Shown in pieces: positions 1 to 64,000 of a stretch of DNA of 64,000 bases (its first letter is position 1; every line of letters starts with the position of its first letter). A model generated the notes under the pieces. That model did no database searches. It worked only from the letters and a program-made list of their open reading frames with translations, and had not been told where the DNA came from. Origin of the DNA: Sinomonas atrocyanea (GTDB lineage: Bacteria > Actinomycetota > Actinomycetes > Actinomycetales > Micrococcaceae); assembly GCF_030811715.1 (NCBI RefSeq), contig NZ_JAUSRH010000005.1, forward strand, positions 62,001-126,000. Reading direction: 5' to 3'. The position numbers and the translations under genes are program-made.

Positions 1-1001
1 GGCCTCCCGCGCCCCTAACCAATATGGACGACGCTTCCAAAATTGTACAAGAAGAGCGCCCCAACGCGCACACTCTACAACACCGCTAAGTCATGGCTCG
101 ATTCAACGGGCTGCCCGCGCATCCGTTCATGATCTGGTGGGCGGCTCTCTTCGTCCCGGCCTCGCAAGGTGCCAACCAAACGAATGGGCCTGTTTAAGCT
201 GCATTTCGCAGTCCTCTCACGCGGTTGCGATTAAACACGTCTTGAACGAAGCACAGCAGGCAGTGCCAGCACCGCCCTGATGGTCATCATCCGCTGCGCA
301 CCATCCGATGCCCCGATCGAGCTGGGCCTTTCATCGGCGCATGGCCTTCTGCAGCACCCTCGCCTGCCCCATTGAAGTCGAGCGTCGCCGGCCTTCGGGC
401 TGCGCCCCGGTGCCTTGGCGACGGCTGCAGGGGGCGGGCGTCCAGATCTTGGTCGGGACTGAGTCGTGCCTGGACGGCCTCACGGTCGGAGACGCCTTCG
501 AGGCTCGCCGCGCGCTCTTGACGGCGCTCGGCCGAGTCGTGCCGGTGGGGACTTCGTTGGCCAGCGCGTCCGCGGCGCCTACCCTCCGCCTCTGCGTCCT
601 ACTGGCTGCCGGGCGCAGTGGTGGCGAGTCTGGGCCAGACCGGGCGCCGGACCCGCCGGGCGCAAAGCAACGTGCGGTGCGCGCCGACGGCCAGCGGCCA
701 TCGAACCGATCGCGCGCCGTCCGCCGGCCGGAACTCTGTGGAGGCCGACCGTGCCACCCTCGAAAGGCCAGGGCGGCGCGGTCGCTGTCTCTTATCGCTA
801 TCTCTATTCACCAGGGCAAGCACTGGACCGGAACATGATGCTTAGGGCGCCGAGCCGGTCCAGGGCCGCCAGCCTTGCCAAGCTACTTCCACTCAGTGGA
901 AGGTGACCCAGCACACTTGTCGGTGATCAGGACCACACTGGATCTAGACGCACAAGCCCGGCCCCGAGCCGCGCCGAAGGCCACCAGATCAAGGAGTGCT
1001 G
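1..1001. other. No supportable gene; decayed or intergenic DNA upstream of creJ
   Basis: About 1 kb without a convincing gene. The first 250 bases are visibly poorer in G+C (mid-50s percent) than the rest of the window and have stops in every frame. The open frames between about 300 and 900 show Arg/Pro/Gly-rich translations, no ribosome-binding site and no recognisable domain, so I treat them as chance. The composition break could mark an old insertion or the edge of an acquired segment, but no transposase, integrase or inverted terminal repeats were seen. The creJ promoter should lie in the last 200 bases. A weak TTGTCG near 917 is the only -35-like element noticed. Confidence 0.45.
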
Positions 1002-2345
1002 ATGTCACTGGAGACTCAGGGAACCGGCTGCCCGTTCGGGTTCGGCGCCCAGGCGGGCACCGACACCGGTGCGGCGCCCGCGAGCGCCGGCCGGACGCCG
1101 TCGGCCGTCCACAACGCCAGCCACCACGGCTACGAGCCGTTCCAGATGAAGAACCCGTTCCCGGCGTACGCGGCCCTCCGCGCCGAGGAGCCGGTGATGT
1201 ACGACGAGCGGATCGACCTCTTCGTGGTCACCCGCTACGACGACATCAAGGCCGTCTTCGATGACTGGGAGACCTTCTCCTCCGAGAACGCCCAGGCCCC
1301 GGTCCGCAAGCGCGGCCTGCAGGCCACCCAGATCATGAACGAGGGCGGCTTCACCGCCTACTCGGGCCTCTCCGCCCGCATCCCCCCGGAGCACACCCGC
1401 ATCCGCGGCATCGTGCAGAAGGCCTTCACGCCGCGCCGGTTCAAGGTCCTCGAGCCGTTCATCCGCCAGAACGTCGCCGACCGCCTGGACGCGATGATCG
1501 CGCGCGGCCAGGACGCCGCCACCCACCACGGTGAAATCGTCAAGGACCTCGCCTACGAGGTCCCCACCATCACCATCCTCACGCTCATCGGCGAGGACCT
1601 CGCCAAGCTGGACGACTACAAGCGCTGGTCCGACTCGCGCGCCGCGATGACCTGGGGCGACCTCACCGACGAGGAGCAGATCCCCCACGCGCACAACCTC
1701 GTCGAGTACTGGCAGGCCTGCCTCGCCCTCGTCGCCAAGGCCCACGCCGAGGGCGGCGACAACCTCATCGCGGACCTCGTCACCGCCCAGAAGGACGGTG
1801 CCGAGATCTCCGACCACGAGATCGCCTCCGTGGCCTACAGCCTCCTCTTCGCCGGCCACGAGACCACCACCACGCTCATCTCCAACGCCCTCCGCCTCCT
1901 CGCAGCAGACGAGAAGACCTGGCAGAAGCTCGTCGAGGACCCCAAGAAGATCCCGGGCGCCATCGACGAGGTGCTCCGCTACTCGGGCTCGATCGTCGCC
2001 TGGCGCCGCAAGGCCACGAAGGACGCCGAGATCGGCGGGGTGAAGATCCCGAAGGACTCCGGCATCCTGCTCGTCATGGGCTCGGCCAACCGCGACGAGT
2101 CCAAGTTCGAGGACCCCGAGACCTTCGACATCGCCCGCCCCAACGCCCGCGAGCACCTCTCCTTCGGCTTCGGCATCCACTACTGCCTCGGCAACATGCT
2201 CGCCAAGCTCCAGGCCAAGATCGCCCTCGAGGAGGCCACGGCCAAGCTCCCCCACCTCACCGTGGACGACCCGGAGAGCATCGAGTTCCGCGAGAACCTC
2301 TCCTTCCGCGTCCCCGTCTCCGTCCCCGTCTCGTGGAAGGCCTGA
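1002..2345 (+). CDS. creJ: Cytochrome P450, aryl-phosphate methyl hydroxylase (CreJ-like)
   Basis: A class I bacterial P450 of 447 residues. The sequence shows the I-helix AGHET near residues 284-288, the K-helix ExxR (EVLR) and the haem loop FGFGIHYCLG with the axial cysteine at about 395. The ATG at 1002 is chosen because AAGGAG sits five bases upstream; a GTG six bases earlier would place the Shine-Dalgarno inside the gene. It is first of eight genes whose order (P450, two PEP-synthase-like subunits, SDR, ferredoxin, reductase, HD hydrolase, aldehyde dehydrogenase) matches the p-cresol cre cluster of Corynebacterium glutamicum in reverse letter order. In that pathway CreJ oxidises the methyl group of the phosphorylated cresol with electrons from CreE and CreF. 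Family is certain; substrate is inferred from context. Confidence 0.88.
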   Translation: MSLETQGTGCPFGFGAQAGTDTGAAPASAGRTPSAVHNASHHGYEPFQMKNPFPAYAALRAEEPVMYDERIDLFVVTRYDDIKAVFDDWETFSSENAQAPVRKRGLQATQIMNEGGFTAYSGLSARIPPEHTRIRGIVQKAFTPRRFKVLEPFIRQNVADRLDAMIARGQDAATHHGEIVKDLAYEVPTITILTLIGEDLAKLDDYKRWSDSRAAMTWGDLTDEEQIPHAHNLVEYWQACLALVAKAHAEGGDNLIADLVTAQKDGAEISDHEIASVAYSLLFAGHETTTTLISNALRLLAADEKTWQKLVEDPKKIPGAIDEVLRYSGSIVAWRRKATKDAEIGGVKIPKDSGILLVMGSANRDESKFEDPETFDIARPNAREHLSFGFGIHYCLGNMLAKLQAKIALEEATAKLPHLTVDDPESIEFRENLSFRVPVSVPVSWKA

Positions 2346-2350
2346 CCGCA

Positions 2351-3454
2351 ATGCAGGACACCCAGTACATCCAGTTCTTCGACGGCGGCACCGAGCCGAC
2401 GCTGGCGAACCTCGGGGGCAAGGGCGCCTCGCTCGTCACCATGACCTCCGCCGGTATGCCGGTCCCGCCCGGGTTCGTGGTCACCACGGCCCAGTTCGAC
2501 GCCTTCATGGCGGAGAACCAGATCACCGAGAGGATCCACGCGCTCCTGGCCGGCCTCAATCCCGAGGACGTCGCCGAGGTCGACGCCGTCTCCGCCACCA
2601 TCCGCGACTCCATCGAGGAGTGCCCGATCCCGGCCGAGGCCCGCGCCCAGACGGTCGCCGCTTACGAGGCCCTCCAGTCCCGCTTCGACTCCCCCGTCCC
2701 CGTCGCGGTCCGCTCGAGCGCGACGGCCGAGGACCTCCCGGACGCGAGCTTCGCCGGCCAGCAGGACACCTACCTCTGGCTCGAGGGCTTCGACGCGGTG
2801 GGCGAGCACATCCGCAAGTGCTGGGCCTCGCTCTACACCTCCCGCGCCATCATCTACCGCCTCAAGAACGGCATCCCCAACGAGGGCCTCTCCATGGCCG
2901 TGGTGGTGCAGAAGATGGTCAACGCGAAGGCCTCGGGCGTCGCCATGACCCTCGACCCCACCAACGGCGACCGCTCCAAGATCACCATCGACGCCTCCTA
3001 CGGCGTCGGCGAGATGGTGGTCTCCGGCCAGGTCACCCCGGACAACATCGTCCTGGACAAGGTCACGCTCACCCTCGTCAACGAGCACCTCGGCGACAAG
3101 CACGCCGAGCTCGTCCCGGACCCCGCCGCCCGCCGCCTCGTGGAACGCGAGGTCGACGCCGAACGACGCTCCCGCCGCTGCCTCACCGACGCGCAACTCA
3201 CCGCGGTTGCCACCCTCGCCAAGCGCGCCGAGAAGCACTACAAGACGCCCCAGGACATCGAGTGGGCCCTCGACGCCGACCTCCCCGACGGCGAGAACCT
3301 CCTGCTCCTGCAGGCCCGCCCCGAGACCGTCCACTCGGTCAAGCCCGCCACCGCACCCCAGCCCGTGGTGAGCACGACGACGGCACCCGGCCAGGCGCCG
3401 TCGTCCGCCGCGACCGGCGGCTTCAGCTGGAACTCCGTCAAGCTCTTCGCCTAG
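2351..3454 (+). CDS. creI: PEP-synthase-like ATP-binding subunit of aryl (cresyl) phosphate synthase
   Basis: A 367-residue protein made only of the N-terminal nucleotide-binding half of PEP synthase/PPDK. Visible signatures are LGGKGASL near residue 20, VAVRSSATAEDLP with FAGQQDTYL around 115-140, SGVAMTLDP, and the closing LLLQARPET near 320. It lacks the swivelling histidine domain, which is carried by the next gene, so the two should form one ATP-dependent enzyme. The ATG at 2351 follows the creJ stop by five bases, indicating translational coupling. In the cre pathway the CreH/CreI pair phosphorylates the phenolic hydroxyl. I call this creI only because it adjoins creJ; which subunit carries which letter should be checked. 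A gluconeogenic PEP synthase is unlikely given the split and the context. Confidence 0.8.
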   Translation: MQDTQYIQFFDGGTEPTLANLGGKGASLVTMTSAGMPVPPGFVVTTAQFDAFMAENQITERIHALLAGLNPEDVAEVDAVSATIRDSIEECPIPAEARAQTVAAYEALQSRFDSPVPVAVRSSATAEDLPDASFAGQQDTYLWLEGFDAVGEHIRKCWASLYTSRAIIYRLKNGIPNEGLSMAVVVQKMVNAKASGVAMTLDPTNGDRSKITIDASYGVGEMVVSGQVTPDNIVLDKVTLTLVNEHLGDKHAELVPDPAARRLVEREVDAERRSRRCLTDAQLTAVATLAKRAEKHYKTPQDIEWALDADLPDGENLLLLQARPETVHSVKPATAPQPVVSTTTAPGQAPSSAATGGFSWNSVKLFA

Positions 3455-3498
3455 CCCCACCCTTCCGTTCCGCCCGAAACAAGCGACAGGACACACCA

Positions 3499-5388
3499 AT
3501 GTCGATGAAGTCCTTCCCGAAGCCGTCCGAGCTCCCGGTCCCCGCCGGAGCCGAGGGCTGGGAGAAGCTGTACCCCTACTACCTCGTGTTCCAGGACAAG
3601 CTGAAGGAGCAGGAGGACGCCAAGTTCTGGTTCTGCGACAGCCAGCACTGGCCCACGGTGTTCAAGCCGTTCGAGACGATCGGCGGCGAGTTCGCCGTCA
3701 AGTGCCTGGGCCAGTACAACGCCCGCCACCTCATGATCCCCAACGCGAACGGGATCGAGTTCCGCATCCACCTCGGCTACCTCTACATGAGCCCCATCCC
3801 GGTGCCGGAGGACCAGATCGCCGAGCGCGTGCCGCTCTTCGAGGAGCGCGTGGGCTACTACTTCCAGAACTGGCCGCGCCTGCTCGAGCAGTGGCACACC
3901 AAGGTCAAGGGCACCATCGACGAGATGGAGCAGATCACCTTCGCCAAGCCCCCGGCGGTGGTCCCGATCGAGGACATCCGCTCGGGCAAGGCCAAGGACG
4001 GCTCCGAGGTCCTCCTCGACAACTACGACCGCCTCATCCAGCTCGCCTACCAGAACTGGCAGTACCACTTCGAGTTCCTCAACCTCGGGTACATCGCCTA
4101 CCTGGACTTCTTCAACTTCTGCAAGCAGGTCTTCCCGAACATCCCGGACCAGTCGATCGCCACGATGGTGCAGGGCGTGGACATGGAGCTGTTCCGCCCC
4201 GACGACGAGCTCAAGGGCCTCGCCGCCCTCGCCGTAGAGCTCGGCATCCAGTCCGCATTCGAGAATGCGGACGACGCCGACGCCACCCTGGGCGCGATCC
4301 GCGCCTCCGCCGGGGGTGACCACTGGATGCAGCGGTGGGAGGAGGCCCACGAGCCGTGGTTCAACTTCACCGTGGGCAACGGCTTCTACGGGCACGACAA
4401 GTACTGGAACGAGCACCCCGAGATCCCGCTCAACTACATCAAGGACTACATCGCCCGGCTCGACGCGGGGCAGGAGATCCTCCGCCCGGTCGAGGCGCTC
4501 GTCGCCGAGAAGGAGCGGATCGTCGAGGAGTACCGCGAGCTGCTCGACGGCGACAACCTCGCCCTCTTCGACGCCAAGCGCGGCCTCGCCGCCCAGTGCT
4601 ACCCGTACGTGGAGAACCACAACTTCTACATCGAGCACTGGACCATGGGCGTGTTCTGGCGCAAGGTCCGCGAGCTCTCCCGGATGTTCCACGCCGAGGG
4701 CTTCTGGACCCAGCCGGATGACCTCCTCTACCTCTCCCGCAACGAGGTCCGCGACGCCCTGTTCGACCTCGTCACCTGGTGGGGCGTGGGCGCCTCCGAG
4801 CCGATCGGCCCGAGCTACTGGCCCGCGGAGATCGAGCGCCGCCGCGCCATCGTCGACGCGCTCAAGACCGCCCGCCCGGCCCCCGCGCTCAACACCCCGC
4901 CGGCCTCCATCACCGAGCCGTTCACCCGCATGCTCTGGGGCATCACCACCGAGCAGGTGCAGCAGTGGCTCGGGGAAGGCGAGGCGGTCGACGGCGGCGG
5001 CCTCCGCGGCATGGCGGCCTCGCCCGGCGTCGTGGAAGGGCCCGCGCGGGTCATCACCGACTCCGACCAGCTCTCGCAGGTGCAGCAGGGCGAGATCCTC
5101 GTCGCGCCCGTCACCGCGCCCTCCTGGGGCCCGATCTTCGGCAAGATCGCCGCGACCGTCACGGACATCGGCGGCATGATGAGCCACGCCGCGATCGTGT
5201 GCCGCGAGTACGGCCTCCCGGCCGTGACCGGCACGGGCTCGGCGTCGACCACGATCGTCACCGGCCAGCGGCTCCGGGTCGACGGGACCAAGGGCACCGT
5301 CGAGATCCTCGACGCCGCCGTCGTACAGGGTCCCGGCGCCCACTCCCACGAGCACGGCGAGCACACGCAGGAGCCGGCGCATGCCTGA
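3499..5388 (+). CDS. creH: PEP-utilising-enzyme subunit with phosphohistidine domain of aryl phosphate synthase
   Basis: A 629-residue protein. The first 490 or so residues are rich in aromatic residues and resemble the substrate-binding region of PEP-synthase-like phenol-phosphorylating enzymes. The C-terminal 100 residues are the mobile PEP-utilising domain (AASPGVVEGPARV) with GGMMSHAAIV around the probable phosphoryl-carrying His563. It has no ATP-grasp domain, so it depends on the preceding gene product to charge the histidine. The ATG at 3499 is preceded by AGGACA. Its 3' end overlaps creG by eight bases. Residues 611-629 form a His/Glu-rich tail. The role, transfer of a phosphate from ATP to p-cresol or another alkylphenol, follows from cluster context and is not shown by sequence alone. 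Confidence 0.8.
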   Translation: MSMKSFPKPSELPVPAGAEGWEKLYPYYLVFQDKLKEQEDAKFWFCDSQHWPTVFKPFETIGGEFAVKCLGQYNARHLMIPNANGIEFRIHLGYLYMSPIPVPEDQIAERVPLFEERVGYYFQNWPRLLEQWHTKVKGTIDEMEQITFAKPPAVVPIEDIRSGKAKDGSEVLLDNYDRLIQLAYQNWQYHFEFLNLGYIAYLDFFNFCKQVFPNIPDQSIATMVQGVDMELFRPDDELKGLAALAVELGIQSAFENADDADATLGAIRASAGGDHWMQRWEEAHEPWFNFTVGNGFYGHDKYWNEHPEIPLNYIKDYIARLDAGQEILRPVEALVAEKERIVEEYRELLDGDNLALFDAKRGLAAQCYPYVENHNFYIEHWTMGVFWRKVRELSRMFHAEGFWTQPDDLLYLSRNEVRDALFDLVTWWGVGASEPIGPSYWPAEIERRRAIVDALKTARPAPALNTPPASITEPFTRMLWGITTEQVQQWLGEGEAVDGGGLRGMAASPGVVEGPARVITDSDQLSQVQQGEILVAPVTAPSWGPIFGKIAATVTDIGGMMSHAAIVCREYGLPAVTGTGSASTTIVTGQRLRVDGTKGTVEILDAAVVQGPGAHSHEHGEHTQEPAHA

Positions 5389-6142
5389 TCCCCAGACCAC
5401 AGCTCCCCGGCTCGCGCTCATCACGGGCGCGGCCGGGGGCCTGGGCCGGGCCTTCGCCCTCGGCTTCGCCTCCCGCGGCTACAAGGTGGCCGTCGCGGAC
5501 GTCAACGCTGCCGGCGCCGAAGAGACCGCCCAGCTCCTGCGCAGCCAGGGGACAGAGGCCCTCGCCCTGAAGGTCGACGTCACGGACGTCGCGTCCACCG
5601 AGGCGATGGCCGCGGAGGCCGCCGAGTTCGGCGGCGGCCGGATCGACGTCGTCGTCAATAACGCCGCGATCTACGCGACGGTGACCCGCAGCCCGTTCGA
5701 GGAGATCGACCCGGCCGAGTGGGACCTTGTGATGGGCGTGAACCTCAAGGGCCCGTGGCTCGTGACCCGCGCCGCCAGCCCCTATCTGGGCGAGGGCGGG
5801 CGCGTCATCAACCTCTCGAGCGCCACGATCTACTCCGGCTCCGAGCAGTGGGCCCACTACGTGGCCTCCAAGGGCGGCGTCGTGGCCCTGACCCGGGTCC
5901 TGGCCAAGGAGCTCGGCAGGCGCGGGGTGACGGTCAACGCGATCGCCCCCGGCTTCACGCTCACCGAGGCCAGCTACGGGCTCATGGAGAACGCCGCCAC
6001 GTACGGCGTGGACCGCGGCGCCATCAAGCGGGCCAGCCAGCCCGAGGACATCGTGGGCGCCGCCCTCTTCCTCGCCAGCCCGGACTCCTCCTACATGACC
6101 GGCCAGACCCTCGTGGTCGACGGCGGCCGGCAGTTCATCTAG
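5381..6142 (+). CDS. creG: Short-chain dehydrogenase (CreG-like hydroxybenzyl alcohol dehydrogenase)
   Basis: A classical SDR of 253 residues. It has the cofactor loop TGAAGGLG near residue 15, the structural motif NNAA near 92, the catalytic pair Tyr160 and Lys164 in HYVASK, and a C-terminal TGQTLVVDGG. The ATG overlaps the end of creH, so the two are translationally coupled. In the cre pathway this step oxidises 4-hydroxybenzyl alcohol to 4-hydroxybenzaldehyde after dephosphorylation. Family assignment is firm; substrate is inferred from position between the synthase genes and the P450 redox partners. The gene has no unusual features. Confidence 0.82.
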   Translation: MPDPQTTAPRLALITGAAGGLGRAFALGFASRGYKVAVADVNAAGAEETAQLLRSQGTEALALKVDVTDVASTEAMAAEAAEFGGGRIDVVVNNAAIYATVTRSPFEEIDPAEWDLVMGVNLKGPWLVTRAASPYLGEGGRVINLSSATIYSGSEQWAHYVASKGGVVALTRVLAKELGRRGVTVNAIAPGFTLTEASYGLMENAATYGVDRGAIKRASQPEDIVGAALFLASPDSSYMTGQTLVVDGGRQFI

Positions 6143-6199
6143 CGGGTCTCCGCACCCCATCTCAGACCACCTGACACCAACTCTCAGGAGAGCACCCCA

Positions 6200-6523
6200 A
6201 TGACCACCATCGTCCACTACACCGACGCGGAGGGCACCGTCCGGGACATCGAGGGACGCCCCGGCGACTCCGTCATGGAGACCGCCGTGCGCAACGGCGT
6301 GCCGGGCATCGTCGCCGAGTGCGGCGGCTCGCTCTCCTGCGCCACGTGCCACGTCTTTGTCCGCGAGGACTGCCTCGACAAGCTCCCGCCCATCGAGCCC
6401 ATGGAGGACGAGATGCTCTACGGCACCGCCGTGGACCGCGAGGAGAACTCGCGCCTGTCCTGCCAGCTCAAGCTCGCCGACGGGATGGACCTGTACGTGA
6501 CCACCCCGGAAACCCAGGTGTGA
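6200..6523 (+). CDS. creF: [2Fe-2S] ferredoxin, P450 electron donor (CreF-like)
   Basis: A 107-residue adrenodoxin/putidaredoxin-type ferredoxin. Cluster ligands are Cys41, Cys47, Cys50 and Cys88, spaced C-x5-C-x2-C-x37-C; Cys58 is extra. The start at 6200 has CAGGAGAG upstream. It is followed after one base by its reductase gene and belongs to the same transcript as the P450, so a three-component system (reductase, ferredoxin, P450) is expected. Adrenodoxin-type ferredoxins pass single electrons from an FAD reductase to class I P450s. Confidence 0.9.
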   Translation: MTTIVHYTDAEGTVRDIEGRPGDSVMETAVRNGVPGIVAECGGSLSCATCHVFVREDCLDKLPPIEPMEDEMLYGTAVDREENSRLSCQLKLADGMDLYVTTPETQV

Positions 6524-6524
6524 C

Positions 6525-7832
6525 ATGACCGCCTCTGATTCCCAGCCAACGGGCACCGGCGCAGAGCCGACCGGCCTGCTGATCATCGGCGCGAGCCAGT
6601 CCGGCGTCCAGCTGGCCATCTCGCTCCGCGCCCTCGGCTTCGAGGAGCCCATCACGCTCCTCGGCGAGGAGAACCACCGCCCCTACCAGCGTCCCGCCCT
6701 CTCCAAGGAGTGGCTCCAGGGCGAGGTGGGCAACGAGTCGCTCATCTTCCGCTCGAACGAGTACTGGGACGAGCACGACGTCACGCTCGTCAAGGACGAG
6801 CGGATCACTGAGATCCGGAAGAACCCAGATGGTTCCGGGGTCGCGATCGCTGAGTCGGGCGCGGAGTTCCCGTTCCAGCGCCTGGCCCTCACCGTCGGCG
6901 CGCGGGCGCGGAAGCTCGCGATCGACGGCGGTGACCTGGCCGGCGTCGTCTATCTCCGCAACGCCGACGACGCTCTGGCCCTCAAGGCCATCGTGGGCAG
7001 CGCGACGGACGTCGTGGTGGTGGGCGGCGGGTTCATCGGCCTCGAGGCCGCCTCGAGCCTGAAGAAGATGGGCAAGAACGTGGTGGTGCTCGAGGCCGGG
7101 CCCCGGCTCGTGGGCCGCGCCGTGGGCGAGGAGACCGCCCAGTTCTTCCTCGACGCCCACCGCGCCCGCGGCCTCGACATCCGCCTCGGCGCGAAGATCA
7201 CCCGCTTCGCCGGCAGCGACGGTGCGGTATCCGGCGTCGAGCTCGAGGGCGGAACCGTGCTGCCCGCGCAGATCGTGCTCGTGGGCATCGGCGTCGTGCC
7301 GAACACGGAGCTGGCCGAGCAGATGGGCCTCGCCGTGGACAACGGCATCGTCGTGGACCAGCACGCCCTCGCCTCCGACGGCACCACCGTGGCCGTGGGC
7401 GACTGCGCCAACATGCCCAACCCCGTCCCCGGATCCCCCGCCGGCGAGCGCATCCGGCTCGAGAGCGTCAACAACGCGATCGAGCACGCGAAGGTCGCGG
7501 CGTACTCGCTCATGGGCCGCCGCGAGGACTACGCGGGCATCCCGTGGTTCTGGTCCAACCAGGCCGACCTCAAGCTCCAGATCGCCGGCCTGTCCATGGG
7601 CTTCGATGCGACGGTGGTGCGCCGGGACGACGAGCGCGGCAAGTTCTCCGTCCTGTACTACCGCGCGGGCCGGATCATCGCCGCCGACTGCGTCAACGCC
7701 CCGCTGGACTTCATGGCCGTCAAGAACGCCCTTGCCAAGGGCCAGAACATCCCGGCCGATGCCGTCCAGGCCGCCGCGCCGGATGTGCAGCTCAAGACCC
7801 TGGCCGTCCCGCTCGCCGCTGCTCCTGCCTGA
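6525..7832 (+). CDS. creE: NAD(P)H:ferredoxin reductase, FAD-dependent (CreE-like)
   Basis: A 435-residue putidaredoxin-reductase-like flavoprotein with two dinucleotide folds. The FAD site is LLIIGASQSG near residues 17-26 and departs from the usual GxGxxG by a Ser/Gln. The NAD(P)H site is VVVGGGFIGLEAA near 165. The later FAD-contact segment VAVGDCAN lies near 290 and a C-terminal dimerisation domain follows. The ATG is one base past the creF stop, so reductase and ferredoxin are surely co-translated. It supplies electrons from NAD(P)H to CreF and on to CreJ. A strong hairpin follows the gene, before creD. Confidence 0.88.
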   Translation: MTASDSQPTGTGAEPTGLLIIGASQSGVQLAISLRALGFEEPITLLGEENHRPYQRPALSKEWLQGEVGNESLIFRSNEYWDEHDVTLVKDERITEIRKNPDGSGVAIAESGAEFPFQRLALTVGARARKLAIDGGDLAGVVYLRNADDALALKAIVGSATDVVVVGGGFIGLEAASSLKKMGKNVVVLEAGPRLVGRAVGEETAQFFLDAHRARGLDIRLGAKITRFAGSDGAVSGVELEGGTVLPAQIVLVGIGVVPNTELAEQMGLAVDNGIVVDQHALASDGTTVAVGDCANMPNPVPGSPAGERIRLESVNNAIEHAKVAAYSLMGRREDYAGIPWFWSNQADLKLQIAGLSMGFDATVVRRDDERGKFSVLYYRAGRIIAADCVNAPLDFMAVKNALAKGQNIPADAVQAAAPDVQLKTLAVPLAAAPA

Positions 7833-7843
7833 TCGGTGCAACC

Positions 7844-7879
7844 CCGCATGATCGGTGCTGCCCAGCACCGATCATGCGG
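7844..7879. repeat. Perfect 17-bp inverted repeat between creE and creD
   Basis: Arms 7844-7860 and 7863-7879 are exact complements around a two-base loop. A further direct copy of ATCGGTGC lies just before it, overlapping the creE stop, and a degenerate inverted copy (GCCGATCA) follows near 7887. There is no T-tract directly after the stem. It splits an otherwise tightly packed operon and may set the mRNA ratio between redox genes and the downstream hydrolase and dehydrogenase, or act as a partial terminator or a protein site. Confidence 0.75.
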
Positions 7880-7919
7880 CCCAGGGCCGATCACCCCTTT
7901 CCTTGCCCCGGAGGACCCC

Positions 7920-8702
7920 ATGACTGACCACCCCACCCTCGCTTCGCCGGAGGCGAGCGCGCCCGCGGGCGCCCCACCGCCCAGCGTCGACAGGCCGGCC
8001 ATCGACGCCGAGCGCGCCGACGCGTTCGCCGCCGCCTACCCCGTGCGGCCCGTCCCCGCCGAGGGGCCCGTGGACACGCGACCCATCTGCGAGACGCCCG
8101 CCACCGCCGGGCCCGGGGGGCGCCTCGACCCGATCTGGAAGGCCGTGGTCGAGTACACCCGCACCCGCGGCAACGACATCCACCTGCCCCTCTCGGTCGC
8201 CTACGCCGAGCGCCTGTGCGACGCCTATCCGGCCGCGGACCGCGAGCTCGTGCTCGTCGCGACCCTCCTGCACGACACCGGCTGGGCCCGCGTCGACGAG
8301 TCCCGCATCCTCTCCGAGGGCTTCACCGGCGACTGGCGCAAGGCCGCCATCCGCTACGAGCACGAGCACCAGGGCTGCCTCGTGGCCCGCGAGGTGCTGC
8401 CCGGGCTCGGGTACACGGACGAGTTCGTCGGCCGGGTCACCGCGATCATCGACGGGCACGACACCCGCCACGTCGCCTACTCCCTCGAGGACGCCCTCAT
8501 GCGCGACGCCGACCGTCTCTGGCGGTTCGACCGCGCCGGGATCGCCCTCGCGTCCTCGTGGTTCGGCATGGACCCGGCCACCTACACGGACCGGCTCGCC
8601 GCCGAGATCGTGCCCGAGCTCATCACCGCCGCGGCCGTCGAGATGGCCACCACCGACCTCGCGCGCTCCACCGCGCTGCTCCAGACGGGAGTGCTCCGAT
8701 GA
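7920..8702 (+). CDS. creD: HD-domain phosphohydrolase (CreD-like aryl phosphate hydrolase)
   Basis: A 260-residue HD-superfamily protein. The metal-binding dyad His118-Asp119 lies in LLHDTGWA, with further likely ligands in HEHQG and DGHDTR near residues 155-185. The first 55 residues are Ala/Pro-rich and probably disordered. The ATG at 7920 has GGAGGA four bases upstream. In the cre pathway CreD removes the phosphate from the oxidised aryl phosphate, releasing 4-hydroxybenzyl alcohol or 4-hydroxybenzoate. The catalytic class fits a metal-dependent phosphomonoesterase; the substrate is inferred from neighbours. Confidence 0.8.
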   Translation: MTDHPTLASPEASAPAGAPPPSVDRPAIDAERADAFAAAYPVRPVPAEGPVDTRPICETPATAGPGGRLDPIWKAVVEYTRTRGNDIHLPLSVAYAERLCDAYPAADRELVLVATLLHDTGWARVDESRILSEGFTGDWRKAAIRYEHEHQGCLVAREVLPGLGYTDEFVGRVTAIIDGHDTRHVAYSLEDALMRDADRLWRFDRAGIALASSWFGMDPATYTDRLAAEIVPELITAAAVEMATTDLARSTALLQTGVLR

Positions 8703-10267
8703 CCACGACGCCAGTCCAGCCGAGCGCGGGAGGCGAGGCTTCGCCGTCGTCCGTCCACGACGCCCGCGAGCGCCGCGCCGCCCTCGCCCTGCCCTACACG
8801 CGGGTGGACGACGTCTTCGTCGACGGCGCGTGGATCCCCGCGCGGGCGGCCGGGCGCAACCCGGTCACCGACCCGGCCACGGGCGAGGTCTGGGGCGAGG
8901 TGCCGGACGGTTCGGCGGAGGACGTGGACGCCGCGGTGCACGCCGCCCGCCACGCGTTCGACGCCGGCCCCTGGCCCCGCCTCTCCCCCTCCGAGCGCGC
9001 GGCGTACCTGCTGAGGATCGCGGACGAGATCGAGTCGCGCGCGGAGGACCTCGCGCTGACGAACACGCGCGAGAACGGCTCGCCGATCACCGAGACGCGC
9101 GGGGCGGCGGCGAACGCGGCCGGGATCTTCCGCTACTTCGCGACGCTCGCCGAGTACCTCGAGCGCGAGGATGTGCGGCCGTTCCCGTTCGCGCCGGGCC
9201 AGGAGTCCGTGGTGCGCCGCGACCCGGTGGGGGTGTGCGCGCTCATCGCGCCGTGGAACTTCCCGATCAACCTCGTGGTCATCAAGCTCGCCCCGGCGCT
9301 GCTGGCGGGGTGCACGGTGGTCATCAAGCCGGCCTCGCCCACGCCGCTGTCGATCCGGTTCATCGTCGACGCCGTGGCGGCGGCGGGGGTGCCGGCCGGC
9401 GTCGTCAACCTCGTGACGGGGTCGGGCCGGATGGGCGATCTGCTCGTGAAGCACCGGGGCGTGGACAAAGTCGCGTTCACCGGGTCGACCCCGGTGGGGC
9501 GGCGCATCGCGGCCGCGTGCGGGGAGCTGCTGCGGCCGGTCACGCTCGAGCTGGGCGGGAAGTCCAGCGCGATCGTGCTGCCGGACGCGGACCTGGACGC
9601 GATGTCGAAGGTGCTCATCCGGTCCTCGATGCGCAACACGGGCCAGACCTGCTACATCTCCACCCGCGTCCTCGCGCCGGCATCGCGGTACCGCGAGGTC
9701 GTGGACATGGCGGGCGCTGTGATCGCGGCGGCGCCGCAGGGCGACCCGCTCGACCCGGCGACCGTGTTCGGGCCGAACGCCACGAAGTCCCAGTTCGAGA
9801 CCGTCTTGGGATACGTCGAGTCGGGCCTCGCCGAGGGCGCGCGGGCCGTGACCGGTGGGCGTGCCGCGTCTCTGGGCGGCGGCCTCGAGGACGGTTACTT
9901 CGTGGAGCCGACCGTCTTCGCCGACGTCATCCCCTCGATGCGGGTCGCCCGGGAGGAGATCTTCGGCCCCGTCCTGACGATCCTGAAGTACGACGACGCG
10001 TCCCCGTCCCGCGGGGTCGACGAGGCCGTGGCACTGGCGAACAACACGGAGTTCGGGCTCGGCGGCCTCGTGTTCTCCGCGGACCCGGAGGCGGCCCTGG
10101 CCGTCGCCGACCGCGTGGACACCGGCTCGATCGGCATCAACTTCTTCGCCTCGAACCACTCGGCGCCGTTCGGCGGCCGGCACGATTCCGGGCTCGGAAC
10201 GGAGTACGGAATCGAGGGCCTCGGCGCCTACCTGACCTACAAGTCGATCCACCGGAAGGCGGGGTAG
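8699..10267 (+). CDS. creC: Aldehyde dehydrogenase (CreC-like hydroxybenzaldehyde dehydrogenase)
   Basis: An NAD(P)-dependent aldehyde dehydrogenase of 522 residues. The general base Glu284 is in LELGGKS and the nucleophile Cys318 in GQTCYIST; the cofactor-binding APWNFP segment is near 192 and FTGSTPVG near 260. The ATG overlaps the creD stop by two bases (ATGA). It would catalyse the last cre step, 4-hydroxybenzaldehyde to 4-hydroxybenzoate. It ends the cre block: 137 bases separate it from the next gene, which has its own strong ribosome-binding site. Confidence 0.85.
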   Translation: MTTTPVQPSAGGEASPSSVHDARERRAALALPYTRVDDVFVDGAWIPARAAGRNPVTDPATGEVWGEVPDGSAEDVDAAVHAARHAFDAGPWPRLSPSERAAYLLRIADEIESRAEDLALTNTRENGSPITETRGAAANAAGIFRYFATLAEYLEREDVRPFPFAPGQESVVRRDPVGVCALIAPWNFPINLVVIKLAPALLAGCTVVIKPASPTPLSIRFIVDAVAAAGVPAGVVNLVTGSGRMGDLLVKHRGVDKVAFTGSTPVGRRIAAACGELLRPVTLELGGKSSAIVLPDADLDAMSKVLIRSSMRNTGQTCYISTRVLAPASRYREVVDMAGAVIAAAPQGDPLDPATVFGPNATKSQFETVLGYVESGLAEGARAVTGGRAASLGGGLEDGYFVEPTVFADVIPSMRVAREEIFGPVLTILKYDDASPSRGVDEAVALANNTEFGLGGLVFSADPEAALAVADRVDTGSIGINFFASNHSAPFGGRHDSGLGTEYGIEGLGAYLTYKSIHRKAG

Positions 10268-10404
10268 GCGGCGGGAAGACGCGCGGGCCGCGGCCTCCGT
10301 CATCCGGGTCCGTGGCCCCCTCCACCCGGGTTGGAACGGCGTAGGCTTGGCATCGCATCATACGGGGCCACAGCGAGGGCCCCGCGCAAGGAGGTGAGGC
10401 CGGT

Positions 10405-11196
10405 ATGGACGGCATGGACGAGATCATGGGCGAGACCATGGCCGGACAGGGTCCGGAAGCTGTACTGGCCCGGGCGCAGGAGGACGAGCTCCTCGACCTG
10501 TTCCTCGGGAGTGTTGACCTTGCCTCGTTTCTGGCGCGGGTTGCCGTGGTCGCCGCCGAGGACCTCTCGAAGGACACGACCGTCCCCGGGACCGTCACGT
10601 GCAGCGTGACGGTGGGCCGGCACGGGCGGCGTGCCACCGCGGGCAGCAGCGACCCGATCGCGGATGCGATGGACGAGCTGCAGTACGCGAGCGGCGAGGG
10701 CCCCTGCTCCGAGGCCGTGGCCACGGGCCGCACGGTCTACGTGCCCGATCTCAGCACGACCACACGGTATCCGCGGTATCGGGCCGCGGTTGCCGGGTCT
10801 CCCCTCCGCTCGGTCTTCGCCACGCCGATCCCGCTGCCCACCTCCGCCGATGCCGAGGCCGCGCTCAACTGCTACTCGGCCGAGCCTGAGGGCTTCCCCG
10901 ACGAGCTCCGCGCGCGCGCCGAGGAACTCGCCTCGCTGGCGTCCCGCTCGGTCCACCTCGCGGTGCGCTTCGCCCGCGAGACCGACCGCGTGTCGGACCT
11001 CGAGTCAGCCCTCGAGTCCCGCACAGCGATCAACCTCGCGGCCGGGGTGATCATGGCCCAGTCCAACTGCTCGGCGGACGAGGCTATCGATGTCCTCAAG
11101 AACGCGTCGATGAACCGGAACCAGAAGCTGCGCGACGTCGCCGCGCTGATCCTGTCCCGCTACGGCAGCGAGGATCCGAAGACCACCTTCAACTGA
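10405..11196 (+). CDS. GAF-ANTAR antitermination-type regulator
   Basis: A 263-residue protein with a GAF sensor domain (about residues 25-175, including the GEGPCSEA loop) followed by a C-terminal ANTAR RNA-binding domain (about 195-255; ALESRTAINLAAGVIM). ANTAR proteins bind paired hairpins in nascent RNA and prevent termination. The Shine-Dalgarno AAGGAGGTGA at 10389-10398 is perfectly complementary to 16S rRNA. It lies downstream of creC on the same strand but 137 bases away, so it may be separately transcribed. Its RNA targets are unknown; the creE-creD hairpin and the hairpin after ilvD are structures worth testing. Confidence 0.85.
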   Translation: MDGMDEIMGETMAGQGPEAVLARAQEDELLDLFLGSVDLASFLARVAVVAAEDLSKDTTVPGTVTCSVTVGRHGRRATAGSSDPIADAMDELQYASGEGPCSEAVATGRTVYVPDLSTTTRYPRYRAAVAGSPLRSVFATPIPLPTSADAEAALNCYSAEPEGFPDELRARAEELASLASRSVHLAVRFARETDRVSDLESALESRTAINLAAGVIMAQSNCSADEAIDVLKNASMNRNQKLRDVAALILSRYGSEDPKTTFN

Positions 11197-11214
11197 GGGG
11201 CTGCCGCCGCACCC

Positions 11215-12075
11215 TCAGGAACCGGCTGCGCGCCCGCCCACAAGCTTCGCCATCCGCTCCCCCGTGTCGGAACCGGGCGCGGGCAGGTAGGCCACGATGT
11301 GCAGCGTCGGCGCGTCGGCAGGCACGAGCTGGTGCTGCTCGAAGTCCAGCCGCCCGGCCACGGGGTGGAGGAAGGTCCTGGCCCGGGAGGCGAAGCGGCG
11401 CACCTCGTGGTCGTCCCACGCCCGGGCGAAGTCCGCAGAGTCCTCGCGCAGCCGCGTCACGAGCTCGACGTGCGCGGCCCGGTCGGCGTGCGAGCCCGCC
11501 TCGGCGCGGTAGTCGGCGAGGAAGCTGCGCACCGTGACCTCCCAGTCGGGCAGCATCCCGCGCACGTAGGGGTCGGTGAAGGTGAGCCGCAGGAGGTTCC
11601 GGTCCCGGGCGGGCACGGTGGCGATGCCCGGGAAAAGCGCCTCGTACCCGCTGTTCCAGGCGCCGATGTCCCACGTCGAGGTCACGGCGAACGCGGGCGA
11701 GGGGTCGAGCGCGTCGAGCAGGTGCTGGACGTGCTCGGGGACCGGCTCCGGGGAGCCGGGAACCTCGCGGGGCGCCGGCGCGAAGCCGCTGAGTCCCAGG
11801 ATGTAGTCGTGCTCGGGAGCACTGAGCCGCAGGTTCACGGCCACGGCATCGAGCACCTGGCGGGACGGGTGGATGTCCCGGCCCTGCTCGAGCCACGTGT
11901 ACCAGGTGACCGAGACGCCGGAGAGGAAGGCGACCTCCTCGCGCCGGAGCCCCACGATGCGGCCACGGCCGACGGGCGGCAGGTCATAGTCGGCGCGCAC
12001 GGCCCGCTCGCGGCGGGAGCGCAGGAAGGCGCCCAGCTCCTTGCGGCGCGTCTCGGCGGGCGTGGCGGTGTCCAC
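11215..12075 (-). CDS. XRE-family regulator with MmyB-like ligand domain
   Basis: A 286-residue regulator. An N-terminal helix-turn-helix (about residues 25-85; LRREEVAFLSGVSVTWYTWLEQGR) is followed by the MmyB-type putative ligand-binding region. The GTG start at 12075 has GAGGAGG upstream. It is convergent with the GAF-ANTAR gene (18 bases between stops) and divergent from ilvD. Members of this family often regulate a neighbouring divergent gene, frequently a dehydrogenase; here the divergent neighbour is ilvD. The ligand is not predictable. Confidence 0.85.
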   Translation of the reverse strand: MDTATPAETRRKELGAFLRSRRERAVRADYDLPPVGRGRIVGLRREEVAFLSGVSVTWYTWLEQGRDIHPSRQVLDAVAVNLRLSAPEHDYILGLSGFAPAPREVPGSPEPVPEHVQHLLDALDPSPAFAVTSTWDIGAWNSGYEALFPGIATVPARDRNLLRLTFTDPYVRGMLPDWEVTVRSFLADYRAEAGSHADRAAHVELVTRLREDSADFARAWDDHEVRRFASRARTFLHPVAGRLDFEQHQLVPADAPTLHIVAYLPAPGSDTGERMAKLVGGRAAGS

Positions 12076-12093
12076 GGGAGGCCTCCTCGAACG

Positions 12094-12112
12094 CTAGCAG
12101 TTTCACTACTAG
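12094..12112. promoter_or_regulatory. Candidate operator between MmyB-type regulator and ilvD
   Basis: A 19-bp imperfect inverted repeat, CTAGCAG-TTTCA-CTACTAG, with one mismatch between arms. It sits 18 bases upstream of the regulator start in the 86-base divergent spacer. The position suits autorepression or control of the divergent gene. No binding data; inference from symmetry and location. Confidence 0.45.
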
Positions 12113-12161
12113 TATCGCTGCCGTCTGGCAGGCGCCCGCGCGCGCGTGAAAGCCTCGTCCC

Positions 12162-14051
12162 ATGCCAGCTCTTCGCTCCCGTACCGTGACCCATGGCCGC
12201 AACATGGCCGGCGCCCGCGCACTGATGCGCGCCTCCGGCGTCGCCAACTCGGACATCGGGAAGCCGATCGTCGCCGTCGCCAACTCCTTCACCGAGTTCG
12301 TCCCGGGCCACACGCACCTGCAGCCGGTGGGCCGCATCGTCTCCGACGCGATCCTCGCCGCGGGCGCCGTGCCGCGCGAGTTCAACACCATCGCCGTGGA
12401 CGACGGCATCGCCATGGGCCACGGCGGCATGCTCTACTCGCTGCCGTCCCGCGACCTCATCGCCGACTCGGTCGAGTACATGGTCAACGCCCACTGCGCC
12501 GACGCCCTCGTGTGCATCTCCAACTGCGACAAGATCACCCCGGGCATGCTCATGGCCGCCCTGCGCCTGAACATCCCCACGGTCTTCGTCTCCGGCGGCC
12601 CCATGGAGGCCGGCCGCGTGACCCTCACCGACGGCTCGGTCCGCTCCCTCGACCTCGTCAACGCGATCTCCGACGCCGTCGACGAATCCATCTCGGACGC
12701 CGACATCGACCTCATCGAGCAGAACGCCTGCCCCACCTGCGGCTCCTGCTCGGGCATGTTCACGGCCAACTCGATGAACTGCCTCACCGAGGCCATCGGC
12801 CTCTCCCTCCCGGGCAACGGCTCCGTCCTCGCGACCCACACCGCCCGCAAGGCGCTCTACGAGCGGGCGGGCGCCACCGTCGTCGACCTCGCCAAGCGCT
12901 ACTACGAGGACGACGACGCCTCCGCCCTCCCGCGCTCCATCGCCACCGCGCAGGCGTTCGACAACGCCATGGCCCTCGACATCGCCATGGGCGGCTCGAC
13001 CAACACAATCCTGCATCTGCTCGCCGCCGCCCAGGAGGCCGGCGTCGAGTACGGCCTGGCCGAGATCGATGCGAAGTCCCGTAAGGTCCCGTGCCTGGCG
13101 AAGGTCGCCCCGAACGTGGCCAAGGACAAGACGTACTACATGGAGGATGTGCACCGCGCAGGCGGCATTCCGGCCCTCCTCGGCGAGCTCAACCGCGGCG
13201 GCCTCCTGCACACGGACGTCCGCTCGGTCCACTCCCCCGACCTCGCGTCGTGGCTCGACGCCTGGGACATCCGCGGCGGCAAGGCGACCGACGAGGCCCA
13301 GCAGCTCTGGCACGCGGCCCCGGGCGGGCAGCGGTCCTCGACCGCGTTCTCGCAGTCGAACGAGTGGACCTCGCTCGACACGGACGCCGAGGGCGGCTGC
13401 ATCCGCTCGGTCGAGCACGCGTACTCGAAGGACGGCGGCCTCGCGGTGCTCCGCGGCAACGTCGCCGTGGACGGCGCCGTGGTCAAGACCGCCGGCGTGG
13501 ACGAGTCCATCTGGACCTTCGAGGGCCCCGCGGTCGTGTGCGAGTCGCAGGAGGAGGCCGTCGAGAAGATCCTCAACAAGACGGTCAGGGAGGGCGACGT
13601 GGTGGTGATCCGCTACGAGGGCCCCAAGGGCGGCCCGGGCATGCAGGAGATGCTCTACCCCACCTCGTTCCTCAAGGGCCGCGGCCTCGGCAAGAAGTGC
13701 GCGCTCATCACGGACGGCCGCTTCTCCGGCGGCACCTCCGGCCTCTCGATCGGGCACATCTCCCCGGAGGCGGCCTCGGGCGGCACGATCGCCCTCGTCG
13801 AAGACGGGGACCTGATCCGGATCGACATCCCGAACCGCTCGATGGAGCTCGTGGTCGACGCCTCGGAGCTCGACGCGCGCCGCGAGCGGCTCGAGGCCAC
13901 GACCGGCTACCACCCGGCGAACCGCGAGCGTCCGGTCTCGGCGGCCCTGCGCGCCTACGCGGCCATGGCCACCTCGGCGGACAAGGGCGCGGTGCGGGAC
14001 ATCGACGCCCTCACCCGCCTCACCTCGCCGCAGGCCCAGCCGGTCGGCTGA
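12162..14051 (+). CDS. ilvD: Dihydroxy-acid dehydratase
   Basis: Dehydrates 2,3-dihydroxy-isovalerate and -methylvalerate in valine and isoleucine synthesis. The 629-residue length fits the E. coli-type subgroup. Visible signatures are the cluster-ligand motifs NCDKITPGM near residue 122 and [14 protein letters not shown] near 192, and the C-terminal [14 protein letters not shown]. The ATG at 12162 has no strong Shine-Dalgarno. It stands alone among catabolic genes, with no other branched-chain synthesis gene in the window. A role in sugar-acid dehydration is possible for this superfamily, but the protein reads as a standard IlvD. Confidence 0.9.
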
Positions 14052-14064
14052 GGCCCGGGCATTT

Positions 14065-14124
14065 CGACACAACTCAGGCGGCTCCTGCCCCCGAAACGGG
14101 GCCTGGGCCGCCTGAGTTGTGTCG
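14065..14124. terminator. Bidirectional hairpin between convergent ilvD and aldehyde dehydrogenase
   Basis: Perfect 18-bp arms at 14065-14082 and 14107-14124 with a G/C-rich internal stem. It lies 13 bases after the ilvD stop and about 40 bases beyond the convergent stop. There is no long T-run, as is common in high-G+C actinobacteria. Confidence 0.75.
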
Positions 14125-14165
14125 TTCTGCTCGCCGCCACCCCGCCGCCAGCGCCGAGGCAGGGT

Positions 14166-15626
14166 CTAGAACGGATAGGGCGCGATCTCCGGCCGCATGG
14201 TGAGCCACTGGACCTCGGTGAACGCCTCCATGTTGGCCGTGGCCCCGCCGAAACGGGCGCCCGTGCCGGAGGCGCCCACGCCGCCGAACGGTGCGTTGGC
14301 CTCGTCCGAGACGGTCTGCTCGTTGATGTGGACCTTGCCGGAGTGGACGCGGTCGGCGATCTGCATTGCCGTGCCGACGTCGCCGAGGATCCCCACGGAC
14401 AGGCCGTACTCGTTGGCGTTGACCAGGTCCACGACCTCGTCCACGCTCGAGAACCTCGTCACGGGGGCCACGGGGCCAAAGATCTCCTCGGCGAAGGCGG
14501 GGTTGTCGAGGTCGAGGTCGGCCAGGACGGTGGGCCGGTAGAACAGCCCCTCGAAGCTGCCGCCGGCCGCGAGCCGCCCGCCCTGGGCCACCGAGGCCTC
14601 GACGATGCCGTGGATGCGGTCCCGCTGCCGCTCGTCGATGATCGGGCCGAGGGCCACGTGCCCGGTGGCGGGATCGCCCACGGGAAGGTGCTCGGCCTTC
14701 TCGGCGAGCGAGGCAACGTAGTCCTCGTACACGGTCTCGTGGACGAAGTGCCGGCCGGTGGTCATGCAGATCTGGCCCTGGTGCATGAACGACCCGAAGG
14801 CCCCCGCGGACGCGGCCTTGGGCAGGTCGGCGCCCGGGAGCACGATGAGCGCATTGTTCCCGCCGAGCTCGAGGTGCGCGCGCTTGAGCAGCCGCGCCGC
14901 CGCCTCGCCGACCTTCCGGCCCGCCGCCGTGGAACCGGTGAAGGAGACGACCCGGACCTCGGGGGCCTCGACCACGGCCTGGCCGGTCTCGGCGCCGCCG
15001 GGCAGGAGCGAGAGCACGCCCGCAGGCAGCCCTGCCTCCTCGAACACGCGCATGAGCGTCACGCCGCCGCACACGGCAGTGCGGGGATCCGGCTTGAGCA
15101 GCACGGCGTTGCCGAGCGCGAGCGCCGGCGCGACCGAGCGGATGGACAGGATGAGGGGAAAGTTGAACGGCGCGATCACGCTCACGACGCCGACCGGTCG
15201 CCGCCGCGCGAAGGACCACCGGTCCTCGTCGGAGGTCAGGACCTCGCCGTGCGGGTGCGAGGGCAGGGCCGCGGCCTCGTAGCACTCGTTCGCCGCGATG
15301 TGGGTCTCGAGCTGCGCCTTGGGCGGGATGCCGCCGGACTCCCGGACGATCCAGTCCTGGACCTCCGCGGCGTGGTCCTCCCAGAGCTGGCCGGCCCGGC
15401 GCAGCACCGCCGCCCGCTCCTCGGGCTTCTTGGCCGCCCACGCGCGCTGGGCCTCCGCCGCGACCCGGGCCGCCCGGTAGACGTCCTCGCGCGAGGCCGC
15501 CCCCACCGAGCCGAGCGTGGACCCGGTGGCCGGCTCGACGACGTCGTGCGTGCCGCCCGCCGCCTCCGTCCAGCCGCCGATGTTCACCTTGCCGCCCCAC
15601 AGGGCGGCGTCATCGAGAAGTGCCAT
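14166..15626 (-). CDS. Aldehyde dehydrogenase, benzaldehyde/vanillin dehydrogenase type
   Basis: A 486-residue aldehyde dehydrogenase. Visible are the NAD site APFNFPLI near 155, FTGSTAAGR near 233, the general base in LELGGNN near 258 and the nucleophile in GQICMTTGRH near 292. The LGGNN and GQICM forms are typical of aromatic aldehyde dehydrogenases such as vanillin or benzaldehyde dehydrogenase. The ATG at 15626 is preceded by AAGGAGGA, which excludes the upstream in-frame ATG. It lies 82 bases downstream of pcaR on the same strand and could be read with the pca operon or from its own promoter in the gap. The likely product would be a hydroxybenzoate feeding protocatechuate. Confidence 0.85.
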   Translation of the reverse strand: MALLDDAALWGGKVNIGGWTEAAGGTHDVVEPATGSTLGSVGAASREDVYRAARVAAEAQRAWAAKKPEERAAVLRRAGQLWEDHAAEVQDWIVRESGGIPPKAQLETHIAANECYEAAALPSHPHGEVLTSDEDRWSFARRRPVGVVSVIAPFNFPLILSIRSVAPALALGNAVLLKPDPRTAVCGGVTLMRVFEEAGLPAGVLSLLPGGAETGQAVVEAPEVRVVSFTGSTAAGRKVGEAAARLLKRAHLELGGNNALIVLPGADLPKAASAGAFGSFMHQGQICMTTGRHFVHETVYEDYVASLAEKAEHLPVGDPATGHVALGPIIDERQRDRIHGIVEASVAQGGRLAAGGSFEGLFYRPTVLADLDLDNPAFAEEIFGPVAPVTRFSSVDEVVDLVNANEYGLSVGILGDVGTAMQIADRVHSGKVHINEQTVSDEANAPFGGVGASGTGARFGGATANMEAFTEVQWLTMRPEIAPYPF

Positions 15627-15657
15627 TGCCGTGTCCTCCTTGATCACTCACATGTCA

Positions 15658-15697
15658 CTGAACGAGCTGGAGCCGCTGAACGAGCCCGGGTGCGAAC
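15658..15697 (-). promoter_or_regulatory. Clustered GTTC half-sites upstream of the aldehyde dehydrogenase
   Basis: On the minus strand GCTCGTTCAG occurs twice as a direct repeat (rc of 15676-15685 and 15658-15667), with a third CCGTTCGCA near 15692-15700. The spacing is 16-18 bases and the array is directly upstream of the aldehyde dehydrogenase. GTTC cores resemble the half-sites seen upstream of pcaH and mobA, but no palindrome is present, so this is tentative. Confidence 0.3.
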
Positions 15698-15708
15698 GGA
15701 CCCCCGCG

Positions 15709-16536
15709 TCAGGCCGCCCCTACCGCGCGGGCCGCCTCGGCGATCGACGCGGCCGCCGCCTGCAGCTCGGGCACGAGGCGTGCAACCTCGGCGTCGCGGC
15801 CGGCATCCCGGCCGTCGCCATCGATCCGGGCGGAGAGCGCCATGTTGATCGCCGCGACCGTGCGCCCGTCCGCCCCGAGCACCGGGACCGCGAGCGAGCG
15901 GAGGCCCACCTCGAGCTCCTGGTCGACGACGGCGTACCCCGCCTCGCGCACGCGGCCCACCTCGGCCTCGATCGCCGCGCGCGAGGTCAGGGTGCGGGGC
16001 GTGAGCGGGGCGAGCTCCGCGCGGGCGAAGTAGGCGGCGAGCTCGGCCGGCGTGAGGGCCGCCAGCAGGACGCGGCCCATCGAGGTCGCGTGCGCGGGGA
16101 AGCGGGTGCCGGGCGAGATGCCCACCGAGATGATCCGGCGCGTGTGGATCCGGGCCAGGTACACGATGTCGGTGCCGTCGAGGATCGCGAGCGAGGTTGA
16201 CTCGCCGTGCCGGTGCGAGAGCTCCTCGAGGATCGGCTGGGCGAGCTCGGGCAGCCGCTGCCCGGAGAGGTACGCGTAGCCGAGCTGGAGCACGAGCGGG
16301 GTGAGCGAGAAGGAACGCCCGTCCGTGCGCACGTACCCCAGCTCGACGAGCGTGTGGAGGAACCGGCGGGCCGTGGCCCGCGTGAGCGCCGTCCGGGCGG
16401 CGACCTCGGAGAGGGTCATCTCCTGGTGCTCGGCGTCGAACGCGCGGACCACGGCGAGCCCGCGCGCGAGCGACTGCACGAAGGCGTCGCCGGGTTTCGA
16501 CTCCGCGTCGCTCCGCTCAACCACCGGAAACTCCAC
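15709..16536 (-). CDS. pcaR: IclR-family regulator of protocatechuate catabolism (PcaR/PcaU type)
   Basis: A 275-residue IclR-type regulator. A winged helix (about residues 20-85; LSEVAARTALTRATARRFLHTL) precedes the effector domain with TRRIISVGISPGTRFPAHATSMGRVLLA, typical of the PcaR/PobR/PcaU branch. The GTG at 16536 follows AAAGG at nine bases; another in-frame GTG nine bases upstream is possible. It is the last pca gene, 20 bases beyond pcaJ. Known relatives respond to protocatechuate, beta-ketoadipate or 4-hydroxybenzoate and bind a palindrome plus an extra half-site, the arrangement found upstream of pcaH. Whether it activates or represses is not decidable here. Confidence 0.85.
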   Translation of the reverse strand: MEFPVVERSDAESKPGDAFVQSLARGLAVVRAFDAEHQEMTLSEVAARTALTRATARRFLHTLVELGYVRTDGRSFSLTPLVLQLGYAYLSGQRLPELAQPILEELSHRHGESTSLAILDGTDIVYLARIHTRRIISVGISPGTRFPAHATSMGRVLLAALTPAELAAYFARAELAPLTPRTLTSRAAIEAEVGRVREAGYAVVDQELEVGLRSLAVPVLGADGRTVAAINMALSARIDGDGRDAGRDAEVARLVPELQAAAASIAEAARAVGAA

Positions 16537-16556
16537 CGTGGACACCTTTCCGTCGC

Positions 16557-17252
16557 TCAGGCGGCGGGCAGCAGGGGCACGTCCACGAGGCCCTGGAGGT
16601 CCTCGAAGCTGATGCCGAACGTCTCGCGGACGCGCACGCCCTCCTCGGTGATGAGGAAGACGGCCTTCTCCGTGTACACCCGGGTCACGCGGCCCACGCC
16701 GGTCACAGGGTACGTCAGTTCGGGGACGAGCTTGGACTTCCCGTCCTTGGTCAGCAGCGTCATCATCACGTAGACGTCCTTCGCGCCGGTCGCGAGGTCC
16801 ATCGCCCCGCCCACGGCCGGGATCGCGTCCGGGGCGCCGGTGTGCCAGTTCGCGAGGTCGCCGGTGGCGGAGACCTGGAACGCGCCGAGCACGCACACGT
16901 CGAGGTGGCCGCCGCGCATGATCGCGAACGAGTCGGCGTGGTGGAAGTAGCTCGCACCCGGCAGCTCGGTCACGGGGATCTTCCCGGCGTTGATGAGGTC
17001 CTGGTCGATCTGGTCGCCGACCGCGACGGGGCCCATCCCGAGCATGCCGTTCTCGGTATGCAGGGTGACGTCCTGCTCCTCGGTGAGGTAGTTGGACACG
17101 TTGGTCGGCTGGCCGATGCCGAGGTTCACGAACGAGCCCGGCTCGATGTCCTTCGCGACGAGCTTGGCCATGTCGTCGCGGCCCAGGGGCGCGTCGCTCG
17201 TCTGGGGGACGGTGCCTGCCGAGGTGATGTCCGACGTCGTCTGCTCGCCCAT
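16557..17252 (-). CDS. pcaJ: 3-oxoadipate CoA-transferase, beta subunit
   Basis: A 231-residue class I CoA-transferase B subunit. It starts with the typical GRDDMAKLVAKDIEPGSFVNLGIGQPT region, and the active-site glutamate lies in LHTENGMLGMGP near residue 71. With PcaI it moves CoA from succinyl-CoA to beta-ketoadipate. The ATG is four bases past the pcaI stop. The N-terminal 20 residues are a Ser/Thr-rich extension. Confidence 0.9.
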   Translation of the reverse strand: MGEQTTSDITSAGTVPQTSDAPLGRDDMAKLVAKDIEPGSFVNLGIGQPTNVSNYLTEEQDVTLHTENGMLGMGPVAVGDQIDQDLINAGKIPVTELPGASYFHHADSFAIMRGGHLDVCVLGAFQVSATGDLANWHTGAPDAIPAVGGAMDLATGAKDVYVMMTLLTKDGKSKLVPELTYPVTGVGRVTRVYTEKAVFLITEEGVRVRETFGISFEDLQGLVDVPLLPAA

Positions 17253-17256
17253 GCGT

Positions 17257-17925
17257 TCAGCCCACCTTCACGATCGTGTTGACATAGATGCCCGGGGTGA
17301 TCACGTTCTCCGGGTCGAGGCCGCCGACGGGCACGACCTCGGAGACCTGCACCACGGTGTGCTTCGCCGCGGCGGCCATGATCGGGCCGAAGTTGCGGGC
17401 CGTCTTGCGGTAGACGAGGTTGCCCTTGCCGTCCGCCTTGAGGGCCTTGATGAGGGCCACGTCGGCGTGGATCGGGGTCTCGAAGACCTGCCACTTGCCG
17501 TCGAGGAAGCGCGTCTCCTTGCCCTCGGCGAGCATGGTGCCGTAGCCGGTCGGGGTGAAGAAGCCGCCGATCCCGGCGCCCGCGGCGCGGATGCGCTCGG
17601 CGAGGTTGCCCTGCGGGACGAGCTCGAGCTCGATCTCCCCGGCGCGGTACTTCGCGTCGAAGTGCCACGAGTCGCTCTGCCGCGGGAAGGAGCAGATCAT
17701 CTTCTTCACGCGGCCCTCCTTGATGAGGAGCGCGAGGCCCTCGTCGGCCTGGCCGGCATTGTTGTTGACCACGGTGAGCTCCTTCGCGCCGCTGGCGAGC
17801 AGCGCGTCGATGAGCTCGAAGGGCTGGCCGGCGTTGCCGAACCCGCCGATCATGACGGTCGAGCCGTCCTGGACGGCCGCCACGGCCTCCGCGGCGGTGT
17901 CCTTGAATTCCAGTGTGTGTGCCAT
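17257..17925 (-). CDS. pcaI: 3-oxoadipate CoA-transferase, alpha subunit
   Basis: A 222-residue CoA-transferase A subunit. It carries the glycine-rich MIGGFGNAGQP loop near residue 25 and GGFFTPTGYGTMLAEGKE near 115. The ATG at 17925 is ten bases from the pcaF stop; a longer upstream reading frame lies inside pcaF and is rejected. It forms the enzyme together with the pcaJ product encoded next. Confidence 0.9.
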   Translation of the reverse strand: MAHTLEFKDTAAEAVAAVQDGSTVMIGGFGNAGQPFELIDALLASGAKELTVVNNNAGQADEGLALLIKEGRVKKMICSFPRQSDSWHFDAKYRAGEIELELVPQGNLAERIRAAGAGIGGFFTPTGYGTMLAEGKETRFLDGKWQVFETPIHADVALIKALKADGKGNLVYRKTARNFGPIMAAAAKHTVVQVSEVVPVGGLDPENVITPGIYVNTIVKVG

Positions 17926-17935
17926 GCCGGTCCCT

Positions 17936-19180
17936 TTACTTCGCGTTGACGTTCTCGAGCACCACTGCGAGGCCCTGGCCCACGCCGATGCAGATGGCCG
18001 CGACGCCCCACCGCTGGCCGCTGCGCTGGAGCGAGCGGGCGAGCGTGCCGAGGATGCGGCCGCCGGACGCGCCGAGGGGGTGGCCCATCGCGATCGCGCC
18101 GCCGTGCTGGTTGACGATCTCAGGGTCGATCTTCCACGCGTCCACGCAGGCGAGGGACTGGGCGGCGAAGGCCTCGTTGAGTTCGACGGCGCCCACCTCG
18201 TCCCAGCCGATCCCCGCCTTGGCGAGGGCCCGGTTCGCGGCCTCGACGGGCGCGAACCCGAAGTACTGCGGCTCGTTGGCGGCTGCACCGCGGCCGGCGA
18301 TGCGGGCGATCGGCTCCAAGCCGAGCGTGCCCGCGGCGGCCTCGGAGCCGAGCAGCACGGCGGAGGCGCCGTCGGAGAGCGGGGAGGCGTTGCCGGCGGT
18401 GACGGTGCCGCCCGCCGTCGTACCGGAGCGGTCGCCGTTGTCCTTGCGGAACACCGTCTTGAGGCCGCCGAGCTTCTCTGCAGAGGAGCCGGGGCGGATG
18501 CCCTCGTCGCGGGTGAGGTCGGTGCCCGGGACCGGGACCACGAGGTCGTCGTAGAAGCCGGCGTTCCACGCGGCGTCCGCGAGGTTGTGCGAGCGGGCGG
18601 CGAACTCGTCCTGGCGCTCGCGGCCGATCGAGAAGCGCTCGCGCAGCTGCTCGGTCGCCTCGCCGAGGGACACGGTCCACTCGGCGGGCATATTCCTGTT
18701 CACGAGCCGCCAGCCGAGCGTGGTCGAGGCGAGGGTCATGTCCCCGGCCGGGTAGGGCTTCTCGGTCTTGGGCAGGACCCAGGGGGCGCGGGACATCGAC
18801 TCGACGCCGCCCACGAGCATGACGTCGGCGTCGCCCACCTGGATCTGGCGCGAGGCGATCATCGCGGCGTCGAGGGAGGAGCCGCACAGCCGGTTGACGG
18901 TGGTGCCGGGAATCGAGACGGGCAGGCCCGCGAGGAGGGTGGCCATGCGGGCCACGTTGCGGTTCTCCTCGCCGGCGCCGTTGGCGTTGCCGAAGATGAC
19001 CTCGTCGATCGCGCCCCGGCCGTCGGCTCCCTCGAGCGCCTCGGGCGTCAGGCCCGGGGCGCGGTCCACGATCGAGCGGACCATGTGGGCCGCGAGGTCG
19101 TCGGGGCGCACGCCGGCCAGGCCGCTGCCGAACTTGCCGAACGGGGTGCGGATGGCGTCGTAGACGAAGGCTTCAGTCAT
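17936..19180 (-). CDS. pcaF: Beta-ketoadipyl-CoA thiolase
   Basis: A 414-residue thiolase that cleaves beta-ketoadipyl-CoA to succinyl-CoA and acetyl-CoA, the last pathway step. The acyl-carrying cysteine is in LCGSSLDA near residue 91, the histidine in GGAIAMGHPLGASGGR near 363, and the second cysteine in ICIGVGQG near 397; CIGVGQG is characteristic of the PcaF group. Its ATG overlaps the pcaC stop (ATGA). Confidence 0.92.
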   Translation of the reverse strand: MTEAFVYDAIRTPFGKFGSGLAGVRPDDLAAHMVRSIVDRAPGLTPEALEGADGRGAIDEVIFGNANGAGEENRNVARMATLLAGLPVSIPGTTVNRLCGSSLDAAMIASRQIQVGDADVMLVGGVESMSRAPWVLPKTEKPYPAGDMTLASTTLGWRLVNRNMPAEWTVSLGEATEQLRERFSIGRERQDEFAARSHNLADAAWNAGFYDDLVVPVPGTDLTRDEGIRPGSSAEKLGGLKTVFRKDNGDRSGTTAGGTVTAGNASPLSDGASAVLLGSEAAAGTLGLEPIARIAGRGAAANEPQYFGFAPVEAANRALAKAGIGWDEVGAVELNEAFAAQSLACVDAWKIDPEIVNQHGGAIAMGHPLGASGGRILGTLARSLQRSGQRWGVAAICIGVGQGLAVVLENVNAK

Positions 19181-19668
19181 GAGTTCTGGTCCTTGGTTGT
19201 CTGATCTTCATCGATCCCATCGAGGGTCTCGATCGCATCGAGGGTCTTCTGGGCCACCTTGAAGGCGGTGTTGGCCGAGGGGACCCCGCAGTAGATGGCG
19301 CTCTGCAGGATCACCTCCTTGATCTCGTCCCGGGTGAGCCCGTTGCGGAGGGCGGCGCGGACGTGCATCGCGAACTCGTCCCAGTGCCCGTGCGCGATCA
19401 TCGCGGTGAGCACGGCGACCGAGCGCATCTGGCGGCTGAGGCCGGGCCGGGTCCAGATGCCGCCCCAGGCGATGCGGGTGATCATGTTCTGGAACTCGGC
19501 GGTGAACTCCGTGGTGTTGGCGTTGGCCCGGTCCACGTGCTCGTCGGAGAGGACCTCGCGGCGCACGGCCATGCCGCCGTCGTACAGCTCGCGCTGGGTC
19601 GCGTCCGGCTGAACGGCCCCGGCCTGCTCCCGCGGGACCCAGTTCTCACCGACCTGCTGGAGGCTCAT
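19177..19668 (-). CDS. pcaC: 4-carboxymuconolactone decarboxylase
   Basis: A 163-residue AhpD-like/CMD-family protein. It has the family's conserved core GHWDEFAMHVRAALRNGLTRDEIKEVILQSAIYCGVP (residues about 85-122 discontinuously quoted). It converts 4-carboxymuconolactone to beta-ketoadipate enol-lactone. Many actinobacteria fuse this domain to the C terminus of PcaD (PcaL). Here it is a separate gene in the same order, with a four-base ATGA overlap with pcaD. The first 25 residues extend beyond the minimal domain. Confidence 0.9.
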   Translation of the reverse strand: MSLQQVGENWVPREQAGAVQPDATQRELYDGGMAVRREVLSDEHVDRANANTTEFTAEFQNMITRIAWGGIWTRPGLSRQMRSVAVLTAMIAHGHWDEFAMHVRAALRNGLTRDEIKEVILQSAIYCGVPSANTAFKVAQKTLDAIETLDGIDEDQTTKDQNS

Positions 19669-20513
19669 CGCGCCTCCTGCCCGGCCTCGGTGCCGCGCAC
19701 GGGGCGGGCGGCAGCGGCGAAGTGCTTGCGGAGCAGGTCGGCGACGAGCGCCGGGTCCTCGGTGGGGGCGATGTGGGCCACGCCGGGGATCTCGACGGCG
19801 GTGCCGTCCTGGGCGTGCTCGGCCATCCAGCGGGCGTCAGCCATGGGGCAGACGGAGTCGAACTCGCCGGCGACGGCGAGGAACGGGACGGCGATCTCCC
19901 CGAAGCGGTCGCGGACGTCGTAGGCGGCGATGGCGCGGCAGACGGCGGCGTAGCCGAACCGGTCGGCGTCGCGCAGGGTGTGGAGGAGTCGCGAGGACTC
20001 GGTCGGGTGGGAGCCGAGGAACCCGGGGGCGAACCAGATCTCGGCGGAGGCCTGCAGACGGACCGCCGTGCCCTGCTTCGCGACCTGGTCGGCGCGCTCG
20101 GCGTACCCCTCGGCCCCGTTGAAGCGGGCCGACGAGCAGAACATCGCCAGGCTCGCCAGCCGCTCGGGATGCCGCAGGGCCAGTTCCGCGCCCGTCGCCC
20201 CGCCCACCGAGTCGCCGGCGTAGTGGAAGCGGACCGGGTGTCCGTCCTGGGCGGGGATGATCGAGTCGACGAGGGCCACGACCGCGTCCGCGAGCTCGCC
20301 GACGCTGAACTCCGTGTCCGGGTCCGCTGCGGGCGAGATGCCGTGGCCGGGCAGGTCCCAGCCGAGGATGTCGTAGTCGTCGCCGAGGAGGCGCGCGGCG
20401 TCGTCCCACATCACGGTCGAGGTCCCGAGGGAGGGCCCGAGCACCACGAGCTCCTTCTCCCCGAGCTGCTCGCGCGGGCTCAGCCGCACGGCCTTGATCT
20501 TCGGCACGCTCAC
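19665..20513 (-). CDS. pcaD: 3-oxoadipate enol-lactonase
   Basis: A 282-residue alpha/beta hydrolase. The nucleophile elbow GDSVGGATG is near residue 105, an acid is in GEFDSVCP near 230, and the histidine is in PGVAHIAPTEDP near 255. It hydrolyses beta-ketoadipate enol-lactone to beta-ketoadipate. The GTG at 20513 is chosen because AAAGGACGAG lies directly upstream; the in-frame ATG nine codons earlier lacks one. It lies 63 bases after pcaB and overlaps pcaC. Confidence 0.88.
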   Translation of the reverse strand: MSVPKIKAVRLSPREQLGEKELVVLGPSLGTSTVMWDDAARLLGDDYDILGWDLPGHGISPAADPDTEFSVGELADAVVALVDSIIPAQDGHPVRFHYAGDSVGGATGAELALRHPERLASLAMFCSSARFNGAEGYAERADQVAKQGTAVRLQASAEIWFAPGFLGSHPTESSRLLHTLRDADRFGYAAVCRAIAAYDVRDRFGEIAVPFLAVAGEFDSVCPMADARWMAEHAQDGTAVEIPGVAHIAPTEDPALVADLLRKHFAAAARPVRGTEAGQEAR

Positions 20514-20576
20514 GTGCTCGTCCTTTCGGTCGGGTGTCACTGGATGTCACGGTTCAGGGTTCAGCGTGGAGCGGGG

Positions 20577-22070
20577 TCAGGCCCTGTGGAGCTGGCCCCG
20601 CAGCGGTTCGCGGCGCTGGGCCGCGGTGGCTTCGTAGTCGGCGAGGACGCGGTCCACGATCCCGGCGGCGTCGCCGCGGTAGCCCGCCGGGTCGAGCAGC
20701 TCGTCCAGGCGCGCGTCGCTGACCTGGTCCGGGCGCACGACGCCGCGCAGCGCCTCGCGCAGCACCCTCGCCTGCTCGTCGGGGCCGGCGCCGTCCCTGG
20801 CCACGCCGATCGCGGCGTCGACGGCGGACTGGACGCCCTCGCGGCCGCCGTCGGCGACGGGGGCGAGCTCGAGCATGATCCGCTCGCTCGTCAGCAGCGG
20901 CCCGGAGAGCGCAAGGTTGGCGCGCATGCGCTCGGGGAAGACCCGCAGGCCCTCGGCGAGCTCGCGCAGGGCGGCCGCGGCGCCCGAGGCCAGGCGCAGG
21001 AGCGTGCGGAGGGCCGGCCATTCGGTGTGCCAGGCGCCGCCGGTGCGCTCGTCCTCGGACAGGGCCGCGGCGAGCTCGACCTGCGCGGCATGGGCCGGGG
21101 CCTGGAGCGCGGCGGAGCGGATGAGGGTCGAGAGGGCCGGGTTCTGCTTCTGCGGCATCGCCGAGGAGACGCCGCGCCCGGCGGCCAGCGGCTCGCCCAG
21201 CTCCCCGATCTCGGGGCGCGAGAGGAGCATGACGTCGTTGGCCACGTGTCCAGCGGCCGTGCAGGCGGCGGCGAGCGCATGGGCGAGGTCGGTGGCGGGC
21301 CCGCGGAAGGACTGCCACGGCGCGACGGCCGCGTCCAGGCCCGCCCGGCGCGCCCAGTCGGCGGCGAGCGAGGCGGGCTCGGCTCCGAGCGCGACGAGCG
21401 AGGCGTTGGTGCCCGCCGCTCCCCCGCACTGGATCGGGAACCGCAGCGCGGCGAGCCGGTCCTCCGCATGGGCCACGCCCTGGAGCCAGTTGGCGGCCTT
21501 GAGGCCGAAGCTCGAGGGGAGCGAGTGCTGCGCGAGCGTGCGGGCCACCTGCGGGGTGTCCCGGTGCCGCGCCGCGAGGTCCGCGAGGGCGTCGGCGGCC
21601 CCCGCGAGGTCGGCAGAGATGCCCACCACGGCGCGCCGGGCCACGAGCTGCAGTGCCGAGTCGAGCACGTCCTGGCTCGTGAGGCCCTGGTGGACCGCGC
21701 CCTTCCCGGGGCCGTCCGGGTCCGCAGCGGCGACCGCGGCCCGCAGCGCCTTCACGAGGGGGATGACGGGGTTCCCGCCGCCCTGGCCCGCCTCAGCGAG
21801 CGCGGCCGGGCTCAAGGAGGCCGACCGCGTCACCGAGCGGACGGAAGCTCCCGCGCCCTGGCCCGCCAGGCCCGCGGCCTCGAGTGCCTCGGCCCAGCAC
21901 GCCTCGAGGTCGGCCATCGCAGCGACCAACGCGGCGTCACCCGTGGGGACCGCGACGGACGGCGAGGCCCAGACGGGGGCGAGCAGGCCGACGTCGGCCG
22001 GGTCAGGACTGGCCGGGTCAGGACTGGCCGGGCCGGGGGCAGCGGGGCCGGGGGCAGCGGGAACCGTCAT
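20577..22070 (-). CDS. pcaB: 3-carboxy-cis,cis-muconate cycloisomerase
   Basis: A 497-residue member of the fumarase/aspartase superfamily. The signature SSAMPQKQNPALS is near residue 302 and LTSQDVLDSALQ near 130. It closes 3-carboxy-cis,cis-muconate to 4-carboxymuconolactone. It is somewhat longer than typical PcaB because of an N-terminal Ala/Pro/Asp tail encoded by four 15-bp tandem units, so the tail may vary among strains. The start at 22070 lies 20 bases past the pcaG stop. Confidence 0.9.
   Translation of the reverse strand: MTVPAAPGPAAPGPASPDPASPDPADVGLLAPVWASPSVAVPTGDAALVAAMADLEACWAEALEAAGLAGQGAGASVRSVTRSASLSPAALAEAGQGGGNPVIPLVKALRAAVAAADPDGPGKGAVHQGLTSQDVLDSALQLVARRAVVGISADLAGAADALADLAARHRDTPQVARTLAQHSLPSSFGLKAANWLQGVAHAEDRLAALRFPIQCGGAAGTNASLVALGAEPASLAADWARRAGLDAAVAPWQSFRGPATDLAHALAAACTAAGHVANDVMLLSRPEIGELGEPLAAGRGVSSAMPQKQNPALSTLIRSAALQAPAHAAQVELAAALSEDERTGGAWHTEWPALRTLLRLASGAAAALRELAEGLRVFPERMRANLALSGPLLTSERIMLELAPVADGGREGVQSAVDAAIGVARDGAGPDEQARVLREALRGVVRPDQVSDARLDELLDPAGYRGDAAGIVDRVLADYEATAAQRREPLRGQLHRA
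22000..22059 (-). repeat. Four in-frame 15-bp tandem units at the start of pcaB
   Basis: Two copies of GGGTCAGGACTGGCC (22000-22029) are followed by two copies of GGGCCGGGGGCAGCG (22030-22059), read on the plus strand. On the coding strand each unit encodes five residues, AAPGP or ASPDP. The period preserves the frame, so copy number could change without disrupting the enzyme. Confidence 0.9.
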
Positions 22071-22090
22071 CGCTTCTTCCTCGCCCCGGG

Positions 22091-22675
22091 CTAGGCCTGG
22101 CCGTGGAAGTCGAGGAACACGGTCTCGTCCTCGCCCTGCAGCCGGATGTCCCAGTGGAGCGAGCCGTCGGCGAGGCGCTCGGCGATGAGCGTCTTGCGGC
22201 GGGCGGGCTCGAGGGCGGACAGGACGGGATCGTTCGCGAGGGCCTCGGTGTCCTCGGGCAGGTACACGCGGGTGAACAGGCGGTTCAGCAGGCCGCGGGC
22301 CAGCACGGTCACGGCGATGAACGGGGCCTTGCCCGGCTCGGTCGGGCCCGGGTTGACGGTCGTGAAGACGTACTTGCCCGTGTTGCCCACCGCGACGCGG
22401 CCCCAGCCGGTGAAGGTGCGGCCGTCGCGGACCAGCGAGCCGGTCTCGGCGACCACGTTGCCCTTGGCGTCGGCCTGCCAGATCTCCAGCAGGGCGTCCG
22501 GGATCGGGTCGCCGTGGCCGTCCAGCACCGTTCCGTGCAGTGCGACGCTGTCCGGGGAGCCGGGTGGGACGAGCTCGCCGCCCTTCTCGAACGGCAGCGC
22601 GAACCCGTAGAACGGGCCGATGGTCTGCGCGGGGGTTGCCGTCAGGTCTCGGGAAGTGCTGGTCTCAGTGCTCAT
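22091..22675 (-). CDS. pcaG: Protocatechuate 3,4-dioxygenase, alpha subunit
   Basis: A 194-residue intradiol dioxygenase subunit of the alpha class, which forms the active site with PcaH but lacks the full iron ligand set. Visible are TIGPFYGFALPF near the N terminus, the LEIWQADAKG beta-strand segment near 70 and the C-terminal WDIRLQGEDETVFLDF. Its ATG overlaps the 3' end of pcaH by eleven bases, so the two subunits are translationally coupled. Confidence 0.93.
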   Translation of the reverse strand: MSTETSTSRDLTATPAQTIGPFYGFALPFEKGGELVPPGSPDSVALHGTVLDGHGDPIPDALLEIWQADAKGNVVAETGSLVRDGRTFTGWGRVAVGNTGKYVFTTVNPGPTEPGKAPFIAVTVLARGLLNRLFTRVYLPEDTEALANDPVLSALEPARRKTLIAERLADGSLHWDIRLQGEDETVFLDFHGQA

Positions 22676-23483
22676 CGTCGCCCTGCTCTCCGTAGGCTTC
22701 GTTCTCGGTCCAAGTGCGCTTCGGGCCGGTGAGCACGATGTCCCACTCGTAGCCGAGCGCCCACTCGGGCGAGGTCAGGTCATGGTTGTACTTCGCGATG
22801 AGGCGGTCGCGGGCGTCCTGGTCCACGATCGACTGATAGATCGGGTCGAGCGGGAACAGCTGGTCGCCGGGGAAGTACATCTGGGTGACCATGCGCTGCG
22901 TGAACTCCGTGCCGAAGAGGCTGAAGTGGATGTGAGCGGGGCGCCATGCGTTGAGGTGGTTCTTCCACGGGTAGGGGCCGGGCTTGATGGTGAGGAACTC
23001 GTAGGAGCCGTCGGGCCCGGTGATGCAGCGGCCCACGCCCGTGAAGTTCGGGTCGATGGGGGCCGGATGCTGGTCGCGCTTGTGGATGTAGCGGCCGGCC
23101 GAATTGGCCTGCCAGATCTCGACGAGCTGGCCTGCGACGGGGCGGCCGGCGCCGTCGAGCACCTTGCCGCGCAGCACCATGCGCTCGCCGAGCGGCTCGC
23201 CGTTGTGCTGGATGGTCAGGTTGGACTCGAGCGCGTGCACGTCCTGGTGGCCGAACGCCGGGCTGTAGAGCTCGATCGTCTCGGGGTCGGCGTGGTGCAG
23301 GCTCTTGGTGGGGTGCCGCAGGATCGAGCTGCGGTACGGGGCGTAGTCGACGCGCGGCTGCGTCTCGGCGGCGGCGCCTGCAGCCCGCCCGGCCTTGTAG
23401 GACTCCTCGATGTCCCGGATCTCCTGGCTGACGATCGCCTGATTGTCAGCCGCGGCGTCCGACGACTTGACGGGCTCGCCCAT
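22665..23483 (-). CDS. pcaH: Protocatechuate 3,4-dioxygenase, beta subunit
   Basis: The iron-bearing subunit, 272 residues. It opens the ring of protocatechuate between the hydroxyls to give 3-carboxy-cis,cis-muconate. The ligand-bearing region is visible: GRYIHKRDQH (tyrosine), GPYPW (tyrosine) and RPAHIHFSLFG (two histidines), around residues 140-195. The ATG at 23483 has GAGGAGAG just upstream; the longer open frame upstream covers the promoter and is rejected. It is the first gene of the nine-gene pca operon. Confidence 0.93.
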   Translation of the reverse strand: MGEPVKSSDAAADNQAIVSQEIRDIEESYKAGRAAGAAAETQPRVDYAPYRSSILRHPTKSLHHADPETIELYSPAFGHQDVHALESNLTIQHNGEPLGERMVLRGKVLDGAGRPVAGQLVEIWQANSAGRYIHKRDQHPAPIDPNFTGVGRCITGPDGSYEFLTIKPGPYPWKNHLNAWRPAHIHFSLFGTEFTQRMVTQMYFPGDQLFPLDPIYQSIVDQDARDRLIAKYNHDLTSPEWALGYEWDIVLTGPKRTWTENEAYGEQGDDEH

Positions 23484-23559
23484 GGGCTCTCCTCCTCTAG
23501 CTTCCTTGCAGAGTCGTTTCTCAGCAGAGTGCCCCGCGCTTCGCCTGGCATCCTGCTTC

Positions 23560-23589
23560 AGGGTAGCGCGATGTTCGCATCCTGTACAA
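23560..23589 (-). promoter_or_regulatory. Probable promoter of the pca operon
   Basis: On the minus strand TTGTAC (rc of 23584-23589) and TACCCT (rc of 23560-23565) are separated by 18 bases and point at pcaH, about 75 bases upstream of its ATG. The -10 fits TANNNT. The palindromic operator lies immediately upstream of the -35, and a third half-site lies in the spacer. Confidence 0.55.
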
Positions 23590-23606
23590 GTGTTCGTCAT
23601 GCGAAC
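23573..23606. promoter_or_regulatory. IclR-type operator upstream of pcaH
   Basis: A 15-bp palindrome, GTTCG-TCATG-CGAAC, occupies 23592-23606. A third half-site, GTTCGCATCC, lies at 23573-23582 in direct orientation, 19 bases from the first half. PobR and PcaU of Acinetobacter bind three 10-bp repeats arranged as a palindrome plus a direct repeat with a GTTCG core. The match in core sequence and geometry is close. The candidate binder is the IclR protein encoded at the end of the operon. Confidence 0.7.
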
Positions 23607-23739
23607 AAAAGGAAGTGCCGAGACCGTGCGAGGCTGTCCTGCCAATGTAGGTCCGGGCGGCCAGTGTGATCTATAGAACTTCCGATCAACGGAAGAAGCT
23701 GAGTGCTGCTGGAGACCTCGCTCGTTTCACCGCGCCCCG

Positions 23740-23758
23740 CTGCGGGTAGTCCCCGCAG
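23740..23758. repeat. Hairpin abutting the DMT transporter start
   Basis: Perfect 7-bp arms CTGCGGG and CCCGCAG around a five-base loop end directly before the ATG at 23759. A second inverted repeat, CTTCCG-ATCAA-CGGAAG, lies at 23679-23695. Together they could limit translation or serve as operators. No Shine-Dalgarno is visible between the hairpin and the start. Confidence 0.55.
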
Positions 23759-24679
23759 ATGCTGATGGCAGCCGTGGCTGCGGGCCACGCGGCGAAGGTC
23801 TTCTCCTCGACCCACTGGTTCGGGATTCCCATCGCACTGCTCGGCGCCGTCTTCCTCGCGTTCGGAACCATCTTCCAGGGCCGCGGCGTCGGGGCGCACG
23901 GAATGCGGGAGACGAGCCTGCGGGCCCTCGTGCGCAGGCCGGTCTGGCTCGGCGGGACCACGATGCTCGGCGCGGCCGTGCTGCTGCAGCTCGCGGCCCT
24001 CCGGTTCTCCCCCCTCATGGTGGTCCAGCCCATCGGCGCCGCGGCGCTCGTGGTGACCGCGCTCGTCAACGCGCGTGCGGCCAACCGGCCGCCAGGCCGG
24101 CGGCAGGCGGCGGCGATCCTCCTCAGCGTCGCCGGCATCGCGACCTTCGTCGCCGTGGCCTCGACCTCGGCCCAGGACGTCGAGATCAGCGATCAGCACC
24201 TGCGCACGATCCTGATCCTCCTCGCGGTGGCCGTCGCCGCGGGACTGCTCGTCGGTGCCCGCAACCGCCAGCATCCCAGCGCCACCCTGTCCACGGGCGC
24301 GGCCGGCGTGCTCTACGGGTTCGTCGCTACCCTCGTGAAGGCCGTGATCGGCCGTCTCGAGCAGGGAGACTTCGCGTGGCTCTCCCTTGTGGGAGTGGCG
24401 GGGCTCGGCGTGGCCGTCGTGGTCGGTGCCCGGCTCGTCCAGAAGGCGCACGCCGGCGGCAGCGACGAGCTCGTCGTGGCCGGCCTGACCGTCGTGGACC
24501 CGATGACCGCCGTAGGCCTCGGCATCGCGGTCCTCGGCGAGGCCGACGCCGCCCCTCCGGCCGCCTTCGCGGGCTTCCTCGCCGCCGGGGCCGCCGCGGT
24601 GGTCGGCGTGTGGCTGCTGGCGAGGGCCCACGGCCAGGACCAGCCCACGGTCCCGGGCAGCCGGACGAGGAAGGGATGA
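23759..24679 (+). CDS. DMT-superfamily integral membrane transporter
   Basis: A 306-residue membrane protein with about nine or ten hydrophobic segments in the drug/metabolite (EamA/NIPA-like) pattern. Examples are GIPIALLGAVFLAFGTIF near 23, PLMVVQPIGAAALVVTALV near 88 and DPMTAVGLGIAVLGE near 250. The C-terminal 20 residues are polar. The ATG at 23759 or the one six bases later may be used. It is divergent from the pca operon, so a shared regulator is possible, and export of an aromatic acid could be imagined, but nothing in the sequence shows the substrate. Confidence 0.75.
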   Translation: MLMAAVAAGHAAKVFSSTHWFGIPIALLGAVFLAFGTIFQGRGVGAHGMRETSLRALVRRPVWLGGTTMLGAAVLLQLAALRFSPLMVVQPIGAAALVVTALVNARAANRPPGRRQAAAILLSVAGIATFVAVASTSAQDVEISDQHLRTILILLAVAVAAGLLVGARNRQHPSATLSTGAAGVLYGFVATLVKAVIGRLEQGDFAWLSLVGVAGLGVAVVVGARLVQKAHAGGSDELVVAGLTVVDPMTAVGLGIAVLGEADAAPPAAFAGFLAAGAAAVVGVWLLARAHGQDQPTVPGSRTRKG

Positions 24680-24801
24680 GCACGGGCACCGTGTCCGGGC
24701 AAGGGGTGAGGCGCTACCCCGCCCGAAAACTCCGGAAATGCCCCGCCGAGAACCCGGGTCATCGCCGCGGGCCGGCCGCCGGAAGGCGCCCGCAGACAGA
24801 A

Positions 24802-24835
24802 AACGACCCGGCGGCCGAGAGGCCACCGGGTCGTT
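24802..24835. terminator. Strong hairpin terminator between convergent genes
   Basis: Ten-base arms AACGACCCGG (24802-24811) and CCGGGTCGTT (24826-24835) with an inner GGCC/GGCC pair. On the minus strand the stem is followed by TTTTCTG, so it best fits an intrinsic terminator for the LAETG-protein gene. It also stops the convergent DMT transcript. Confidence 0.85.
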
Positions 24836-24848
24836 CCGCGTCAGGAAA

Positions 24849-25409
24849 TCAGGCGCGGCGCTGCTTGCGCACGAAGCCCAGGGTCGCGACGATCGCGACG
24901 CCGAGGACGAGGGCGCCGGCACCGATCCAGACCATGAGCATCGGGAGCGAGGCACCCGTCTCGGCCAGGGCGGCGCCACCGGCGTTGCCCATCGAGGCGC
25001 TCGTGCCGGTGTTGGCAACGGCGGCCGGGACAACCGTGATGGTGGCCGTGCCGATGTTGCCCGAGGTGAGGCCCTTGGCGGTCAGGGTGTAGGTGCCCGA
25101 GGCGTCAGCCGGAAGGGTGACATTGAAGGACACGGCACCGGTCGCGGAGGCCTGCTTGGTGAACTGGGTGGTGACGGCAGCCTTCACCACCGAGAGGGTC
25201 ACCGGCGTGTTCCCGCTCACGGAGGCGCTGACCTCCTCGTTCGGGGCGAAGGAGCCAGCGGCGAAGTTGACGGTCACCGTGCCACCGGGCGTCGCATCGC
25301 CTGCGACGGTGATGTTGTTGCTCACAACATAGGCGGCGTTGGCGGCGGACGGCGCAGCAACCAGCGCCGCGAAGGCGACGGCTAGGACTGCGAGGGCTTT
25401 CTTCAGCAT
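24849..25409 (-). CDS. Secreted Ig-like protein with LAETG sortase signal
   Basis: A 186-residue surface protein. A signal peptide (about residues 1-26, cleaved after ANA) is followed by an Ala/Thr/Val-rich beta-sandwich-like domain, then LAETG near 148, a hydrophobic stretch and the basic tail RKQRRA. LAxTG is the recognition motif of class E sortases, one of which is encoded at 29043-29846. The ATG at 25409 is preferred over the GTG three bases upstream because GGGGGAG then lies eight bases before it. Expected location: covalently attached to peptidoglycan. No adhesin or enzyme motif was recognised. Confidence 0.85.
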   Translation of the reverse strand: MLKKALAVLAVAFAALVAAPSAANAAYVVSNNITVAGDATPGGTVTVNFAAGSFAPNEEVSASVSGNTPVTLSVVKAAVTTQFTKQASATGAVSFNVTLPADASGTYTLTAKGLTSGNIGTATITVVPAAVANTGTSASMGNAGGAALAETGASLPMLMVWIGAGALVLGVAIVATLGFVRKQRRA

Positions 25410-25487
25410 CACGAGGCTCCCCCAGAAGGATTGATAGTTAACAGTCAGTTCTGCAACCGCCCGCGACTAAGGCGCTACACGGACACG

Positions 25488-27395
25488 TTACCGAGCTACA
25501 TCTTTGCATGAAAGAGCCGCTTGGGAAAAGGCGCCCTTATTAACAGTTGGTGTCGAAATCAATCCGGGCGTTGTTTCCGAGTGCTCGTCGCCGAGGAATT
25601 GGAAGCGAAGGGTCGTCGAGGCGCCGGGTGCAAGGGAGACGTACGTCTGGGCGACGGGGTAGCCGGCGTCGGCGTCGCGGTGCACGTTGAAGGACTTCGA
25701 ATCCTTCCAGGCGCCGAGGAAGACGGCGGACTGGGGGGCGTAGACGTTCACCTGGGTCTTCACTTCGCCCGCCGGGACGCCGAACACGCCGCCGCCGGTC
25801 ACGTACCTCGGCAGGGCCGTTGCCGCGTCCGGCGGAGCGACGCTCGTCAGGGTCACCTCGACCTGCCACGTGGGCCTGCCGTCCTGGCGGCACATGGCCC
25901 CGCCGACCCGATAGGCCTCGCGGAGGTAGTAGTCCATCTTCGCCCCGGTCGCGTCATTGAGGTACACGCCGAAGGAATCCTTGGAAGAGCTCGAGGCGGG
26001 CGGCCAGCCGGAGAGGTCCGCAGCGGCGATCGCGTCCTGTTCCTGCTTCTTGGGGCTCCATGCGAGGAGCCTGCGCTCCGAGGCCGCGTGGCCCAGGGCA
26101 TCGAGCATGGCCTTCGGCTGGAAGCCTCCGGCGGAGACCTTCTGGAACACGGTCGCCGCGGCCGTGGCGAAGAACTCGTCCTTCTGCTGCACCACGCGGT
26201 AGTCGGCGTACGCCTCGCTGAGGAGCAGCTTCACCGCGTTGCCGCTGTCCATGGTCTCTCCCCCCGGGAGCTTGACCGGCCCGGTCGCCTTCAGCAGGTA
26301 GCCGAGGGCCACGGGGTCGAGGGAGAGGACGCCGTCCACCTTCTGCCCGAACTGCCGCCGCCACATCTCGGTGGCGAGGCGTGCGCTCAGCGGAAACTGC
26401 GGGGTGAGGTTCACGTCCTGGAAGTACTGCCCGGTGATCGGCTCGTAGAGGCCCTGGGTCTGGTCCGTCAGCGGCAGGACGGGTTCCTCGAAGGGTCCGA
26501 TGTTCTTCCCGGCCGCCTGCCGCCCCAGGGTGATCTTCCCGTGGTCGACCCGGACCTCGGCGGCGGCGCCGGGGATGCCGCCCGTGGCCCGCAGCTCTGC
26601 GTTGTTCTGGAAGATCACCAGATAGGTGCGCGGGGACTCGCTGCCCAGCATCGCGGGAAGCACGCTCGTGGCCGTGTCCGCGGCGGAGACCTGCTGCGCC
26701 GCCTCGCCCACCACGGCCCTGAAGCGCTCGAGCCCGTCGCGGACGGGGGGCAGGGTCCCGGCCCCGGGCGTGAGCGCCGCGAGCTGGGTGGACGCATCCT
26801 GGAGGGCCTTGTCGGCCTGGACGATGGCGGGCCGCGCTGCCGAGACCGGCTTCAGGTCCACGGCGCCGTGGGATGGCTTCAGGGTGGCCGGGCTGATGGT
26901 GCCCGCGACGTCGGCCAGGGGCAGCACCGCCTGGTGCGTGACCGTGCCGAGGATGTCCGCGAGCCGGGAGACGGTCGAGAAGTTGCTGCCCACGAACGGC
27001 ACGTGGCCCGCGAGGCTCCAGATCGGGTCTCCCACGTAGGAGCGTCCGGCGTCGACGTGGGCCGCGAACTGGCGGGCGGACTCCTGGGCTTCGCTGCCCT
27101 GGCCCGCGACCACCTGGGTCTGGACCACCTTGGCCAGGCGCTGGGCCTCGCCGATCTCCTTCTGGGCCAGGAACGCCCGCACCCCGAGCCAGGCGCAGCA
27201 CGCCAGCAGGAGCAGCACGGCGGCCGCGGCACCGGTGGCCCACGCCCCCTTCCGCCCTCGCGGCCAGCGCAGGCGGCGAGTGCCGGAGCGCGAGCCGGCC
27301 ACGCGCCGTCGTCCGCTCTCGGAGGGGACCTCAGCGCGCGCCTCTGGCGACGACCTTCTCCGGCGCAACTGCTGGTCCTTCCCCCTGGGCCACAC
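25488..27395 (-). CDS. DUF4012-family membrane-anchored protein
   Basis: A protein of about 635 residues. It has a basic N-terminal cytoplasmic stretch, one membrane helix near residues 54-74 (GAAAAVLLLLACCAWLGV) and a large extracellular part with the DUF4012 hallmark FQNNAELRATGGIPGA near 265. DUF4012 proteins occur widely in actinobacteria near surface-polysaccharide genes, but their activity is unknown. The start is uncertain: the GTG at 27395 has no clear Shine-Dalgarno and the true start may lie further in. It is co-directional with the LAETG-protein gene, 78 bases upstream of it, and a combined role in the cell envelope is plausible. Confidence 0.75.
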   Translation of the reverse strand: MWPRGKDQQLRRRRSSPEARAEVPSESGRRRVAGSRSGTRRLRWPRGRKGAWATGAAAAVLLLLACCAWLGVRAFLAQKEIGEAQRLAKVVQTQVVAGQGSEAQESARQFAAHVDAGRSYVGDPIWSLAGHVPFVGSNFSTVSRLADILGTVTHQAVLPLADVAGTISPATLKPSHGAVDLKPVSAARPAIVQADKALQDASTQLAALTPGAGTLPPVRDGLERFRAVVGEAAQQVSAADTATSVLPAMLGSESPRTYLVIFQNNAELRATGGIPGAAAEVRVDHGKITLGRQAAGKNIGPFEEPVLPLTDQTQGLYEPITGQYFQDVNLTPQFPLSARLATEMWRRQFGQKVDGVLSLDPVALGYLLKATGPVKLPGGETMDSGNAVKLLLSEAYADYRVVQQKDEFFATAAATVFQKVSAGGFQPKAMLDALGHAASERRLLAWSPKKQEQDAIAAADLSGWPPASSSSKDSFGVYLNDATGAKMDYYLREAYRVGGAMCRQDGRPTWQVEVTLTSVAPPDAATALPRYVTGGGVFGVPAGEVKTQVNVYAPQSAVFLGAWKDSKSFNVHRDADAGYPVAQTYVSLAPGASTTLRFQFLGDEHSETTPGLISTPTVNKGAFSQAALSCKDVAR

Positions 27396-27561
27396 GGCAG
27401 CGAACGCAACGGCGCTTGCGCGCCCGCCGTGGCGGCGACGTTCGGCACCGCCATCCTACGGGACCCGGACGACGGACCCGGTGGTAGCCTTCGATCCGTG
27501 CGCCGCCGGGCGCCGGATACCCGCGATGACGGCCTTCGGGCCGCCCTGTGAGTGGAGGACC

Positions 27562-28278
27562 ATGGTCACGAAGACCCGCCGCCGCGTGCCGCGCCTCGTG
27601 TGGGCTGGGTTCGGGCTGGTCGCGGCGGTGCTGTGCGGCTGGACGGTGGAGGCCGCGGCGGCCGCCCACCTCGACCCCGCCCTGCTGGGGGTCGCCGCCT
27701 ACGTGCTCGTCTGGGTCCCGCTCGTCCTCGCACTCATCCTGAGCTTCGCCGGGCAGACCGTGCGCGACGCGGCGGCGTACCTCGGCCTGCGCTTCCGCGC
27801 GATCGACCTCCTGTGGGGGGTGGGGATCGGGTGTCTCGCCCGCGCGGCGGACGCGCTCATCCGGACCCTCGCCACCGGATCGACCGGACTGGCTCCCCAG
27901 CCCACCCTGAGCTCGATCGGCGGTCTCGGCGTCCAGGCGGTCGCCCTCGGGATCATCGCGCCCGTAGTGATCGCGCCGATCCTCGAGGAGACGTACTTCC
28001 GCGGCCTCGTGCTGCGCTCCCTCGCCGCCGCCCTCGGAAGGTTCTCCGCCGCGGCGAGGTGGGCAGCCGCCGTCGTCATCACCGCGGCCGCGTTCGCCCT
28101 GGTCCACGCGCTGCTGCTGGCAGGCACCCCGGGCGAGGCGGTCCTCACCGGCCTCTCGACGTTCCTCTTCGCGCTCCTGGCGGGGGCGGTCGCGGCGGCG
28201 ACCCAGCGGCTCGGCGGCGCGATCGTGGGGCACGTGGTGTTCAACGGGCTCGGCGTCCTGCTCACCCTGGCGATCTGA
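27562..28278 (+). CDS. CPBP-family intramembrane metalloprotease (CAAX protease-like)
   Basis: A 238-residue multi-spanning protein with the CPBP motifs EETYFRG near residue 144 (EExxxR), FALVHALL near 178 and GHVVFNGLG near 225. These supply the glutamates, histidines and asparagine of the intramembrane active site. The ATG at 27562 has GGAGGA upstream. It lies on the opposite strand inside the surface-protein group. Substrates are unknown; bacterial relatives act in peptide maturation, immunity or envelope stress. Confidence 0.85.
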   Translation: MVTKTRRRVPRLVWAGFGLVAAVLCGWTVEAAAAAHLDPALLGVAAYVLVWVPLVLALILSFAGQTVRDAAAYLGLRFRAIDLLWGVGIGCLARAADALIRTLATGSTGLAPQPTLSSIGGLGVQAVALGIIAPVVIAPILEETYFRGLVLRSLAAALGRFSAAARWAAAVVITAAAFALVHALLLAGTPGEAVLTGLSTFLFALLAGAVAAATQRLGGAIVGHVVFNGLGVLLTLAI

Positions 28279-28310
28279 CGCCGCCGGGTTCCTCGAGGCC
28301 CAGGGACGGC

Positions 28311-28868
28311 TCAGGCCTTCGGCTGGCGTCCGATCAGGCAGGTCCCCTGCGCGACGGGCGCCGCGACCTCCGTCGAGATGCTCGCGTCCGACCTGACGAA
28401 CTGCCCCATGAGGCAGTCGCCGCCCACGCGGACCGAGACGGTGAGCACGGGGGCCTGGAGGTTGGCGCTCGTCTGGTCCGCGCTGCGCTGCATCGCCGAC
28501 GGGGCGAACCCCGCGGCCGCCAGCGCTCCGGTGAGGGTGGCGGCGTCGACCGAGGAGGACGACGCCGACCGCGCCGCGCCCTCCAGGGTCCGCGTGAACA
28601 GCCCGAGGTTCTCCGCCGCCGAGGCGCTCGGATCGAACCGGCTCAGGCTGCGCGCGGGCGAGGCGGTGGGAGCCGGGGCGGCCGGTGCGCTGGTGGCTGC
28701 ACCGGATCCCGGCGGCGCGCTGGGGGCCGCCGTCGGCCCCGCAGCAGAGCCGCGGGCCGCCGCGCCGAGGTCGACGCCCTGCAGCGCGCCGGCGAGGCCG
28801 ATCCCGCCGACTGCCAGGAGCACGGCCACCACGGCCGCCCACACGAGGTTCTTCATCCGGCTGCCCAT
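28311..28868 (-). CDS. Membrane-anchored or secreted protein with paired C-terminal cysteines (DUF6993-like)
   Basis: A 185-residue protein with an N-terminal membrane anchor (about residues 7-28) and a Pro/Ala/Ser-rich linker to about residue 75. A conserved-looking C-terminal domain contains GGDCLMGQF and QGTCLIGRQ, two cysteines likely to form a disulphide outside the cell. I believe this is the DUF6993 family, common beside sortases in Micrococcaceae, but this is from memory. It is third of a three-gene unit with the sortase and a small membrane protein. Confidence 0.65.
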   Translation of the reverse strand: MGSRMKNLVWAAVVAVLLAVGGIGLAGALQGVDLGAAARGSAAGPTAAPSAPPGSGAATSAPAAPAPTASPARSLSRFDPSASAAENLGLFTRTLEGAARSASSSSVDAATLTGALAAAGFAPSAMQRSADQTSANLQAPVLTVSVRVGGDCLMGQFVRSDASISTEVAAPVAQGTCLIGRQPKA

Positions 28869-28876
28869 GGGCGTCC

Positions 28877-29041
28877 TCACGCCCCCCTGCCGATCGTCGT
28901 CTGGTCGTCCACAAAGGTCGCGGCCAGCCACGGGAAGACCCACTGGTCGAGGACGATGAGCAGCACCGCGACCATCAGGGCGAGGACCAGGACCCGGACG
29001 AGTACGGGTCCGGGGAGGGACCTCCACAGGGCTCGGTACAC
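28877..29041 (-). CDS. Small single-pass membrane protein next to sortase
   Basis: A 54-residue protein with one membrane helix (VLVRVLVLALMVAVLLIVL, about residues 14-32) and a short polar tail. The GTG start at 29041 follows the sortase stop by one base, so it is translationally coupled to it. It is too small for a known enzyme. Position and coupling suggest an accessory to the sortase or to the following cysteine-bearing protein. Confidence 0.6.
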   Translation of the reverse strand: MYRALWRSLPGPVLVRVLVLALMVAVLLIVLDQWVFPWLAATFVDDQTTIGRGA

Positions 29042-29042
29042 G

Positions 29043-29846
29043 TCAGCCGTCCTTCGCAAGGATGGGGGCGAGCGCCGCGGGCGGGGCCGTGTCGAAGCCC
29101 ACGAAGGTGCCGTAGGCCGCGAGCCGCTCGAGCGGCGGGAAGATCGCCGGATAGCAGGTTGTCAGAGTGATGAAGCGCTCGCGCGCGGCTGCCCCGGACA
29201 CGGTGGGCACGGCATTGAGGACGTCGATCGCGTCCGGCTGCACAAACTGGAAGTTGCGGAACGTGTACGTGTACCAGCCCAAGGAGGTCTGGATGTAGAC
29301 CTTGTCGCCGAGGCGGAGCTTGCTCAGGTTCAGGAAGCTGTTGCCGTAGCCGATGTCGTGGGCGGCCACGGCGAAGTTCCCCTGGCCGCCGGGCATGGCC
29401 GTCCCGGTGTAGTGGCCCACGCCCGCCGTGACGCTGTTGAGGACCCGCTCGGTGTCCACGGACTGCCTCACGATCCGGCGCCAGCCCTCGCCCAGGCGTG
29501 GGATGTAGATGACACCGATCGTGTCCGCGACGGCCGCAGGCTCGGCGGCGACCGGAATGGTCGCGGCGGCCGGAGCGGCCTTCGGTCCGGGGGTGCCGCC
29601 CGAGGGCTTCGGGGCAGGGCCCGCGTGCGGGGCCGCCTGAGGCTTGGCCATGAGCTGCTGCGTGAGCTGCCTGCTCTGCTCGGCGGCCACCTTGTCCTGG
29701 CGCAGCCCCACGACCCAGGGGTTGACGTACGCGTACCAGACGATGAAGAGCCCGATGATCAGTGCGAACGTGATCAGCAGCTCCCCGGTCACCCCCAGGG
29801 CCTTGAGCAGCCCCGTCCGGCCTGCCGTCCCGCGTGTCGCCGCCAC
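29043..29846 (-). CDS. srtE: Class E sortase
   Basis: A 267-residue transpeptidase that joins LAxTG proteins to the cell wall. It has a membrane anchor near residues 17-40 (ELLITFALIIGLFIVWYAYV) and a Pro/Ala linker. The sortase barrel shows the catalytic histidine in VAAHDIGYGNSF near 165, the cysteine in ITLTTCYP near 230 and a downstream basic or aromatic region. The GTG at 29846 is chosen for the upstream GGGGAGGAAC; longer frames lack this. Its likely substrate, the LAETG protein, is 3.6 kb downstream on the same strand. Confidence 0.88.
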   Translation of the reverse strand: MAATRGTAGRTGLLKALGVTGELLITFALIIGLFIVWYAYVNPWVVGLRQDKVAAEQSRQLTQQLMAKPQAAPHAGPAPKPSGGTPGPKAAPAAATIPVAAEPAAVADTIGVIYIPRLGEGWRRIVRQSVDTERVLNSVTAGVGHYTGTAMPGGQGNFAVAAHDIGYGNSFLNLSKLRLGDKVYIQTSLGWYTYTFRNFQFVQPDAIDVLNAVPTVSGAAARERFITLTTCYPAIFPPLERLAAYGTFVGFDTAPPAALAPILAKDG

Positions 29847-29943
29847 GTTCCTCCCCCACAGCTTCCGCTCCCAGCCCTTCGAGGATACAAGCTCGCCCGC
29901 GGCGTCGGCGCCGGAGGCCGCAGCTGCGGCTACGGTGAGGACC

Positions 29944-30840
29944 ATGGCGCCCGATCCCCTCCGCATCCCCTACGGCCCCCATCCCGACCAGTGGGGCGCC
30001 CTGTACCTTCCGGCTCCCGGCACGCTGGCCGGCCCCGGCGGCGGCCGCGACGGCGGCGGGTGGCGCGGGATCGCCGTCGTGATCCACGGCGGCTACTGGC
30101 GGGACCGGTACACGGCCGAGCTCGGCGTCCCGGCGGCCCGCGACCTCGCCGCGCACGGCATCGCCGCGTGGAACCTCGAGTACCGCCGGGCGGCCTCCGA
30201 CGGGCCGGACGGCACCCGCACCGCGGGCGACGGCGGGTGGCCGGCCACGTTCCTCGACGTCGCCGCCGGGATCGACCGGCTCGCCGACGTGCCGGGCCTG
30301 GGCCTGCTCGCGGACGACGACGCCGCGCGGCTCGCGGAGCTCGTCTCGGCCGGGCGGGTGGTGGGCCTGGGGCACTCGGCCGGCGGCCACCTCGCCGTCT
30401 GGGCCGCGGGGCGCCATCGGCTCCCCGCGGGCGCACCGGGCGCGGGCGCTGCGGGCGAGGGGCCCCGGGTGCCGCTGCGCGGCGTCGTGAGCCAGGCCGG
30501 TGTGCTGAGCCTCGCCGAAGCGGAGGCCCGCGGGCTCAGCGATCAGGCGGCGCGGAACCTCATGGGCGGCGCGTCGACGGACTCGGCGGAGCTCGCGGCG
30601 GCGTTCGCTGTCGCCGACCCGATGCACGCGCTGCCGATCGGCGTGCCCGTCCATGCCGTGCACTCGCTCGAGGACGACGCGGTGCCGTTCGCCCTCTCCG
30701 AGGGTTACGTGGCCGCGGCCCGCGCGGCCGGGGATCCCGCCGTCCTGCACGTGACCAGCGGCGACCACATGGCCGTGATCGACCCGGCGCACGAGGCCTA
30801 CCGGCTGTGCCGCGGGCTCGTGGAGGACCTGCTGGGCTGA
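29944..30840 (+). CDS. Alpha/beta hydrolase, probable kynurenine formamidase
   Basis: A 298-residue hydrolase. The oxyanion motif HGGYWRD near residue 46 is the form seen in eukaryotic-type arylformamidases. The nucleophile is in [11 protein letters not shown] near 143, an acid in [10 protein letters not shown] near 240, and the histidine in SGDHMAVID near 275. The ATG at 29944 follows GTGAGGA. The nearby kynA and kynU on the opposite strand supply the reactions before and after N-formylkynurenine hydrolysis, so the gene would complete tryptophan-to-anthranilate degradation. A general esterase role cannot be excluded. Confidence 0.7.
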
Positions 30841-30871
30841 GGCACCGTCGGCGCTGGGGCATCATGGGCGG

Positions 30872-31210
30872 GTGGGCATCCTCAAGACCGCCGTCCTGTT
30901 CGTCCTCGCCGCCGCCGCGGAGATCGGCGGGGCGTGGCTCGTGTGGCAGGCCGTGCGCGAGGGCCGGCCCTGGTGGTGGGCCGGGCTCGGCGTCATCGCC
31001 CTCGGGATCTACGGGTTCGTCGCCACCTTCCAGGCGGATGCCAACTTCGGGCGCGTCCTCGCGGCCTACGGGGGCGTGTTCGTGGCGGGGTCCCTCGCGT
31101 GGGGCGTCGTGGTGGACGGCTTCCGCCCCGACCGCTGGGACCTGGTCGGGGCGCTCGTGTGCCTGGCCGGCGTCGCGGTCATCATGTTCGCCCCGCGCTC
31201 GGGGACGTAG
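30872..31210 (+). CDS. YnfA-family (UPF0060) small membrane protein
   Basis: A 112-residue protein with four hydrophobic helices. It matches the YnfA pattern: [12 protein letters not shown] near residue 14, [12 protein letters not shown] near 43, [20 protein letters not shown] near 60 and [14 protein letters not shown] at the end. YnfA proteins are SMR-like transporters of uncertain substrate. The GTG at 30872 lies 32 bases past the hydrolase stop. Confidence 0.85.
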
Positions 31211-31281
31211 GCCGGTCGCCAGGGACCCCTCAACGCGGCGGAGGTGACCCCCGAACCGGGCGGAGGTGACTCCTCAACGCT

Positions 31282-31373
31282 GGGACATGACCCCCCAACG
31301 CTGTGGGGTCATGTCCCTGCGTTGTGGGGTCATGTCCCTGCGTTGTGAGGTCATGTCCCTGCGTTGTGGGGTC
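31282..31373. repeat. 21-bp direct repeats with an inverted copy; terminator-like
   Basis: GGGGTCATGTCCC recurs at 31305, 31326 and (with one change) 31347, and a truncated copy starts at 31368, giving an exact 21-bp period. An inverted copy, GGGACATGACCCC, sits at 31282-31294, making a perfect 13-bp stem with the first repeat. Degenerate relatives of the intervening text continue upstream to about 31225. The array fills the gap between the convergent YnfA gene and kynU and can act as a two-way terminator. Confidence 0.85.
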
Positions 31374-31392
31374 TCCGGTGGGTGGTGCGTGG

Positions 31393-32679
31393 TCAGGCGA
31401 GGTGCTCGAGGGCGTCGCGGATGGCCTCCATGCCCGCCTGCAGCTCCGCGAACGAGGTGCTCAGCGGCGAGAGCCCGATCCGCAGCCCGTGCGGCGGCCG
31501 GAAGTCGGGGATGACCCCGCGCTCCCACAGCAGGGCCGTGACCTCGCGGAACCGCGGGTGGTTCACGGTGATGTGCGAGCCGCGCTCGGCCGGGTCCCGC
31601 GGGCTCGCCAGCTCCACGCCGAGCGGGGCCAGGAGCTCGTCGTGCAGGGCGAGGGCCCGCTCGGTCAGGGCCACCGACTTGGCCCGGATGGCGTCCATGC
31701 CGGCCTCGGCGACGAGCTCGAGCATGTGCTTGAGCGGCTGCATCGCGAGGATCGGCGGCGTGCCGGTGATGAACCGGCGCACGTCCGCGGCCGGCTCGTA
31801 GGCGTGGGTCATCCCGAACGGGTCGGCGGCGCCCATCCATCCCCAGATCGGCTGGCGGAGGCGGCCCTGGAGCTCGGAGCGGACGTACGCGAACGCGGGC
31901 GCACCGGGGCCGCCGTTGAGGTACTTGTACGTGCACCCGACCGCGAGGTCCGCGCCCCACGCGTCCAGCTCCACGGGCACAGAGGCGGCGGAGTGGCAGA
32001 GGTCCCACAGGATCAGCGCCCCGGCGTCGTGCGCCACCTGGGTGATGGCGGCGGCGTCGGCCATGAACCCCGAGCGGTACGCGATGTGCGAGAGGAGCAC
32101 GACGGCGGTGCGCGGCCCCGCGACGGCCGCGACGTCGGCGGGGCGCACCCCCGTGACGGGATCCGCCTCGATCCAGACGATCCGGGCGCCGCGCTCGGCG
32201 GCGATGCCCTCGACGATGAACCGGTCGGTGGGGAAGTTGTCGCGGTCGAGGACGATCTCGGTGCGCCCCTCCCCCGCGGCGGCCTGCGCGTCCAGTGCCG
32301 CGCGGAGCAGCTTGTAGAGCAGGACTGAGGTCGAGTCGGCGACAATCGTCTGGCCGGGCGCGGCGCCGAGGACCACCTCGCCGAGGCGGTCGCCCACGGC
32401 CGTCGGCTCGTCCATCCACTCCTCGTCCCAGGCGCGGATGAGCCGCTCGCCCCACGGCCCGGCCACGAACTCGGCGAGCTTCGCGGGCGTCTCCGCGAGC
32501 GGGCGGCCGAGCGAGTTCCCGTCGAGGTAGGCCACCACGGCCTCGCCGTTCGGGCCGGCCGGGCGGAGGAAGCGGTCGCGGAACCGCGCGAGGGGGTCGG
32601 CGGCGTCGAGCGCGGCGGCGGTGAGGTCGCCCGCGGCGGCGGCCAGGGCGTCGTCGGACTCGGGGGCGTCCATGCTCAC
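31393..32679 (-). CDS. kynU: Kynureninase
   Basis: A 428-residue PLP enzyme that splits kynurenine to anthranilate and alanine. The PLP-binding lysine is in GCTYKYLNGGPGAPAF near residue 245, with the preceding aspartates in LWDLCHSAASVP near 215. The RGSHITVNHP segment near 350 is typical of the family. The GTG at 32679, three bases after the kynA stop, has GGAG at eight bases; the ATG two codons later is an alternative. It forms an operon with kynA. Confidence 0.92.
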   Translation of the reverse strand: MSMDAPESDDALAAAAGDLTAAALDAADPLARFRDRFLRPAGPNGEAVVAYLDGNSLGRPLAETPAKLAEFVAGPWGERLIRAWDEEWMDEPTAVGDRLGEVVLGAAPGQTIVADSTSVLLYKLLRAALDAQAAAGEGRTEIVLDRDNFPTDRFIVEGIAAERGARIVWIEADPVTGVRPADVAAVAGPRTAVVLLSHIAYRSGFMADAAAITQVAHDAGALILWDLCHSAASVPVELDAWGADLAVGCTYKYLNGGPGAPAFAYVRSELQGRLRQPIWGWMGAADPFGMTHAYEPAADVRRFITGTPPILAMQPLKHMLELVAEAGMDAIRAKSVALTERALALHDELLAPLGVELASPRDPAERGSHITVNHPRFREVTALLWERGVIPDFRPPHGLRIGLSPLSTSFAELQAGMEAIRDALEHLA

Positions 32680-32682
32680 GGG

Positions 32683-33531
32683 TCAGGCTCCGATCTCGGT
32701 GCGGACGGCGTACAGCTCGGGGAAGAACGTCAGGTCCAGGGCGCGCTGGAGGAAGCCGACGCCGGAGGATCCGCCCGTGCCCGTCTTGAACCCGATGGTC
32801 CGCTGGACGGTGCGCAGGTGCCGGAAGCGCCAGAACTGGACGTTGTCCTCAACGTCCACGAGGGCCTCGCACGCCTCATAGAGGCCCCACGGGGCGTCGT
32901 CGGACTCGTAGATCTGCCGGAAGACCGGCACGAGGTCCGGCCGCAGGGTCCACGGCTCGGTGACGTCCCGCTCGAGGATCTCCGCGGGCACCGCGTAGCC
33001 CGCGCGGGCCACGGCGCGCAGGAACTCGTCGTAGACGGTCGGCTCCGCGAGGAGCCCCTCGAGCAGCGCCCGGGCCTCGGGCTCGGAGGAGAAGACCTCG
33101 AGCATGCGCCGGTGCTTGTTGCCGAGGATGAACTCGACGGCGCGGTACTGGTACGACTGGAAGCCCGAGGCGTTGCCGAGGAAGCCTCGGAACTGCGCGT
33201 ACTCGCGCGGGGTGAGCGTGGCCAGCACGGTCCACTGGTCCGTGAGCTGCTTCTGGATCGCCTTGACCCGGGCCAGGCACTTGAGGGCCATGCCGAGGTC
33301 ATCGGCGGCGAAGCGCGCGCGGGCCTCGCGCAGCTCGTGGAGCACGAGCTTGAGCCACAGCTCCGAGGTCTGGTGCTGGATGATGAACAGCATCTCGTCG
33401 TGGTGCTCGGGGGCGCTCACCGGATGCTGGGCGTGCAGGAGCCGCTCGAGGTCGAGGTACCTGCCGTAGGTCATCGCACCGCGCAGGTCGGTGCGGATGG
33501 ACTCTTCGATGTCGCGGACGCCGTTGGCCAC
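32683..33531 (-). CDS. kynA: Tryptophan 2,3-dioxygenase
   Basis: A 282-residue haem dioxygenase converting tryptophan to N-formylkynurenine. Family features are TYGRYLDLERLL near residue 20, DEMLFIIQHQTSELWLK near 45 with the substrate-contact histidine, YQYRAVEFILGNK near 125, and FWRFRHLRTVQRTIGFKTGTGGSSG near the C terminus, which carries the haem-ligating histidine. The GTG at 33531 follows AAGGAGA; the longer frame upstream is rejected. It is first gene of the kynA-kynU pair and divergent from an aldo/keto reductase. Confidence 0.93.
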   Translation of the reverse strand: MANGVRDIEESIRTDLRGAMTYGRYLDLERLLHAQHPVSAPEHHDEMLFIIQHQTSELWLKLVLHELREARARFAADDLGMALKCLARVKAIQKQLTDQWTVLATLTPREYAQFRGFLGNASGFQSYQYRAVEFILGNKHRRMLEVFSSEPEARALLEGLLAEPTVYDEFLRAVARAGYAVPAEILERDVTEPWTLRPDLVPVFRQIYESDDAPWGLYEACEALVDVEDNVQFWRFRHLRTVQRTIGFKTGTGGSSGVGFLQRALDLTFFPELYAVRTEIGA

Positions 33532-33573
33532 GGGTTCTCCTTGCCTGATTCGTGGGCGGCCCCTTGTGAGGGC

Positions 33574-33595
33574 CATCACCGCAAGGGTAGTGATG
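33574..33595. promoter_or_regulatory. Inverted repeat in the kynA/aldo-keto reductase divergent spacer
   Basis: CATCAC and GTGATG are separated by ten bases in the middle of the 130-base divergent region. The symmetry and position suit a repressor site controlling one or both genes. No candidate regulator is adjacent. Confidence 0.35.
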
Positions 33596-33661
33596 GAGGG
33601 GCAGGGCCCACCAATCGTCCCCGCCGCCGACCGACCCGTCCCCATCCCAAGGAGCACCACC

Positions 33662-34657
33662 ATGCGCTACCGCAAGCTCGGCAGTTCGGACCTCGAGGTC
33701 TCGGAGATCTCGCTCGGCTCGTGGCTCACGTACTCGGGCGGCATCGAGGAGGAGCAGACCCGCGCCTGCACGGAGGCGGCGTTCGACGCCGGCATCAACT
33801 TCTTCGACACCGCGAACGTCTACGGGCGGGGCGCCTCGGAGACGGCCTGGGGCGGGATCCTCTCGAAGCACCCGCGCGATTCCTACATCCTCGCCACCAA
33901 GGTCATGGGCCGGATGTCCGACACCGACGCCGGCCTCGCCCCCGAGCAGATCGCCAAGCAGATCGACGCCTCGCTCGCCCGGCTGCAGACGGACTACGTG
34001 GACCTCTACCAGGCGCACCGCTTCGACACGTCGGTGCCCCTCGAGGACACGATCGAGGCGTTCCAGAAGGTCGTGGAGCAGGGCAAGGCCCGCTACCTCG
34101 GCTTCAGCGAGTGGACCCCGGAGCAGATCCAGGCCGCGATCGACATCGCCGGGCCGGACCTCTTCGTCTCCTCCCAGCCGCAGTACTCGATGCTGTGGCA
34201 GGCGCCCGAGGCCGAGGTCTTCCCGCTGTGCGCGGCCAACGGCATCTCGCAGATCGTCTGGTCCCCTCTCGCGCAGGGGGTCCTCACCGGCAAGTACAAG
34301 CCCGGCCAGTCGATCCCCGAGGACAGCCGCTTCGCCAACGACTCCATGAACATGGCCAAGGACCTCGTGCTGTCCGACCCGGTCCTCGAGGCCGTGCAGC
34401 GCCTCGTCCCGATCGCCGAGGGCGCGGGGCTGAGCCTGCCGACCATGGCCCTTGCGTGGGTCCTGCGCCGCAGCGAGCTCGCCTCCGCCATCACGGGCGC
34501 CTCCCGCCCCCAGCAGGTCCATGCCAACGCGTCTGCCTCCGGGGTGGAGCTCTCCGCGGACGTCCTCAGCGCCATCGACGAGGCACTGGGCGACGTCCCG
34601 GTCCGCGGCCCAAGGCTCGCCCCGAACGCGCAGGAGGGGGTCCTGCACCGGGCGTGA
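33662..34657 (+). CDS. Aldo/keto reductase, Kv-beta/YghZ-like
   Basis: A 331-residue NADPH-dependent TIM-barrel reductase. The N-terminal GSWLTY, FFDTANVYGRG near residue 48 with catalytic Asp and Tyr, the active-site lysine in ILATKVMG near 79 and VDLYQAHRFD near 115 are all present. The Kv-beta subgroup is suggested by SSQPQYSMLWQ and WSPLAQGVLTGKY. The ATG has AAGGAGCACCACC upstream. The physiological carbonyl substrate is unknown. Confidence 0.87.
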   Translation: MRYRKLGSSDLEVSEISLGSWLTYSGGIEEEQTRACTEAAFDAGINFFDTANVYGRGASETAWGGILSKHPRDSYILATKVMGRMSDTDAGLAPEQIAKQIDASLARLQTDYVDLYQAHRFDTSVPLEDTIEAFQKVVEQGKARYLGFSEWTPEQIQAAIDIAGPDLFVSSQPQYSMLWQAPEAEVFPLCAANGISQIVWSPLAQGVLTGKYKPGQSIPEDSRFANDSMNMAKDLVLSDPVLEAVQRLVPIAEGAGLSLPTMALAWVLRRSELASAITGASRPQQVHANASASGVELSADVLSAIDEALGDVPVRGPRLAPNAQEGVLHRA

Positions 34658-34745
34658 CGGGCGGAGCGAGCCGGGGCGGACCGAGGCGAGGGGAACCTGC
34701 GGCGGCGACCACGCGCCGTCGTGCGCCAGACCAGCGGACCTGCCT

Positions 34746-35582
34746 TCAGGCCCCCGGCTGCCCCGCGACCCAGGTGCGCGTCACGCCCAGGACGCGCTCC
34801 CCGTCGAGGTCGGCGAGGGACGCGCCCACGAAGCGGACCGCGGCCTCGGAGGTCTGCCAGCGGAAGCGGTAGTCCTCCGAGGTCGCGGCGTCCGCGATCG
34901 CCGCCCCGGCCTCCGCCGCGGTCTGGGCGCCGGCGAAGGCGCCCGAGGCGCGCGCGAGGTAGGCGTCGAGCTGGGCGCCGTACGCCCCGACGTCGGCGGG
35001 CCGCTCGACGTTCGCGACGAACTCGCTCGCCACCGCGGCCGGCTCGACGACGCTCACCCGCACCCCGAACGGCTCGACGGCGGGCGCGAGCGACTGCATG
35101 AACCCCTCGACCGCGAACTTCGCCCCGCAGTAGGCGTCCGCGAACGGCTGGCCCACGGCACCGCCCACGCTCGTCACGGTCACGATGCGGCCGTGGCGGC
35201 GCCCCCGCATGCCGGGCAGGACGAGCTTGGCGAGATGCACGGGCGCGAGGTAGTTGACCTCGAGCTGGTCCCGGATCACGTCCATCGGCAGCTGCTCGGC
35301 CGTCCCCACGCAGCCCCTCCCGGCGTTGTTGACCAGGACGTCGATCCGGCCGTGGTCGGCGGCCACGGCCTGGACGAGCGCCTCCGCCGCGGGGTGGTCG
35401 ACGACGTCGAGCGTCCGGACGTCGAGCACGACGCCGGCCGCGTCGGCGGCGGCGCGGAGGGCCCCGGCGCGCGCGGTGTCCCGCATCGTCGCGACCACGC
35501 TCAGGCCCCGGCGGGCGAGTTCGACGGCGGCGTGCAGCCCCATCCCGGACGAGGTTCCTGTGACGAGCGCAACATCAGGCAT
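34746..35582 (-). CDS. Short-chain dehydrogenase/reductase
   Basis: A 278-residue classical SDR: TGTSSGMG near residue 9, NNAGRG near 84, active-site YCGAK near 155, and SVVEPAAVASEF near 182. It resembles the broad group of ketoreductases that includes 17-beta-HSD-like enzymes. The ATG at 35582 is chosen because the upstream in-frame extension runs through low-complexity sequence. It is divergent from the small acidic peptide gene. Substrate unknown. Confidence 0.83.
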   Translation of the reverse strand: MPDVALVTGTSSGMGLHAAVELARRGLSVVATMRDTARAGALRAAADAAGVVLDVRTLDVVDHPAAEALVQAVAADHGRIDVLVNNAGRGCVGTAEQLPMDVIRDQLEVNYLAPVHLAKLVLPGMRGRRHGRIVTVTSVGGAVGQPFADAYCGAKFAVEGFMQSLAPAVEPFGVRVSVVEPAAVASEFVANVERPADVGAYGAQLDAYLARASGAFAGAQTAAEAGAAIADAATSEDYRFRWQTSEAAVRFVGASLADLDGERVLGVTRTWVAGQPGA

Positions 35583-35723
35583 GCGCACACCGTACCAACA
35601 CGCGCCCGGTGCACAGAGCGGGAATCTGGGACCTCGGACTCTGGGGGCGCGGAGCGGCACGGAGCACGGTGGTGTGGTCAGGCCGTCGCATCGCGGACGG
35701 GACGGGCGGAGACGGGAGGCATC

Positions 35724-35945
35724 ATGGCGGGCGCAGAAGAATCGCCGACGACGGGACGGGACGAGGGGTCCCAGCCCCGCGGAGGAAGCACCCCGAAGGG
35801 CAGCGAGACGAGGGGCTCCGCAGATCCCCCGTCCTACGGGACGGCTCCGGCTCCCGAGCGGGGCTACAAGTACGGCTCTGGCACCCGGGAAGGGTGGAGC
35901 GAGGCCGAGGAGGTCGAGCCCGGGCCCGAGGACGATGTGCTCTGA
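35724..35945 (+). CDS. Small acidic, Ser/Thr-rich peptide preceding the ATP-grasp/Fic genes
   Basis: A 73-residue hydrophilic peptide with no hydrophobic segment. It is rich in Gly, Ser, Thr, Glu and Asp and ends in an acidic run, with aromatic residues confined to the C-terminal half (SYGT, GYKYGSGT, GWSEAEE). GGGAGG lies five bases before the ATG, a stronger ribosome-binding site than its neighbours have. Next gene begins 6 or 42 bases later on the same strand. Composition and position fit either a disordered protein or a precursor or target peptide for the ATP-grasp/Fic proteins. No known family was recognised. Confidence 0.6.
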   Translation: MAGAEESPTTGRDEGSQPRGGSTPKGSETRGSADPPSYGTAPAPERGYKYGSGTREGWSEAEEVEPGPEDDVL

Positions 35946-35951
35946 GGCCCC

Positions 35952-36770
35952 GTGCTCCGAGGCCCTGACGAGGGACACCGGGCGCAGATGGCCCCGCCCG
36001 GCTGCCTGACGGGACCCGTGCTGGTGGGCTCCTCCACGGACGGCGTGCTCGAGCGCGTGCGCGAGGAGCTGGAGCGCCGCGGCCACGCTGCCACCGTGCT
36101 CGGGCCCGGGGCGTACGCGCGGCGGGTCTCGGTGACGATCACCGGCTGCCGCGCCCGGGTCGAGCCGGACGTGCCCCTCCTCCTGCGGGCACGAGGGGCG
36201 CAGGAGGAGGATGCCTGTGCCGTGGCAGAAGCGCTCGCCCTCGCGGGTGCGCTCTCCGCCTCGCCCGTGGTCAACAGGCCCGCTCCCGCGCTCCCGGCGG
36301 CGCCGTCCTCCCGGGAGGCCCTCGAATACCTCATGTGCGCCGGACGGCTGCACCCGTCGCTGCTCGTGGACGAGCGGCGCAGCGACGGAGGTCCGGTGGA
36401 CGGCGCGGCGTTCGAGCAGGAGCCGCTCCCCGGCGGGCAGGGTGGCGGCAAGCCCGGAACCGCCGTGAGGTTCCGGGAGCGGATGCCTGCCGGCTGGGTC
36501 TACCAGAAAGTCCTCGTCGTGGGGAACCGCTGCTGGCTCTACCACGAGACGGTGGCCGCGGCCCCGGAGATCCGGCGCCTGAGCCTCGAGGCGGCGGCGG
36601 CAGCAGGGCTGGCCTTCTGCTGCCTGTACTGGCGCGCCGCCCTGCCTGGCCCCGGAAGATCCGGTCTCCAACTGCGCCTCGCGCGGGTCTCCCCCCAGCC
36701 GACGGAGGCCGAGCTGGCGGACCTGGCCGGCGCCGCGGTGTCCGCGGTCGCCGACCTGCTGCTCGCATGA
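35952..36770 (+). CDS. Degenerate ATP-grasp-like protein (first of a pair)
   Basis: A 272-residue protein, or 260 if the ATG at 35988 is used. It reads like a graspetide-ligase-type (MvdC/MvdD-like) ATP-grasp protein. A Rossmann-like start (GPVLVGSSTDGVLERV) is followed by LLLRARG and VVNRPAPALPAA near 85-110, then QKVLVVGNRCWLYHE near 180 and a C-terminal helix pair ending AVSAVADLLLA. The positions where ATP-grasp enzymes carry the metal-binding EVN and the paired basic residues read ARVSPQP and similar, so catalysis by the usual route is doubtful. Its stop overlaps the next ATG (ATGA). Classification is by pattern only. Confidence 0.55.
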   Translation: MLRGPDEGHRAQMAPPGCLTGPVLVGSSTDGVLERVREELERRGHAATVLGPGAYARRVSVTITGCRARVEPDVPLLLRARGAQEEDACAVAEALALAGALSASPVVNRPAPALPAAPSSREALEYLMCAGRLHPSLLVDERRSDGGPVDGAAFEQEPLPGGQGGGKPGTAVRFRERMPAGWVYQKVLVVGNRCWLYHETVAAAPEIRRLSLEAAAAAGLAFCCLYWRAALPGPGRSGLQLRLARVSPQPTEAELADLAGAAVSAVADLLLA

Positions 36771-37072
36771 GCGTCCTCCTCCTCGGCCGTGGCAGCGACC
36801 CCGTGCTGGCCTACCTCCAGGCCAGGGCCCGTGCCTCGGGGACACCCTGCGGGTTCGTCGATGCGGTGCGGGTCGCCGCGGAGGGCTCCTGGGACCTCGA
36901 GCTGCCCGCCGCGCGGGGCAGGCTCCGCTGCGGCGGGGAGGCCTGGGACCTCTCGGCCTGCACCACGATCGTGGCGCGGTCCCTCGATCCCTGCACAGCC
37001 CAGGGCCCGACGCCGGAACGCTGGGCCGGGTTCATGGACTCGGTCGGCCGTGGCTGCGGGCCTGCCCCCTGA
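36767..37072 (+). CDS. N-terminal ATP-grasp-like segment, likely split from the next frame by a frameshift
   Basis: A 101-residue product: MSVLLLGRGSDP, an ARSLDP strand near residue 72, then ERWAGFMDSVG before the frame ends. It resembles the pre-ATP-grasp domain but stops where the N-P-rich loop should follow. That loop, PWLRACPLTVANPPPP, is found directly in the -1 frame that leads into the Fic gene. One extra base in the GGCCG run at 37046-37050 would join the two into a single protein of about 540 residues. So this is either a broken gene, a sequencing error or an unusual frameshift. It overlaps the preceding gene by four bases. Confidence 0.5.
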   Translation: MSVLLLGRGSDPVLAYLQARARASGTPCGFVDAVRVAAEGSWDLELPAARGRLRCGGEAWDLSACTTIVARSLDPCTAQGPTPERWAGFMDSVGRGCGPAP

Positions 37073-37074
37073 CG

Positions 37075-38388
37075 GTGGCGAACCCGCCCCCGCCCCGAGG
37101 AAGCGCGCCGGCGCCGGCACTGGCCCGGCTGGCCCTCGCAGACGTGGCGCTGCCGGCTGCCGACTGGCGACGGCCCCGGGGTGCGGAACCCGTGCAGCGG
37201 GCCTCCGGGCCACGCGACGACGGCGCCGCCGCGGGTGTGTACGTGGTGGGCGACGCCGTCTTCCCCTCCCCGGCCAGGCCTGCTGCGGGGCGGCTGCCCG
37301 GCGCGGACGTGCAGCGCGCCCTTGCGGAGGCCACGGCCACGCTGGGCTGGCTCCTGGCCCGGTGGGACGCCAGCGTGGACCGCGACGGGGTGTGGCGCTG
37401 GCTCGGAGCCGAACCGGCGCCGGACTTCCGCCTCGACGACCGGCTTCTTGACGGCGCCCTCTCGCGCCGGATCCTCGCCCTGCGACCCCGGCCGCCGGAG
37501 AGGAACGCTCCCGGCTGGGCGGCTTCGGGGCCGGGAGCCACCGGCCCCGCCCCCACGCTGGACCGCGGCGAGTGCCGGACCGGACTCGAGCCTTGCCCGT
37601 GCGGGTCACCGTCCTGGATCCCTGCCCTGGACCGGCTCCTGGCCGAGGCGGGGGCGCACCTCGACCGCGGCTTCCGGGTTCCCGAGCGCTGGCGGGGGGC
37701 CATGCGGCGCGAGAGCCTGCGGTACGGGACGCCGGAGGAGCGGGCGAGCTATGAGGAGGCCTTCAACCGCGTGGCGCACGATGCGTCGTTGGGTGCCTTT
37801 CCCCCGCTGACCGTGGACCGGCTGCGGGACCTCCACGTCGGAGCCGGCGGGGACGGGGAGCTGCGCACTGTGCACCTGTGGATTCCCGGTGGCCACACCT
37901 TCCCGCACCCGGCGGCCGTCCTCCCCCTCCTGCAGGAGCTGTGCGCGGCGTACGAGGAGTCCTCCGGGGCCGGCGCCGTGATCCGGGCAGGGTACAGCGC
38001 GGTGCTGCGCCTTCATCTCGGGCTGCTCACCATCCACCCCTTCCGCGATGGAAACGGCCGGCTCTCCCGGCTCGTGGCAGCCCGCGAGCTGATGCGGAGG
38101 GGATACCGGGGCCGGCCTCTGACCATCCTGGACCAGCACTACGAGCGGTGGCCGCACGTGTACACCGCCCTCCTGGTCGCGCTCGAGGAGGGGCGGCTCT
38201 GCCGGCCGGCCTGCATTCTCGGAATGCAGCTCGCGGCCCTCGCCGGGGCCTGGCGCGCGGCACCCTCTCTCGCCCGCGTGCAGTGGCGGGCGGTCGAGCC
38301 GTGCCTGCGCGGCCTGACGCCGGGAGACCCCGCGGCAATCCTCGGACCCGTCCTGGAGGACCTCTCAGCGGCCGCAGGGGAGCGGTGA
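37075..38388 (+). CDS. Fic-domain protein with degenerate ATP-grasp N-terminal region
   Basis: A 437-residue protein. Residues 1-150 continue the ATP-grasp-like fold of the preceding frame: VANPPPPRGSA, GVYVVGDAVFPSP near 57, and a WLGAEPAPDFRLDD segment near 110 where EVNPxP would be expected. Residues 180-400 are a Fic domain with a perfect HPFRDGNGR at 321-329. Fic enzymes usually transfer AMP or another phosphate-containing group to Ser/Thr/Tyr hydroxyls. The GTG at 37075 has no clear Shine-Dalgarno, which supports the view that translation normally starts at 36767. An ATP-grasp-like/Fic fusion is unusual; targets unknown. Confidence 0.75.
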   Translation: MANPPPPRGSAPAPALARLALADVALPAADWRRPRGAEPVQRASGPRDDGAAAGVYVVGDAVFPSPARPAAGRLPGADVQRALAEATATLGWLLARWDASVDRDGVWRWLGAEPAPDFRLDDRLLDGALSRRILALRPRPPERNAPGWAASGPGATGPAPTLDRGECRTGLEPCPCGSPSWIPALDRLLAEAGAHLDRGFRVPERWRGAMRRESLRYGTPEERASYEEAFNRVAHDASLGAFPPLTVDRLRDLHVGAGGDGELRTVHLWIPGGHTFPHPAAVLPLLQELCAAYEESSGAGAVIRAGYSAVLRLHLGLLTIHPFRDGNGRLSRLVAARELMRRGYRGRPLTILDQHYERWPHVYTALLVALEEGRLCRPACILGMQLAALAGAWRAAPSLARVQWRAVEPCLRGLTPGDPAAILGPVLEDLSAAAGER

Positions 38389-38400
38389 ACAGCGGCGGCC

Positions 38401-38895
38401 TCAGGCCAACCAGGAGCGGGCCGGGGCGTCCGCGTCCTCTGCCTGCCCGGCAGCGGGCTTCACCGTGGGCGCGTGCACGACGAGCACCGGGCAGGCAGCG
38501 TGCTCGGCACAGACGGCGCTGACGGAGCCGAGCATGAGGCGGGCGAATCCACCGAGGCCGCGGGAGCCGACGACGAGCAGGCGCGCTCCGCGGCTGTTCT
38601 CTATCAGGACGCGGGCAGCCGGACCGGACGCGATGAGCGTTGTGAGGCCCCGCGGCGGCGAGCCGCCGTAGGCATCCCCGATGGCCTGGTTGAGGAGCTC
38701 CCGGGCATCGTCCTCGGGCCCCCACTGCTTGTCCCGGTACATGCCCAGTCCCATTACGGGGAACTGCCACGCGGTGGCCGCTGTGATCGGCCCACCGACC
38801 CCCGATTCGAGCCGCGCAGCCCAGCGCAGCGCCTCCACCGACAGGGGTGATCCGTCCACGCCGACCACGATCCCCGTGGCTTCCTGTTCCTCCAC
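38401..38895 (-). CDS. Universal stress protein (UspA family)
   Basis: A 164-residue single-domain Usp. The N-terminal VVGVDGSPLSVEALRWA and the C-terminal ATP-binding G-2x-G-9x-G(S/T)-type motif GSRGLGGFARLMLGSVS near residue 120 are clear. The GTG at 38895 has GGAGGG upstream. It is convergent with the Fic gene (12 bases) and divergent from the formate dehydrogenase genes, with a palindrome between. The last 20 residues are an Ala/Asp-rich tail. Confidence 0.9.
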   Translation of the reverse strand: MEEQEATGIVVGVDGSPLSVEALRWAARLESGVGGPITAATAWQFPVMGLGMYRDKQWGPEDDARELLNQAIGDAYGGSPPRGLTTLIASGPAARVLIENSRGARLLVVGSRGLGGFARLMLGSVSAVCAEHAACPVLVVHAPTVKPAAGQAEDADAPARSWLA

Positions 38896-38928
38896 GGTGC
38901 CCTCCGCGGTGCCGTCCGATGGACCGAG

Positions 38929-38958
38929 CCTAGGTTCGACTGGCCGTGGCGAACTAGG
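38929..38958. promoter_or_regulatory. Imperfect palindrome between usp and formate dehydrogenase genes
   Basis: CCTAGGTTCG and CGAACTAGGG face each other across about eleven bases in the 111-base divergent spacer. The GTTCG/CGAAC cores are exact. The site could be a shared operator for the two divergent transcripts. Confidence 0.4.
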
Positions 38959-39006
38959 GCCCTTGGCCACCTCCAGAACCCGGCCGCCGGGAGGACCGTT
39001 GACACC

Positions 39007-40686
39007 ATGCACGAGCGCGCACGGCCCGAGCCGGCCATTGAGCCCGAGATGGCGGGAGAGCTGGCCGGCCGTGATGCCTTCGGCCGGTATGCGCAGCGCT
39101 TCGGGCGGCGGATCGCCGACGTCCCGGATGCCCTGCGCGCAGGGGGTGCCACGCCTGTGGCGATCGCGGCCGGCCTCGGCCTCCCGGCAGCGGCGGTGGC
39201 GGGGCCGGCGTCGTTCTTCGCCGACTTCTCCGCGCCGAAGGAGGCCCGGCACGTACGGGTGTGCGGCGCAGCAGCGTGCTTCGCGGCGACGGCGGGTACG
39301 CATGTGGCCACGGTCCGGGCCGCCCTGGAGGCCGAGGCCGGCACCTCCGTCCAGACGGTCCGCTGCCTCGGCTACTGCTACGCAGCGCCCGCCGCGCAGG
39401 ACGGCGACGGTGCGTGCGCGGGCCCTGACGCCGCCGACCAGCTCCTCGGCGGCGCCCCCCGGCATGATCCCGGCATCCCCTGGCGCTGCGAGAGCCGCGA
39501 ACCGGTGGCCCTGGCCGGCGTGGCAGGCGCCGCGGAGAGTTGGTCGGTGTGGCCGGACGCCGTGGCGTCGGCGGATCCCGCCGGGGTGCTCGAGCAGGTC
39601 GGAGCGGCTGGGCTGAAGGGGCGCGGGGGCGCAGGCTTCCCCGTGGCCCTGAAGTGGCGCTCGGCGCTGGGGCACCCCGGCCCGCGGGTGGTGGTGGCCA
39701 ACGGGGACGAAGGCGACCCCGGCTCGTTCGTCGACCGCCTGCTGATGGAGGAAGACCCGCACCGGGTGCTCGAGGGCCTGGCGCTCGCATGCTTCGCCGT
39801 GGGCGCCAGCACAGGGGTGGTGTTCGTCCGGTCGGAATACCCGCGTGCGGTGGCGCGGATGCGCGCCGCGGTGCGCGAGGCCCAGGCGGCGGGCCATCTC
39901 GGCGAGCGCCTCCACGGCGGCCGGTTCGGGCTCCACGTCGCGGTGGCCGAAGGCGCCGGCTCCTACGTCTCCGGGGAGGAGACGGCGCTGCTGAACGGGC
40001 TCGAGGGGCTGCGCGGGGTGGTGCGCGCCCGGCCGCCCTACCCGACCGAGGCGGGGCTGGCCGGCCGGCCCACGGTGGTCAACAACGTCGAGACGCTCGC
40101 CGCGGTCCCCTGGATCCTCGCCCACGGTGGCCCCGCCTACGCCCGGATGGGGTCCCCGGGCCAGTCCGGGACGATCGTGGCGTGCCTGTCCGAGCGGTTC
40201 GCCCGCCCTGGAGCCTACGAGGTCGAGACGGGGACCACGGTGCGGGAGGTGGTCGAAGGTCTGGGCGGAGGCCTGCGCTCGGGGGCACAGCTGCGCTCGC
40301 TGCAGATCGGGGGGCCGCTGGGCGGCTTCCTCGGCCCGGAGGACCTTGACGCGCCGCTGACCGACGAGGCCCTGGCCGCGCACGGCGCCGCACTGGGGCA
40401 CGCGGGCATCGTCGCCTTCGACGGGCGGCTCTCCGGGGAGGACGTCCTGCGCAATCTGTGGGAGTTCGCCGAGGCCGAGAGCTGCGGGGCCTGTTCCCCG
40501 TGCCGGGTCGGGTCGCGCCTGGGACGCCTCCTGGCCGCTGCGCCGGACACTTCACAGCCCCACGGATCGGCGGCGCACCTCCTCGGGACCATGGCCGACG
40601 GCAGCCTGTGTGCGTTCGGCCGCAGGGTTCCGGCCGCCGTCCGCAGCCTCGCGCGGGTCTACGGGCTCCGGGGGTGGGCGGCGTGA
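39007..40686 (+). CDS. Formate dehydrogenase, NAD-linked diaphorase subunit (NuoE-NuoF fusion)
   Basis: A 559-residue fusion. The N-terminal 150 residues are NuoE-like with a [2Fe-2S] pattern (VCGAAACF near 79 and CLGYC near 120). The NuoF-like part has GLKGRGGAGFP near 200, the NAD site ANGDEGDPGSF near 235, the FMN loop GAGSYVSGEE near 318 and the cluster motif CGACSPC near 495, closed by a later Cys. This architecture is that of FdsB-type subunits of soluble NAD-dependent formate dehydrogenase, with electrons passing from the molybdenum subunit to NAD+. Its stop overlaps the start of the catalytic subunit (GTGA). Confidence 0.85.
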   Translation: MHERARPEPAIEPEMAGELAGRDAFGRYAQRFGRRIADVPDALRAGGATPVAIAAGLGLPAAAVAGPASFFADFSAPKEARHVRVCGAAACFAATAGTHVATVRAALEAEAGTSVQTVRCLGYCYAAPAAQDGDGACAGPDAADQLLGGAPRHDPGIPWRCESREPVALAGVAGAAESWSVWPDAVASADPAGVLEQVGAAGLKGRGGAGFPVALKWRSALGHPGPRVVVANGDEGDPGSFVDRLLMEEDPHRVLEGLALACFAVGASTGVVFVRSEYPRAVARMRAAVREAQAAGHLGERLHGGRFGLHVAVAEGAGSYVSGEETALLNGLEGLRGVVRARPPYPTEAGLAGRPTVVNNVETLAAVPWILAHGGPAYARMGSPGQSGTIVACLSERFARPGAYEVETGTTVREVVEGLGGGLRSGAQLRSLQIGGPLGGFLGPEDLDAPLTDEALAAHGAALGHAGIVAFDGRLSGEDVLRNLWEFAEAESCGACSPCRVGSRLGRLLAAAPDTSQPHGSAAHLLGTMADGSLCAFGRRVPAAVRSLARVYGLRGWAA

Positions 40687-43364
40687 ACGTCGTGGTGGAC
40701 GGAGTCGCCGTCGAACTCCCTGCCGGGGCCACCGTCCTGGACGCCATCCGGGCCGCCGGGAAGCACGTTCCGACCCTGTGCCACGACGACAGGCTCTCCG
40801 TGGCGGCGTCCTGCAGGACGTGCCTCGTCGAAGTGGCCGGGCAGGGGGTGGTCGCCGCGTGCAGCACGCCCGCCCATGACGGCGGCGTCGTGGCAGCAGA
40901 CGGCACGCTCGCGCTGCGGCGGCGGGCGTTGGAGGTGATCCTGGCCGGCCTGCCGGCGCGTGCACTCCAGGCTCCGGCGGACCGCAGCGAGCTCGCGCGG
41001 GAATGCGCCGACCACGGAGTCACCGCTCCGCCGGGGATGCCGCTGCTTCCGGTGCGCGGGCTGGACCACTCGCACCCGTACGTCAAGCTCGACCGCGACC
41101 TGTGCATCGCCTGCGGGCGGTGCGTGCGGGCGTGTGCCGAGATCCAGGGAACGTTCGCCCTGACGCTCTCGGGCCGGGGCGCCGACACGGTCGTGGCGCC
41201 GGGGACAGGCGGGGCCTGGGCCGATTCCGACTGCGTCTCCTGCGGGGCCTGCGTGGACACCTGCCCAACGGGTGCGCTGTCCGAACCGGGACTGCTCGTC
41301 GCCGCCCCGCTGGAGAGGACCACGCGCACGACCTGCGGATTCTGCGGGGTCGGGTGCACCCTGGACATCACGACCCGCGACGGGGCCGTCGCCGCCGTCC
41401 GCCCCGTGGAGCAGGGGTCGGTGAACCGCGGGCACGCGTGCGTGAAGGGCCGCTTCGCCCATGGTTACCTCCGCTCGCCCGACAGGCTCCGCGCCCCGCT
41501 CGTCCGGCGCGGCGGGATCCTCGTCGAGGCCTCCTGGGACGAGGCCATCGGCTACGCCGCGGATCGGCTGCCGGCCGTCCGCGACGCCGGCCCCGGAGCC
41601 TTCGGGCTCATCTCCTCCGCCCGCGCCACCAACGAGGAGAACTACCTCGCCCAGAAGTTCGCCCGCGCGGTGATGGGCACCAACAGCATCGACAACTGCT
41701 CCCGGCTCTGTCACGCGCCCTCGGCCTCGGGCCTGACCGCCTCGTTCGGGCTCGCCGGGGGAACCAACGCCCTCGAGGACCTCGACGGCTGGGACGCAGT
41801 CATGGTCGTCGGCGCGAACCCCACCGACGCCCACCCGGTGGTCGGGTCCCGCATCTTCGAAGCGGCGATGGCCGGCGCCCGGCTCCTCGTCATCGACCCG
41901 CGCCGGACCCGGCTGGCCCGCCACGCCGACATCCACCTCGCCCCGCGCCCGGGCACGAACGTGGCCGTCTTCAACGCGCTCGCCCACGTGCTGATCCGGG
42001 AGGGGCTCACCGACCCGGCCTTCATCCGCACGCACACCAGCGGGTACGAGGACCTGGCCGCAGTGGTTGCGCAGTACCCGCCTGAAGCGGTCGAGAAGGT
42101 CTCCGGCATCCCCGCCGCAGACCTCGTCGCCGCGGCGAGGCTCTATGGCTCGGCCCGGGCGCCGGGGATCTTCTACGGGCTCGGGGTGACCGAACACCTC
42201 CACGGCACCGACGGGGTCCGGGCCCTGGCCAACCTCCCGCTGCTGCGCGGGGCAGTCGGGCCCGGCCATGGCGGCGGGATCAATCCACTCCGCGGGCAGA
42301 ACAATGTCCAGGGGGCCTCCGACATGGGAGCCCTGCCGGACCAGCTGCCGGGCTACCAGCCCGTCGCCGACGCCGCGGTCCGGGGCCGCTTCGCGGGCGC
42401 CTGGCAGACTCCCCTCCCCGCCGTGCCGGGCCGGAGGATCCCGCAGATGTTCGACGCCGCCCGGGCTGGATCCCTCCAGGCCCTGTGGATCATCGGCGAG
42501 GACGTGCTCAGCACCGATCCCGACAGCTCCGCCGTCCGGGCGGCCCTGGAAGCCTGCCCCCTGGTCCTCTGCAACGACCTGTTCCTCTCGCCTACCGCCG
42601 CGGCCGCGGACGTCGTGTTCCCGGTGGCGGCCTGGCCGGAGAAGGACGGGACGTTCACCAACTTCGACCGGCGCGTCCAGAGGGTCCGCCCCGCAGTGGA
42701 CGCACCTCGCGGCGTCCGGACCGACTTCGACGTCCTCCAGTCCGTCGCCGAGGCCATGGGCCATCCCCTGGGATGCGCCACCGCGGCCGAGGCCTGGGCG
42801 GAGTGCGCCGACCTGGCCCCCGCGTTCGCGGGCATCAGCCACGCCCGACTGGACCGGGACGGCGCGCTGCACTGGCCTTGCGGCACCGGCTCTCCGGGAA
42901 CGCCGCGGCTCTACTCCGAGCGCTTCGCCACACCGGACGGCCGGGCCAGATTCGCGGGCCGGCCCTACCTGCCCCCGGGAGAGCAGCCGGACCCGGAGTT
43001 CCCCTGCCTGCTCATCACGGGCCGCAGAGCCGAGCACTACAACTCCGGAAGCATGACGCGGCGCACCCCCAATCTCCGCCTCCTCTCCCGCGAGAGCCTC
43101 GACGTTGCCCCCGAGGACGCCGCGTCCCTGCGGCTCACGGCCGGAGACCTCGTCGAGGTCTCCAGCCGGCGCGGAAACGCGGTCCTCCCGGTGAGGATCA
43201 GCGACGACATCCAGCCGGGGCAGGCCTTCGCCGCGATCCACTTCCCCGACGCGGCAGTGAACGGGCTCACGTCCCCCCACGTGGACGAGGCGACCGGATG
43301 CCCCGAATACAAGGTCACCGCCGTCCGGATCCAAGCCCTCGGGCAGCCTGGGGCGACGCCCTGA
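40683..43364 (+). CDS. Formate dehydrogenase, molybdenum catalytic subunit
   Basis: An 893-residue protein. The NuoG-like N terminus has a [2Fe-2S] ferredoxin domain (CHDD, CRTC near residues 33-50), and two [4Fe-4S] motifs follow (CIACGRCVRAC and CVSCGACVDTC). Next is the molybdopterin domain with its own cluster (CGFCGVGC near 220). The molybdenum ligand is Cys343 in SRLCHAPS, so this is the cysteine form, not selenocysteine. The C-terminal cofactor-binding domain is complete. The GTG at 40683 overlaps the previous stop. It oxidises formate to CO2. No fdhD or chaperone gene is adjacent. Confidence 0.88.
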   Translation: MNVVVDGVAVELPAGATVLDAIRAAGKHVPTLCHDDRLSVAASCRTCLVEVAGQGVVAACSTPAHDGGVVAADGTLALRRRALEVILAGLPARALQAPADRSELARECADHGVTAPPGMPLLPVRGLDHSHPYVKLDRDLCIACGRCVRACAEIQGTFALTLSGRGADTVVAPGTGGAWADSDCVSCGACVDTCPTGALSEPGLLVAAPLERTTRTTCGFCGVGCTLDITTRDGAVAAVRPVEQGSVNRGHACVKGRFAHGYLRSPDRLRAPLVRRGGILVEASWDEAIGYAADRLPAVRDAGPGAFGLISSARATNEENYLAQKFARAVMGTNSIDNCSRLCHAPSASGLTASFGLAGGTNALEDLDGWDAVMVVGANPTDAHPVVGSRIFEAAMAGARLLVIDPRRTRLARHADIHLAPRPGTNVAVFNALAHVLIREGLTDPAFIRTHTSGYEDLAAVVAQYPPEAVEKVSGIPAADLVAAARLYGSARAPGIFYGLGVTEHLHGTDGVRALANLPLLRGAVGPGHGGGINPLRGQNNVQGASDMGALPDQLPGYQPVADAAVRGRFAGAWQTPLPAVPGRRIPQMFDAARAGSLQALWIIGEDVLSTDPDSSAVRAALEACPLVLCNDLFLSPTAAAADVVFPVAAWPEKDGTFTNFDRRVQRVRPAVDAPRGVRTDFDVLQSVAEAMGHPLGCATAAEAWAECADLAPAFAGISHARLDRDGALHWPCGTGSPGTPRLYSERFATPDGRARFAGRPYLPPGEQPDPEFPCLLITGRRAEHYNSGSMTRRTPNLRLLSRESLDVAPEDAASLRLTAGDLVEVSSRRGNAVLPVRISDDIQPGQAFAAIHFPDAAVNGLTSPHVDEATGCPEYKVTAVRIQALGQPGATP

Positions 43365-43528
43365 GCGCCAGCCTCCCGGCCGCCGCCACTGCCGGGTGGG
43401 GAAGTGCCTGCGGCCCGAATAGGGCACACGAGCGTCCGGTGACCCGGGTCGCGGAGGCGGGCACACGGCGTCGTGCGGCGCCCGGCCTTGTGGCGCGGCC
43501 CACTCCTCGCGTACCATCGTCGTGAGCG

Positions 43529-43558
43529 ATATTAGAACACGGTGTTCCATTATAGAAC
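43529..43558. promoter_or_regulatory. IclR-type operator upstream of mobA
   Basis: A 15-bp palindrome, GTTCC-ATTAT-AGAAC, lies at 43544-43558. An extra inverted half-site, ATATTAGAAC at 43529-43538, is 20 bases from the matching palindrome half. A short second symmetry, GAACAC-G-GTGTTC, links them. The layout, palindrome plus one direct half-site, matches that at pcaH. The region is A+T-rich against the surroundings and lies about 70 bases before the mobA start. Confidence 0.6.
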
Positions 43559-43629
43559 ACAGCGCGAGATATCGGACAGGCAATGCGATGGCGAGCCGTC
43601 GCCACCCCACAGAGAAGTGAGGAAAACCC

Positions 43630-45531
43630 GTGCAGTTCCACCATCACGGCTACGTCTCCACGAACCCCAAGGTCCAGCCGGCCGCGGGCGTTGGCCTCAA
43701 CCGCCCCGAGGAGCTCCCCGACCAGGTCGACGTCCTGATCATCGGCACGGGCCCCGCGGGCATGATCACCGCCGCGCAGCTCTCCCAGTTCCCGGACGTG
43801 ATCACGCGCATCATCGAGCGCCGCCCCGGCCGCCTCGAGATCGGCCAGGCGGACGGCATCCAGGCCCGCAGCGTCGAGACGTTCCAGGCGTTCGGCTTCG
43901 CGCCCGAGATCACCGCCGAGGCGTACCACATCACCGAGATGAACTTCTGGAGCCCGGACCCGGAGGACCCGCACAACATCGTTCGGACCTCCCGCGCGGT
44001 CGACGACGAGATGGGCATCAGCGAGTTCCCGCACCTGATCGTGAACCAGGCCCGCGTGCTCGACTACTTCGCCGAGGTCATGCGGAACTCCCCGACCCGG
44101 ATGACGCCGGACTACGGCTGGGAGTTTCTCGGCCTCGAGATCGGCGAGGGCGAGTACCCGGTGACCGTGCGGATCGTCGGCTCCGGGCCCGAGAACCAGG
44201 GCCGGGAGCGCACCATCAGCGCCAAGTACGTGGTCGGCTCCGACGGAGCCCGCTCCAAGGTGCGCGACGCCATCGGCTGCGAGATGAGCGGCGACCGCGC
44301 CAACCACGCATGGGGCGTCATGGACGTCCTGGCCAACACGGACTTCCCGGACATCCGCACCAAGTGCGCCATCCAGTCCCACGACGGCGGCAGCATCCTG
44401 CACATCCCGCGCGAGGGCGGATACCTGTTCCGCATGTACGTGGACCTCGGCGTCGTGCCGGACGACGACCACGGCAAGATCCGCCAGACTCCGCTCGAGG
44501 AGATCATCGCCCGCGCGAACAAGATCCTCCACCCGTACAGCGTCGACGTGAAGAGCGTCGCATGGAACAGCGTCTACGAGGTGGGCCACCGCGTGACCCA
44601 CCGCTTCGACGACGTCCCGACGAGCCAGGTCGGCACCCGCACCCCCCGCGTGTTCATCACGGGCGACGCCTGCCACACGCACAGCGCCAAGGCCGGCCAG
44701 GGCATGAACGTCTCGATGCAGGACGGCTTCAACATCGGCTGGAAGCTCGGCCACGTCCTCGAGGGCCGCAGCCCCGAGAGCCTGCTGTCGACCTACACCG
44801 CCGAGCGCCAGGTCATCGCGCAGAACCTCATCGACTTCGACCGCACCTGGTCCTCCATGATGGCCAAGAAGCCCGAGGAGTTCGAGAACCCCCAGGAGCT
44901 CGCCGACTTCTACGTGCGCACCGCGGAGTTCCCGGCCGGGTTCATGACCGAGTACACCCAGTCCATGATCGTGGGCGCCCCCAAGCACCAGGCCCTCGCC
45001 ACCGGCTACACCGTCGGCAAGCGCTTCAAGTCGGCCCGCGTCGCCCGGATCTGCGACACGAACCCGCTGCACCTCGGCCACCTGGCCGCGGCTGACGGGC
45101 GCTGGCGCATCTACGTCTTCGCAGACGCGGCCAAGCCCGGCACCGCCGACTCGACGCTCGCGAAGTTCGCGGACTGGCTCGCCACCGATCCGGCCTCGCC
45201 GGTCGTGGCGACCCCCGAGGGCCTCGACCGCAACGCGTGGTTCGATGTGAAGGTGGTCTACCAGCAGGACCACCGCTCCTTCGACCTGAACGACGTCCCG
45301 GCCGTCTTCAAGCCCCAGGTCGGCGAGTTCGGCCTCAACGACCTCGAGAACGTCTTCGGCACGCTCAAGGACGAGGACATCTTCGCCCAGCGCGGGATCG
45401 ACCGCGACGGCGTGGTCGTGGTGGTCCGCCCCGACCAGTACGTCGCCGACGTCCTGCCGCTCGCGGCCACCGACGAGCTCGGCGCGTTCTTCGCCGGCGT
45501 CCTCAAGGGCCGCGCGGCGGCGCAGGTCTAG
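43630..45531 (+). CDS. mobA: 3-hydroxybenzoate 4-monooxygenase
   Basis: A 633-residue FAD hydroxylase of the phenol 2-monooxygenase family. The FAD fold IIGTGPAGM near residue 38, VGSDGARSKVR near 205 and GDACHTHSAKAGQGMN near 343 are clear, followed by a C-terminal thioredoxin-like domain (RGIDRDGVVVVVRPDQYVADVLPL near 600). The overall text, including GQADGIQARSVE and SEFPHLIVNQARV, closely follows MobA of Comamonas testosteroni as I remember it. It converts 3-hydroxybenzoate to protocatechuate with NADPH and O2, so it feeds the pca operon 20 kb away. The GTG at 43630 follows GTGAGGAA. Confidence 0.88.
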   Translation: MQFHHHGYVSTNPKVQPAAGVGLNRPEELPDQVDVLIIGTGPAGMITAAQLSQFPDVITRIIERRPGRLEIGQADGIQARSVETFQAFGFAPEITAEAYHITEMNFWSPDPEDPHNIVRTSRAVDDEMGISEFPHLIVNQARVLDYFAEVMRNSPTRMTPDYGWEFLGLEIGEGEYPVTVRIVGSGPENQGRERTISAKYVVGSDGARSKVRDAIGCEMSGDRANHAWGVMDVLANTDFPDIRTKCAIQSHDGGSILHIPREGGYLFRMYVDLGVVPDDDHGKIRQTPLEEIIARANKILHPYSVDVKSVAWNSVYEVGHRVTHRFDDVPTSQVGTRTPRVFITGDACHTHSAKAGQGMNVSMQDGFNIGWKLGHVLEGRSPESLLSTYTAERQVIAQNLIDFDRTWSSMMAKKPEEFENPQELADFYVRTAEFPAGFMTEYTQSMIVGAPKHQALATGYTVGKRFKSARVARICDTNPLHLGHLAAADGRWRIYVFADAAKPGTADSTLAKFADWLATDPASPVVATPEGLDRNAWFDVKVVYQQDHRSFDLNDVPAVFKPQVGEFGLNDLENVFGTLKDEDIFAQRGIDRDGVVVVVRPDQYVADVLPLAATDELGAFFAGVLKGRAAAQV

Positions 45532-45559
45532 CAGGCGCGGCCCGGCCGCATCGCGAAGC

Positions 45560-45609
45560 ACGACGGCGCTGGGTCGCCTTCCGTACGGGAGGCGGCCCCG
45601 CGCCGTCGT
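45560..45609. terminator. Hairpin after mobA
   Basis: Ten-base arms ACGACGGCGC (45560-45569) and GCGCCGTCGT (45600-45609) enclose an inner stem of about seven bases (GCCTTCC/GGGAGGC). It lies 29 bases past the mobA stop. There is no T-tract. Confidence 0.7.
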
Positions 45610-45699
45610 CGTACGCCCTGAATGTTTCCCTGCGGGCACCGGGGGGAAATCTCGCATCACTCGAGCACCATGGGCACCACCAGAACGGAAGGCACTGCC

Positions 45700-46455
45700 A
45701 TGATCGACTCACTCACAGCGGGTCTCGCCGAAGTGGCGCGGTTCGTCCCCCAGTTCCTGCTCTTCCTCGTGATCCTCATCGTGGGCCTGCTGGTGGCCAA
45801 GGCCATCGCCAAGGCGCTCTCCCGGCTCCTGGCCAAAATCGGCTTCGACCGCTGGGTCGAGCGCGGCGGCGTGAAGCGCGCCCTCGCCAACTCGAATCTC
45901 GACGCGAGCGAGATCGTCTCGAAGATCATCTACTACGCGCTCGTGCTCTTCGTCCTCCAGTTCGCCTTCGGCGTCTTCGGGCCCAACCCGGTCAGCACCC
46001 TGCTGGCCGCGATCATCGCCTTCCTGCCCAAGATCGTCGTGGCCATCATCATCGTGATAGTGGCCGCTGCCATCGCAGCCGCGGTCAAGACCCTCATCCA
46101 GGGCTCGCTCGGCGGCCTCTCCTACGGCCGCACCCTCGCCAACATCGCGAGCATCTTCATCATCGGCATCGGCATCATCGCCGCCCTCAACCAGGTGGAC
46201 ATCGCGGTCACCGTCACGACCCCGATCCTCATTGCGGTGCTCGCAGCGATCGTCGGCGTGGTCATCGTGGGCGTGGGCGGCGGCCTGATCAAGCCCATGT
46301 CGCAGCGCTGGGAGCGCTACCTCTCGCGGGCCGAGGAGGAGGCACCGCGCGTCAAGGCGCACGCCGAGTCCGCTCCCCCGGCGAGCGAGCAGATCAAGGA
46401 GGCCGCCCGGGCGCACATGCCCGATTCGGCGGATGGCGGCGCCCACAAGTACTGA
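45700..46455 (+). CDS. Conserved TM-helix-repeat membrane protein (mechanosensitive-channel-like)
   Basis: A 251-residue protein with at least four long hydrophobic segments (FVPQFLLFLVILIVGLLVAKAI near residue 14, IIYYALVLFVLQFAFG near 70, VVAIIIVIVAAAIAAAV near 110, ILIAVLAAIVGVVIVGVGGG near 180). It has the double-Gly/Leu pattern of the TM_helix repeat found in CmpX/MscS-related proteins, but no MscS beta domain. The C-terminal 45 residues are charged. The ATG at 45700 follows GGAAGG. A role in osmotic or envelope stress is likely but unproven. Confidence 0.72.
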   Translation: MIDSLTAGLAEVARFVPQFLLFLVILIVGLLVAKAIAKALSRLLAKIGFDRWVERGGVKRALANSNLDASEIVSKIIYYALVLFVLQFAFGVFGPNPVSTLLAAIIAFLPKIVVAIIIVIVAAAIAAAVKTLIQGSLGGLSYGRTLANIASIFIIGIGIIAALNQVDIAVTVTTPILIAVLAAIVGVVIVGVGGGLIKPMSQRWERYLSRAEEEAPRVKAHAESAPPASEQIKEAARAHMPDSADGGAHKY

Positions 46456-46524
46456 GCGCACACTGGTACTGACGGCGCGCCGCGGCCAGTCCCCGGCGCG
46501 CCATCCACGAAAGGAGGAACCGCG

Positions 46525-47043
46525 ATGCTCACCAACGCAGACCTCGAGGACCTCAAGGACGGCCACGGCGACGTGGTCTCCCAGGACGGGGAGAAGATCG
46601 GCGGAATCGGCGACTTCTACCTCGACGACGAGACCGACGTGCCCACGTGGGTCACGGTGAAGACCGGGCTCTTCGGGACCAAGGAGTCGTTCGTGCCCCT
46701 CGAAGGGGCGAGGATCGCCGAGGAGAACCTCGTGGTCCCCTACACGAAGGAGCACGTCAAGGACGCGCCCCGGGTGGACGCGGACGAGCGGCTCGAGCCC
46801 GGCGAGGAGGACCGCCTCTACCGCCACTACGGCCGCTCGGCGCCGAAGGGGCTGGCGGACACCGAGCGGGCGCAGAATGAGGTGGCCCTGCAGGAGGGCC
46901 CGGTCGGGAAGCAGCTGCGGGAGGGCGGCCTGCGCAGGCGTCCCCTCGGAACCAGCCTGAACCAGCCGATCCCGGTGGAGAGCACGCCCGCTGACCGCAC
47001 CCCGGCCGTCACGGACGTCGAGGCAGACAGGGAGCCCTCATGA
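46525..47043 (+). CDS. PRC-barrel-domain protein
   Basis: A 172-residue soluble protein. The first 85 residues form a PRC-barrel (DVVSQDGEKIGGIGDFYLDDETDVPTW is its characteristic strand pattern, here residues 15-41 in part). The remainder is charged and probably disordered. AAAGGAGGAA precedes the ATG. Actinobacterial relatives are often stress-induced. It overlaps the next gene by four bases. Confidence 0.8.
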   Translation: MLTNADLEDLKDGHGDVVSQDGEKIGGIGDFYLDDETDVPTWVTVKTGLFGTKESFVPLEGARIAEENLVVPYTKEHVKDAPRVDADERLEPGEEDRLYRHYGRSAPKGLADTERAQNEVALQEGPVGKQLREGGLRRRPLGTSLNQPIPVESTPADRTPAVTDVEADREPS

Positions 47044-47495
47044 CGACCGATCCCGCCGAGGGCCAGGGCGTGCCCGGCCGGTTCCCCCGCGACCCGGGGG
47101 ACGCGGAGGGACGGCCGGCACCCGTTCACCCGACCGGGGCCCCCGCAGCTGCAGGCCCGCCCGCGCCCCCCGCTTCGCCCTCGAGCCGTCCGGTGGAGCA
47201 GCCCGAGGCGCAGACCGGACCCGGGCGGCCGGGCGTCTCCCGGGCCGGGGCCACCTGGACCGCGGTCATCGCGGGGCTCGTGGTCTTCATCCTGCTTGTG
47301 GTGTTCTTCATCCAGAACCAGGACATGGTGCAGGTCCACTTCCTCGGCCTGATCGGGCCGGTGCCGTTGGGCCTGGCGCTGTTCATCGCGGCGGTCGCGG
47401 GCGGCGTGCTCGTGGCGATCGCCGGGGCCATCCGGATCTTCCAGCTCCGGACGGCCGCGCGCCGCGCCCGGCGCACCACGCCGCCGGGGCGCTGA
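47040..47495 (+). CDS. LapA-domain (DUF1049) membrane protein
   Basis: A 151-residue protein with a Pro/Ala-rich N-terminal 70 residues and two membrane helices (AVIAGLVVFILLVVFFIQNQ near 78 and LALFIAAVAGGVLVAIAGAI near 112). FIQNQDMVQVHFLG between them is the LapA signature. A short basic tail ends the protein. It is co-translated with the PRC-barrel gene (ATGA). LapA relates to lipopolysaccharide control in Gram-negatives; its role in actinobacteria is unknown. Confidence 0.8.
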   Translation: MTTDPAEGQGVPGRFPRDPGDAEGRPAPVHPTGAPAAAGPPAPPASPSSRPVEQPEAQTGPGRPGVSRAGATWTAVIAGLVVFILLVVFFIQNQDMVQVHFLGLIGPVPLGLALFIAAVAGGVLVAIAGAIRIFQLRTAARRARRTTPPGR

Positions 47496-47571
47496 GGAGC
47501 GCCCACCCGGGCTGGCGTGGCCGGGCCCACCGAGGGGCCTGGCCGGGTCCGCCGAGCTGGCCCGGCCGGCC

Positions 47572-48321
47572 TCACCGGGGCGCGAGGACGCAGAACTCGT
47601 TGCCCTCGGTGTCGGCAAGGACGACCCACGGAACGTCGCCCTGCCCGACATCGGCGGGCGTCGCCCCGAGGGCCCGGAGGCGGGCGACCTCGGCCGCCTG
47701 GCCATCGCCGCGGTAGGGCAGCAGGTCGAGGTGGAGGCGCGTGGAGGCCACCTCGGCCGCGGGCGTGCGGACGAACTCGAGGTACGGCCCGACGCCCCGG
47801 GCGGAGCGGAGCGAGGCGTGCCCGTCGGTCACCGCATGCACGGTCCAGTCCATCGCTCCGCCCCAGAACCGGGCCATCTCGCGCGGGTCCTCGCAGTCGA
47901 CGACCACAGCCGCGATCGGACCGGTGCCCGAGTAGTGCCCACACGGCTCCAGGACGCGGAAGACGTTGCCTTCCGGGTCCGCCATGGTCGTGCCCAGGGG
48001 CCTCTCCGGGGCGGCCGCAGCGGCCCCGGCGGTCGTCGCGCCGAGCTCCTCCAGGCGGGCCACCAGTTCCGCGCAATGGGCAGCGGATGCCGTGGCGAGG
48101 TCGAGGTGCACGCGGTAGTCCACCACCCGGGGGTCCGGGACGGTGACCACGTCGATGCAGACCGCGGCGGGATCGGGCCACACGAAGCCCCCGCCGGGTT
48201 CGACGTTCGTCACCCCGGGCCCTTCGCTGGAAACGCCCCAGCCGAGGGCCTCCGCCCAGAACCGGCCGAGCGCGGCGCCGTCCCGGGCCTTGATGTTCAC
48301 CTGAACGAGTCGCAGTGGCAT
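47572..48321 (-). CDS. VOC-superfamily protein, two glyoxalase-like domains
   Basis: A 249-residue protein with two tandem VOC modules (about residues 1-120 and 125-249). Each ends in the typical DPEGNVFRVLE or DTEGNEFCVL strand. Metal ligands are not obvious in every expected place. The start at 48321 is the ATG of MPLRLVQV; a GTG three codons earlier is possible. Such pairs occur in antibiotic-binding or small-molecule-binding proteins. No specific function can be assigned. Confidence 0.8.
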   Translation of the reverse strand: MPLRLVQVNIKARDGAALGRFWAEALGWGVSSEGPGVTNVEPGGGFVWPDPAAVCIDVVTVPDPRVVDYRVHLDLATASAAHCAELVARLEELGATTAGAAAAAPERPLGTTMADPEGNVFRVLEPCGHYSGTGPIAAVVVDCEDPREMARFWGGAMDWTVHAVTDGHASLRSARGVGPYLEFVRTPAAEVASTRLHLDLLPYRGDGQAAEVARLRALGATPADVGQGDVPWVVLADTEGNEFCVLAPR

Positions 48322-48361
48322 GCCGCCCACCCTAGCGGGCAGGTCCGCGGGACCCGGACGG

Positions 48362-49333
48362 TCAGAAGCCCGAGGGCCTCCTCGGTGTGTAGTGCTCCTC
48401 GAGGGAAGCGACCTCGTCCTCAGTGAGCGTCAGGTCGAGGGCCGCGGCGGCATCCGGGAGGTGGTGGGGCTTGGTCGCGCCGACGATCGGGGCGGACACC
48501 ACCGGGTTGCGCAGCACCCAGGCGAGCGCGACCTGCGCCATGGGCACGCCCCTGGCCTCCGCGACCTTCTGGAGGGCGTCGACGATCGGCCTGTTCACCT
48601 CGCCGGAGTAGCGGCTCTGGAGCGGGTCCGTCGTGGCTCGCTCGGTCTGCTGGTCGGTCCACGGCCGGGTCAGGCGGCCCTTGGCGAGCGGGCTCCACGG
48701 CATGCTCCCCACGCCCGTGGCGGCCAGCAGCGGCATCATCTCGCACTCGTCCTCGCGCTCCACGAGGCTGTACTGGTCCTGCATGGACACGAAGCGTGTC
48801 CATCCATTCGACTCCGCGGCGTACTGCATCGCCTGGAACTGCCAGGCCCACATGGACGAGGCCCCGAGGTAGCGCGCCTTGCCGGCCTTGACCACGTCGT
48901 GCAGCGCCTCCATCGTCTCCTCGACCGGGGTCTCGGGGTCGAAGCGGTGGATCTGGTGCAGGTCCACGTAGTCCGTACCGAGGCGGGTCAGGGACGCGTC
49001 GATCTGCTCCATGATCGCCCGGCGGGAGAGGCCGCGGCCGCCGGGGCCCTCGTGCATGGGGAAGAAGACCTTCGTGGCCAGCACCACGTCCTCGCGCCGG
49101 GTGTACTCCTGGATGGCGCGGCCCACGATCTCCTCGCTCGAGCCGTACCCGTAGACGTTCGCGGTGTCCCAGAACGTGATGCCGAGCTCGACCGCCTGGC
49201 GGAAGAGGGGCTCGGCAGCGTCATCGCCGAGCGCCCACTCGTTGTAGCCCCGTGAGGGGTCGCCGAAGCTCATGCAGCCGAGGGCGAGGCGGCTCACGCG
49301 GAGCCCGGAGGTGCCAAGACGGGTGTACTGCAT
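48362..49333 (-). CDS. Aldo/keto reductase
   Basis: A 323-residue AKR. FWDTANVYGYG near residue 53 carries the catalytic Asp/Tyr, VLATKVFF holds the lysine near 85, and VDLHQIHRFD near 122 the histidine. The C-terminal VGATKPHHLPDA is the usual NADPH-phosphate-contact region. The start at 49333 has AAAGGA nine bases upstream. It is divergent from the SRPBCC gene. Substrate unknown; close in type to the AKR at 33,662 but not identical. Confidence 0.87.
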   Translation of the reverse strand: MQYTRLGTSGLRVSRLALGCMSFGDPSRGYNEWALGDDAAEPLFRQAVELGITFWDTANVYGYGSSEEIVGRAIQEYTRREDVVLATKVFFPMHEGPGGRGLSRRAIMEQIDASLTRLGTDYVDLHQIHRFDPETPVEETMEALHDVVKAGKARYLGASSMWAWQFQAMQYAAESNGWTRFVSMQDQYSLVEREDECEMMPLLAATGVGSMPWSPLAKGRLTRPWTDQQTERATTDPLQSRYSGEVNRPIVDALQKVAEARGVPMAQVALAWVLRNPVVSAPIVGATKPHHLPDAAAALDLTLTEDEVASLEEHYTPRRPSGF

Positions 49334-49463
49334 GGGAGGAGGTCCTTTCGTCAGCGGTCCGGATGGGACCGACGCTACGCCGCCGGGCCACGATGAGGGA
49401 GGGCCTGCCGGGGCGAGGACCAGGCGGTTGATCCGCCCCGGCCCGGTGGCCGACGCTGGAACG

Positions 49464-49883
49464 ATGAGTGAAACCGTCTTCCGCGTCCGTATCCGCTGCA
49501 CGCCCGAGGCCCTGTGGGGCGCGCTCACCGACACCGACGTGCCCCGGCCGTGGATGGACGGCGGGACCGTCCACAGCTCCTGGGCGCCCGAGGCCGCGTA
49601 CGAGATGCGGGCGGCCGGGTCGGAGGTCGCGCTCGGGCACGTCGTCGCGATCGACCCTCCGCGGCGGCTCAAGGCGACCTTCGATCCCCGCTGGGACCCG
49701 GCCGTGGTGAACGAGCCGCCGGGCACCCTCGAGTACCTCATCGAGGCCGCGGAGAAGGGCGTCTGCGAGCTCACCGTCAGGATCGCGGGGCTGCGCGGCG
49801 CCTCGGCGGCGAGGGTCGAGCGGGACACCCCGGGGACCTACGCGCGTCTGAAGGAATGGGTCGAGGGCGGCGCGGGCCGGTAG
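49464..49883 (+). CDS. SRPBCC (AHSA1-like) family protein
   Basis: A 139-residue START/Bet v 1-like domain: FRVRIRCTPEALWGALTDTDVPRPWM at the N terminus (residues 5-30, given in part), a mid strand PPRRLKATFDP near 71, and the C-terminal long helix TYARLKEWVEGG. These proteins bind hydrophobic ligands in a helix-grip fold. The ATG at 49464 is chosen by fold start; no strong Shine-Dalgarno. Confidence 0.8.
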   Translation: MSETVFRVRIRCTPEALWGALTDTDVPRPWMDGGTVHSSWAPEAAYEMRAAGSEVALGHVVAIDPPRRLKATFDPRWDPAVVNEPPGTLEYLIEAAEKGVCELTVRIAGLRGASAARVERDTPGTYARLKEWVEGGAGR

Positions 49884-49934
49884 GCCGGTGACCCGCAGGA
49901 CGCGACCCGCAGGAGCTGACTTCCAGAAGGGCGC

Positions 49935-51521
49935 TCATTCCGTCTCCTGCTGGCGGGCCAGGCGCACCTCCTCGGCGTCGAGCTCGCCCTCGATGGTGCG
50001 CAGCACGGTGTCGTCGATCGTCTTCTCGTCCCGCAGGCGCACCACCGTGGCCCGCTTGTGGCCGATCAGCGCAAGCCGCAGCCGCGCGTACTGGCGCGTG
50101 CGCACCACGGCCGGGTGGTCCTCGTCGTCGAAGCCGGCGTTCATCGCCGCCAGGTGCTCGTCGTACTCGTGGTGGATGCGCTGGAGCACCTCCTCGTCCA
50201 CGTTGATCTCACGGGCCAGGTCGGGCAGCGCCTTGAACGCCTCCTCGGTCGCCGTGCGCTTGGCGAGCAGGATCTCCTCGGTGACCTTCGTGTCCTCGGG
50301 GATCCGGGACCACCGGATGACCCGGGGCAGCGCCGAGCCCTGCAGCGCCAGCGACGCGACCACCACGAAGGCCGTGACGAACACGATCGCGTCCCGCGCC
50401 GGGTAGTCCTGCGGGACCGCGAGCGCGACGGCGAGCGAGACGGCGCCCCGGACGCCCGCCGTCGTGCTCATGACCCGGGCCCGGTTCGTGGTGCGGAGCT
50501 TGCGCTGGTGGGGGCGGCGGTCCACGGCCCTGATCACGTACGCCGAGACGACGAGCACCGCTAGGCGCGTGACGAGGATCGTGCCGTACACCGCGGCCCC
50601 GACGAGCAGCACGCTGCCGAGCGGCTGCCCGTGCCCGGACTGCCCGGCCAGGATCCCGCCCATGGCGGAGGGCAGGGCGAGGCCCACGAGCACGAACAGG
50701 GCGCCGTTGAGGAGGTAGCTGCCGATCCGCCACACCGCGGCCGTCTGCTGGCGGGTGTAGGCGGAGATCGTGAGCGGGGCGGCCTGGGAGATGTACAGCC
50801 CGCAGGAGACGACGGCGAGCACGGCCGAGGCGTGGATGAGCTCACCGCCGAGGTACGCCACGAAGGGCGTCAGGAGGGTCGCGGCGTTCCCGGCGAGCGG
50901 GTTCTCGATGCGCCGGCGGACCGAGAGCGAGGCCCATGCGACGGCGACGCCGACCGCCACGCCGCCCACGAACGAGTACAGGAACTCGCCCGTGACCATG
51001 AGCGGGGTGATCTCGACGGACCCGGTGGCGAACCCGACCGCCACGCCGTAGACCACGAGCGCCGTGCCGTCGTTGATGAGGCTCTCGGCGTGCAGCACGG
51101 TCATCTGCCGGCGCGGGAGGAGGCCGTGGGCGATCGCCCCCACGGCCGTCGCGTCCGTCGGCGCCACGGCGGCCCCGATGATCCACGCCGGGCCCCAGTC
51201 CATCCCGAGCGCGTGCGCCACCGCCGCGACCGCGCCCGCGGTGACGACCACGAGCAGCGTCCCGCTGAGGATGATGCCGCGGATGAACCTGCGGATCTCC
51301 CGCAGCGACGTGGTCAGGCTCTCCCAGTACAGCAGGGCCGGAAGGAACAGCAGCAGGACCGTCTCCGGCGGCAGGCCCACGCCGCGGAACTCCGGGACCA
51401 GCGTGAGCGCCAGGCCGAGGAGCACGAGCAGCAGGGGCTGGGTGATCCTGATCCTGGGCGCGAGCAGGCTCCCCACGACCACCGCCGCGCCCAAGGCGAC
51501 GACGAGTTCCAGACCGAGCAT
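49935..51521 (-). CDS. Na+/H+ antiporter, CPA1 family
   Basis: A 528-residue antiporter with about twelve membrane helices. The ion-binding core is visible as AAVAPTDATAVGAI near residue 125 and ESLINDGTALVVYG near 150, both diagnostic of CPA1/NhaP-type exchangers. The last 120 residues are a cytoplasmic, charged, helix-rich tail. The ATG at 51521 follows AAAGG. It exchanges Na+ or K+ for H+ for pH and salt balance. Confidence 0.88.
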   Translation of the reverse strand: MLGLELVVALGAAVVVGSLLAPRIRITQPLLLVLLGLALTLVPEFRGVGLPPETVLLLFLPALLYWESLTTSLREIRRFIRGIILSGTLLVVVTAGAVAAVAHALGMDWGPAWIIGAAVAPTDATAVGAIAHGLLPRRQMTVLHAESLINDGTALVVYGVAVGFATGSVEITPLMVTGEFLYSFVGGVAVGVAVAWASLSVRRRIENPLAGNAATLLTPFVAYLGGELIHASAVLAVVSCGLYISQAAPLTISAYTRQQTAAVWRIGSYLLNGALFVLVGLALPSAMGGILAGQSGHGQPLGSVLLVGAAVYGTILVTRLAVLVVSAYVIRAVDRRPHQRKLRTTNRARVMSTTAGVRGAVSLAVALAVPQDYPARDAIVFVTAFVVVASLALQGSALPRVIRWSRIPEDTKVTEEILLAKRTATEEAFKALPDLAREINVDEEVLQRIHHEYDEHLAAMNAGFDDEDHPAVVRTRQYARLRLALIGHKRATVVRLRDEKTIDDTVLRTIEGELDAEEVRLARQQETE

Positions 51522-51674
51522 GTCCAACCTTTCGAGCAGGGCCCCGCACTGAATGTAACGCCGCGCCGCGGGCCGCGGGAGCGCTACAGGTCCACCGATC
51601 GGCCCTGCCTCCCGCGGACGGCCGCGAACGCGTTGACTGGTGTGGTTACCCGCTGGACCCACGGAAGGAAACCC

Positions 51675-52514
51675 ATGGACGTCTCACCCGTCTGGCTCAT
51701 CACCGGCTGCTCCACCGGGCTCGGCCGCGCCCTCGCCGAGGCCGTCCTCGCGCGGGGCGACCGCGCCGTCCTGACCGCGCGCGACGCCGCCACCGTGGCT
51801 GACCTCGCCGAAGCCCACCCCGAGACCGCCCTCGCGCTGCCGCTCGACGTGACCGACGCGGCGCAGGTGGCCTCCGCTGTCGGGGCCGCGCAGGATCGCT
51901 TCGGGCGCATCGATGTCCTCGTGAACAACGCCGGCTACGGCTACCGCGCGGCCGTGGAGGAGGGCGAGGACGCCGACGTGGCCCGGCTCTTCGCGACGAA
52001 CGTCTTCGGCCCGGTGGCCCTGATGAAGGCGGTGCTGCCGGGCATGCGGTCCCGCCGCTCGGGGGCGATCGTGAACATCTCCTCCATCGGGGCCCGGCTG
52101 TGCCCGGCCGGCTCGGGCTACTACGCGGCCACCAAGGCCGCGCTTGAGGGCATCTCGGGCTCGGCCCAGAAGGAGCTCGCGCCCCTGGGGATCTCGGTGA
52201 CCGCCGTGGAGCCGGGCGCGTTCCGGACGGACTTCGCGGGGCGCTCGCTGACCCAGTCGGCCGAGCCCATCGCGGACTACGCCCAGACCGCCGGGCAGCG
52301 GCGCAAGGAGCACGACACGGTCCACGGCACACAGGCCGGCGATCCGGCCAAGGCCGCGCAGGCGATCATCGCGGCGGTGGACGCCGAGCAGACGCCCGCG
52401 TTCCTGCTGCTCGGCCAAGACGCCGTGGCCGGCTACCGTGCGGTGGCCGAGGCGCAGGCGGCGGAGGTCGCCGCGTGGGAGTCGGTCAGCGCGTCCACCG
52501 GGTTCGAGGGCTGA
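51675..52514 (+). CDS. Short-chain dehydrogenase/reductase
   Basis: A 279-residue SDR. TGCSTGLGRALA near residue 9, NNAGYGYRAAVEEGED near 82, active-site YYAATKAA near 150 and VEPGAFRTDF near 178 are present. It belongs to the oxidoreductase subgroup common in actinobacteria. AAGGAAACCC precedes the ATG. It is divergent from the antiporter. Substrate unknown. Confidence 0.85.
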   Translation: MDVSPVWLITGCSTGLGRALAEAVLARGDRAVLTARDAATVADLAEAHPETALALPLDVTDAAQVASAVGAAQDRFGRIDVLVNNAGYGYRAAVEEGEDADVARLFATNVFGPVALMKAVLPGMRSRRSGAIVNISSIGARLCPAGSGYYAATKAALEGISGSAQKELAPLGISVTAVEPGAFRTDFAGRSLTQSAEPIADYAQTAGQRRKEHDTVHGTQAGDPAKAAQAIIAAVDAEQTPAFLLLGQDAVAGYRAVAEAQAAEVAAWESVSASTGFEG

Positions 52515-52534
52515 GCGGCGCGGCTGGCGAGGCG

Positions 52535-52654
52535 TGTCCGTTCCTGCCCACTTTGACCGCGAGGGGCGCCCGGACACCCGGCGTGTCGGACCCAACACGC
52601 CGGGCCTTCCCCGCCAAGCTGAGCAGGAACGGACAGCTCAGGAACGGACAGCTC
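52535..52654. repeat. Nested inverted and tandem repeats in a convergent intergenic region
   Basis: Outer inverted repeat: TGTCCGTTCCTGC (52535-52547) pairs with GCAGGAACGGACA (52623-52635). Inner perfect hairpin: CCCGGCGTGT (52577-52586) pairs with ACACGCCGGG (52595-52604). The right outer arm is part of a tandem duplication of AGGAACGGACAGCTC (52625-52639 and 52640-52654), which runs into the stop codon of the flavoprotein gene. Probably a two-way terminator that has partly duplicated. Confidence 0.8.
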
Positions 52655-54440
52655 AGGCCCGGGCGTGCGCCGCGGGCAGCGAGCCGTCGTCCTCGTAGCG
52701 CCCCGCACCGGCCATGTCGCGGCCCGCGACGTACCCGAACGTGAGCGCGGGACCGAGGTTGATCCCGCCGGCCGGGTAGAAGCCGCCCATGACGCTGGCC
52801 TGGTCGTTGCCGGCGACGTACAGCCCGTCGATCGCGGTCCCGTCAGCCCGGAGCACCCGCGCCCGCCCGTCGGCCGCGAGCCCGGCGAAGGTCCCGAAGG
52901 ACCCGGGCACCACCTTGACCGCGTAGAACGGGCCCTTCTCGATCGGCGCGAGCGAGGGGTTCGGCCCGACCTTGGGATCGCCGCCGTACCGGTTGAACTC
53001 GGTCTCGCCCCGCTCGAACTCGGGGTCTGCCCCGACGCGGGCGCCCTCGTTGAACCGCTCGACCGTCTCGCGCAGCCCCGCGGGGTCGATGCCGCACGCG
53101 GCGGCCAGCTCCTCGAGGGTCCGGCCGCGCTTGAGGTAGCCGGAGCGCAGGTACGGGAACAGCGGCACGGGCAGCGGCTTGGACATGCCGAGCGGGTACT
53201 TCCGCACGAACCGCGAGTCGGCGATCTGCCACGACTCGGCTGCTTCCCCCTCGGGCGTGGCGGCCACGAGCGCCGAGACGTAGTCGTAGTAGCCGTTGGC
53301 CTCGTTGACGAACCGCCTCCCGTCGCGGCGCACGCCGATGGAACCGGGCTTGGCGCGGTCCATGATGTGCGGGAACGTGCCGACCCGGCCGCTGCGGTAC
53401 GGGATGAGGGAGACCGGGCACCACGCCGCCGGCGACTCGACGTCGGCGACGAAGTGGGCCCCGACGGACTCGCCGAGCGTGATCCCGTCCCCGCTCGTCT
53501 CCTTCGGCGCGAGCGTCCAGTGCTCGCGCCCGGTCGGGGTCTTGGGGAACAGCGCGCGCCGCCGCTCGACGTCGTTCGGGAACCCGCCCGCCGCGAGGAC
53601 GACGCCGCGCGCGGCCTTGATCTCGTACCCTCCTTCCGGTCCGCCCACCACGGCGCCGGCGACACGGCCCGAGGGATCCGTGGTCAGCCTGACGGCGGGG
53701 GTCGAGACGCGGACGTCCACGCCGAGGTCCTCGGCGCTCTGCAGGAGCCGCCCCACGAGCGCGGTCCCGTTGACGAGCTGCATGCCCCTGCGGTGCACGG
53801 CCAGGTCGAGCACGTGCCGGCCCACCCGCCAGGCCGCGTACGCGAGGCCCTTCACGCTGCCCTGCGACGCGGAGAGGAACGTGGTGAGGTCCGGGCCAGC
53901 CATGATGCCCATGCCGAGGAAGGACGTCTCGTAGAGCTGCCCGCGCAGGAGCTTCCGGACGCGCCGGGAGAGGCGGCGGGCGTTGATCGGCGCCGGGCCG
54001 ACGGAGCGGTGGCCCGTGCCCGCGCCCGGGGTCTTGCCGTAGATGTCCCGGATCTTGGCACCGGGGGTGAACTGGAGTGCCGTCTTGTCCTCGAAGAAGC
54101 CGACCATGTGGGGCACGGCCTCGAGGAACGCGTCGATGCGGGCGGCGTCGTACCGGTCCCCGAGCCGGTGGCGGAGGTAGGTGCGGAACTGCTCGGGGTC
54201 CTCGTCGACGCCGTCGGCCTTCGCGAGCGGGTTGCCTGGGGTCCAGGCCCACCCGCCGGACCACGCGGTCGCGCCGCCGCAGACCTCGGCCTTCTCGACC
54301 ACGACGACGCGCAGCCCGTGGTAGGCGGCCGTCACGGCTGCGGACAGGCCGCCGGCCCCGGAGCCGATGACGAGGACGTCGGTCTCGACTGCTGGGCGGG
54401 AGGCGAGGGGCGAGGCGGGCGTCGGGACGGGGGCGGTCAT
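52653..54440 (-). CDS. FAD-dependent dehydrogenase, KstD/fumarate-reductase-like
   Basis: A 595-residue flavoprotein. The FAD fold is DVLVIGSGAGGLSAAV near residue 20, GGATAWSGGWAW near 57 is the usual conserved loop of ketosteroid-dehydrogenase relatives, and the C-terminal FAD contact is LYVAGNDQASVMGGFYPAGG near 550. Relatives introduce or reduce a double bond next to a carbonyl, as in 3-ketosteroid or 4-oxocyclohexanecarboxylate desaturases. It is the last gene of the seven-gene operon and overlaps the previous gene by four bases. A role in desaturating or aromatising an oxo-cyclohexane ring would suit the operon, but is inferred. Confidence 0.75.
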   Translation of the reverse strand: MTAPVPTPASPLASRPAVETDVLVIGSGAGGLSAAVTAAYHGLRVVVVEKAEVCGGATAWSGGWAWTPGNPLAKADGVDEDPEQFRTYLRHRLGDRYDAARIDAFLEAVPHMVGFFEDKTALQFTPGAKIRDIYGKTPGAGTGHRSVGPAPINARRLSRRVRKLLRGQLYETSFLGMGIMAGPDLTTFLSASQGSVKGLAYAAWRVGRHVLDLAVHRRGMQLVNGTALVGRLLQSAEDLGVDVRVSTPAVRLTTDPSGRVAGAVVGGPEGGYEIKAARGVVLAAGGFPNDVERRRALFPKTPTGREHWTLAPKETSGDGITLGESVGAHFVADVESPAAWCPVSLIPYRSGRVGTFPHIMDRAKPGSIGVRRDGRRFVNEANGYYDYVSALVAATPEGEAAESWQIADSRFVRKYPLGMSKPLPVPLFPYLRSGYLKRGRTLEELAAACGIDPAGLRETVERFNEGARVGADPEFERGETEFNRYGGDPKVGPNPSLAPIEKGPFYAVKVVPGSFGTFAGLAADGRARVLRADGTAIDGLYVAGNDQASVMGGFYPAGGINLGPALTFGYVAGRDMAGAGRYEDDGSLPAAHARA

Positions 54441-55351
54441 GCGGGGGCTCCGTTCGGTGCGGCAGGGGCGGGATGGGAAGGGCGGGCTTCGGCGAGCGCC
54501 GACGCCTCGGCGAGGACGGCTTCCGCGGCGCGCCGGAGGCGGCGCGCCCAGCCGAGGGCGCCGAGGCGTTCGACGTCGTGCGGGGACGGGGCCTCGACGC
54601 TCACGGGCAGCGTGGCGGGCAGCGCCGCGACGATCTCGGCGAGTCCAAGGCCGCCCTCGCCGGGAGCGAGCCGGGCGGCGCGGGACTCGTGGACGAGGCC
54701 CTCGCGGTCGCCGGGCCGCTCCGCGGGGGCGTCGCAGAGCTGGAGCATCGGCACGAGGCCGGCGACCGCCGCGAGCTCTTGGAGGGTGCCGCCGAAGCGG
54801 CGGAAGTGCAGGGTGTCGACCACCACCTCTGCCCCGGCGGCCCGCGCGGCCTGGGCCGCGGCGGGCAGCGAGTTGATGCGCTGGTACGAGATGGGCTCGA
54901 GCGTGGGCGTGATGCCGAATGCGCGGCCGTCCTCTGCCATCCGGGCGAGGTTCTCCGCGAACCGGCCCGGCTCTGGGTCGGCCCCGGCCACGGTCATGGT
55001 CCTGGCCCCGAGGGCGTGCCCGGCCTCGAACATGCGCAGCCAGGCGTCCCGCTGGCCGTGGAGGCCGCCTGATCCGCGGTCATCCTGGCCGTCCATCAGG
55101 AGGAACTCGATATCCAGGACGCGGACGCCGGTGGAGCGGACGTTGGCGAGGGTCTCGGCGAGCATCGGCGACCCAGGCTGCAGGTCGTAGGGCCGCTCGG
55201 CGGGCGTGACGGGCCGGACGCGCGCACCGATGAAGTCGAAGCCCGCCTCGGCCGCGACGAGCACGAGGTCCGGCGGTGCGGTCTCGAGGAGGGAGAGCTG
55301 GGCGAGCCCCACCTGGCGCGTGGCGTGCCCGGGGCCGGTCGCGGGGGTCAT
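54437..55351 (-). CDS. Sugar-phosphate isomerase/epimerase-like TIM barrel, possible 3-dehydroshikimate dehydratase
   Basis: A 304-residue xylose-isomerase-like barrel (AP_endonuc_2 superfamily). Likely metal ligands occur in order: Glu in PTLEPI near residue 155, Asp and His in VVDTLHF near 188, and Glu in VSVEAPSP near 265. This layout is shared by 3-dehydroshikimate dehydratases of the AsbF/QuiC group as well as sugar epimerases. The operon also encodes a shikimate-type dehydrogenase and transporter, so conversion of 3-dehydroshikimate to protocatechuate is an attractive role. It overlaps both neighbours by four bases. Confidence 0.65.
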   Translation of the reverse strand: MTPATGPGHATRQVGLAQLSLLETAPPDLVLVAAEAGFDFIGARVRPVTPAERPYDLQPGSPMLAETLANVRSTGVRVLDIEFLLMDGQDDRGSGGLHGQRDAWLRMFEAGHALGARTMTVAGADPEPGRFAENLARMAEDGRAFGITPTLEPISYQRINSLPAAAQAARAAGAEVVVDTLHFRRFGGTLQELAAVAGLVPMLQLCDAPAERPGDREGLVHESRAARLAPGEGGLGLAEIVAALPATLPVSVEAPSPHDVERLGALGWARRLRRAAEAVLAEASALAEARPSHPAPAAPNGAPA

Positions 55352-57513
55352 GCGGTGGCTCCTTCGAGGATGCGGGGGGAGGAGGCAGGCGAGACGGGGG
55401 CGTGTCCCGGCTCGGGTGAGAGGGCGGCGGCGAGGCGCTGGGCGGCGTCGTACCCGCTCTTGATCGCGTTCGAGGCCGTGGGCGGCAGCTGGTCGACGAC
55501 CGTCCCGGCGAGCACCACCGGCGCGCCCGCGCCGAGCCCGAGCGCGGCCTCTCGGCCCTCCCGGTCCACCGCCGAGCTCAGCGGCACGACGCCGCGGGAG
55601 ACCAGGAGCGGCCCGGGCGCGTCCAGCCAGCGCTCGCCGTCGGGCCCGACGACGCGGATGCGGGCCGCGGGGGTGCCGGGTGCCTGGGCCTCGACGAGGC
55701 GCGCGTCGAGCACGATCCGCACCTGCGGGCTGGCCTCGAGGCGCGGGACGGCGAGGATCTTGGCGCGGCGCCCGGATTCGGGGGCGATGGCCCGCTCGGG
55801 GCCGATCAGCAGCACCCGGGTGCCGCGGGCCGCGAGGGTGTCCGCGACGGACATGGCGACCGAGTCGGCGCCCCAGATCGTGACGGCCTCCGGCAGGTCG
55901 CTGCCGTCCGGCCCGGAGCTGCCGGCGAGGAGGCCCGGACGCGCGGCGAGCCAGTCGCGGACATCGAGCACGCCGTCGCCCGCCTCGACGCCGTCGCCCG
56001 CCTGGCCCCCGGCGCCCGTGACCCGGAAGTCCGGCTCGGGGCGGCCTCCTCCGGTCGCGAGCACAATGCCGTCGGCGCCGAACTCCCGCACCGGGCCGCG
56101 GAGGTCGCCCGCGTCCACGGGGCAGCCGAGGCGCACCTCCACGCCGAGGCGCGCGAGCTCGGCGCGATTCCAGTCGAGGTAGCGGTGGAAGTCCGGGGTG
56201 GGGCGCATCCCGGCGGCGAGCGCGAACTGGCCGCCGATCCGCTCCCCCGCCTCCACCAGCGTGACCCGCGCTCCGGCCCCGGCGAGCTCGCGCGCGGCGG
56301 TCAGGCCCGCGGGCCCGGCGCCCAGCACGAGGGCGTGGGGTGCCGGGGCGGCGCGCACGACGGCGCCGGGCCGGCTCGCGTCGTCGTCGCGGCGGAGGGC
56401 GGGGGTCGGCACGGGAACCCGCGAGCGCCCGACCGCCGGGTTGACGGTACACGTGACCTGCCCGAGACCGAGGTTGTCGATGCACACGTTGCAGGCGATG
56501 CAGGGCCGGTACGGCGAGCCGTCCAGGACGCCCCGGACGAAGGCCTGGTCGGCGTGCACGGCGCGGCCGAGGGAGACGAAGTCGCACACGCCGTCGGCGA
56601 GGGCCGTCTCGATGGCCTCGGGCGAGTTGAGACGGCCCGCCAGGCCGAGGGGCAGCCCGAACCGGCGGTAGGCCCGCGCGTACTCGGCGAGGACGCCGGG
56701 CCTCCACTCCCCCGACTGCACGATCCACTCTCCCGCCTCGTAGGAGCCGGCGGAGAGGTCCAGGAAGTCCAGCGCCTCCAGGTCGAGCCGGGCGACGACC
56801 TCGAGGGTCTGCTCGGCGTCGAGCCCGTCCGCAACGCCTTCGAGCACGGAGAGGCGGATCCCGACGAGCGCCTCCGGGGCGGCGGCCCGGACGGCCCGGA
56901 TCACGAGGTTCGCGAAGTGCTCGGGGGCGCCGAACTCGTCGGAGCGGCCGTTGGTGCGCGCGGACATGAACTGGTGGACGAGGTAGCCGTGGCCGCCGTG
57001 GATGCTGATGGCGTCGAACCCGGCCGCGACGGCCCGGCGCGCCGCCAGCGCGTAGGCATCGACGAGCTCGTGGCACTCCTGCGTGGTGAGCGCACGGGGC
57101 ATCTCGCCGCCGGCGACCTCGCAGGGCACGGCGGCGGGGGCGACGGGCGGGAGGCCGCTCACGGCGGACTGCGCGGTGCGGCCGCCGTGGTTGATCTCGA
57201 CGGCGGCCAGGGCGCCGGCGGCGTGGACCGCGTCGGTGAGCTCGCGGAACCCGGGCACGACGGCGTCGGTGTGCAGGCCGAGCTGGTGCGTGCGGCCCTT
57301 GCCGTCGGCGCGGACGTAGGTGGCCTCGGTGGTGACGATCGCGAGGCCGGCCCGCGCCCGGGTCACGAGGTAGTCCGCGTACTGGGCGGTCATGCGCCCG
57401 TCCGTGGTGCCGTAGTTGCGCTCCATCGGGGAGCTCACGAGCCGGTTGCGGAGCGTGCGCGGGGGGCGGCCGTTGCGGCCGAGGGTGAGCGGCTGGGAGG
57501 CGTGGTGGGTCAT
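55348..57513 (-). CDS. NADH:flavin oxidoreductase, 2,4-dienoyl-CoA-reductase-like
   Basis: A 721-residue three-domain enzyme. An Old Yellow Enzyme TIM barrel (about residues 1-340; SIHGGHGYLVHQFMS near 168) is followed by a [4Fe-4S] motif C-x2-C-x3-C-x11-C (CIACNVC then CTVNP near 340-360). Then come an FAD fold (LVLGAGPAGLTAAREL near 395) and a second dinucleotide fold. Family members reduce or rearrange conjugated enones. Here it may handle an unsaturated ring intermediate. The start at 57513 is 12 bases past the previous gene. Confidence 0.82.
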   Translation of the reverse strand: MTHHASQPLTLGRNGRPPRTLRNRLVSSPMERNYGTTDGRMTAQYADYLVTRARAGLAIVTTEATYVRADGKGRTHQLGLHTDAVVPGFRELTDAVHAAGALAAVEINHGGRTAQSAVSGLPPVAPAAVPCEVAGGEMPRALTTQECHELVDAYALAARRAVAAGFDAISIHGGHGYLVHQFMSARTNGRSDEFGAPEHFANLVIRAVRAAAPEALVGIRLSVLEGVADGLDAEQTLEVVARLDLEALDFLDLSAGSYEAGEWIVQSGEWRPGVLAEYARAYRRFGLPLGLAGRLNSPEAIETALADGVCDFVSLGRAVHADQAFVRGVLDGSPYRPCIACNVCIDNLGLGQVTCTVNPAVGRSRVPVPTPALRRDDDASRPGAVVRAAPAPHALVLGAGPAGLTAARELAGAGARVTLVEAGERIGGQFALAAGMRPTPDFHRYLDWNRAELARLGVEVRLGCPVDAGDLRGPVREFGADGIVLATGGGRPEPDFRVTGAGGQAGDGVEAGDGVLDVRDWLAARPGLLAGSSGPDGSDLPEAVTIWGADSVAMSVADTLAARGTRVLLIGPERAIAPESGRRAKILAVPRLEASPQVRIVLDARLVEAQAPGTPAARIRVVGPDGERWLDAPGPLLVSRGVVPLSSAVDREGREAALGLGAGAPVVLAGTVVDQLPPTASNAIKSGYDAAQRLAAALSPEPGHAPVSPASSPRILEGATA

Positions 57514-57525
57514 GGCGGCACCTTC

Positions 57526-58620
57526 CTAGGCGGTCTGTTCTGGGGCGGTGGGGGTCAGGCGGACCGGGCGGCCAGTGCGGGAGGACTCGTAGACGGCGAG
57601 GAGGATCCTCAGCGCGGCGGTGGCGTCATGGCCCGTGACCGCCGGGGCGCGGCCTTCGCCGAGGGCCCCGACGAAGTCGCGGATCTGGGCGGTGTGGTGC
57701 GGGATGAGCTGGCCGTTGATCGCGGCCAGGTCCACGTCCGGGTCGACGCCGGCGGGATGCGCGGGCTCGGACTCGACCGCGCCGCCCTGGGCGAGGACGG
57801 TCACCCGGCCGTCGGTGCCCTCGGGGAACTCGGTGAGCTCGGCCGTCGCGCCGGTCTCGCCCGTGATGCGGATGCTGACGCCGAGGCTCGGGGCGGCGGC
57901 CGTCGTCGCCGAGAGCGTGGCCATCGCCCCGGAGGCGAAGCGGAGCACGGCCGCCGCGGTGTCCTCGACCTCGATCGCGTGCGTGAACGTGGCGGCGTGG
58001 CCGTGCACCTCGACGACCTCGCCCATGAGCCACTGCAGGAGGTCGATGTAGTGGATGGCCTGGGTCATGAGCACGCCGCCGCCGTCGGTGGCCCACGTCC
58101 CGCGCCACGCTGTGCCCGTCCCGGCGGCGCCGGAGTAGTACTCCGGCTCCCGGTGCAGCAGCACCGAAGCGTGGCCGAGGATCGGGCGGCCGAGCGCGCC
58201 GTCGTCGACCGCGGCGCGGAGGCGCTGGGCGGCCGGCCAGAAGCGGCGCTGGAACAGGACGCCGAGGCGCACGCCGGCGGCGTCGCACGCGGCGACCATC
58301 CGCTCGGCGGAGGCGAGGTCGATCGCGATCGGCTTCTCGCACAGCACGTGTGCGCCCGCGGCCGCGGCGGCGAGGACCACGGCCTCGTGGGTGGGATGCG
58401 GGGTGCACACCGAGACGACGTCGACGCCGGCGGCCAGGATCTCCTCGACAGAGCCGAAGGCGCCGTCGATCCCCCAGCGCGCCGCCGTCTCGCGGGCCCG
58501 GCCGGCGTCGACGTCGCACACCGCCACGACGGTGGCCTGCGGGATCGCGGCGAAGGCCTCGAGGTGGTTGCGGCTGATCGCCCCGCACCCCACGATCCCC
58601 ACGCGGTAGGGCGCGCTCAT
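57526..58620 (-). CDS. Gfo/Idh/MocA-family oxidoreductase
   Basis: A 364-residue NAD(P)-dependent dehydrogenase. The N-terminal Rossmann motif is GIVGCGAISRNH near residue 8, CEKPIAID near 95 carries the usual active-site lysine, and a C-terminal alpha/beta domain has GGVLMTQAIHYIDLLQWL near 180. Substrates of the family are cyclitols and sugars. Within this operon a quinate- or cyclitol-like polyol is a reasonable substrate. The ATG overlaps the upstream dehydrogenase stop (ATGA). Confidence 0.82.
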   Translation of the reverse strand: MSAPYRVGIVGCGAISRNHLEAFAAIPQATVVAVCDVDAGRARETAARWGIDGAFGSVEEILAAGVDVVSVCTPHPTHEAVVLAAAAAGAHVLCEKPIAIDLASAERMVAACDAAGVRLGVLFQRRFWPAAQRLRAAVDDGALGRPILGHASVLLHREPEYYSGAAGTGTAWRGTWATDGGGVLMTQAIHYIDLLQWLMGEVVEVHGHAATFTHAIEVEDTAAAVLRFASGAMATLSATTAAAPSLGVSIRITGETGATAELTEFPEGTDGRVTVLAQGGAVESEPAHPAGVDPDVDLAAINGQLIPHHTAQIRDFVGALGEGRAPAVTGHDATAALRILLAVYESSRTGRPVRLTPTAPEQTA

Positions 58621-59570
58621 GACAGCTCCGTTCCGGCCCGCGCGGCGAGCTCGAGGAAGTGGGCACGCATCCGGGCGCGGTCGGCACGGCGGCCCGTGAA
58701 CAGCTCGAACGAGTCCGCGGCCTGGGCCACGGCCATCCAGCCGCCGTCGAGGACGCGGCAGCCCGCCGCGAGCGCGGCCTTCACGAGCTGGGTCTCGAGC
58801 GGGCGGTATACGACGTCGGCCACCCAATGCCGCGGCGCGAGGGCCGAGGCGTCGAACGGCGTCCCGGGGTGGCCCACCATGCCGATCGGGGTCGCGTTCA
58901 CCACGCCGTCGGCCTCGGCGAGGCGGGCGGGAACCTCCTCGAGGACGACGGCGGCGACCCGCCCCGCGCCGTCGGCCGCGGCTGGGTTCCCGGTGCGGTG
59001 CGCGGCAACGTGCCCGGCGAGGCGGGCGGCGAGGCCGTCTGCGCGGGCGGGGTCGACGTCGGCCACAAGGAGCGTCCCGACGCCGGCATCGAGGAGGGCG
59101 CGGGCGACGGCGGAGCCGGCCCCGCCCGCGCCGACGAGCAGCACCGTGCCGAGGGCGGCGCCGGGCAGGCCCTCGGCGAGCGCCGCGCGGAAGCCGGTGT
59201 GGTCGGTGTTGCGGCCGGTGAGCCGTGCACCGGGGACGGATCCGCCCGGGCGGGGGCCGCCGTCGTGCGTCCCGATCACCACGGTGTTGACCGCCCCCAG
59301 CTCCCGCGCGTCGTCGGAGAGCCCGTCGAGGCCGCCGATGACCGACTGCTTGCACGGGTGCGTGACGTTCAGGCCCGTGTAGCCGAGCCGGGCGGCGTCC
59401 CGGGCAAGCTGCCCGGCGGCGTCGGGAGTGAGGCCGAGCTCGTCGAGGTCCAGCGTGCGGTAGGCGTAGCGGAGGCCGTGGGCGGCGGCCTCGCGCTCGT
59501 GCAGGAGCGGGCTGAGCGAGCCGGTGACGTTCGCGCCGATGAGGCCGATGAGGTGGCTGGGGGCGGTCAT
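58617..59570 (-). CDS. Shikimate/quinate 5-dehydrogenase (AroE family, catabolic context)
   Basis: A 317-residue AroE-family protein with the full substrate set. GSLSPLLHE near residue 16 gives the paired serines, NVTHPCKQ near 68 the catalytic lysine, GRNTDHTGF near 123 the aspartate, and GWMAVAQAADSF near 285 the glutamine. The nucleotide loop is LLVGAGGAGSA near 145. It interconverts shikimate and 3-dehydroshikimate, or quinate and 3-dehydroquinate. Location among transporter and catabolic genes, not among aromatic biosynthesis genes, points to a degradative role like QsuD. It is longer than the biosynthetic AroE average. Confidence 0.83.
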   Translation of the reverse strand: MTAPSHLIGLIGANVTGSLSPLLHEREAAAHGLRYAYRTLDLDELGLTPDAAGQLARDAARLGYTGLNVTHPCKQSVIGGLDGLSDDARELGAVNTVVIGTHDGGPRPGGSVPGARLTGRNTDHTGFRAALAEGLPGAALGTVLLVGAGGAGSAVARALLDAGVGTLLVADVDPARADGLAARLAGHVAAHRTGNPAAADGAGRVAAVVLEEVPARLAEADGVVNATPIGMVGHPGTPFDASALAPRHWVADVVYRPLETQLVKAALAAGCRVLDGGWMAVAQAADSFELFTGRRADRARMRAHFLELAARAGTELS

Positions 59571-59621
59571 GGGGTGATTCCTTGTGCGTGGGGGGCGGGG
59601 TCGGGAGGTGGGTCCCTGGGG

Positions 59622-60361
59622 TCAGTAGGTGGCGCGGCCGCCGGAGAGGTCGTAGACGAAGCCGGTGGTGTAGGAGGCGTCCGGGGAGAGGCGATGTACT
59701 CGACGAGCGCGGCGGCCTCCTCCGCCGTCCCCAGCCGGCCCAGGGGGATCCGGGCGAGGTCCGCGTCCGTCACCGTGAGGTCCCTGATGAGCGGGGTGGC
59801 GATCTTGCCGGGCGCGATCGCGTTCACCGTCACGCCCGAGGCCGCGTACTCCTTCGCCAGGGCCTTGGTGAGGCCCATGATCCCGGCCTTGCTCGCGGAG
59901 TAGGCGGCCATCCCGGCCACGCCCTCCTTCCCGGCGGTCGAGGCGAAGTGGATGAGCCGGCCCGACCCGCTGCGGGCCAGGTGCGGCAGCACGGCCCGGG
60001 AGACGAGGAATGCGCCCGTGAGGTTGACCCGCAGCGTCCGCTCGAAGGACTCGAGGGTCTCCTCGGCCGCCGGGCGGACCTCGCCGACGATCCCGGCCGT
60101 GTTGACGACGACGTCGAGCCGCCCGCCGGTCTGCGCGAGGGCCTTCGCGACGCCCGCCTCGACCGACGCGGGATCGGTGACGTCGAGGTCCACGTGGGCC
60201 ACCCCGGCGTCGGTGCCGTGCCGCGGGGCGCCGGGCAGGTCGGCGGCGACCAGGGCGGCCGCGGCGGGGGCCAGACGGTCGACGACGGCACGGCCGATGC
60301 CCGAGGCGGCGCCGATGACGAGGCACCGGAGGCCCACCGGCCGGATCCCCCCGGCAGCCAT
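59622..60361 (-). pseudogene. Short-chain dehydrogenase interrupted by a frameshift
   Basis: An SDR that starts with the ATG at 60361 (VIGAASGIGRA near residue 15, NTAGIVG near 80, active-site YSASKAG near 140, NAIAPGKIATP near 172). It reads in frame to VEYIA near 59690. The expected C terminus, LSPDASYTTGFVYDLSGG followed by RATY and a stop at 59622, is in another frame; one base missing (or two extra) at about 59690 restores it. The actual frame runs on in Pro/Thr-rich text to 59567. The gene is either newly broken or carries a sequencing error; all catalytic residues are upstream of the shift. The start overlaps the transporter stop. Confidence 0.75.
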
Positions 60362-61737
60362 CAGTTCGCCGCCGTTCCCTGGGCCGGGACGGGGAGCGAG
60401 TCCGCGGTCTCGGTGCGGCGGCGGGACCGGCGGCCGAGCTCCTCCTTGGGGACCCGGTAGGTCTCCCGGGCCGAGAGCACCGCGAGGGCCGAGATCGTGC
60501 AGAAGGCCACCGTCATCCAGCCCACCGGGCCCCAATTGGCGGAGTTGCCCGCGGTGATCGCGGCGCCGATCGCGGGCGTGAAGCCGGCCACGACGAGGCC
60601 GAGCATGAGGCTCACGGCCATGCCGGAGTAGCGCGTGCGGGCAGGGAACAGCTCGGGGAAGTAGGCGGGGTAGACGCCGTTGGGCATCGCGTAGAACACG
60701 CCCGTGAGGCCGATCCCGGCGGCGAAGATGAGCGGCCAGCTGCGGGTGGAGAGGGCCCCGAAGAAGGCGAAGACCATGACCGCGCTGCCGAGCGCGCCGA
60801 CGATGAAGACCGGCTTGCGGCCGATCCTGTCCGCGAGGAGGGCGAAGAGCGGCTGGGTGACGACAGTGACGGCGTTGGCGACGGCGATCACCACGAGCAT
60901 CGTCGGCTTGTCCAGCTTCACGACCTCGGTCGCGTAGGTCAGCGCGAACACCGTGAAGACGGTGCCGACCATGGTCACGAGGGCGGCGAGTGTCACGCGG
61001 ACGACGTTCGGGAAGTCGTTGCGGAAGAGGTCCACGAGCGGGACCGCGGCGGTCTTCGCGTCGTCCTTGATCTCGGCGAACAGCTCGGGCTCCTCGAGCC
61101 TGCGGCGCAGGTAGAAGGCGACGAAGGTGACCACGGCGCTGAGCAGGAACGGGATGCGCCAGCCCCAGGACAACAGGACCGACTGCGGGAGCATGGTGAC
61201 CGGAATGAAGACGATGCTCGAGACGACGATGCCGAACTGGATGCCGCTCATCGTGAAGCTCGTGAAGAAGGCCCGGCGCCCCTCCGGCGCATGCTCGAGC
61301 GTGAGGGAGCTCGAGCCGGGCGACTCGCCGCCGGCCGAGAGCCCCTGGACGAAGCGGAGCGCGATGAGCGCGGTGGGCGCGAGGCCTCCGATGGCGCTGT
61401 AGGTGGGGAGGCAGCCGATGAGGAAGGTCGAGGTCCCCATGAGCACGAGCGTCAGGAGCAGGACGTTCTTGCGCCCCAGCCGATCGCCGAAGTGGCCCCA
61501 GATCACGGCGCCGAGCGGGCGCGCCACGTAGGCGACTCCGAGGGTGGCGAACGAGAGCAGCGTCCCGGCGGCCCCGGCGTCGGGGAAGAACAGCTTGCCG
61601 AAGAACAGGGCGGCGGCGGAGCCGAAGATGAAGAAGTCGTAATACTCGAGCGTGCTGCCGAGGAAACCGGACAGGGCCGCAATCCGCGCGTTCTTGCTGC
61701 GCGGGGTGCGGGAGTCGGGGGATGTCGACGCTGACAT
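60361..61737 (-). CDS. MHS-family MFS transporter (shikimate-type)
   Basis: A 458-residue twelve-helix transporter of the metabolite:H+ symporter family: TLEYYDFFIFGSAAAL near residue 30, GHFGDRLGRKN near 82 (motif A), RFVQGLSAGGESPGS near 128 and LLSWGWRIPFLLSA near 187. The family includes ShiA (shikimate) and other organic-acid carriers. As the first gene of an operon with a shikimate-type dehydrogenase, it most likely imports shikimate, quinate or a similar cyclic acid. A palindrome sits about 100 bases upstream. Confidence 0.85.
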   Translation of the reverse strand: MSASTSPDSRTPRSKNARIAALSGFLGSTLEYYDFFIFGSAAALFFGKLFFPDAGAAGTLLSFATLGVAYVARPLGAVIWGHFGDRLGRKNVLLLTLVLMGTSTFLIGCLPTYSAIGGLAPTALIALRFVQGLSAGGESPGSSSLTLEHAPEGRRAFFTSFTMSGIQFGIVVSSIVFIPVTMLPQSVLLSWGWRIPFLLSAVVTFVAFYLRRRLEEPELFAEIKDDAKTAAVPLVDLFRNDFPNVVRVTLAALVTMVGTVFTVFALTYATEVVKLDKPTMLVVIAVANAVTVVTQPLFALLADRIGRKPVFIVGALGSAVMVFAFFGALSTRSWPLIFAAGIGLTGVFYAMPNGVYPAYFPELFPARTRYSGMAVSLMLGLVVAGFTPAIGAAITAGNSANWGPVGWMTVAFCTISALAVLSARETYRVPKEELGRRSRRRTETADSLPVPAQGTAAN

Positions 61738-61837
61738 GAGTGCTCCCTTCGGGTGATGCCGCTCACGGAAGGTGGCGGCTCATCCAGCATGGGGGCACCC
61801 ACTGTGGTGCGTCCAACACTTAGTTGATCTAGGACTA

Positions 61838-61852
61838 TGTGCGCATCGCACA
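61838..61852. promoter_or_regulatory. 15-bp palindrome upstream of the shikimate-type operon
   Basis: TGTGCG-CAT-CGCACA, exact in both arms, lies 100 bases upstream of the transporter start and about 15 bases after the lgt stop. On the minus strand a TTGTGT overlaps it and could be a -35. The 57-65% A+T stretch just downstream supports a promoter here. The regulator may be the LysR protein at 62,796 or an unlinked one. Confidence 0.5.
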
Positions 61853-61866
61853 CAATCCGGGGAGTG

Positions 61867-62748
61867 TCACTCCGCCACGGGGGCGGCGGCCTCCTCCGGC
61901 CTGGCCTGCGAGCGCGGACGCCGGAAGGTGAGCAGGAACGCGACCACGGCCGCGAGGAACAGCAGGCCCGAGACCCAGGTGTTGACCCGGAGCCCGAGGA
62001 TGAGGTTCGCGTAGTCCGAGCGCATGAGCTCGAAGACGAACCGCCCGGCCGTGTACGCGGCGACGTACAGGGCGAGCACGCTCCCGGCACCGAGCCGGAC
62101 CTTCCGGTCGAGCCAGATGATCGCGGCCGCCGTCACGAGGCACCAGATCGACTCGTAGAGGAAGGTGGGCTGGAAGTAGCCGAGCACCACCGGGTTTCCG
62201 GCGGCGTCCGTGACGGCGCGGCCGGAGGAGAGGTCCATCTGGTGGATCTGCAGGCCCCAGGGCAGATCGGTCGGGTCGCCGTAGAGCTCGTTGTTGAACC
62301 AGTTGCCCCACCGGCCGATCCCCTGGGCAGCCAGCACCCCGGGGGCCACGGCGTCGGCGAAGCCCAGGAAGGAGGCGCCAGCGCGGCGGCACCCGATCCA
62401 CACGCCCACCGCGCCTAGCGCCACGGCGCCCCAGATGCCGAGCCCGCCGTCCCAGATGGCGAATGCGTTCCACGGGTTCTTCCCGGGCAGGAAGTACAGC
62501 TCGGGGTCGGTGATGACGTGGTAGATGCGCCCGCCCACGATCCCGAACGGCACCGCCCACAGGCTGATGTCGATCGCCTCCCCGGGCCGCCCGCCCCGCT
62601 CCCGCCACCGGCGTGCCGTGATCCACACGGCGACGGCGATGCCGAGCATGATGCACAGGGCGTAGAAGTGGATGGTCAGCGGTCCCAGATGGAAGCCGCT
62701 CACGGTGGGGGATGGGAAGTAGGCCGGGACCGACACGCTCGCGCTCAC
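61867..62748 (-). CDS. lgt: Prolipoprotein diacylglyceryl transferase
   Basis: A 293-residue membrane enzyme that adds diacylglycerol to the lipobox cysteine of preprolipoproteins. Signatures are HFYALCIMLGIAVAVW near residue 26, GGRIYHVITD near 72, GRWGNWFNNELYG near 137 (the Lgt signature) and GRFVFELMRSDYAN near 240. The GTG at 62748 has AGGA upstream. In related genomes lgt usually sits beside trpA, so this copy, next to catabolic genes, may be a paralogue. Confidence 0.9.
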   Translation of the reverse strand: MSASVSVPAYFPSPTVSGFHLGPLTIHFYALCIMLGIAVAVWITARRWRERGGRPGEAIDISLWAVPFGIVGGRIYHVITDPELYFLPGKNPWNAFAIWDGGLGIWGAVALGAVGVWIGCRRAGASFLGFADAVAPGVLAAQGIGRWGNWFNNELYGDPTDLPWGLQIHQMDLSSGRAVTDAAGNPVVLGYFQPTFLYESIWCLVTAAAIIWLDRKVRLGAGSVLALYVAAYTAGRFVFELMRSDYANLILGLRVNTWVSGLLFLAAVVAFLLTFRRPRSQARPEEAAAPVAE

Positions 62749-62795
62749 CGCCGGATCCTACCAATTCCAGATGGCCCGGGGCTGGACTCAGCGGC

Positions 62796-63689
62796 TCACG
62801 CCGGCGTGGGCAGCACCTGCTCGGCGACCTCGAGCACGTGCGGCAGCACGCGGGACGGGTTGGCGGGCGCCCAGGCGAGCCCGTGCTGGAGGTAGGGCTG
62901 GGGGCCGGAGAGCGGGACGTACACGGCCCCGTGCGGCAGGATGTCGCTCATGCCCTCGCTCACGAGGCTCACGCCCATGCCGGCGGCGACGAACGTGAGG
63001 ATCATGAACGGGTCGCCGATCGTCTGCACCACGCGGGGCCGGAATCCCGCCGCGACGCGGGCCGCCGTGGCCGTGCGCTCGAGGTCCGAGCCGCCCCCGG
63101 AGGGCATCATGATGAAGTCCTCCCCGCGCAGCTCGGCCAGGTCGAGCGGGGCGCGCTGGGCGAGCGGATGGTCCACGGGCACGACGGCGCCGAGCGCCTC
63201 GCGCGCTATCAGCCGAGAGGCGAGCGGAGACGGGTCGAGCGGAAGCCCCACGAAGGCCAGGTCGAGCGTCCCCTGAATGAGCTGCGCGACGGCGTCGCCC
63301 GTCACCACGCGGCCCTGCAGCGAGAGGACCACGTCCGGGTAGCGCCGGCGCAGCGCCCGCGTGAGCCGCGGGAGCGTGCGGTGGTTGATGGCGCCCGTGA
63401 AGCTCATCGTCAGGTGCCCGTAGACGGTGCCCACGGAGGCATGCGCGGCCTGCCGGGCGACCTCCAGCTCGTCCAGGGCCCGGTACGCGTGCGGCAGGAG
63501 CGAGCGGCCGGCGGGGGTGAGGGCCACGCTGCGCGTGCTGCGGTCGAACAGGGGCACGCCCATGTCCTTCTCGAGCTTGCGGATGGTCTGGCTCAGCGGC
63601 GACTGCGCCATGTGCAGGCGCGTGGCCGCCCGCCCGAAGTGCAGCTCCTCCGCCACCGCGACGAACGCCTCGAGCCACCTGATCTCCAC
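62796..63689 (-). CDS. LysR-family transcriptional regulator
   Basis: A 297-residue LysR protein. The winged HTH is within residues 1-60 (FGRAATRLHMAQSPLSQTIRKLE), and an effector domain follows with GTLDLAFVGLP near 135 and FVAAGMGVSLVSEG near 235. I take the GTG at 63689 (start of VEIRWLEAF, the usual LysR beginning); a TTG four codons earlier is possible. It is divergent from the MFS gene at the window edge with a 57-base gap, so that gene is its most likely target. Confidence 0.87.
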   Translation of the reverse strand: MEIRWLEAFVAVAEELHFGRAATRLHMAQSPLSQTIRKLEKDMGVPLFDRSTRSVALTPAGRSLLPHAYRALDELEVARQAAHASVGTVYGHLTMSFTGAINHRTLPRLTRALRRRYPDVVLSLQGRVVTGDAVAQLIQGTLDLAFVGLPLDPSPLASRLIAREALGAVVPVDHPLAQRAPLDLAELRGEDFIMMPSGGGSDLERTATAARVAAGFRPRVVQTIGDPFMILTFVAAGMGVSLVSEGMSDILPHGAVYVPLSGPQPYLQHGLAWAPANPSRVLPHVLEVAEQVLPTPA

Positions 63690-63746
63690 GGGCCCATTCA
63701 AGCACCTGCCCGCGCCGCCCGAGCAGCGGCTGAGTAGGGTGGACGG

Positions 63747-64000
63747 GTGACCGCGGCGAAGGAGTCCCTGACAGCGCAGCCCACCGGCGGCATCCCGGAC
63801 CGGGTGCTCATGTCCATCGGCTTCCTGTCCTTCTTCGACCGGTTCGCGACTCCCCCGATGCTCGTGGTCCTCGCCGCCCGGACCGGCATGACCCTGGCCG
63901 AGGCGGTGGGGCTCGTGGCCGCGTACTCACTCCTGTACGCCCTCGGCCAGCCGGTGTGGGGCTTCATCAGCGACCGGTTCGGCCGCGTGGCGGTGCTCCG
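63747..64000 (+). CDS. MFS transporter, N-terminal part (cut by window end)
   Basis: The first 84 codons of a major facilitator protein. A polar N terminus is followed by a first helix VLMSIGFLSFFDRF near residue 20, a second hydrophobic region, and motif A GFISDRFGR near 72. The GTG at 63747 has AGGGTGG upstream. Divergent from the LysR regulator, which likely controls it. Substrate not predictable from this part. Confidence 0.8.
   Translation, partial: MTAAKESLTAQPTGGIPDRVLMSIGFLSFFDRFATPPMLVVLAARTGMTLAEAVGLVAAYSLLYALGQPVWGFISDRFGRVAVL

Follow-up and report, generated by a model that had tools for sequence, protein, structure and literature searches.

Which compound is degraded by an operon that places an AroE-type dehydrogenase and a dehydratase of the DSD type beside a KstD-like desaturase (DSD, dehydroshikimate dehydratase)? 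This question is raised by a locus in the genome of Sinomonas, contained in the 64,000-nucleotide stretch of DNA that we analyzed (the window).

Organization of the operon

Open reading frames, Pfam and family models bore out the gene set of the original prediction: seven tightly packed genes, all on the minus strand and arranged as MFS, SDR, AroE, Gfo/Idh, OYE, TIM barrel and KstD-like flavoprotein (Table 1). Stop and start codons overlap by 1 nt at the MFS/SDR junction and by 4 nt each at AroE/Gfo, OYE/barrel and barrel/KstD, and the gap between the Gfo and OYE genes is 12 nt. Near its 3' end the SDR frame has two extra nucleotides relative to a sister locus (at about 59681-59693), and the last ~20 residues are out of frame; the plain ORF ends at 59567 and not at about 59622. 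This disturbance may be an assembly error. The MFS protein scored 307 bits with the shikimate transporter model NF007414 (cut-off 538).

Two genes lie upstream of the operon: a LysR-type gene, which is probably its regulator, and lgt, sitting between this regulator and the operon. The 17-bp block is exact in the window and in six of seven same-genus loci, and is absent from the other; allowing up to 3 mismatches, the window holds 1 match vs 0.01 expected.

Table 1. Features of the window discussed in the text
Feature	Coordinates	Strand	Basis or remark
pca genes (PcaF-, PcaD-, PcaB-like, pcaG, pcaH)	17936..23645	-	pcaH TIGR02422 340 bits, cut-off 296
KstD-like FAD desaturase, barrel-linked clade	52653..54440	-	NF009476 1037 bits, cut-off 940
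TIM barrel, DSD type, nearest Lmo2234	54437..55351	-	sequence, residue and fold comparison
FadH/BaiCD-like OYE flavoenzyme, Fe-S-type cysteines	55348..57513	-	Pfam Oxidored_FMN + Pyr_redox_2 (FAD/NAD domain)
Gfo/Idh/MocA dehydrogenase, inositol-2-dehydrogenase-like	57526..58620	-	Pfam; TIGR04380 162 bits, cut-off 355
AroE/QsuD-type shikimate/quinate dehydrogenase paralogue	58617..59570	-	NF009201 347 bits, cut-off 235
SDR dehydrogenase	59567..60361	-	Pfam adh_short; reference starts one codon too soon, at 60364
MFS metabolite/H+ symporter, shikimate-transporter-like	60361..61737	-	TIGR00883 353 bits, cut-off 443
Conserved 17-bp block, candidate regulatory site	61810..61826	-	upstream of MFS gene
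lgt, prolipoprotein diacylglyceryl transferase	61867..62748	-	Pfam LGT 223 bits
LysR-type regulator	62796..63701	-	Pfam LysR_substrate + HTH_1; homologue in 47/55 loci

The gene set recurs beside the barrel

We sampled 55 named loci, chosen for the presence of the barrel and for matches to two peptide patterns. Since 54 are actinobacterial, mostly Micrococcaceae, and one is from Ahrensia, the loci are not independent. Partners were counted within about 10 kb of the barrel, and matches under 80 bits were dropped. Homologues of KstD and Gfo/Idh were found in 51 loci each, followed by MFS (49), LysR (47), OYE (33), AroE (29) and SDR (23). The gene set is therefore beyond chance. With only 3 occurrences near the barrel, lgt was dropped as a pathway gene and probably lies outside the pathway; a second, weaker lgt-family match is present on contig C7.

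The KstD homologues counted are at least 50% identical, and 47 of them lie on the same strand as the barrel and no more than 1.3 kb away. Two of the four loci without KstD are on short or cut contigs; the other two, one of them from Ahrensia, are on neither. A second flavoprotein, on the ChcC1 side, occurs in 24 of the 55 loci. We also found a barrel match in 25 other genomes, examining the regions of 20, and in a plasmid search that returned 122 records, of which 8 were examined. In half of these 8, a KstD-type flavoprotein is encoded immediately ahead of the barrel or is separated from it by one small gene. A Rhodococcus record has a KstD-type gene one gene from the barrel on the opposite strand, a Sagittula record has one about 3 kb away that falls outside the barrel-linked clade, a Klebsiella record shows KstD-like ORFs by eye in frames that look split, and the Arthrobacter Hiyo8 record has no annotated KstD-type flavoprotein. 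The association also reaches proteobacteria, and in Paracoccus aminovorans and Marinovum a two-domain DSD-like gene is likewise near the KstD-barrel pair.

The barrel retains DSD active-site residues

The barrel has 304 residues and one Pfam domain (Pfam was run on 285 aa), and lacks a C-terminal HPPD-like domain. DSD classes other than the two-domain one are single-domain, according to PMC7442255. We compared the barrel with QsuB at nine of the active-site residues given there, and found that it keeps 7 of the 9. The metal site is retained, with Glu152, Asp179, Gln204 and Glu253 at the positions of QsuB Glu134, Asp165, Gln191 and Glu239, as are His182, Ser223 and Arg227 (QsuB His168, Ser206 and Arg210). 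From the same list, QsuB Arg64, in a PFRDF stretch, has no counterpart in the barrel, which reads IEFLLMDG there with a conserved E82, and Leu136 is replaced by Ile154. The PFRDF stretch is also missing from Listeria Lmo2234, where Met stands at the Leu136 position. Across 33 aligned rows, 5 carry Ala and 2 carry Gly at the Ser223 position, and IolI has Thr; Gln204 is His, as in IolI, in two KstD-adjacent proteobacterial barrels, those of P. aminovorans and Marinovum.

Lmo2234 is the best solved match by sequence and by fold, its fold score being tied with those of QuiC1 and IolI. In the fold comparison, IolI reached Z 29.3, QuiC1 29.4 and epimerases up to 25.8; DSDs and isomerases share the xylose isomerase-like/epimerase fold, so fold alone cannot decide the role of the barrel. 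This shared fold would fit a sugar or glycoside system, in which Gfo/Idh oxidizes C3 and the barrel is an isomerase, an epimerase or a 3-keto-glycoside lyase. Gfo/Idh-barrel pairs are known from such systems, and inositol 2-dehydrogenase is the best match of the Gfo/Idh protein. However, the profile search ranked QuiC1 (4.6e-13) over IolI (2.6e-08) and D-tagatose 3-epimerase (0.006), and Gln204 and Ser223, present in the barrel and in the four canonical DSDs that we compared, are replaced by His and Thr in IolI (1i60). AroE, KstD and OYE are also ill-suited to sugars, and we consider a sugar system very unlikely. On the profile ranking and the active-site residues we dropped the barrel as a sugar epimerase; grouping with these enzymes, the outcome against which the original prediction had been set, was seen in neither. 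In a barrel tree with 9 open branches, in which the join of IolI to canonical DSDs may be false, we used only the separation of operon-type barrels from canonical DSDs. All trees were quick builds with SH-aLRT support only.

The KstD-like flavoprotein belongs to a barrel-linked clade

The KstD-like protein passes the model of the PRK12839 FAD-dependent oxidoreductase family (NF009476), within the KSTD superfamily. The original prediction had linked it to 4-oxocyclohexanecarboxylate desaturases, a link that was not borne out: it scored 511 bits with the ChcC2 model (cut-off 900) and 315 bits with ChcC1 (cut-off 1000), and the same genome has a chc cluster on contig C9 in which ChcC1, ChcC2, ChcB1 and ChcB2 sit together, all over cut-off. 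As it also stands apart in the tree, identity with ChcC1 or ChcC2 was dropped. A route for 4-oxocyclohexanecarboxylate-type acids without ring hydroxyls, with two desaturations, would nonetheless draw on the ChcC2 score, on the match of the SDR to ChcB2 (136 bits) and on the ChcC1-side flavoprotein of the sampled loci. Against it stand the desaturase scores far under cut-off and the genuine chc genes on another contig, and it would leave AroE and the DSD-type barrel without a role. We regard such a route as improbable.

Sampled barrel-linked KstDs form one clade in the tree, and the tyrosine aligned with KSTD1 Tyr119 is missing in 22 of 22. In the window protein this position is Ile133, whereas the equivalents of Tyr318 and Tyr487 are present as Tyr384 and Tyr555 and that of Gly491 is kept. 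We take Tyr119, Tyr318 and Tyr487 to be the catalytic residues of KSTD. Loss of the Tyr119 equivalent means that the chemistry of the barrel-linked clade may differ from that of KSTD.

A proposed route to protocatechuate

The best solved match of AroE is C. glutamicum QsuD (3jyo, 7.8e-64). Of the 8 positions compared, which we take to be substrate-binding, 7 are identical in the two proteins; the exception is Thr19, replaced by Ser in the operon protein. The DSD residues of the barrel, the AroE positions and the pca dioxygenase genes in the window together lend good support to the predicted conversion of a shikimate/quinate-like acid to protocatechuate. The pca genes, among them the protocatechuate dioxygenase genes pcaHG, are the probable sink for the operon product; in the same region the PcaF, PcaD and PcaB models score below cut-off, and part of pcaG was matched at 22337-22549.

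The DSD residues and the AroE positions would also serve a second plain quinate/shikimate route, in which AroE forms 3-dehydroshikimate, which the barrel as an ordinary DSD converts to protocatechuate, and KstD, OYE, Gfo/Idh and SDR help with side compounds or stereoisomers. The Listeria Lmo2234 locus, where barrel, OYE, AroE, MFS and LysR occur but KstD was not seen, points the same way, and the barrel may be a simple DSD acting on dehydroshikimate. However, a canonical QsuB/QsuD-like cluster lies 68 kb from the operon in the same genome, which makes a plain duplicate less likely. The operon also lacks a dehydroquinase; the only type II enzyme of the genome is on another contig, and our search for a type I enzyme found none. 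Quinate as sole substrate was dropped for this reason, though it may still hold. In addition, a plain route needs no desaturase, yet KstD and Gfo/Idh are the steadiest partners of the barrel. We consider the plain route possible, though less than even odds would be fair. The presence of a standard-looking cluster elsewhere also sharpens the earlier claim that this is not the standard qsu set: the operon is a system parallel to the canonical qsu-type and chc clusters.

Conversion of shikimate to protocatechuate takes one oxidation and one dehydration and needs no flavin desaturase. Dihydroshikimate reaches protocatechuate by loss of H2O and 4H, that is, by one NAD oxidation, one dehydration and one desaturation. 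Because the desaturase is conserved and the shikimate route needs none, the substrate probably lies 2H lower, for example dihydroshikimate. We thus favor, at a probability of about 0.45, that the operon serves to take up a hydroaromatic acid built on the shikimate skeleton but having a more reduced ring, such as dihydroshikimate or an isomer, and aromatizes it to protocatechuate. We infer the substrate, step order and product as follows. The MFS protein would take up the acid; AroE, SDR and Gfo/Idh would oxidize ring hydroxyls to a ring ketone with NAD(P); the barrel would catalyze metal-dependent loss of water beside the ketone to give an enone; and the KstD-like flavoprotein would take off two further hydrogens to form protocatechuate, which the pca genes would open. 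OYE could act on a ring C=C in either direction. The earlier suggestion that the true substrate may be a new alicyclic acid is plausible.

Some observations sit uneasily with a dihydroshikimate-type substrate. Enzymes of one operon need not serve one route, an ene-reductase-type OYE alongside a desaturase is hard to place, and AroE lies within about 10 kb in only 29 of the 55 loci. The barrel departs from QsuB at Arg64 and Leu136, positions Ser223 and Gln204 vary among barrels, and the barrel-linked KstD clade has lost the Tyr119 equivalent.

A broader idea, which we hold to be rather doubtful, is that the barrel and the Tyr119-less KstD form a widespread "dehydrate, then desaturate" aromatization module for ring-saturated relatives of shikimate. 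Fermenters such as Listeria and L. salivarius would reduce shikimate and quinate with the OYE or flavocytochrome-type enzymes of their sister loci, and aerobes would use the module to recover the resulting acids, the same kit working reductively in the fermenters and oxidatively in the aerobes. If true, a pair that usually bears only the annotations "sugar isomerase" and "FAD-dependent oxidoreductase" would gain a role in the breakdown of plant ring acids through a new sequence of aromatization steps. It would also explain why a second route is kept alongside a shikimate route that looks normal, and would suggest cross-feeding from fermenting to aerobic bacteria.

Comparison with known systems

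Among the open-licence PMC papers that our searches listed, none dealt with this operon or with a KstD-DSD link, judged by title and abstract start; the searches did list papers on QsuB-type DSDs and three that mention QuiC2. What is new here is that a related KstD accompanies the barrel, also in proteobacteria, and that the sampled barrel-linked KstDs lack the Tyr119 equivalent.

The Listeria Lmo2234 locus, which we take to be qui2 with its barrel as QuiC2, resembles the operon in having LysR-like, DSD-type barrel, FadH/BaiCD-type OYE, AroE-like and MFS-like ORFs (the OYE identified by family model, the others by eye), and the two barrels have Glu82 and Arg185 in common. QuiC2 is reportedly, from a paper title cited in PMC9324987, a DSD acting on dehydroshikimate. 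Unlike the operon, the locus has no KstD, Gfo/Idh or SDR among ORFs of at least 150 aa in 14.8 kb, and its barrel is only 29% identical over 228 columns. Its OYE lies between barrel and AroE and is 32% identical to that of the operon over 490 columns, so OYE is not alien to such gene sets and the claim that it is foreign to qui sets fails. The operon OYE matches 2,4-dienoyl-CoA reductase 1ps9 (1.1e-44), and falls below the named equivalog cut-offs (TIGR03997, 277 of 793; BaiCD, 224 of 825); by its sequence it is a member of the superfamily only, and no FadH/BaiCD equivalog.

The canonical qsu cluster shares with the operon an AroE/QsuD-type dehydrogenase, the DSD metal ligands with His, Ser and Arg, and a nearby MFS-like ORF (by eye). 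The operon adds KstD, Gfo/Idh, OYE and SDR; BLASTP gives no meaningful match between its barrel and the two-domain QsuB encoded in the same genome, and neither the Arg64 motif nor the HPPD-like domain is present in the barrel. The chc cluster likewise has KstD-superfamily desaturases, SDRs and an MFS homologue, but no barrel or AroE match within 19.9 kb, and its ChcC1 and ChcC2, both on long branches, stand apart from the barrel-linked KstD clade. KSTD (3-ketosteroid delta1-dehydrogenase, 4c3x/7p18) shares the FAD-binding family and the Tyr318, Tyr487 and Gly491 equivalents with the KstD-like protein, and differs in having Tyr119 where the latter has Ile133. Finally, the pMP118 locus of Ligilactobacillus salivarius differs from the operon in having AroD and a flavoprotein that comes closest to the model for flavocytochrome c (TIGR01813, 207 bits, cut-off 285) rather than to KstD; like the operon, it brings LysR, barrel, SDR, flavoprotein and AroE together.

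Gene content and conservation of the operon

The seven genes originally predicted, for an MFS transporter, an SDR, an AroE, a Gfo/Idh enzyme, an OYE (a FadH/BaiCD-like flavoenzyme), a TIM barrel of the dehydroshikimate dehydratase (DSD) type and a KstD-like flavoprotein, are all present on the minus strand, tightly packed with overlapping stops and starts. Relative to the sister locus L019, two extra nucleotides near the end of the SDR gene put its final ~20 residues out of frame, reflecting either a genuine change or an assembly error. Two further genes lie upstream, lgt and, beyond it, a LysR gene; lgt also separates the operon from LysR in some other Sinomonas loci. This lgt is possibly the housekeeping copy, because it is the stronger of the genome's two lgt-family matches. 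A 17-bp block precedes the operon, with 0.01 chance matches expected in the window. Near it is an inverted repeat, TGTGCG...CGCACA, which among the eight Sinomonas loci (window included) occurs only in the window, L020 and L025.

We counted the genes within about 10 kb of the barrel in 55 named loci, which had been fetched because of the barrel. KstD and Gfo/Idh each occurred in 51, MFS in 49 and LysR in 47, followed by an aldo-keto reductase (34), OYE (33), a zinc alcohol dehydrogenase (31), AroE (29), a ChcC1-side flavoprotein (24) and SDR (23). The KstD gene was on the same strand as the barrel and at most 1.3 kb away in 47 loci, and on the opposite strand in 4; two of the four loci without it are short or cut contigs. 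AroE, Gfo, KstD, MFS, LysR and barrel were all present in 25 loci, with OYE in addition in 12, and with both OYE and SDR in 9. In many relatives a YciI-like protein is encoded in one block with the ChcC1-side flavoprotein and the zinc alcohol dehydrogenase; this block is a second, optional module.

Location of features in the window and in other loci
Feature	Location	Strand	Remarks
17-bp block	window 61810-61826		before MFS gene; exact in window and 6/7 same-genus loci
Extra 2 nt in SDR gene	window 59681-59693		
lgt	window 61867-62748		
pca gene cluster	window 17936-23645		~29 kb from operon
QsuB/QsuD-like quinate/shikimate cluster	contig C5, 191.3-194.2 kb (L105 5783-8733)	minus	~68 kb from operon
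ChcC1, ChcC2, ChcB1, ChcB2	contig C9 (L041 5763-12402)		together; all over NCBIfam cut-offs
ChcC1-side flavoprotein/zinc alcohol dehydrogenase/YciI-like block	L030 4284-7376; L032 10195-13235		relatives' loci
Flavocytochrome-c-like flavoprotein	L119 9665-11380		L. salivarius megaplasmid pMP118; between barrel/SDR pair and AroE

The same genome has other ring-acid systems. The C5 cluster encodes a QsuD-like AroE and a two-domain QsuB-like DSD, whose N-domain is 50% identical to the Paracoccus query. Since all four Chc proteins exceed their cut-offs, cyclohexanecarboxylate aromatisation should also be within reach of this genome. The pca cluster contains pcaH (over cut-off) and pcaG, beside PcaB-, PcaD- and PcaF-like genes that are all under cut-off. 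One type II dehydroquinase and no type I enzyme were detected in the genome. We conclude that this second shikimate-type operon is real and conserved.

The barrel and its partner enzymes

The only solved structure matching the barrel by sequence to E 0.1 was the Listeria protein Lmo2234 (5e-06). A profile built from 20 relatives ranked Lmo2234 (5.4e-19) ahead of the DSD QuiC1 (4.6e-13), IolI (2.6e-08) and D-tagatose 3-epimerases (0.006 or worse). The predicted model (pLDDT 91) was also closest to Lmo2234 (Z 30.2), in effect tied with QuiC1 (29.4) and IolI (29.3), and named epimerases reached at most 25.8 against this model. In the alignments, residues set the barrel apart from IolI. A QsuB study lists ten active-site residues (PMC7442255). 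Nine of these listed residues were compared, and seven are identical in the barrel (four metal ligands, His, Ser and Arg); Leu136 is replaced by Ile154, and the residue alignment gave no counterpart of Arg64. The barrel and Lmo2234 share Glu82 and Arg185, which are absent from the canonical DSDs compared (three of four for Glu82, as the QuiC1 fragment stops short of it). BLASTP gave no meaningful match between the barrel and the genome's own QsuB.

The AroE is nearest to C. glutamicum QsuD, sharing seven of eight compared positions, with Thr19 replaced by Ser. The Gfo/Idh enzyme is nearest to inositol dehydrogenase, with a score under that model's cut-off. Besides its FMN and NAD/FAD domains, the OYE contains four cysteines that align with those of 2,4-dienoyl-CoA reductase. 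The KstD-like protein exceeds the PRK12839 cut-off; identity with known 4-oxocyclohexanecarboxylate desaturases is unsupported, as its scores lie far under the ChcC1 and ChcC2 cut-offs.

A KstD-type gene also lies directly before the barrel, or one small gene off, in two Paracoccus species, Marinovum and Paraburkholderia, and the P. aminovorans and Marinovum loci additionally carry a two-domain DSD-like gene. The Klebsiella locus has AroE, KstD-like frames (recognised by eye), barrel and Gfo/Idh. The Klebsiella (CP125156, 5.4 Mb) and Listeria (CP030101, 2.9 Mb) records carry a PLSDB plasmid label against a chromosome-like size. In a tree of 36 KstD-type proteins, with ChcC1, ChcC2 and 7p18 as long branches, 17 actinobacterial operon-type proteins, a Rhodococcus protein and four proteobacterial proteins formed one group (SH-aLRT 96), separate from ChcC1, ChcC2 and two other KstD groups; the Sagittula protein was placed in another group. 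Across 37 rows (the tree set plus KSTD1), the equivalent of KSTD1 Tyr119 is Ile, Val, Thr or Phe in all 22 proteins of that one group and Tyr in all 15 others, and Tyr318, Tyr487 and Gly491 are retained throughout.

Proposed chemistry and comparison with known loci

Judged by the formulae, conversion of shikimate to protocatechuate removes 2H and H2O and needs no desaturase. Conversion of dihydroshikimate removes 4H and H2O, and this route would call once on each of three enzymes: one NAD dehydrogenase, the barrel and the desaturase. DSD takes off the C5 hydroxyl adjacent to a C3 ketone, and the barrel would do likewise. In the midpoint-rooted tree the desaturase lies on the ChcC2 side, and it would complete the ring by analogy with ChcC2, which by its model name completes an enone. 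In older literature, lactobacilli are reported to turn quinate and shikimate into dihydroshikimate and 3,4-dihydroxycyclohexanecarboxylate by reduction. We infer the step order, substrate and product of the pathway.

The Listeria Lmo2234 locus, which we take to be qui2, reads LysR-like, barrel, OYE, AroE-like and two MFS-like genes, with the OYE called by family model and the others by eye. If this identity is right, the original view that OYE lies outside the qui sets fails, because this locus includes one. L. salivarius pMP118 carries LysR, barrel, SDR, a flavocytochrome-c-like flavoprotein, AroE and AroD, and ring reduction is a possible role for this flavoprotein. In the opened lineages, Arthrobacter Hiyo8 excepted, the barrel is therefore accompanied by a flavoprotein suited to acting on a ring C=C bond, although the families differ. 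Taken together, we conclude that the operon is a new variant of the known DSD loci.
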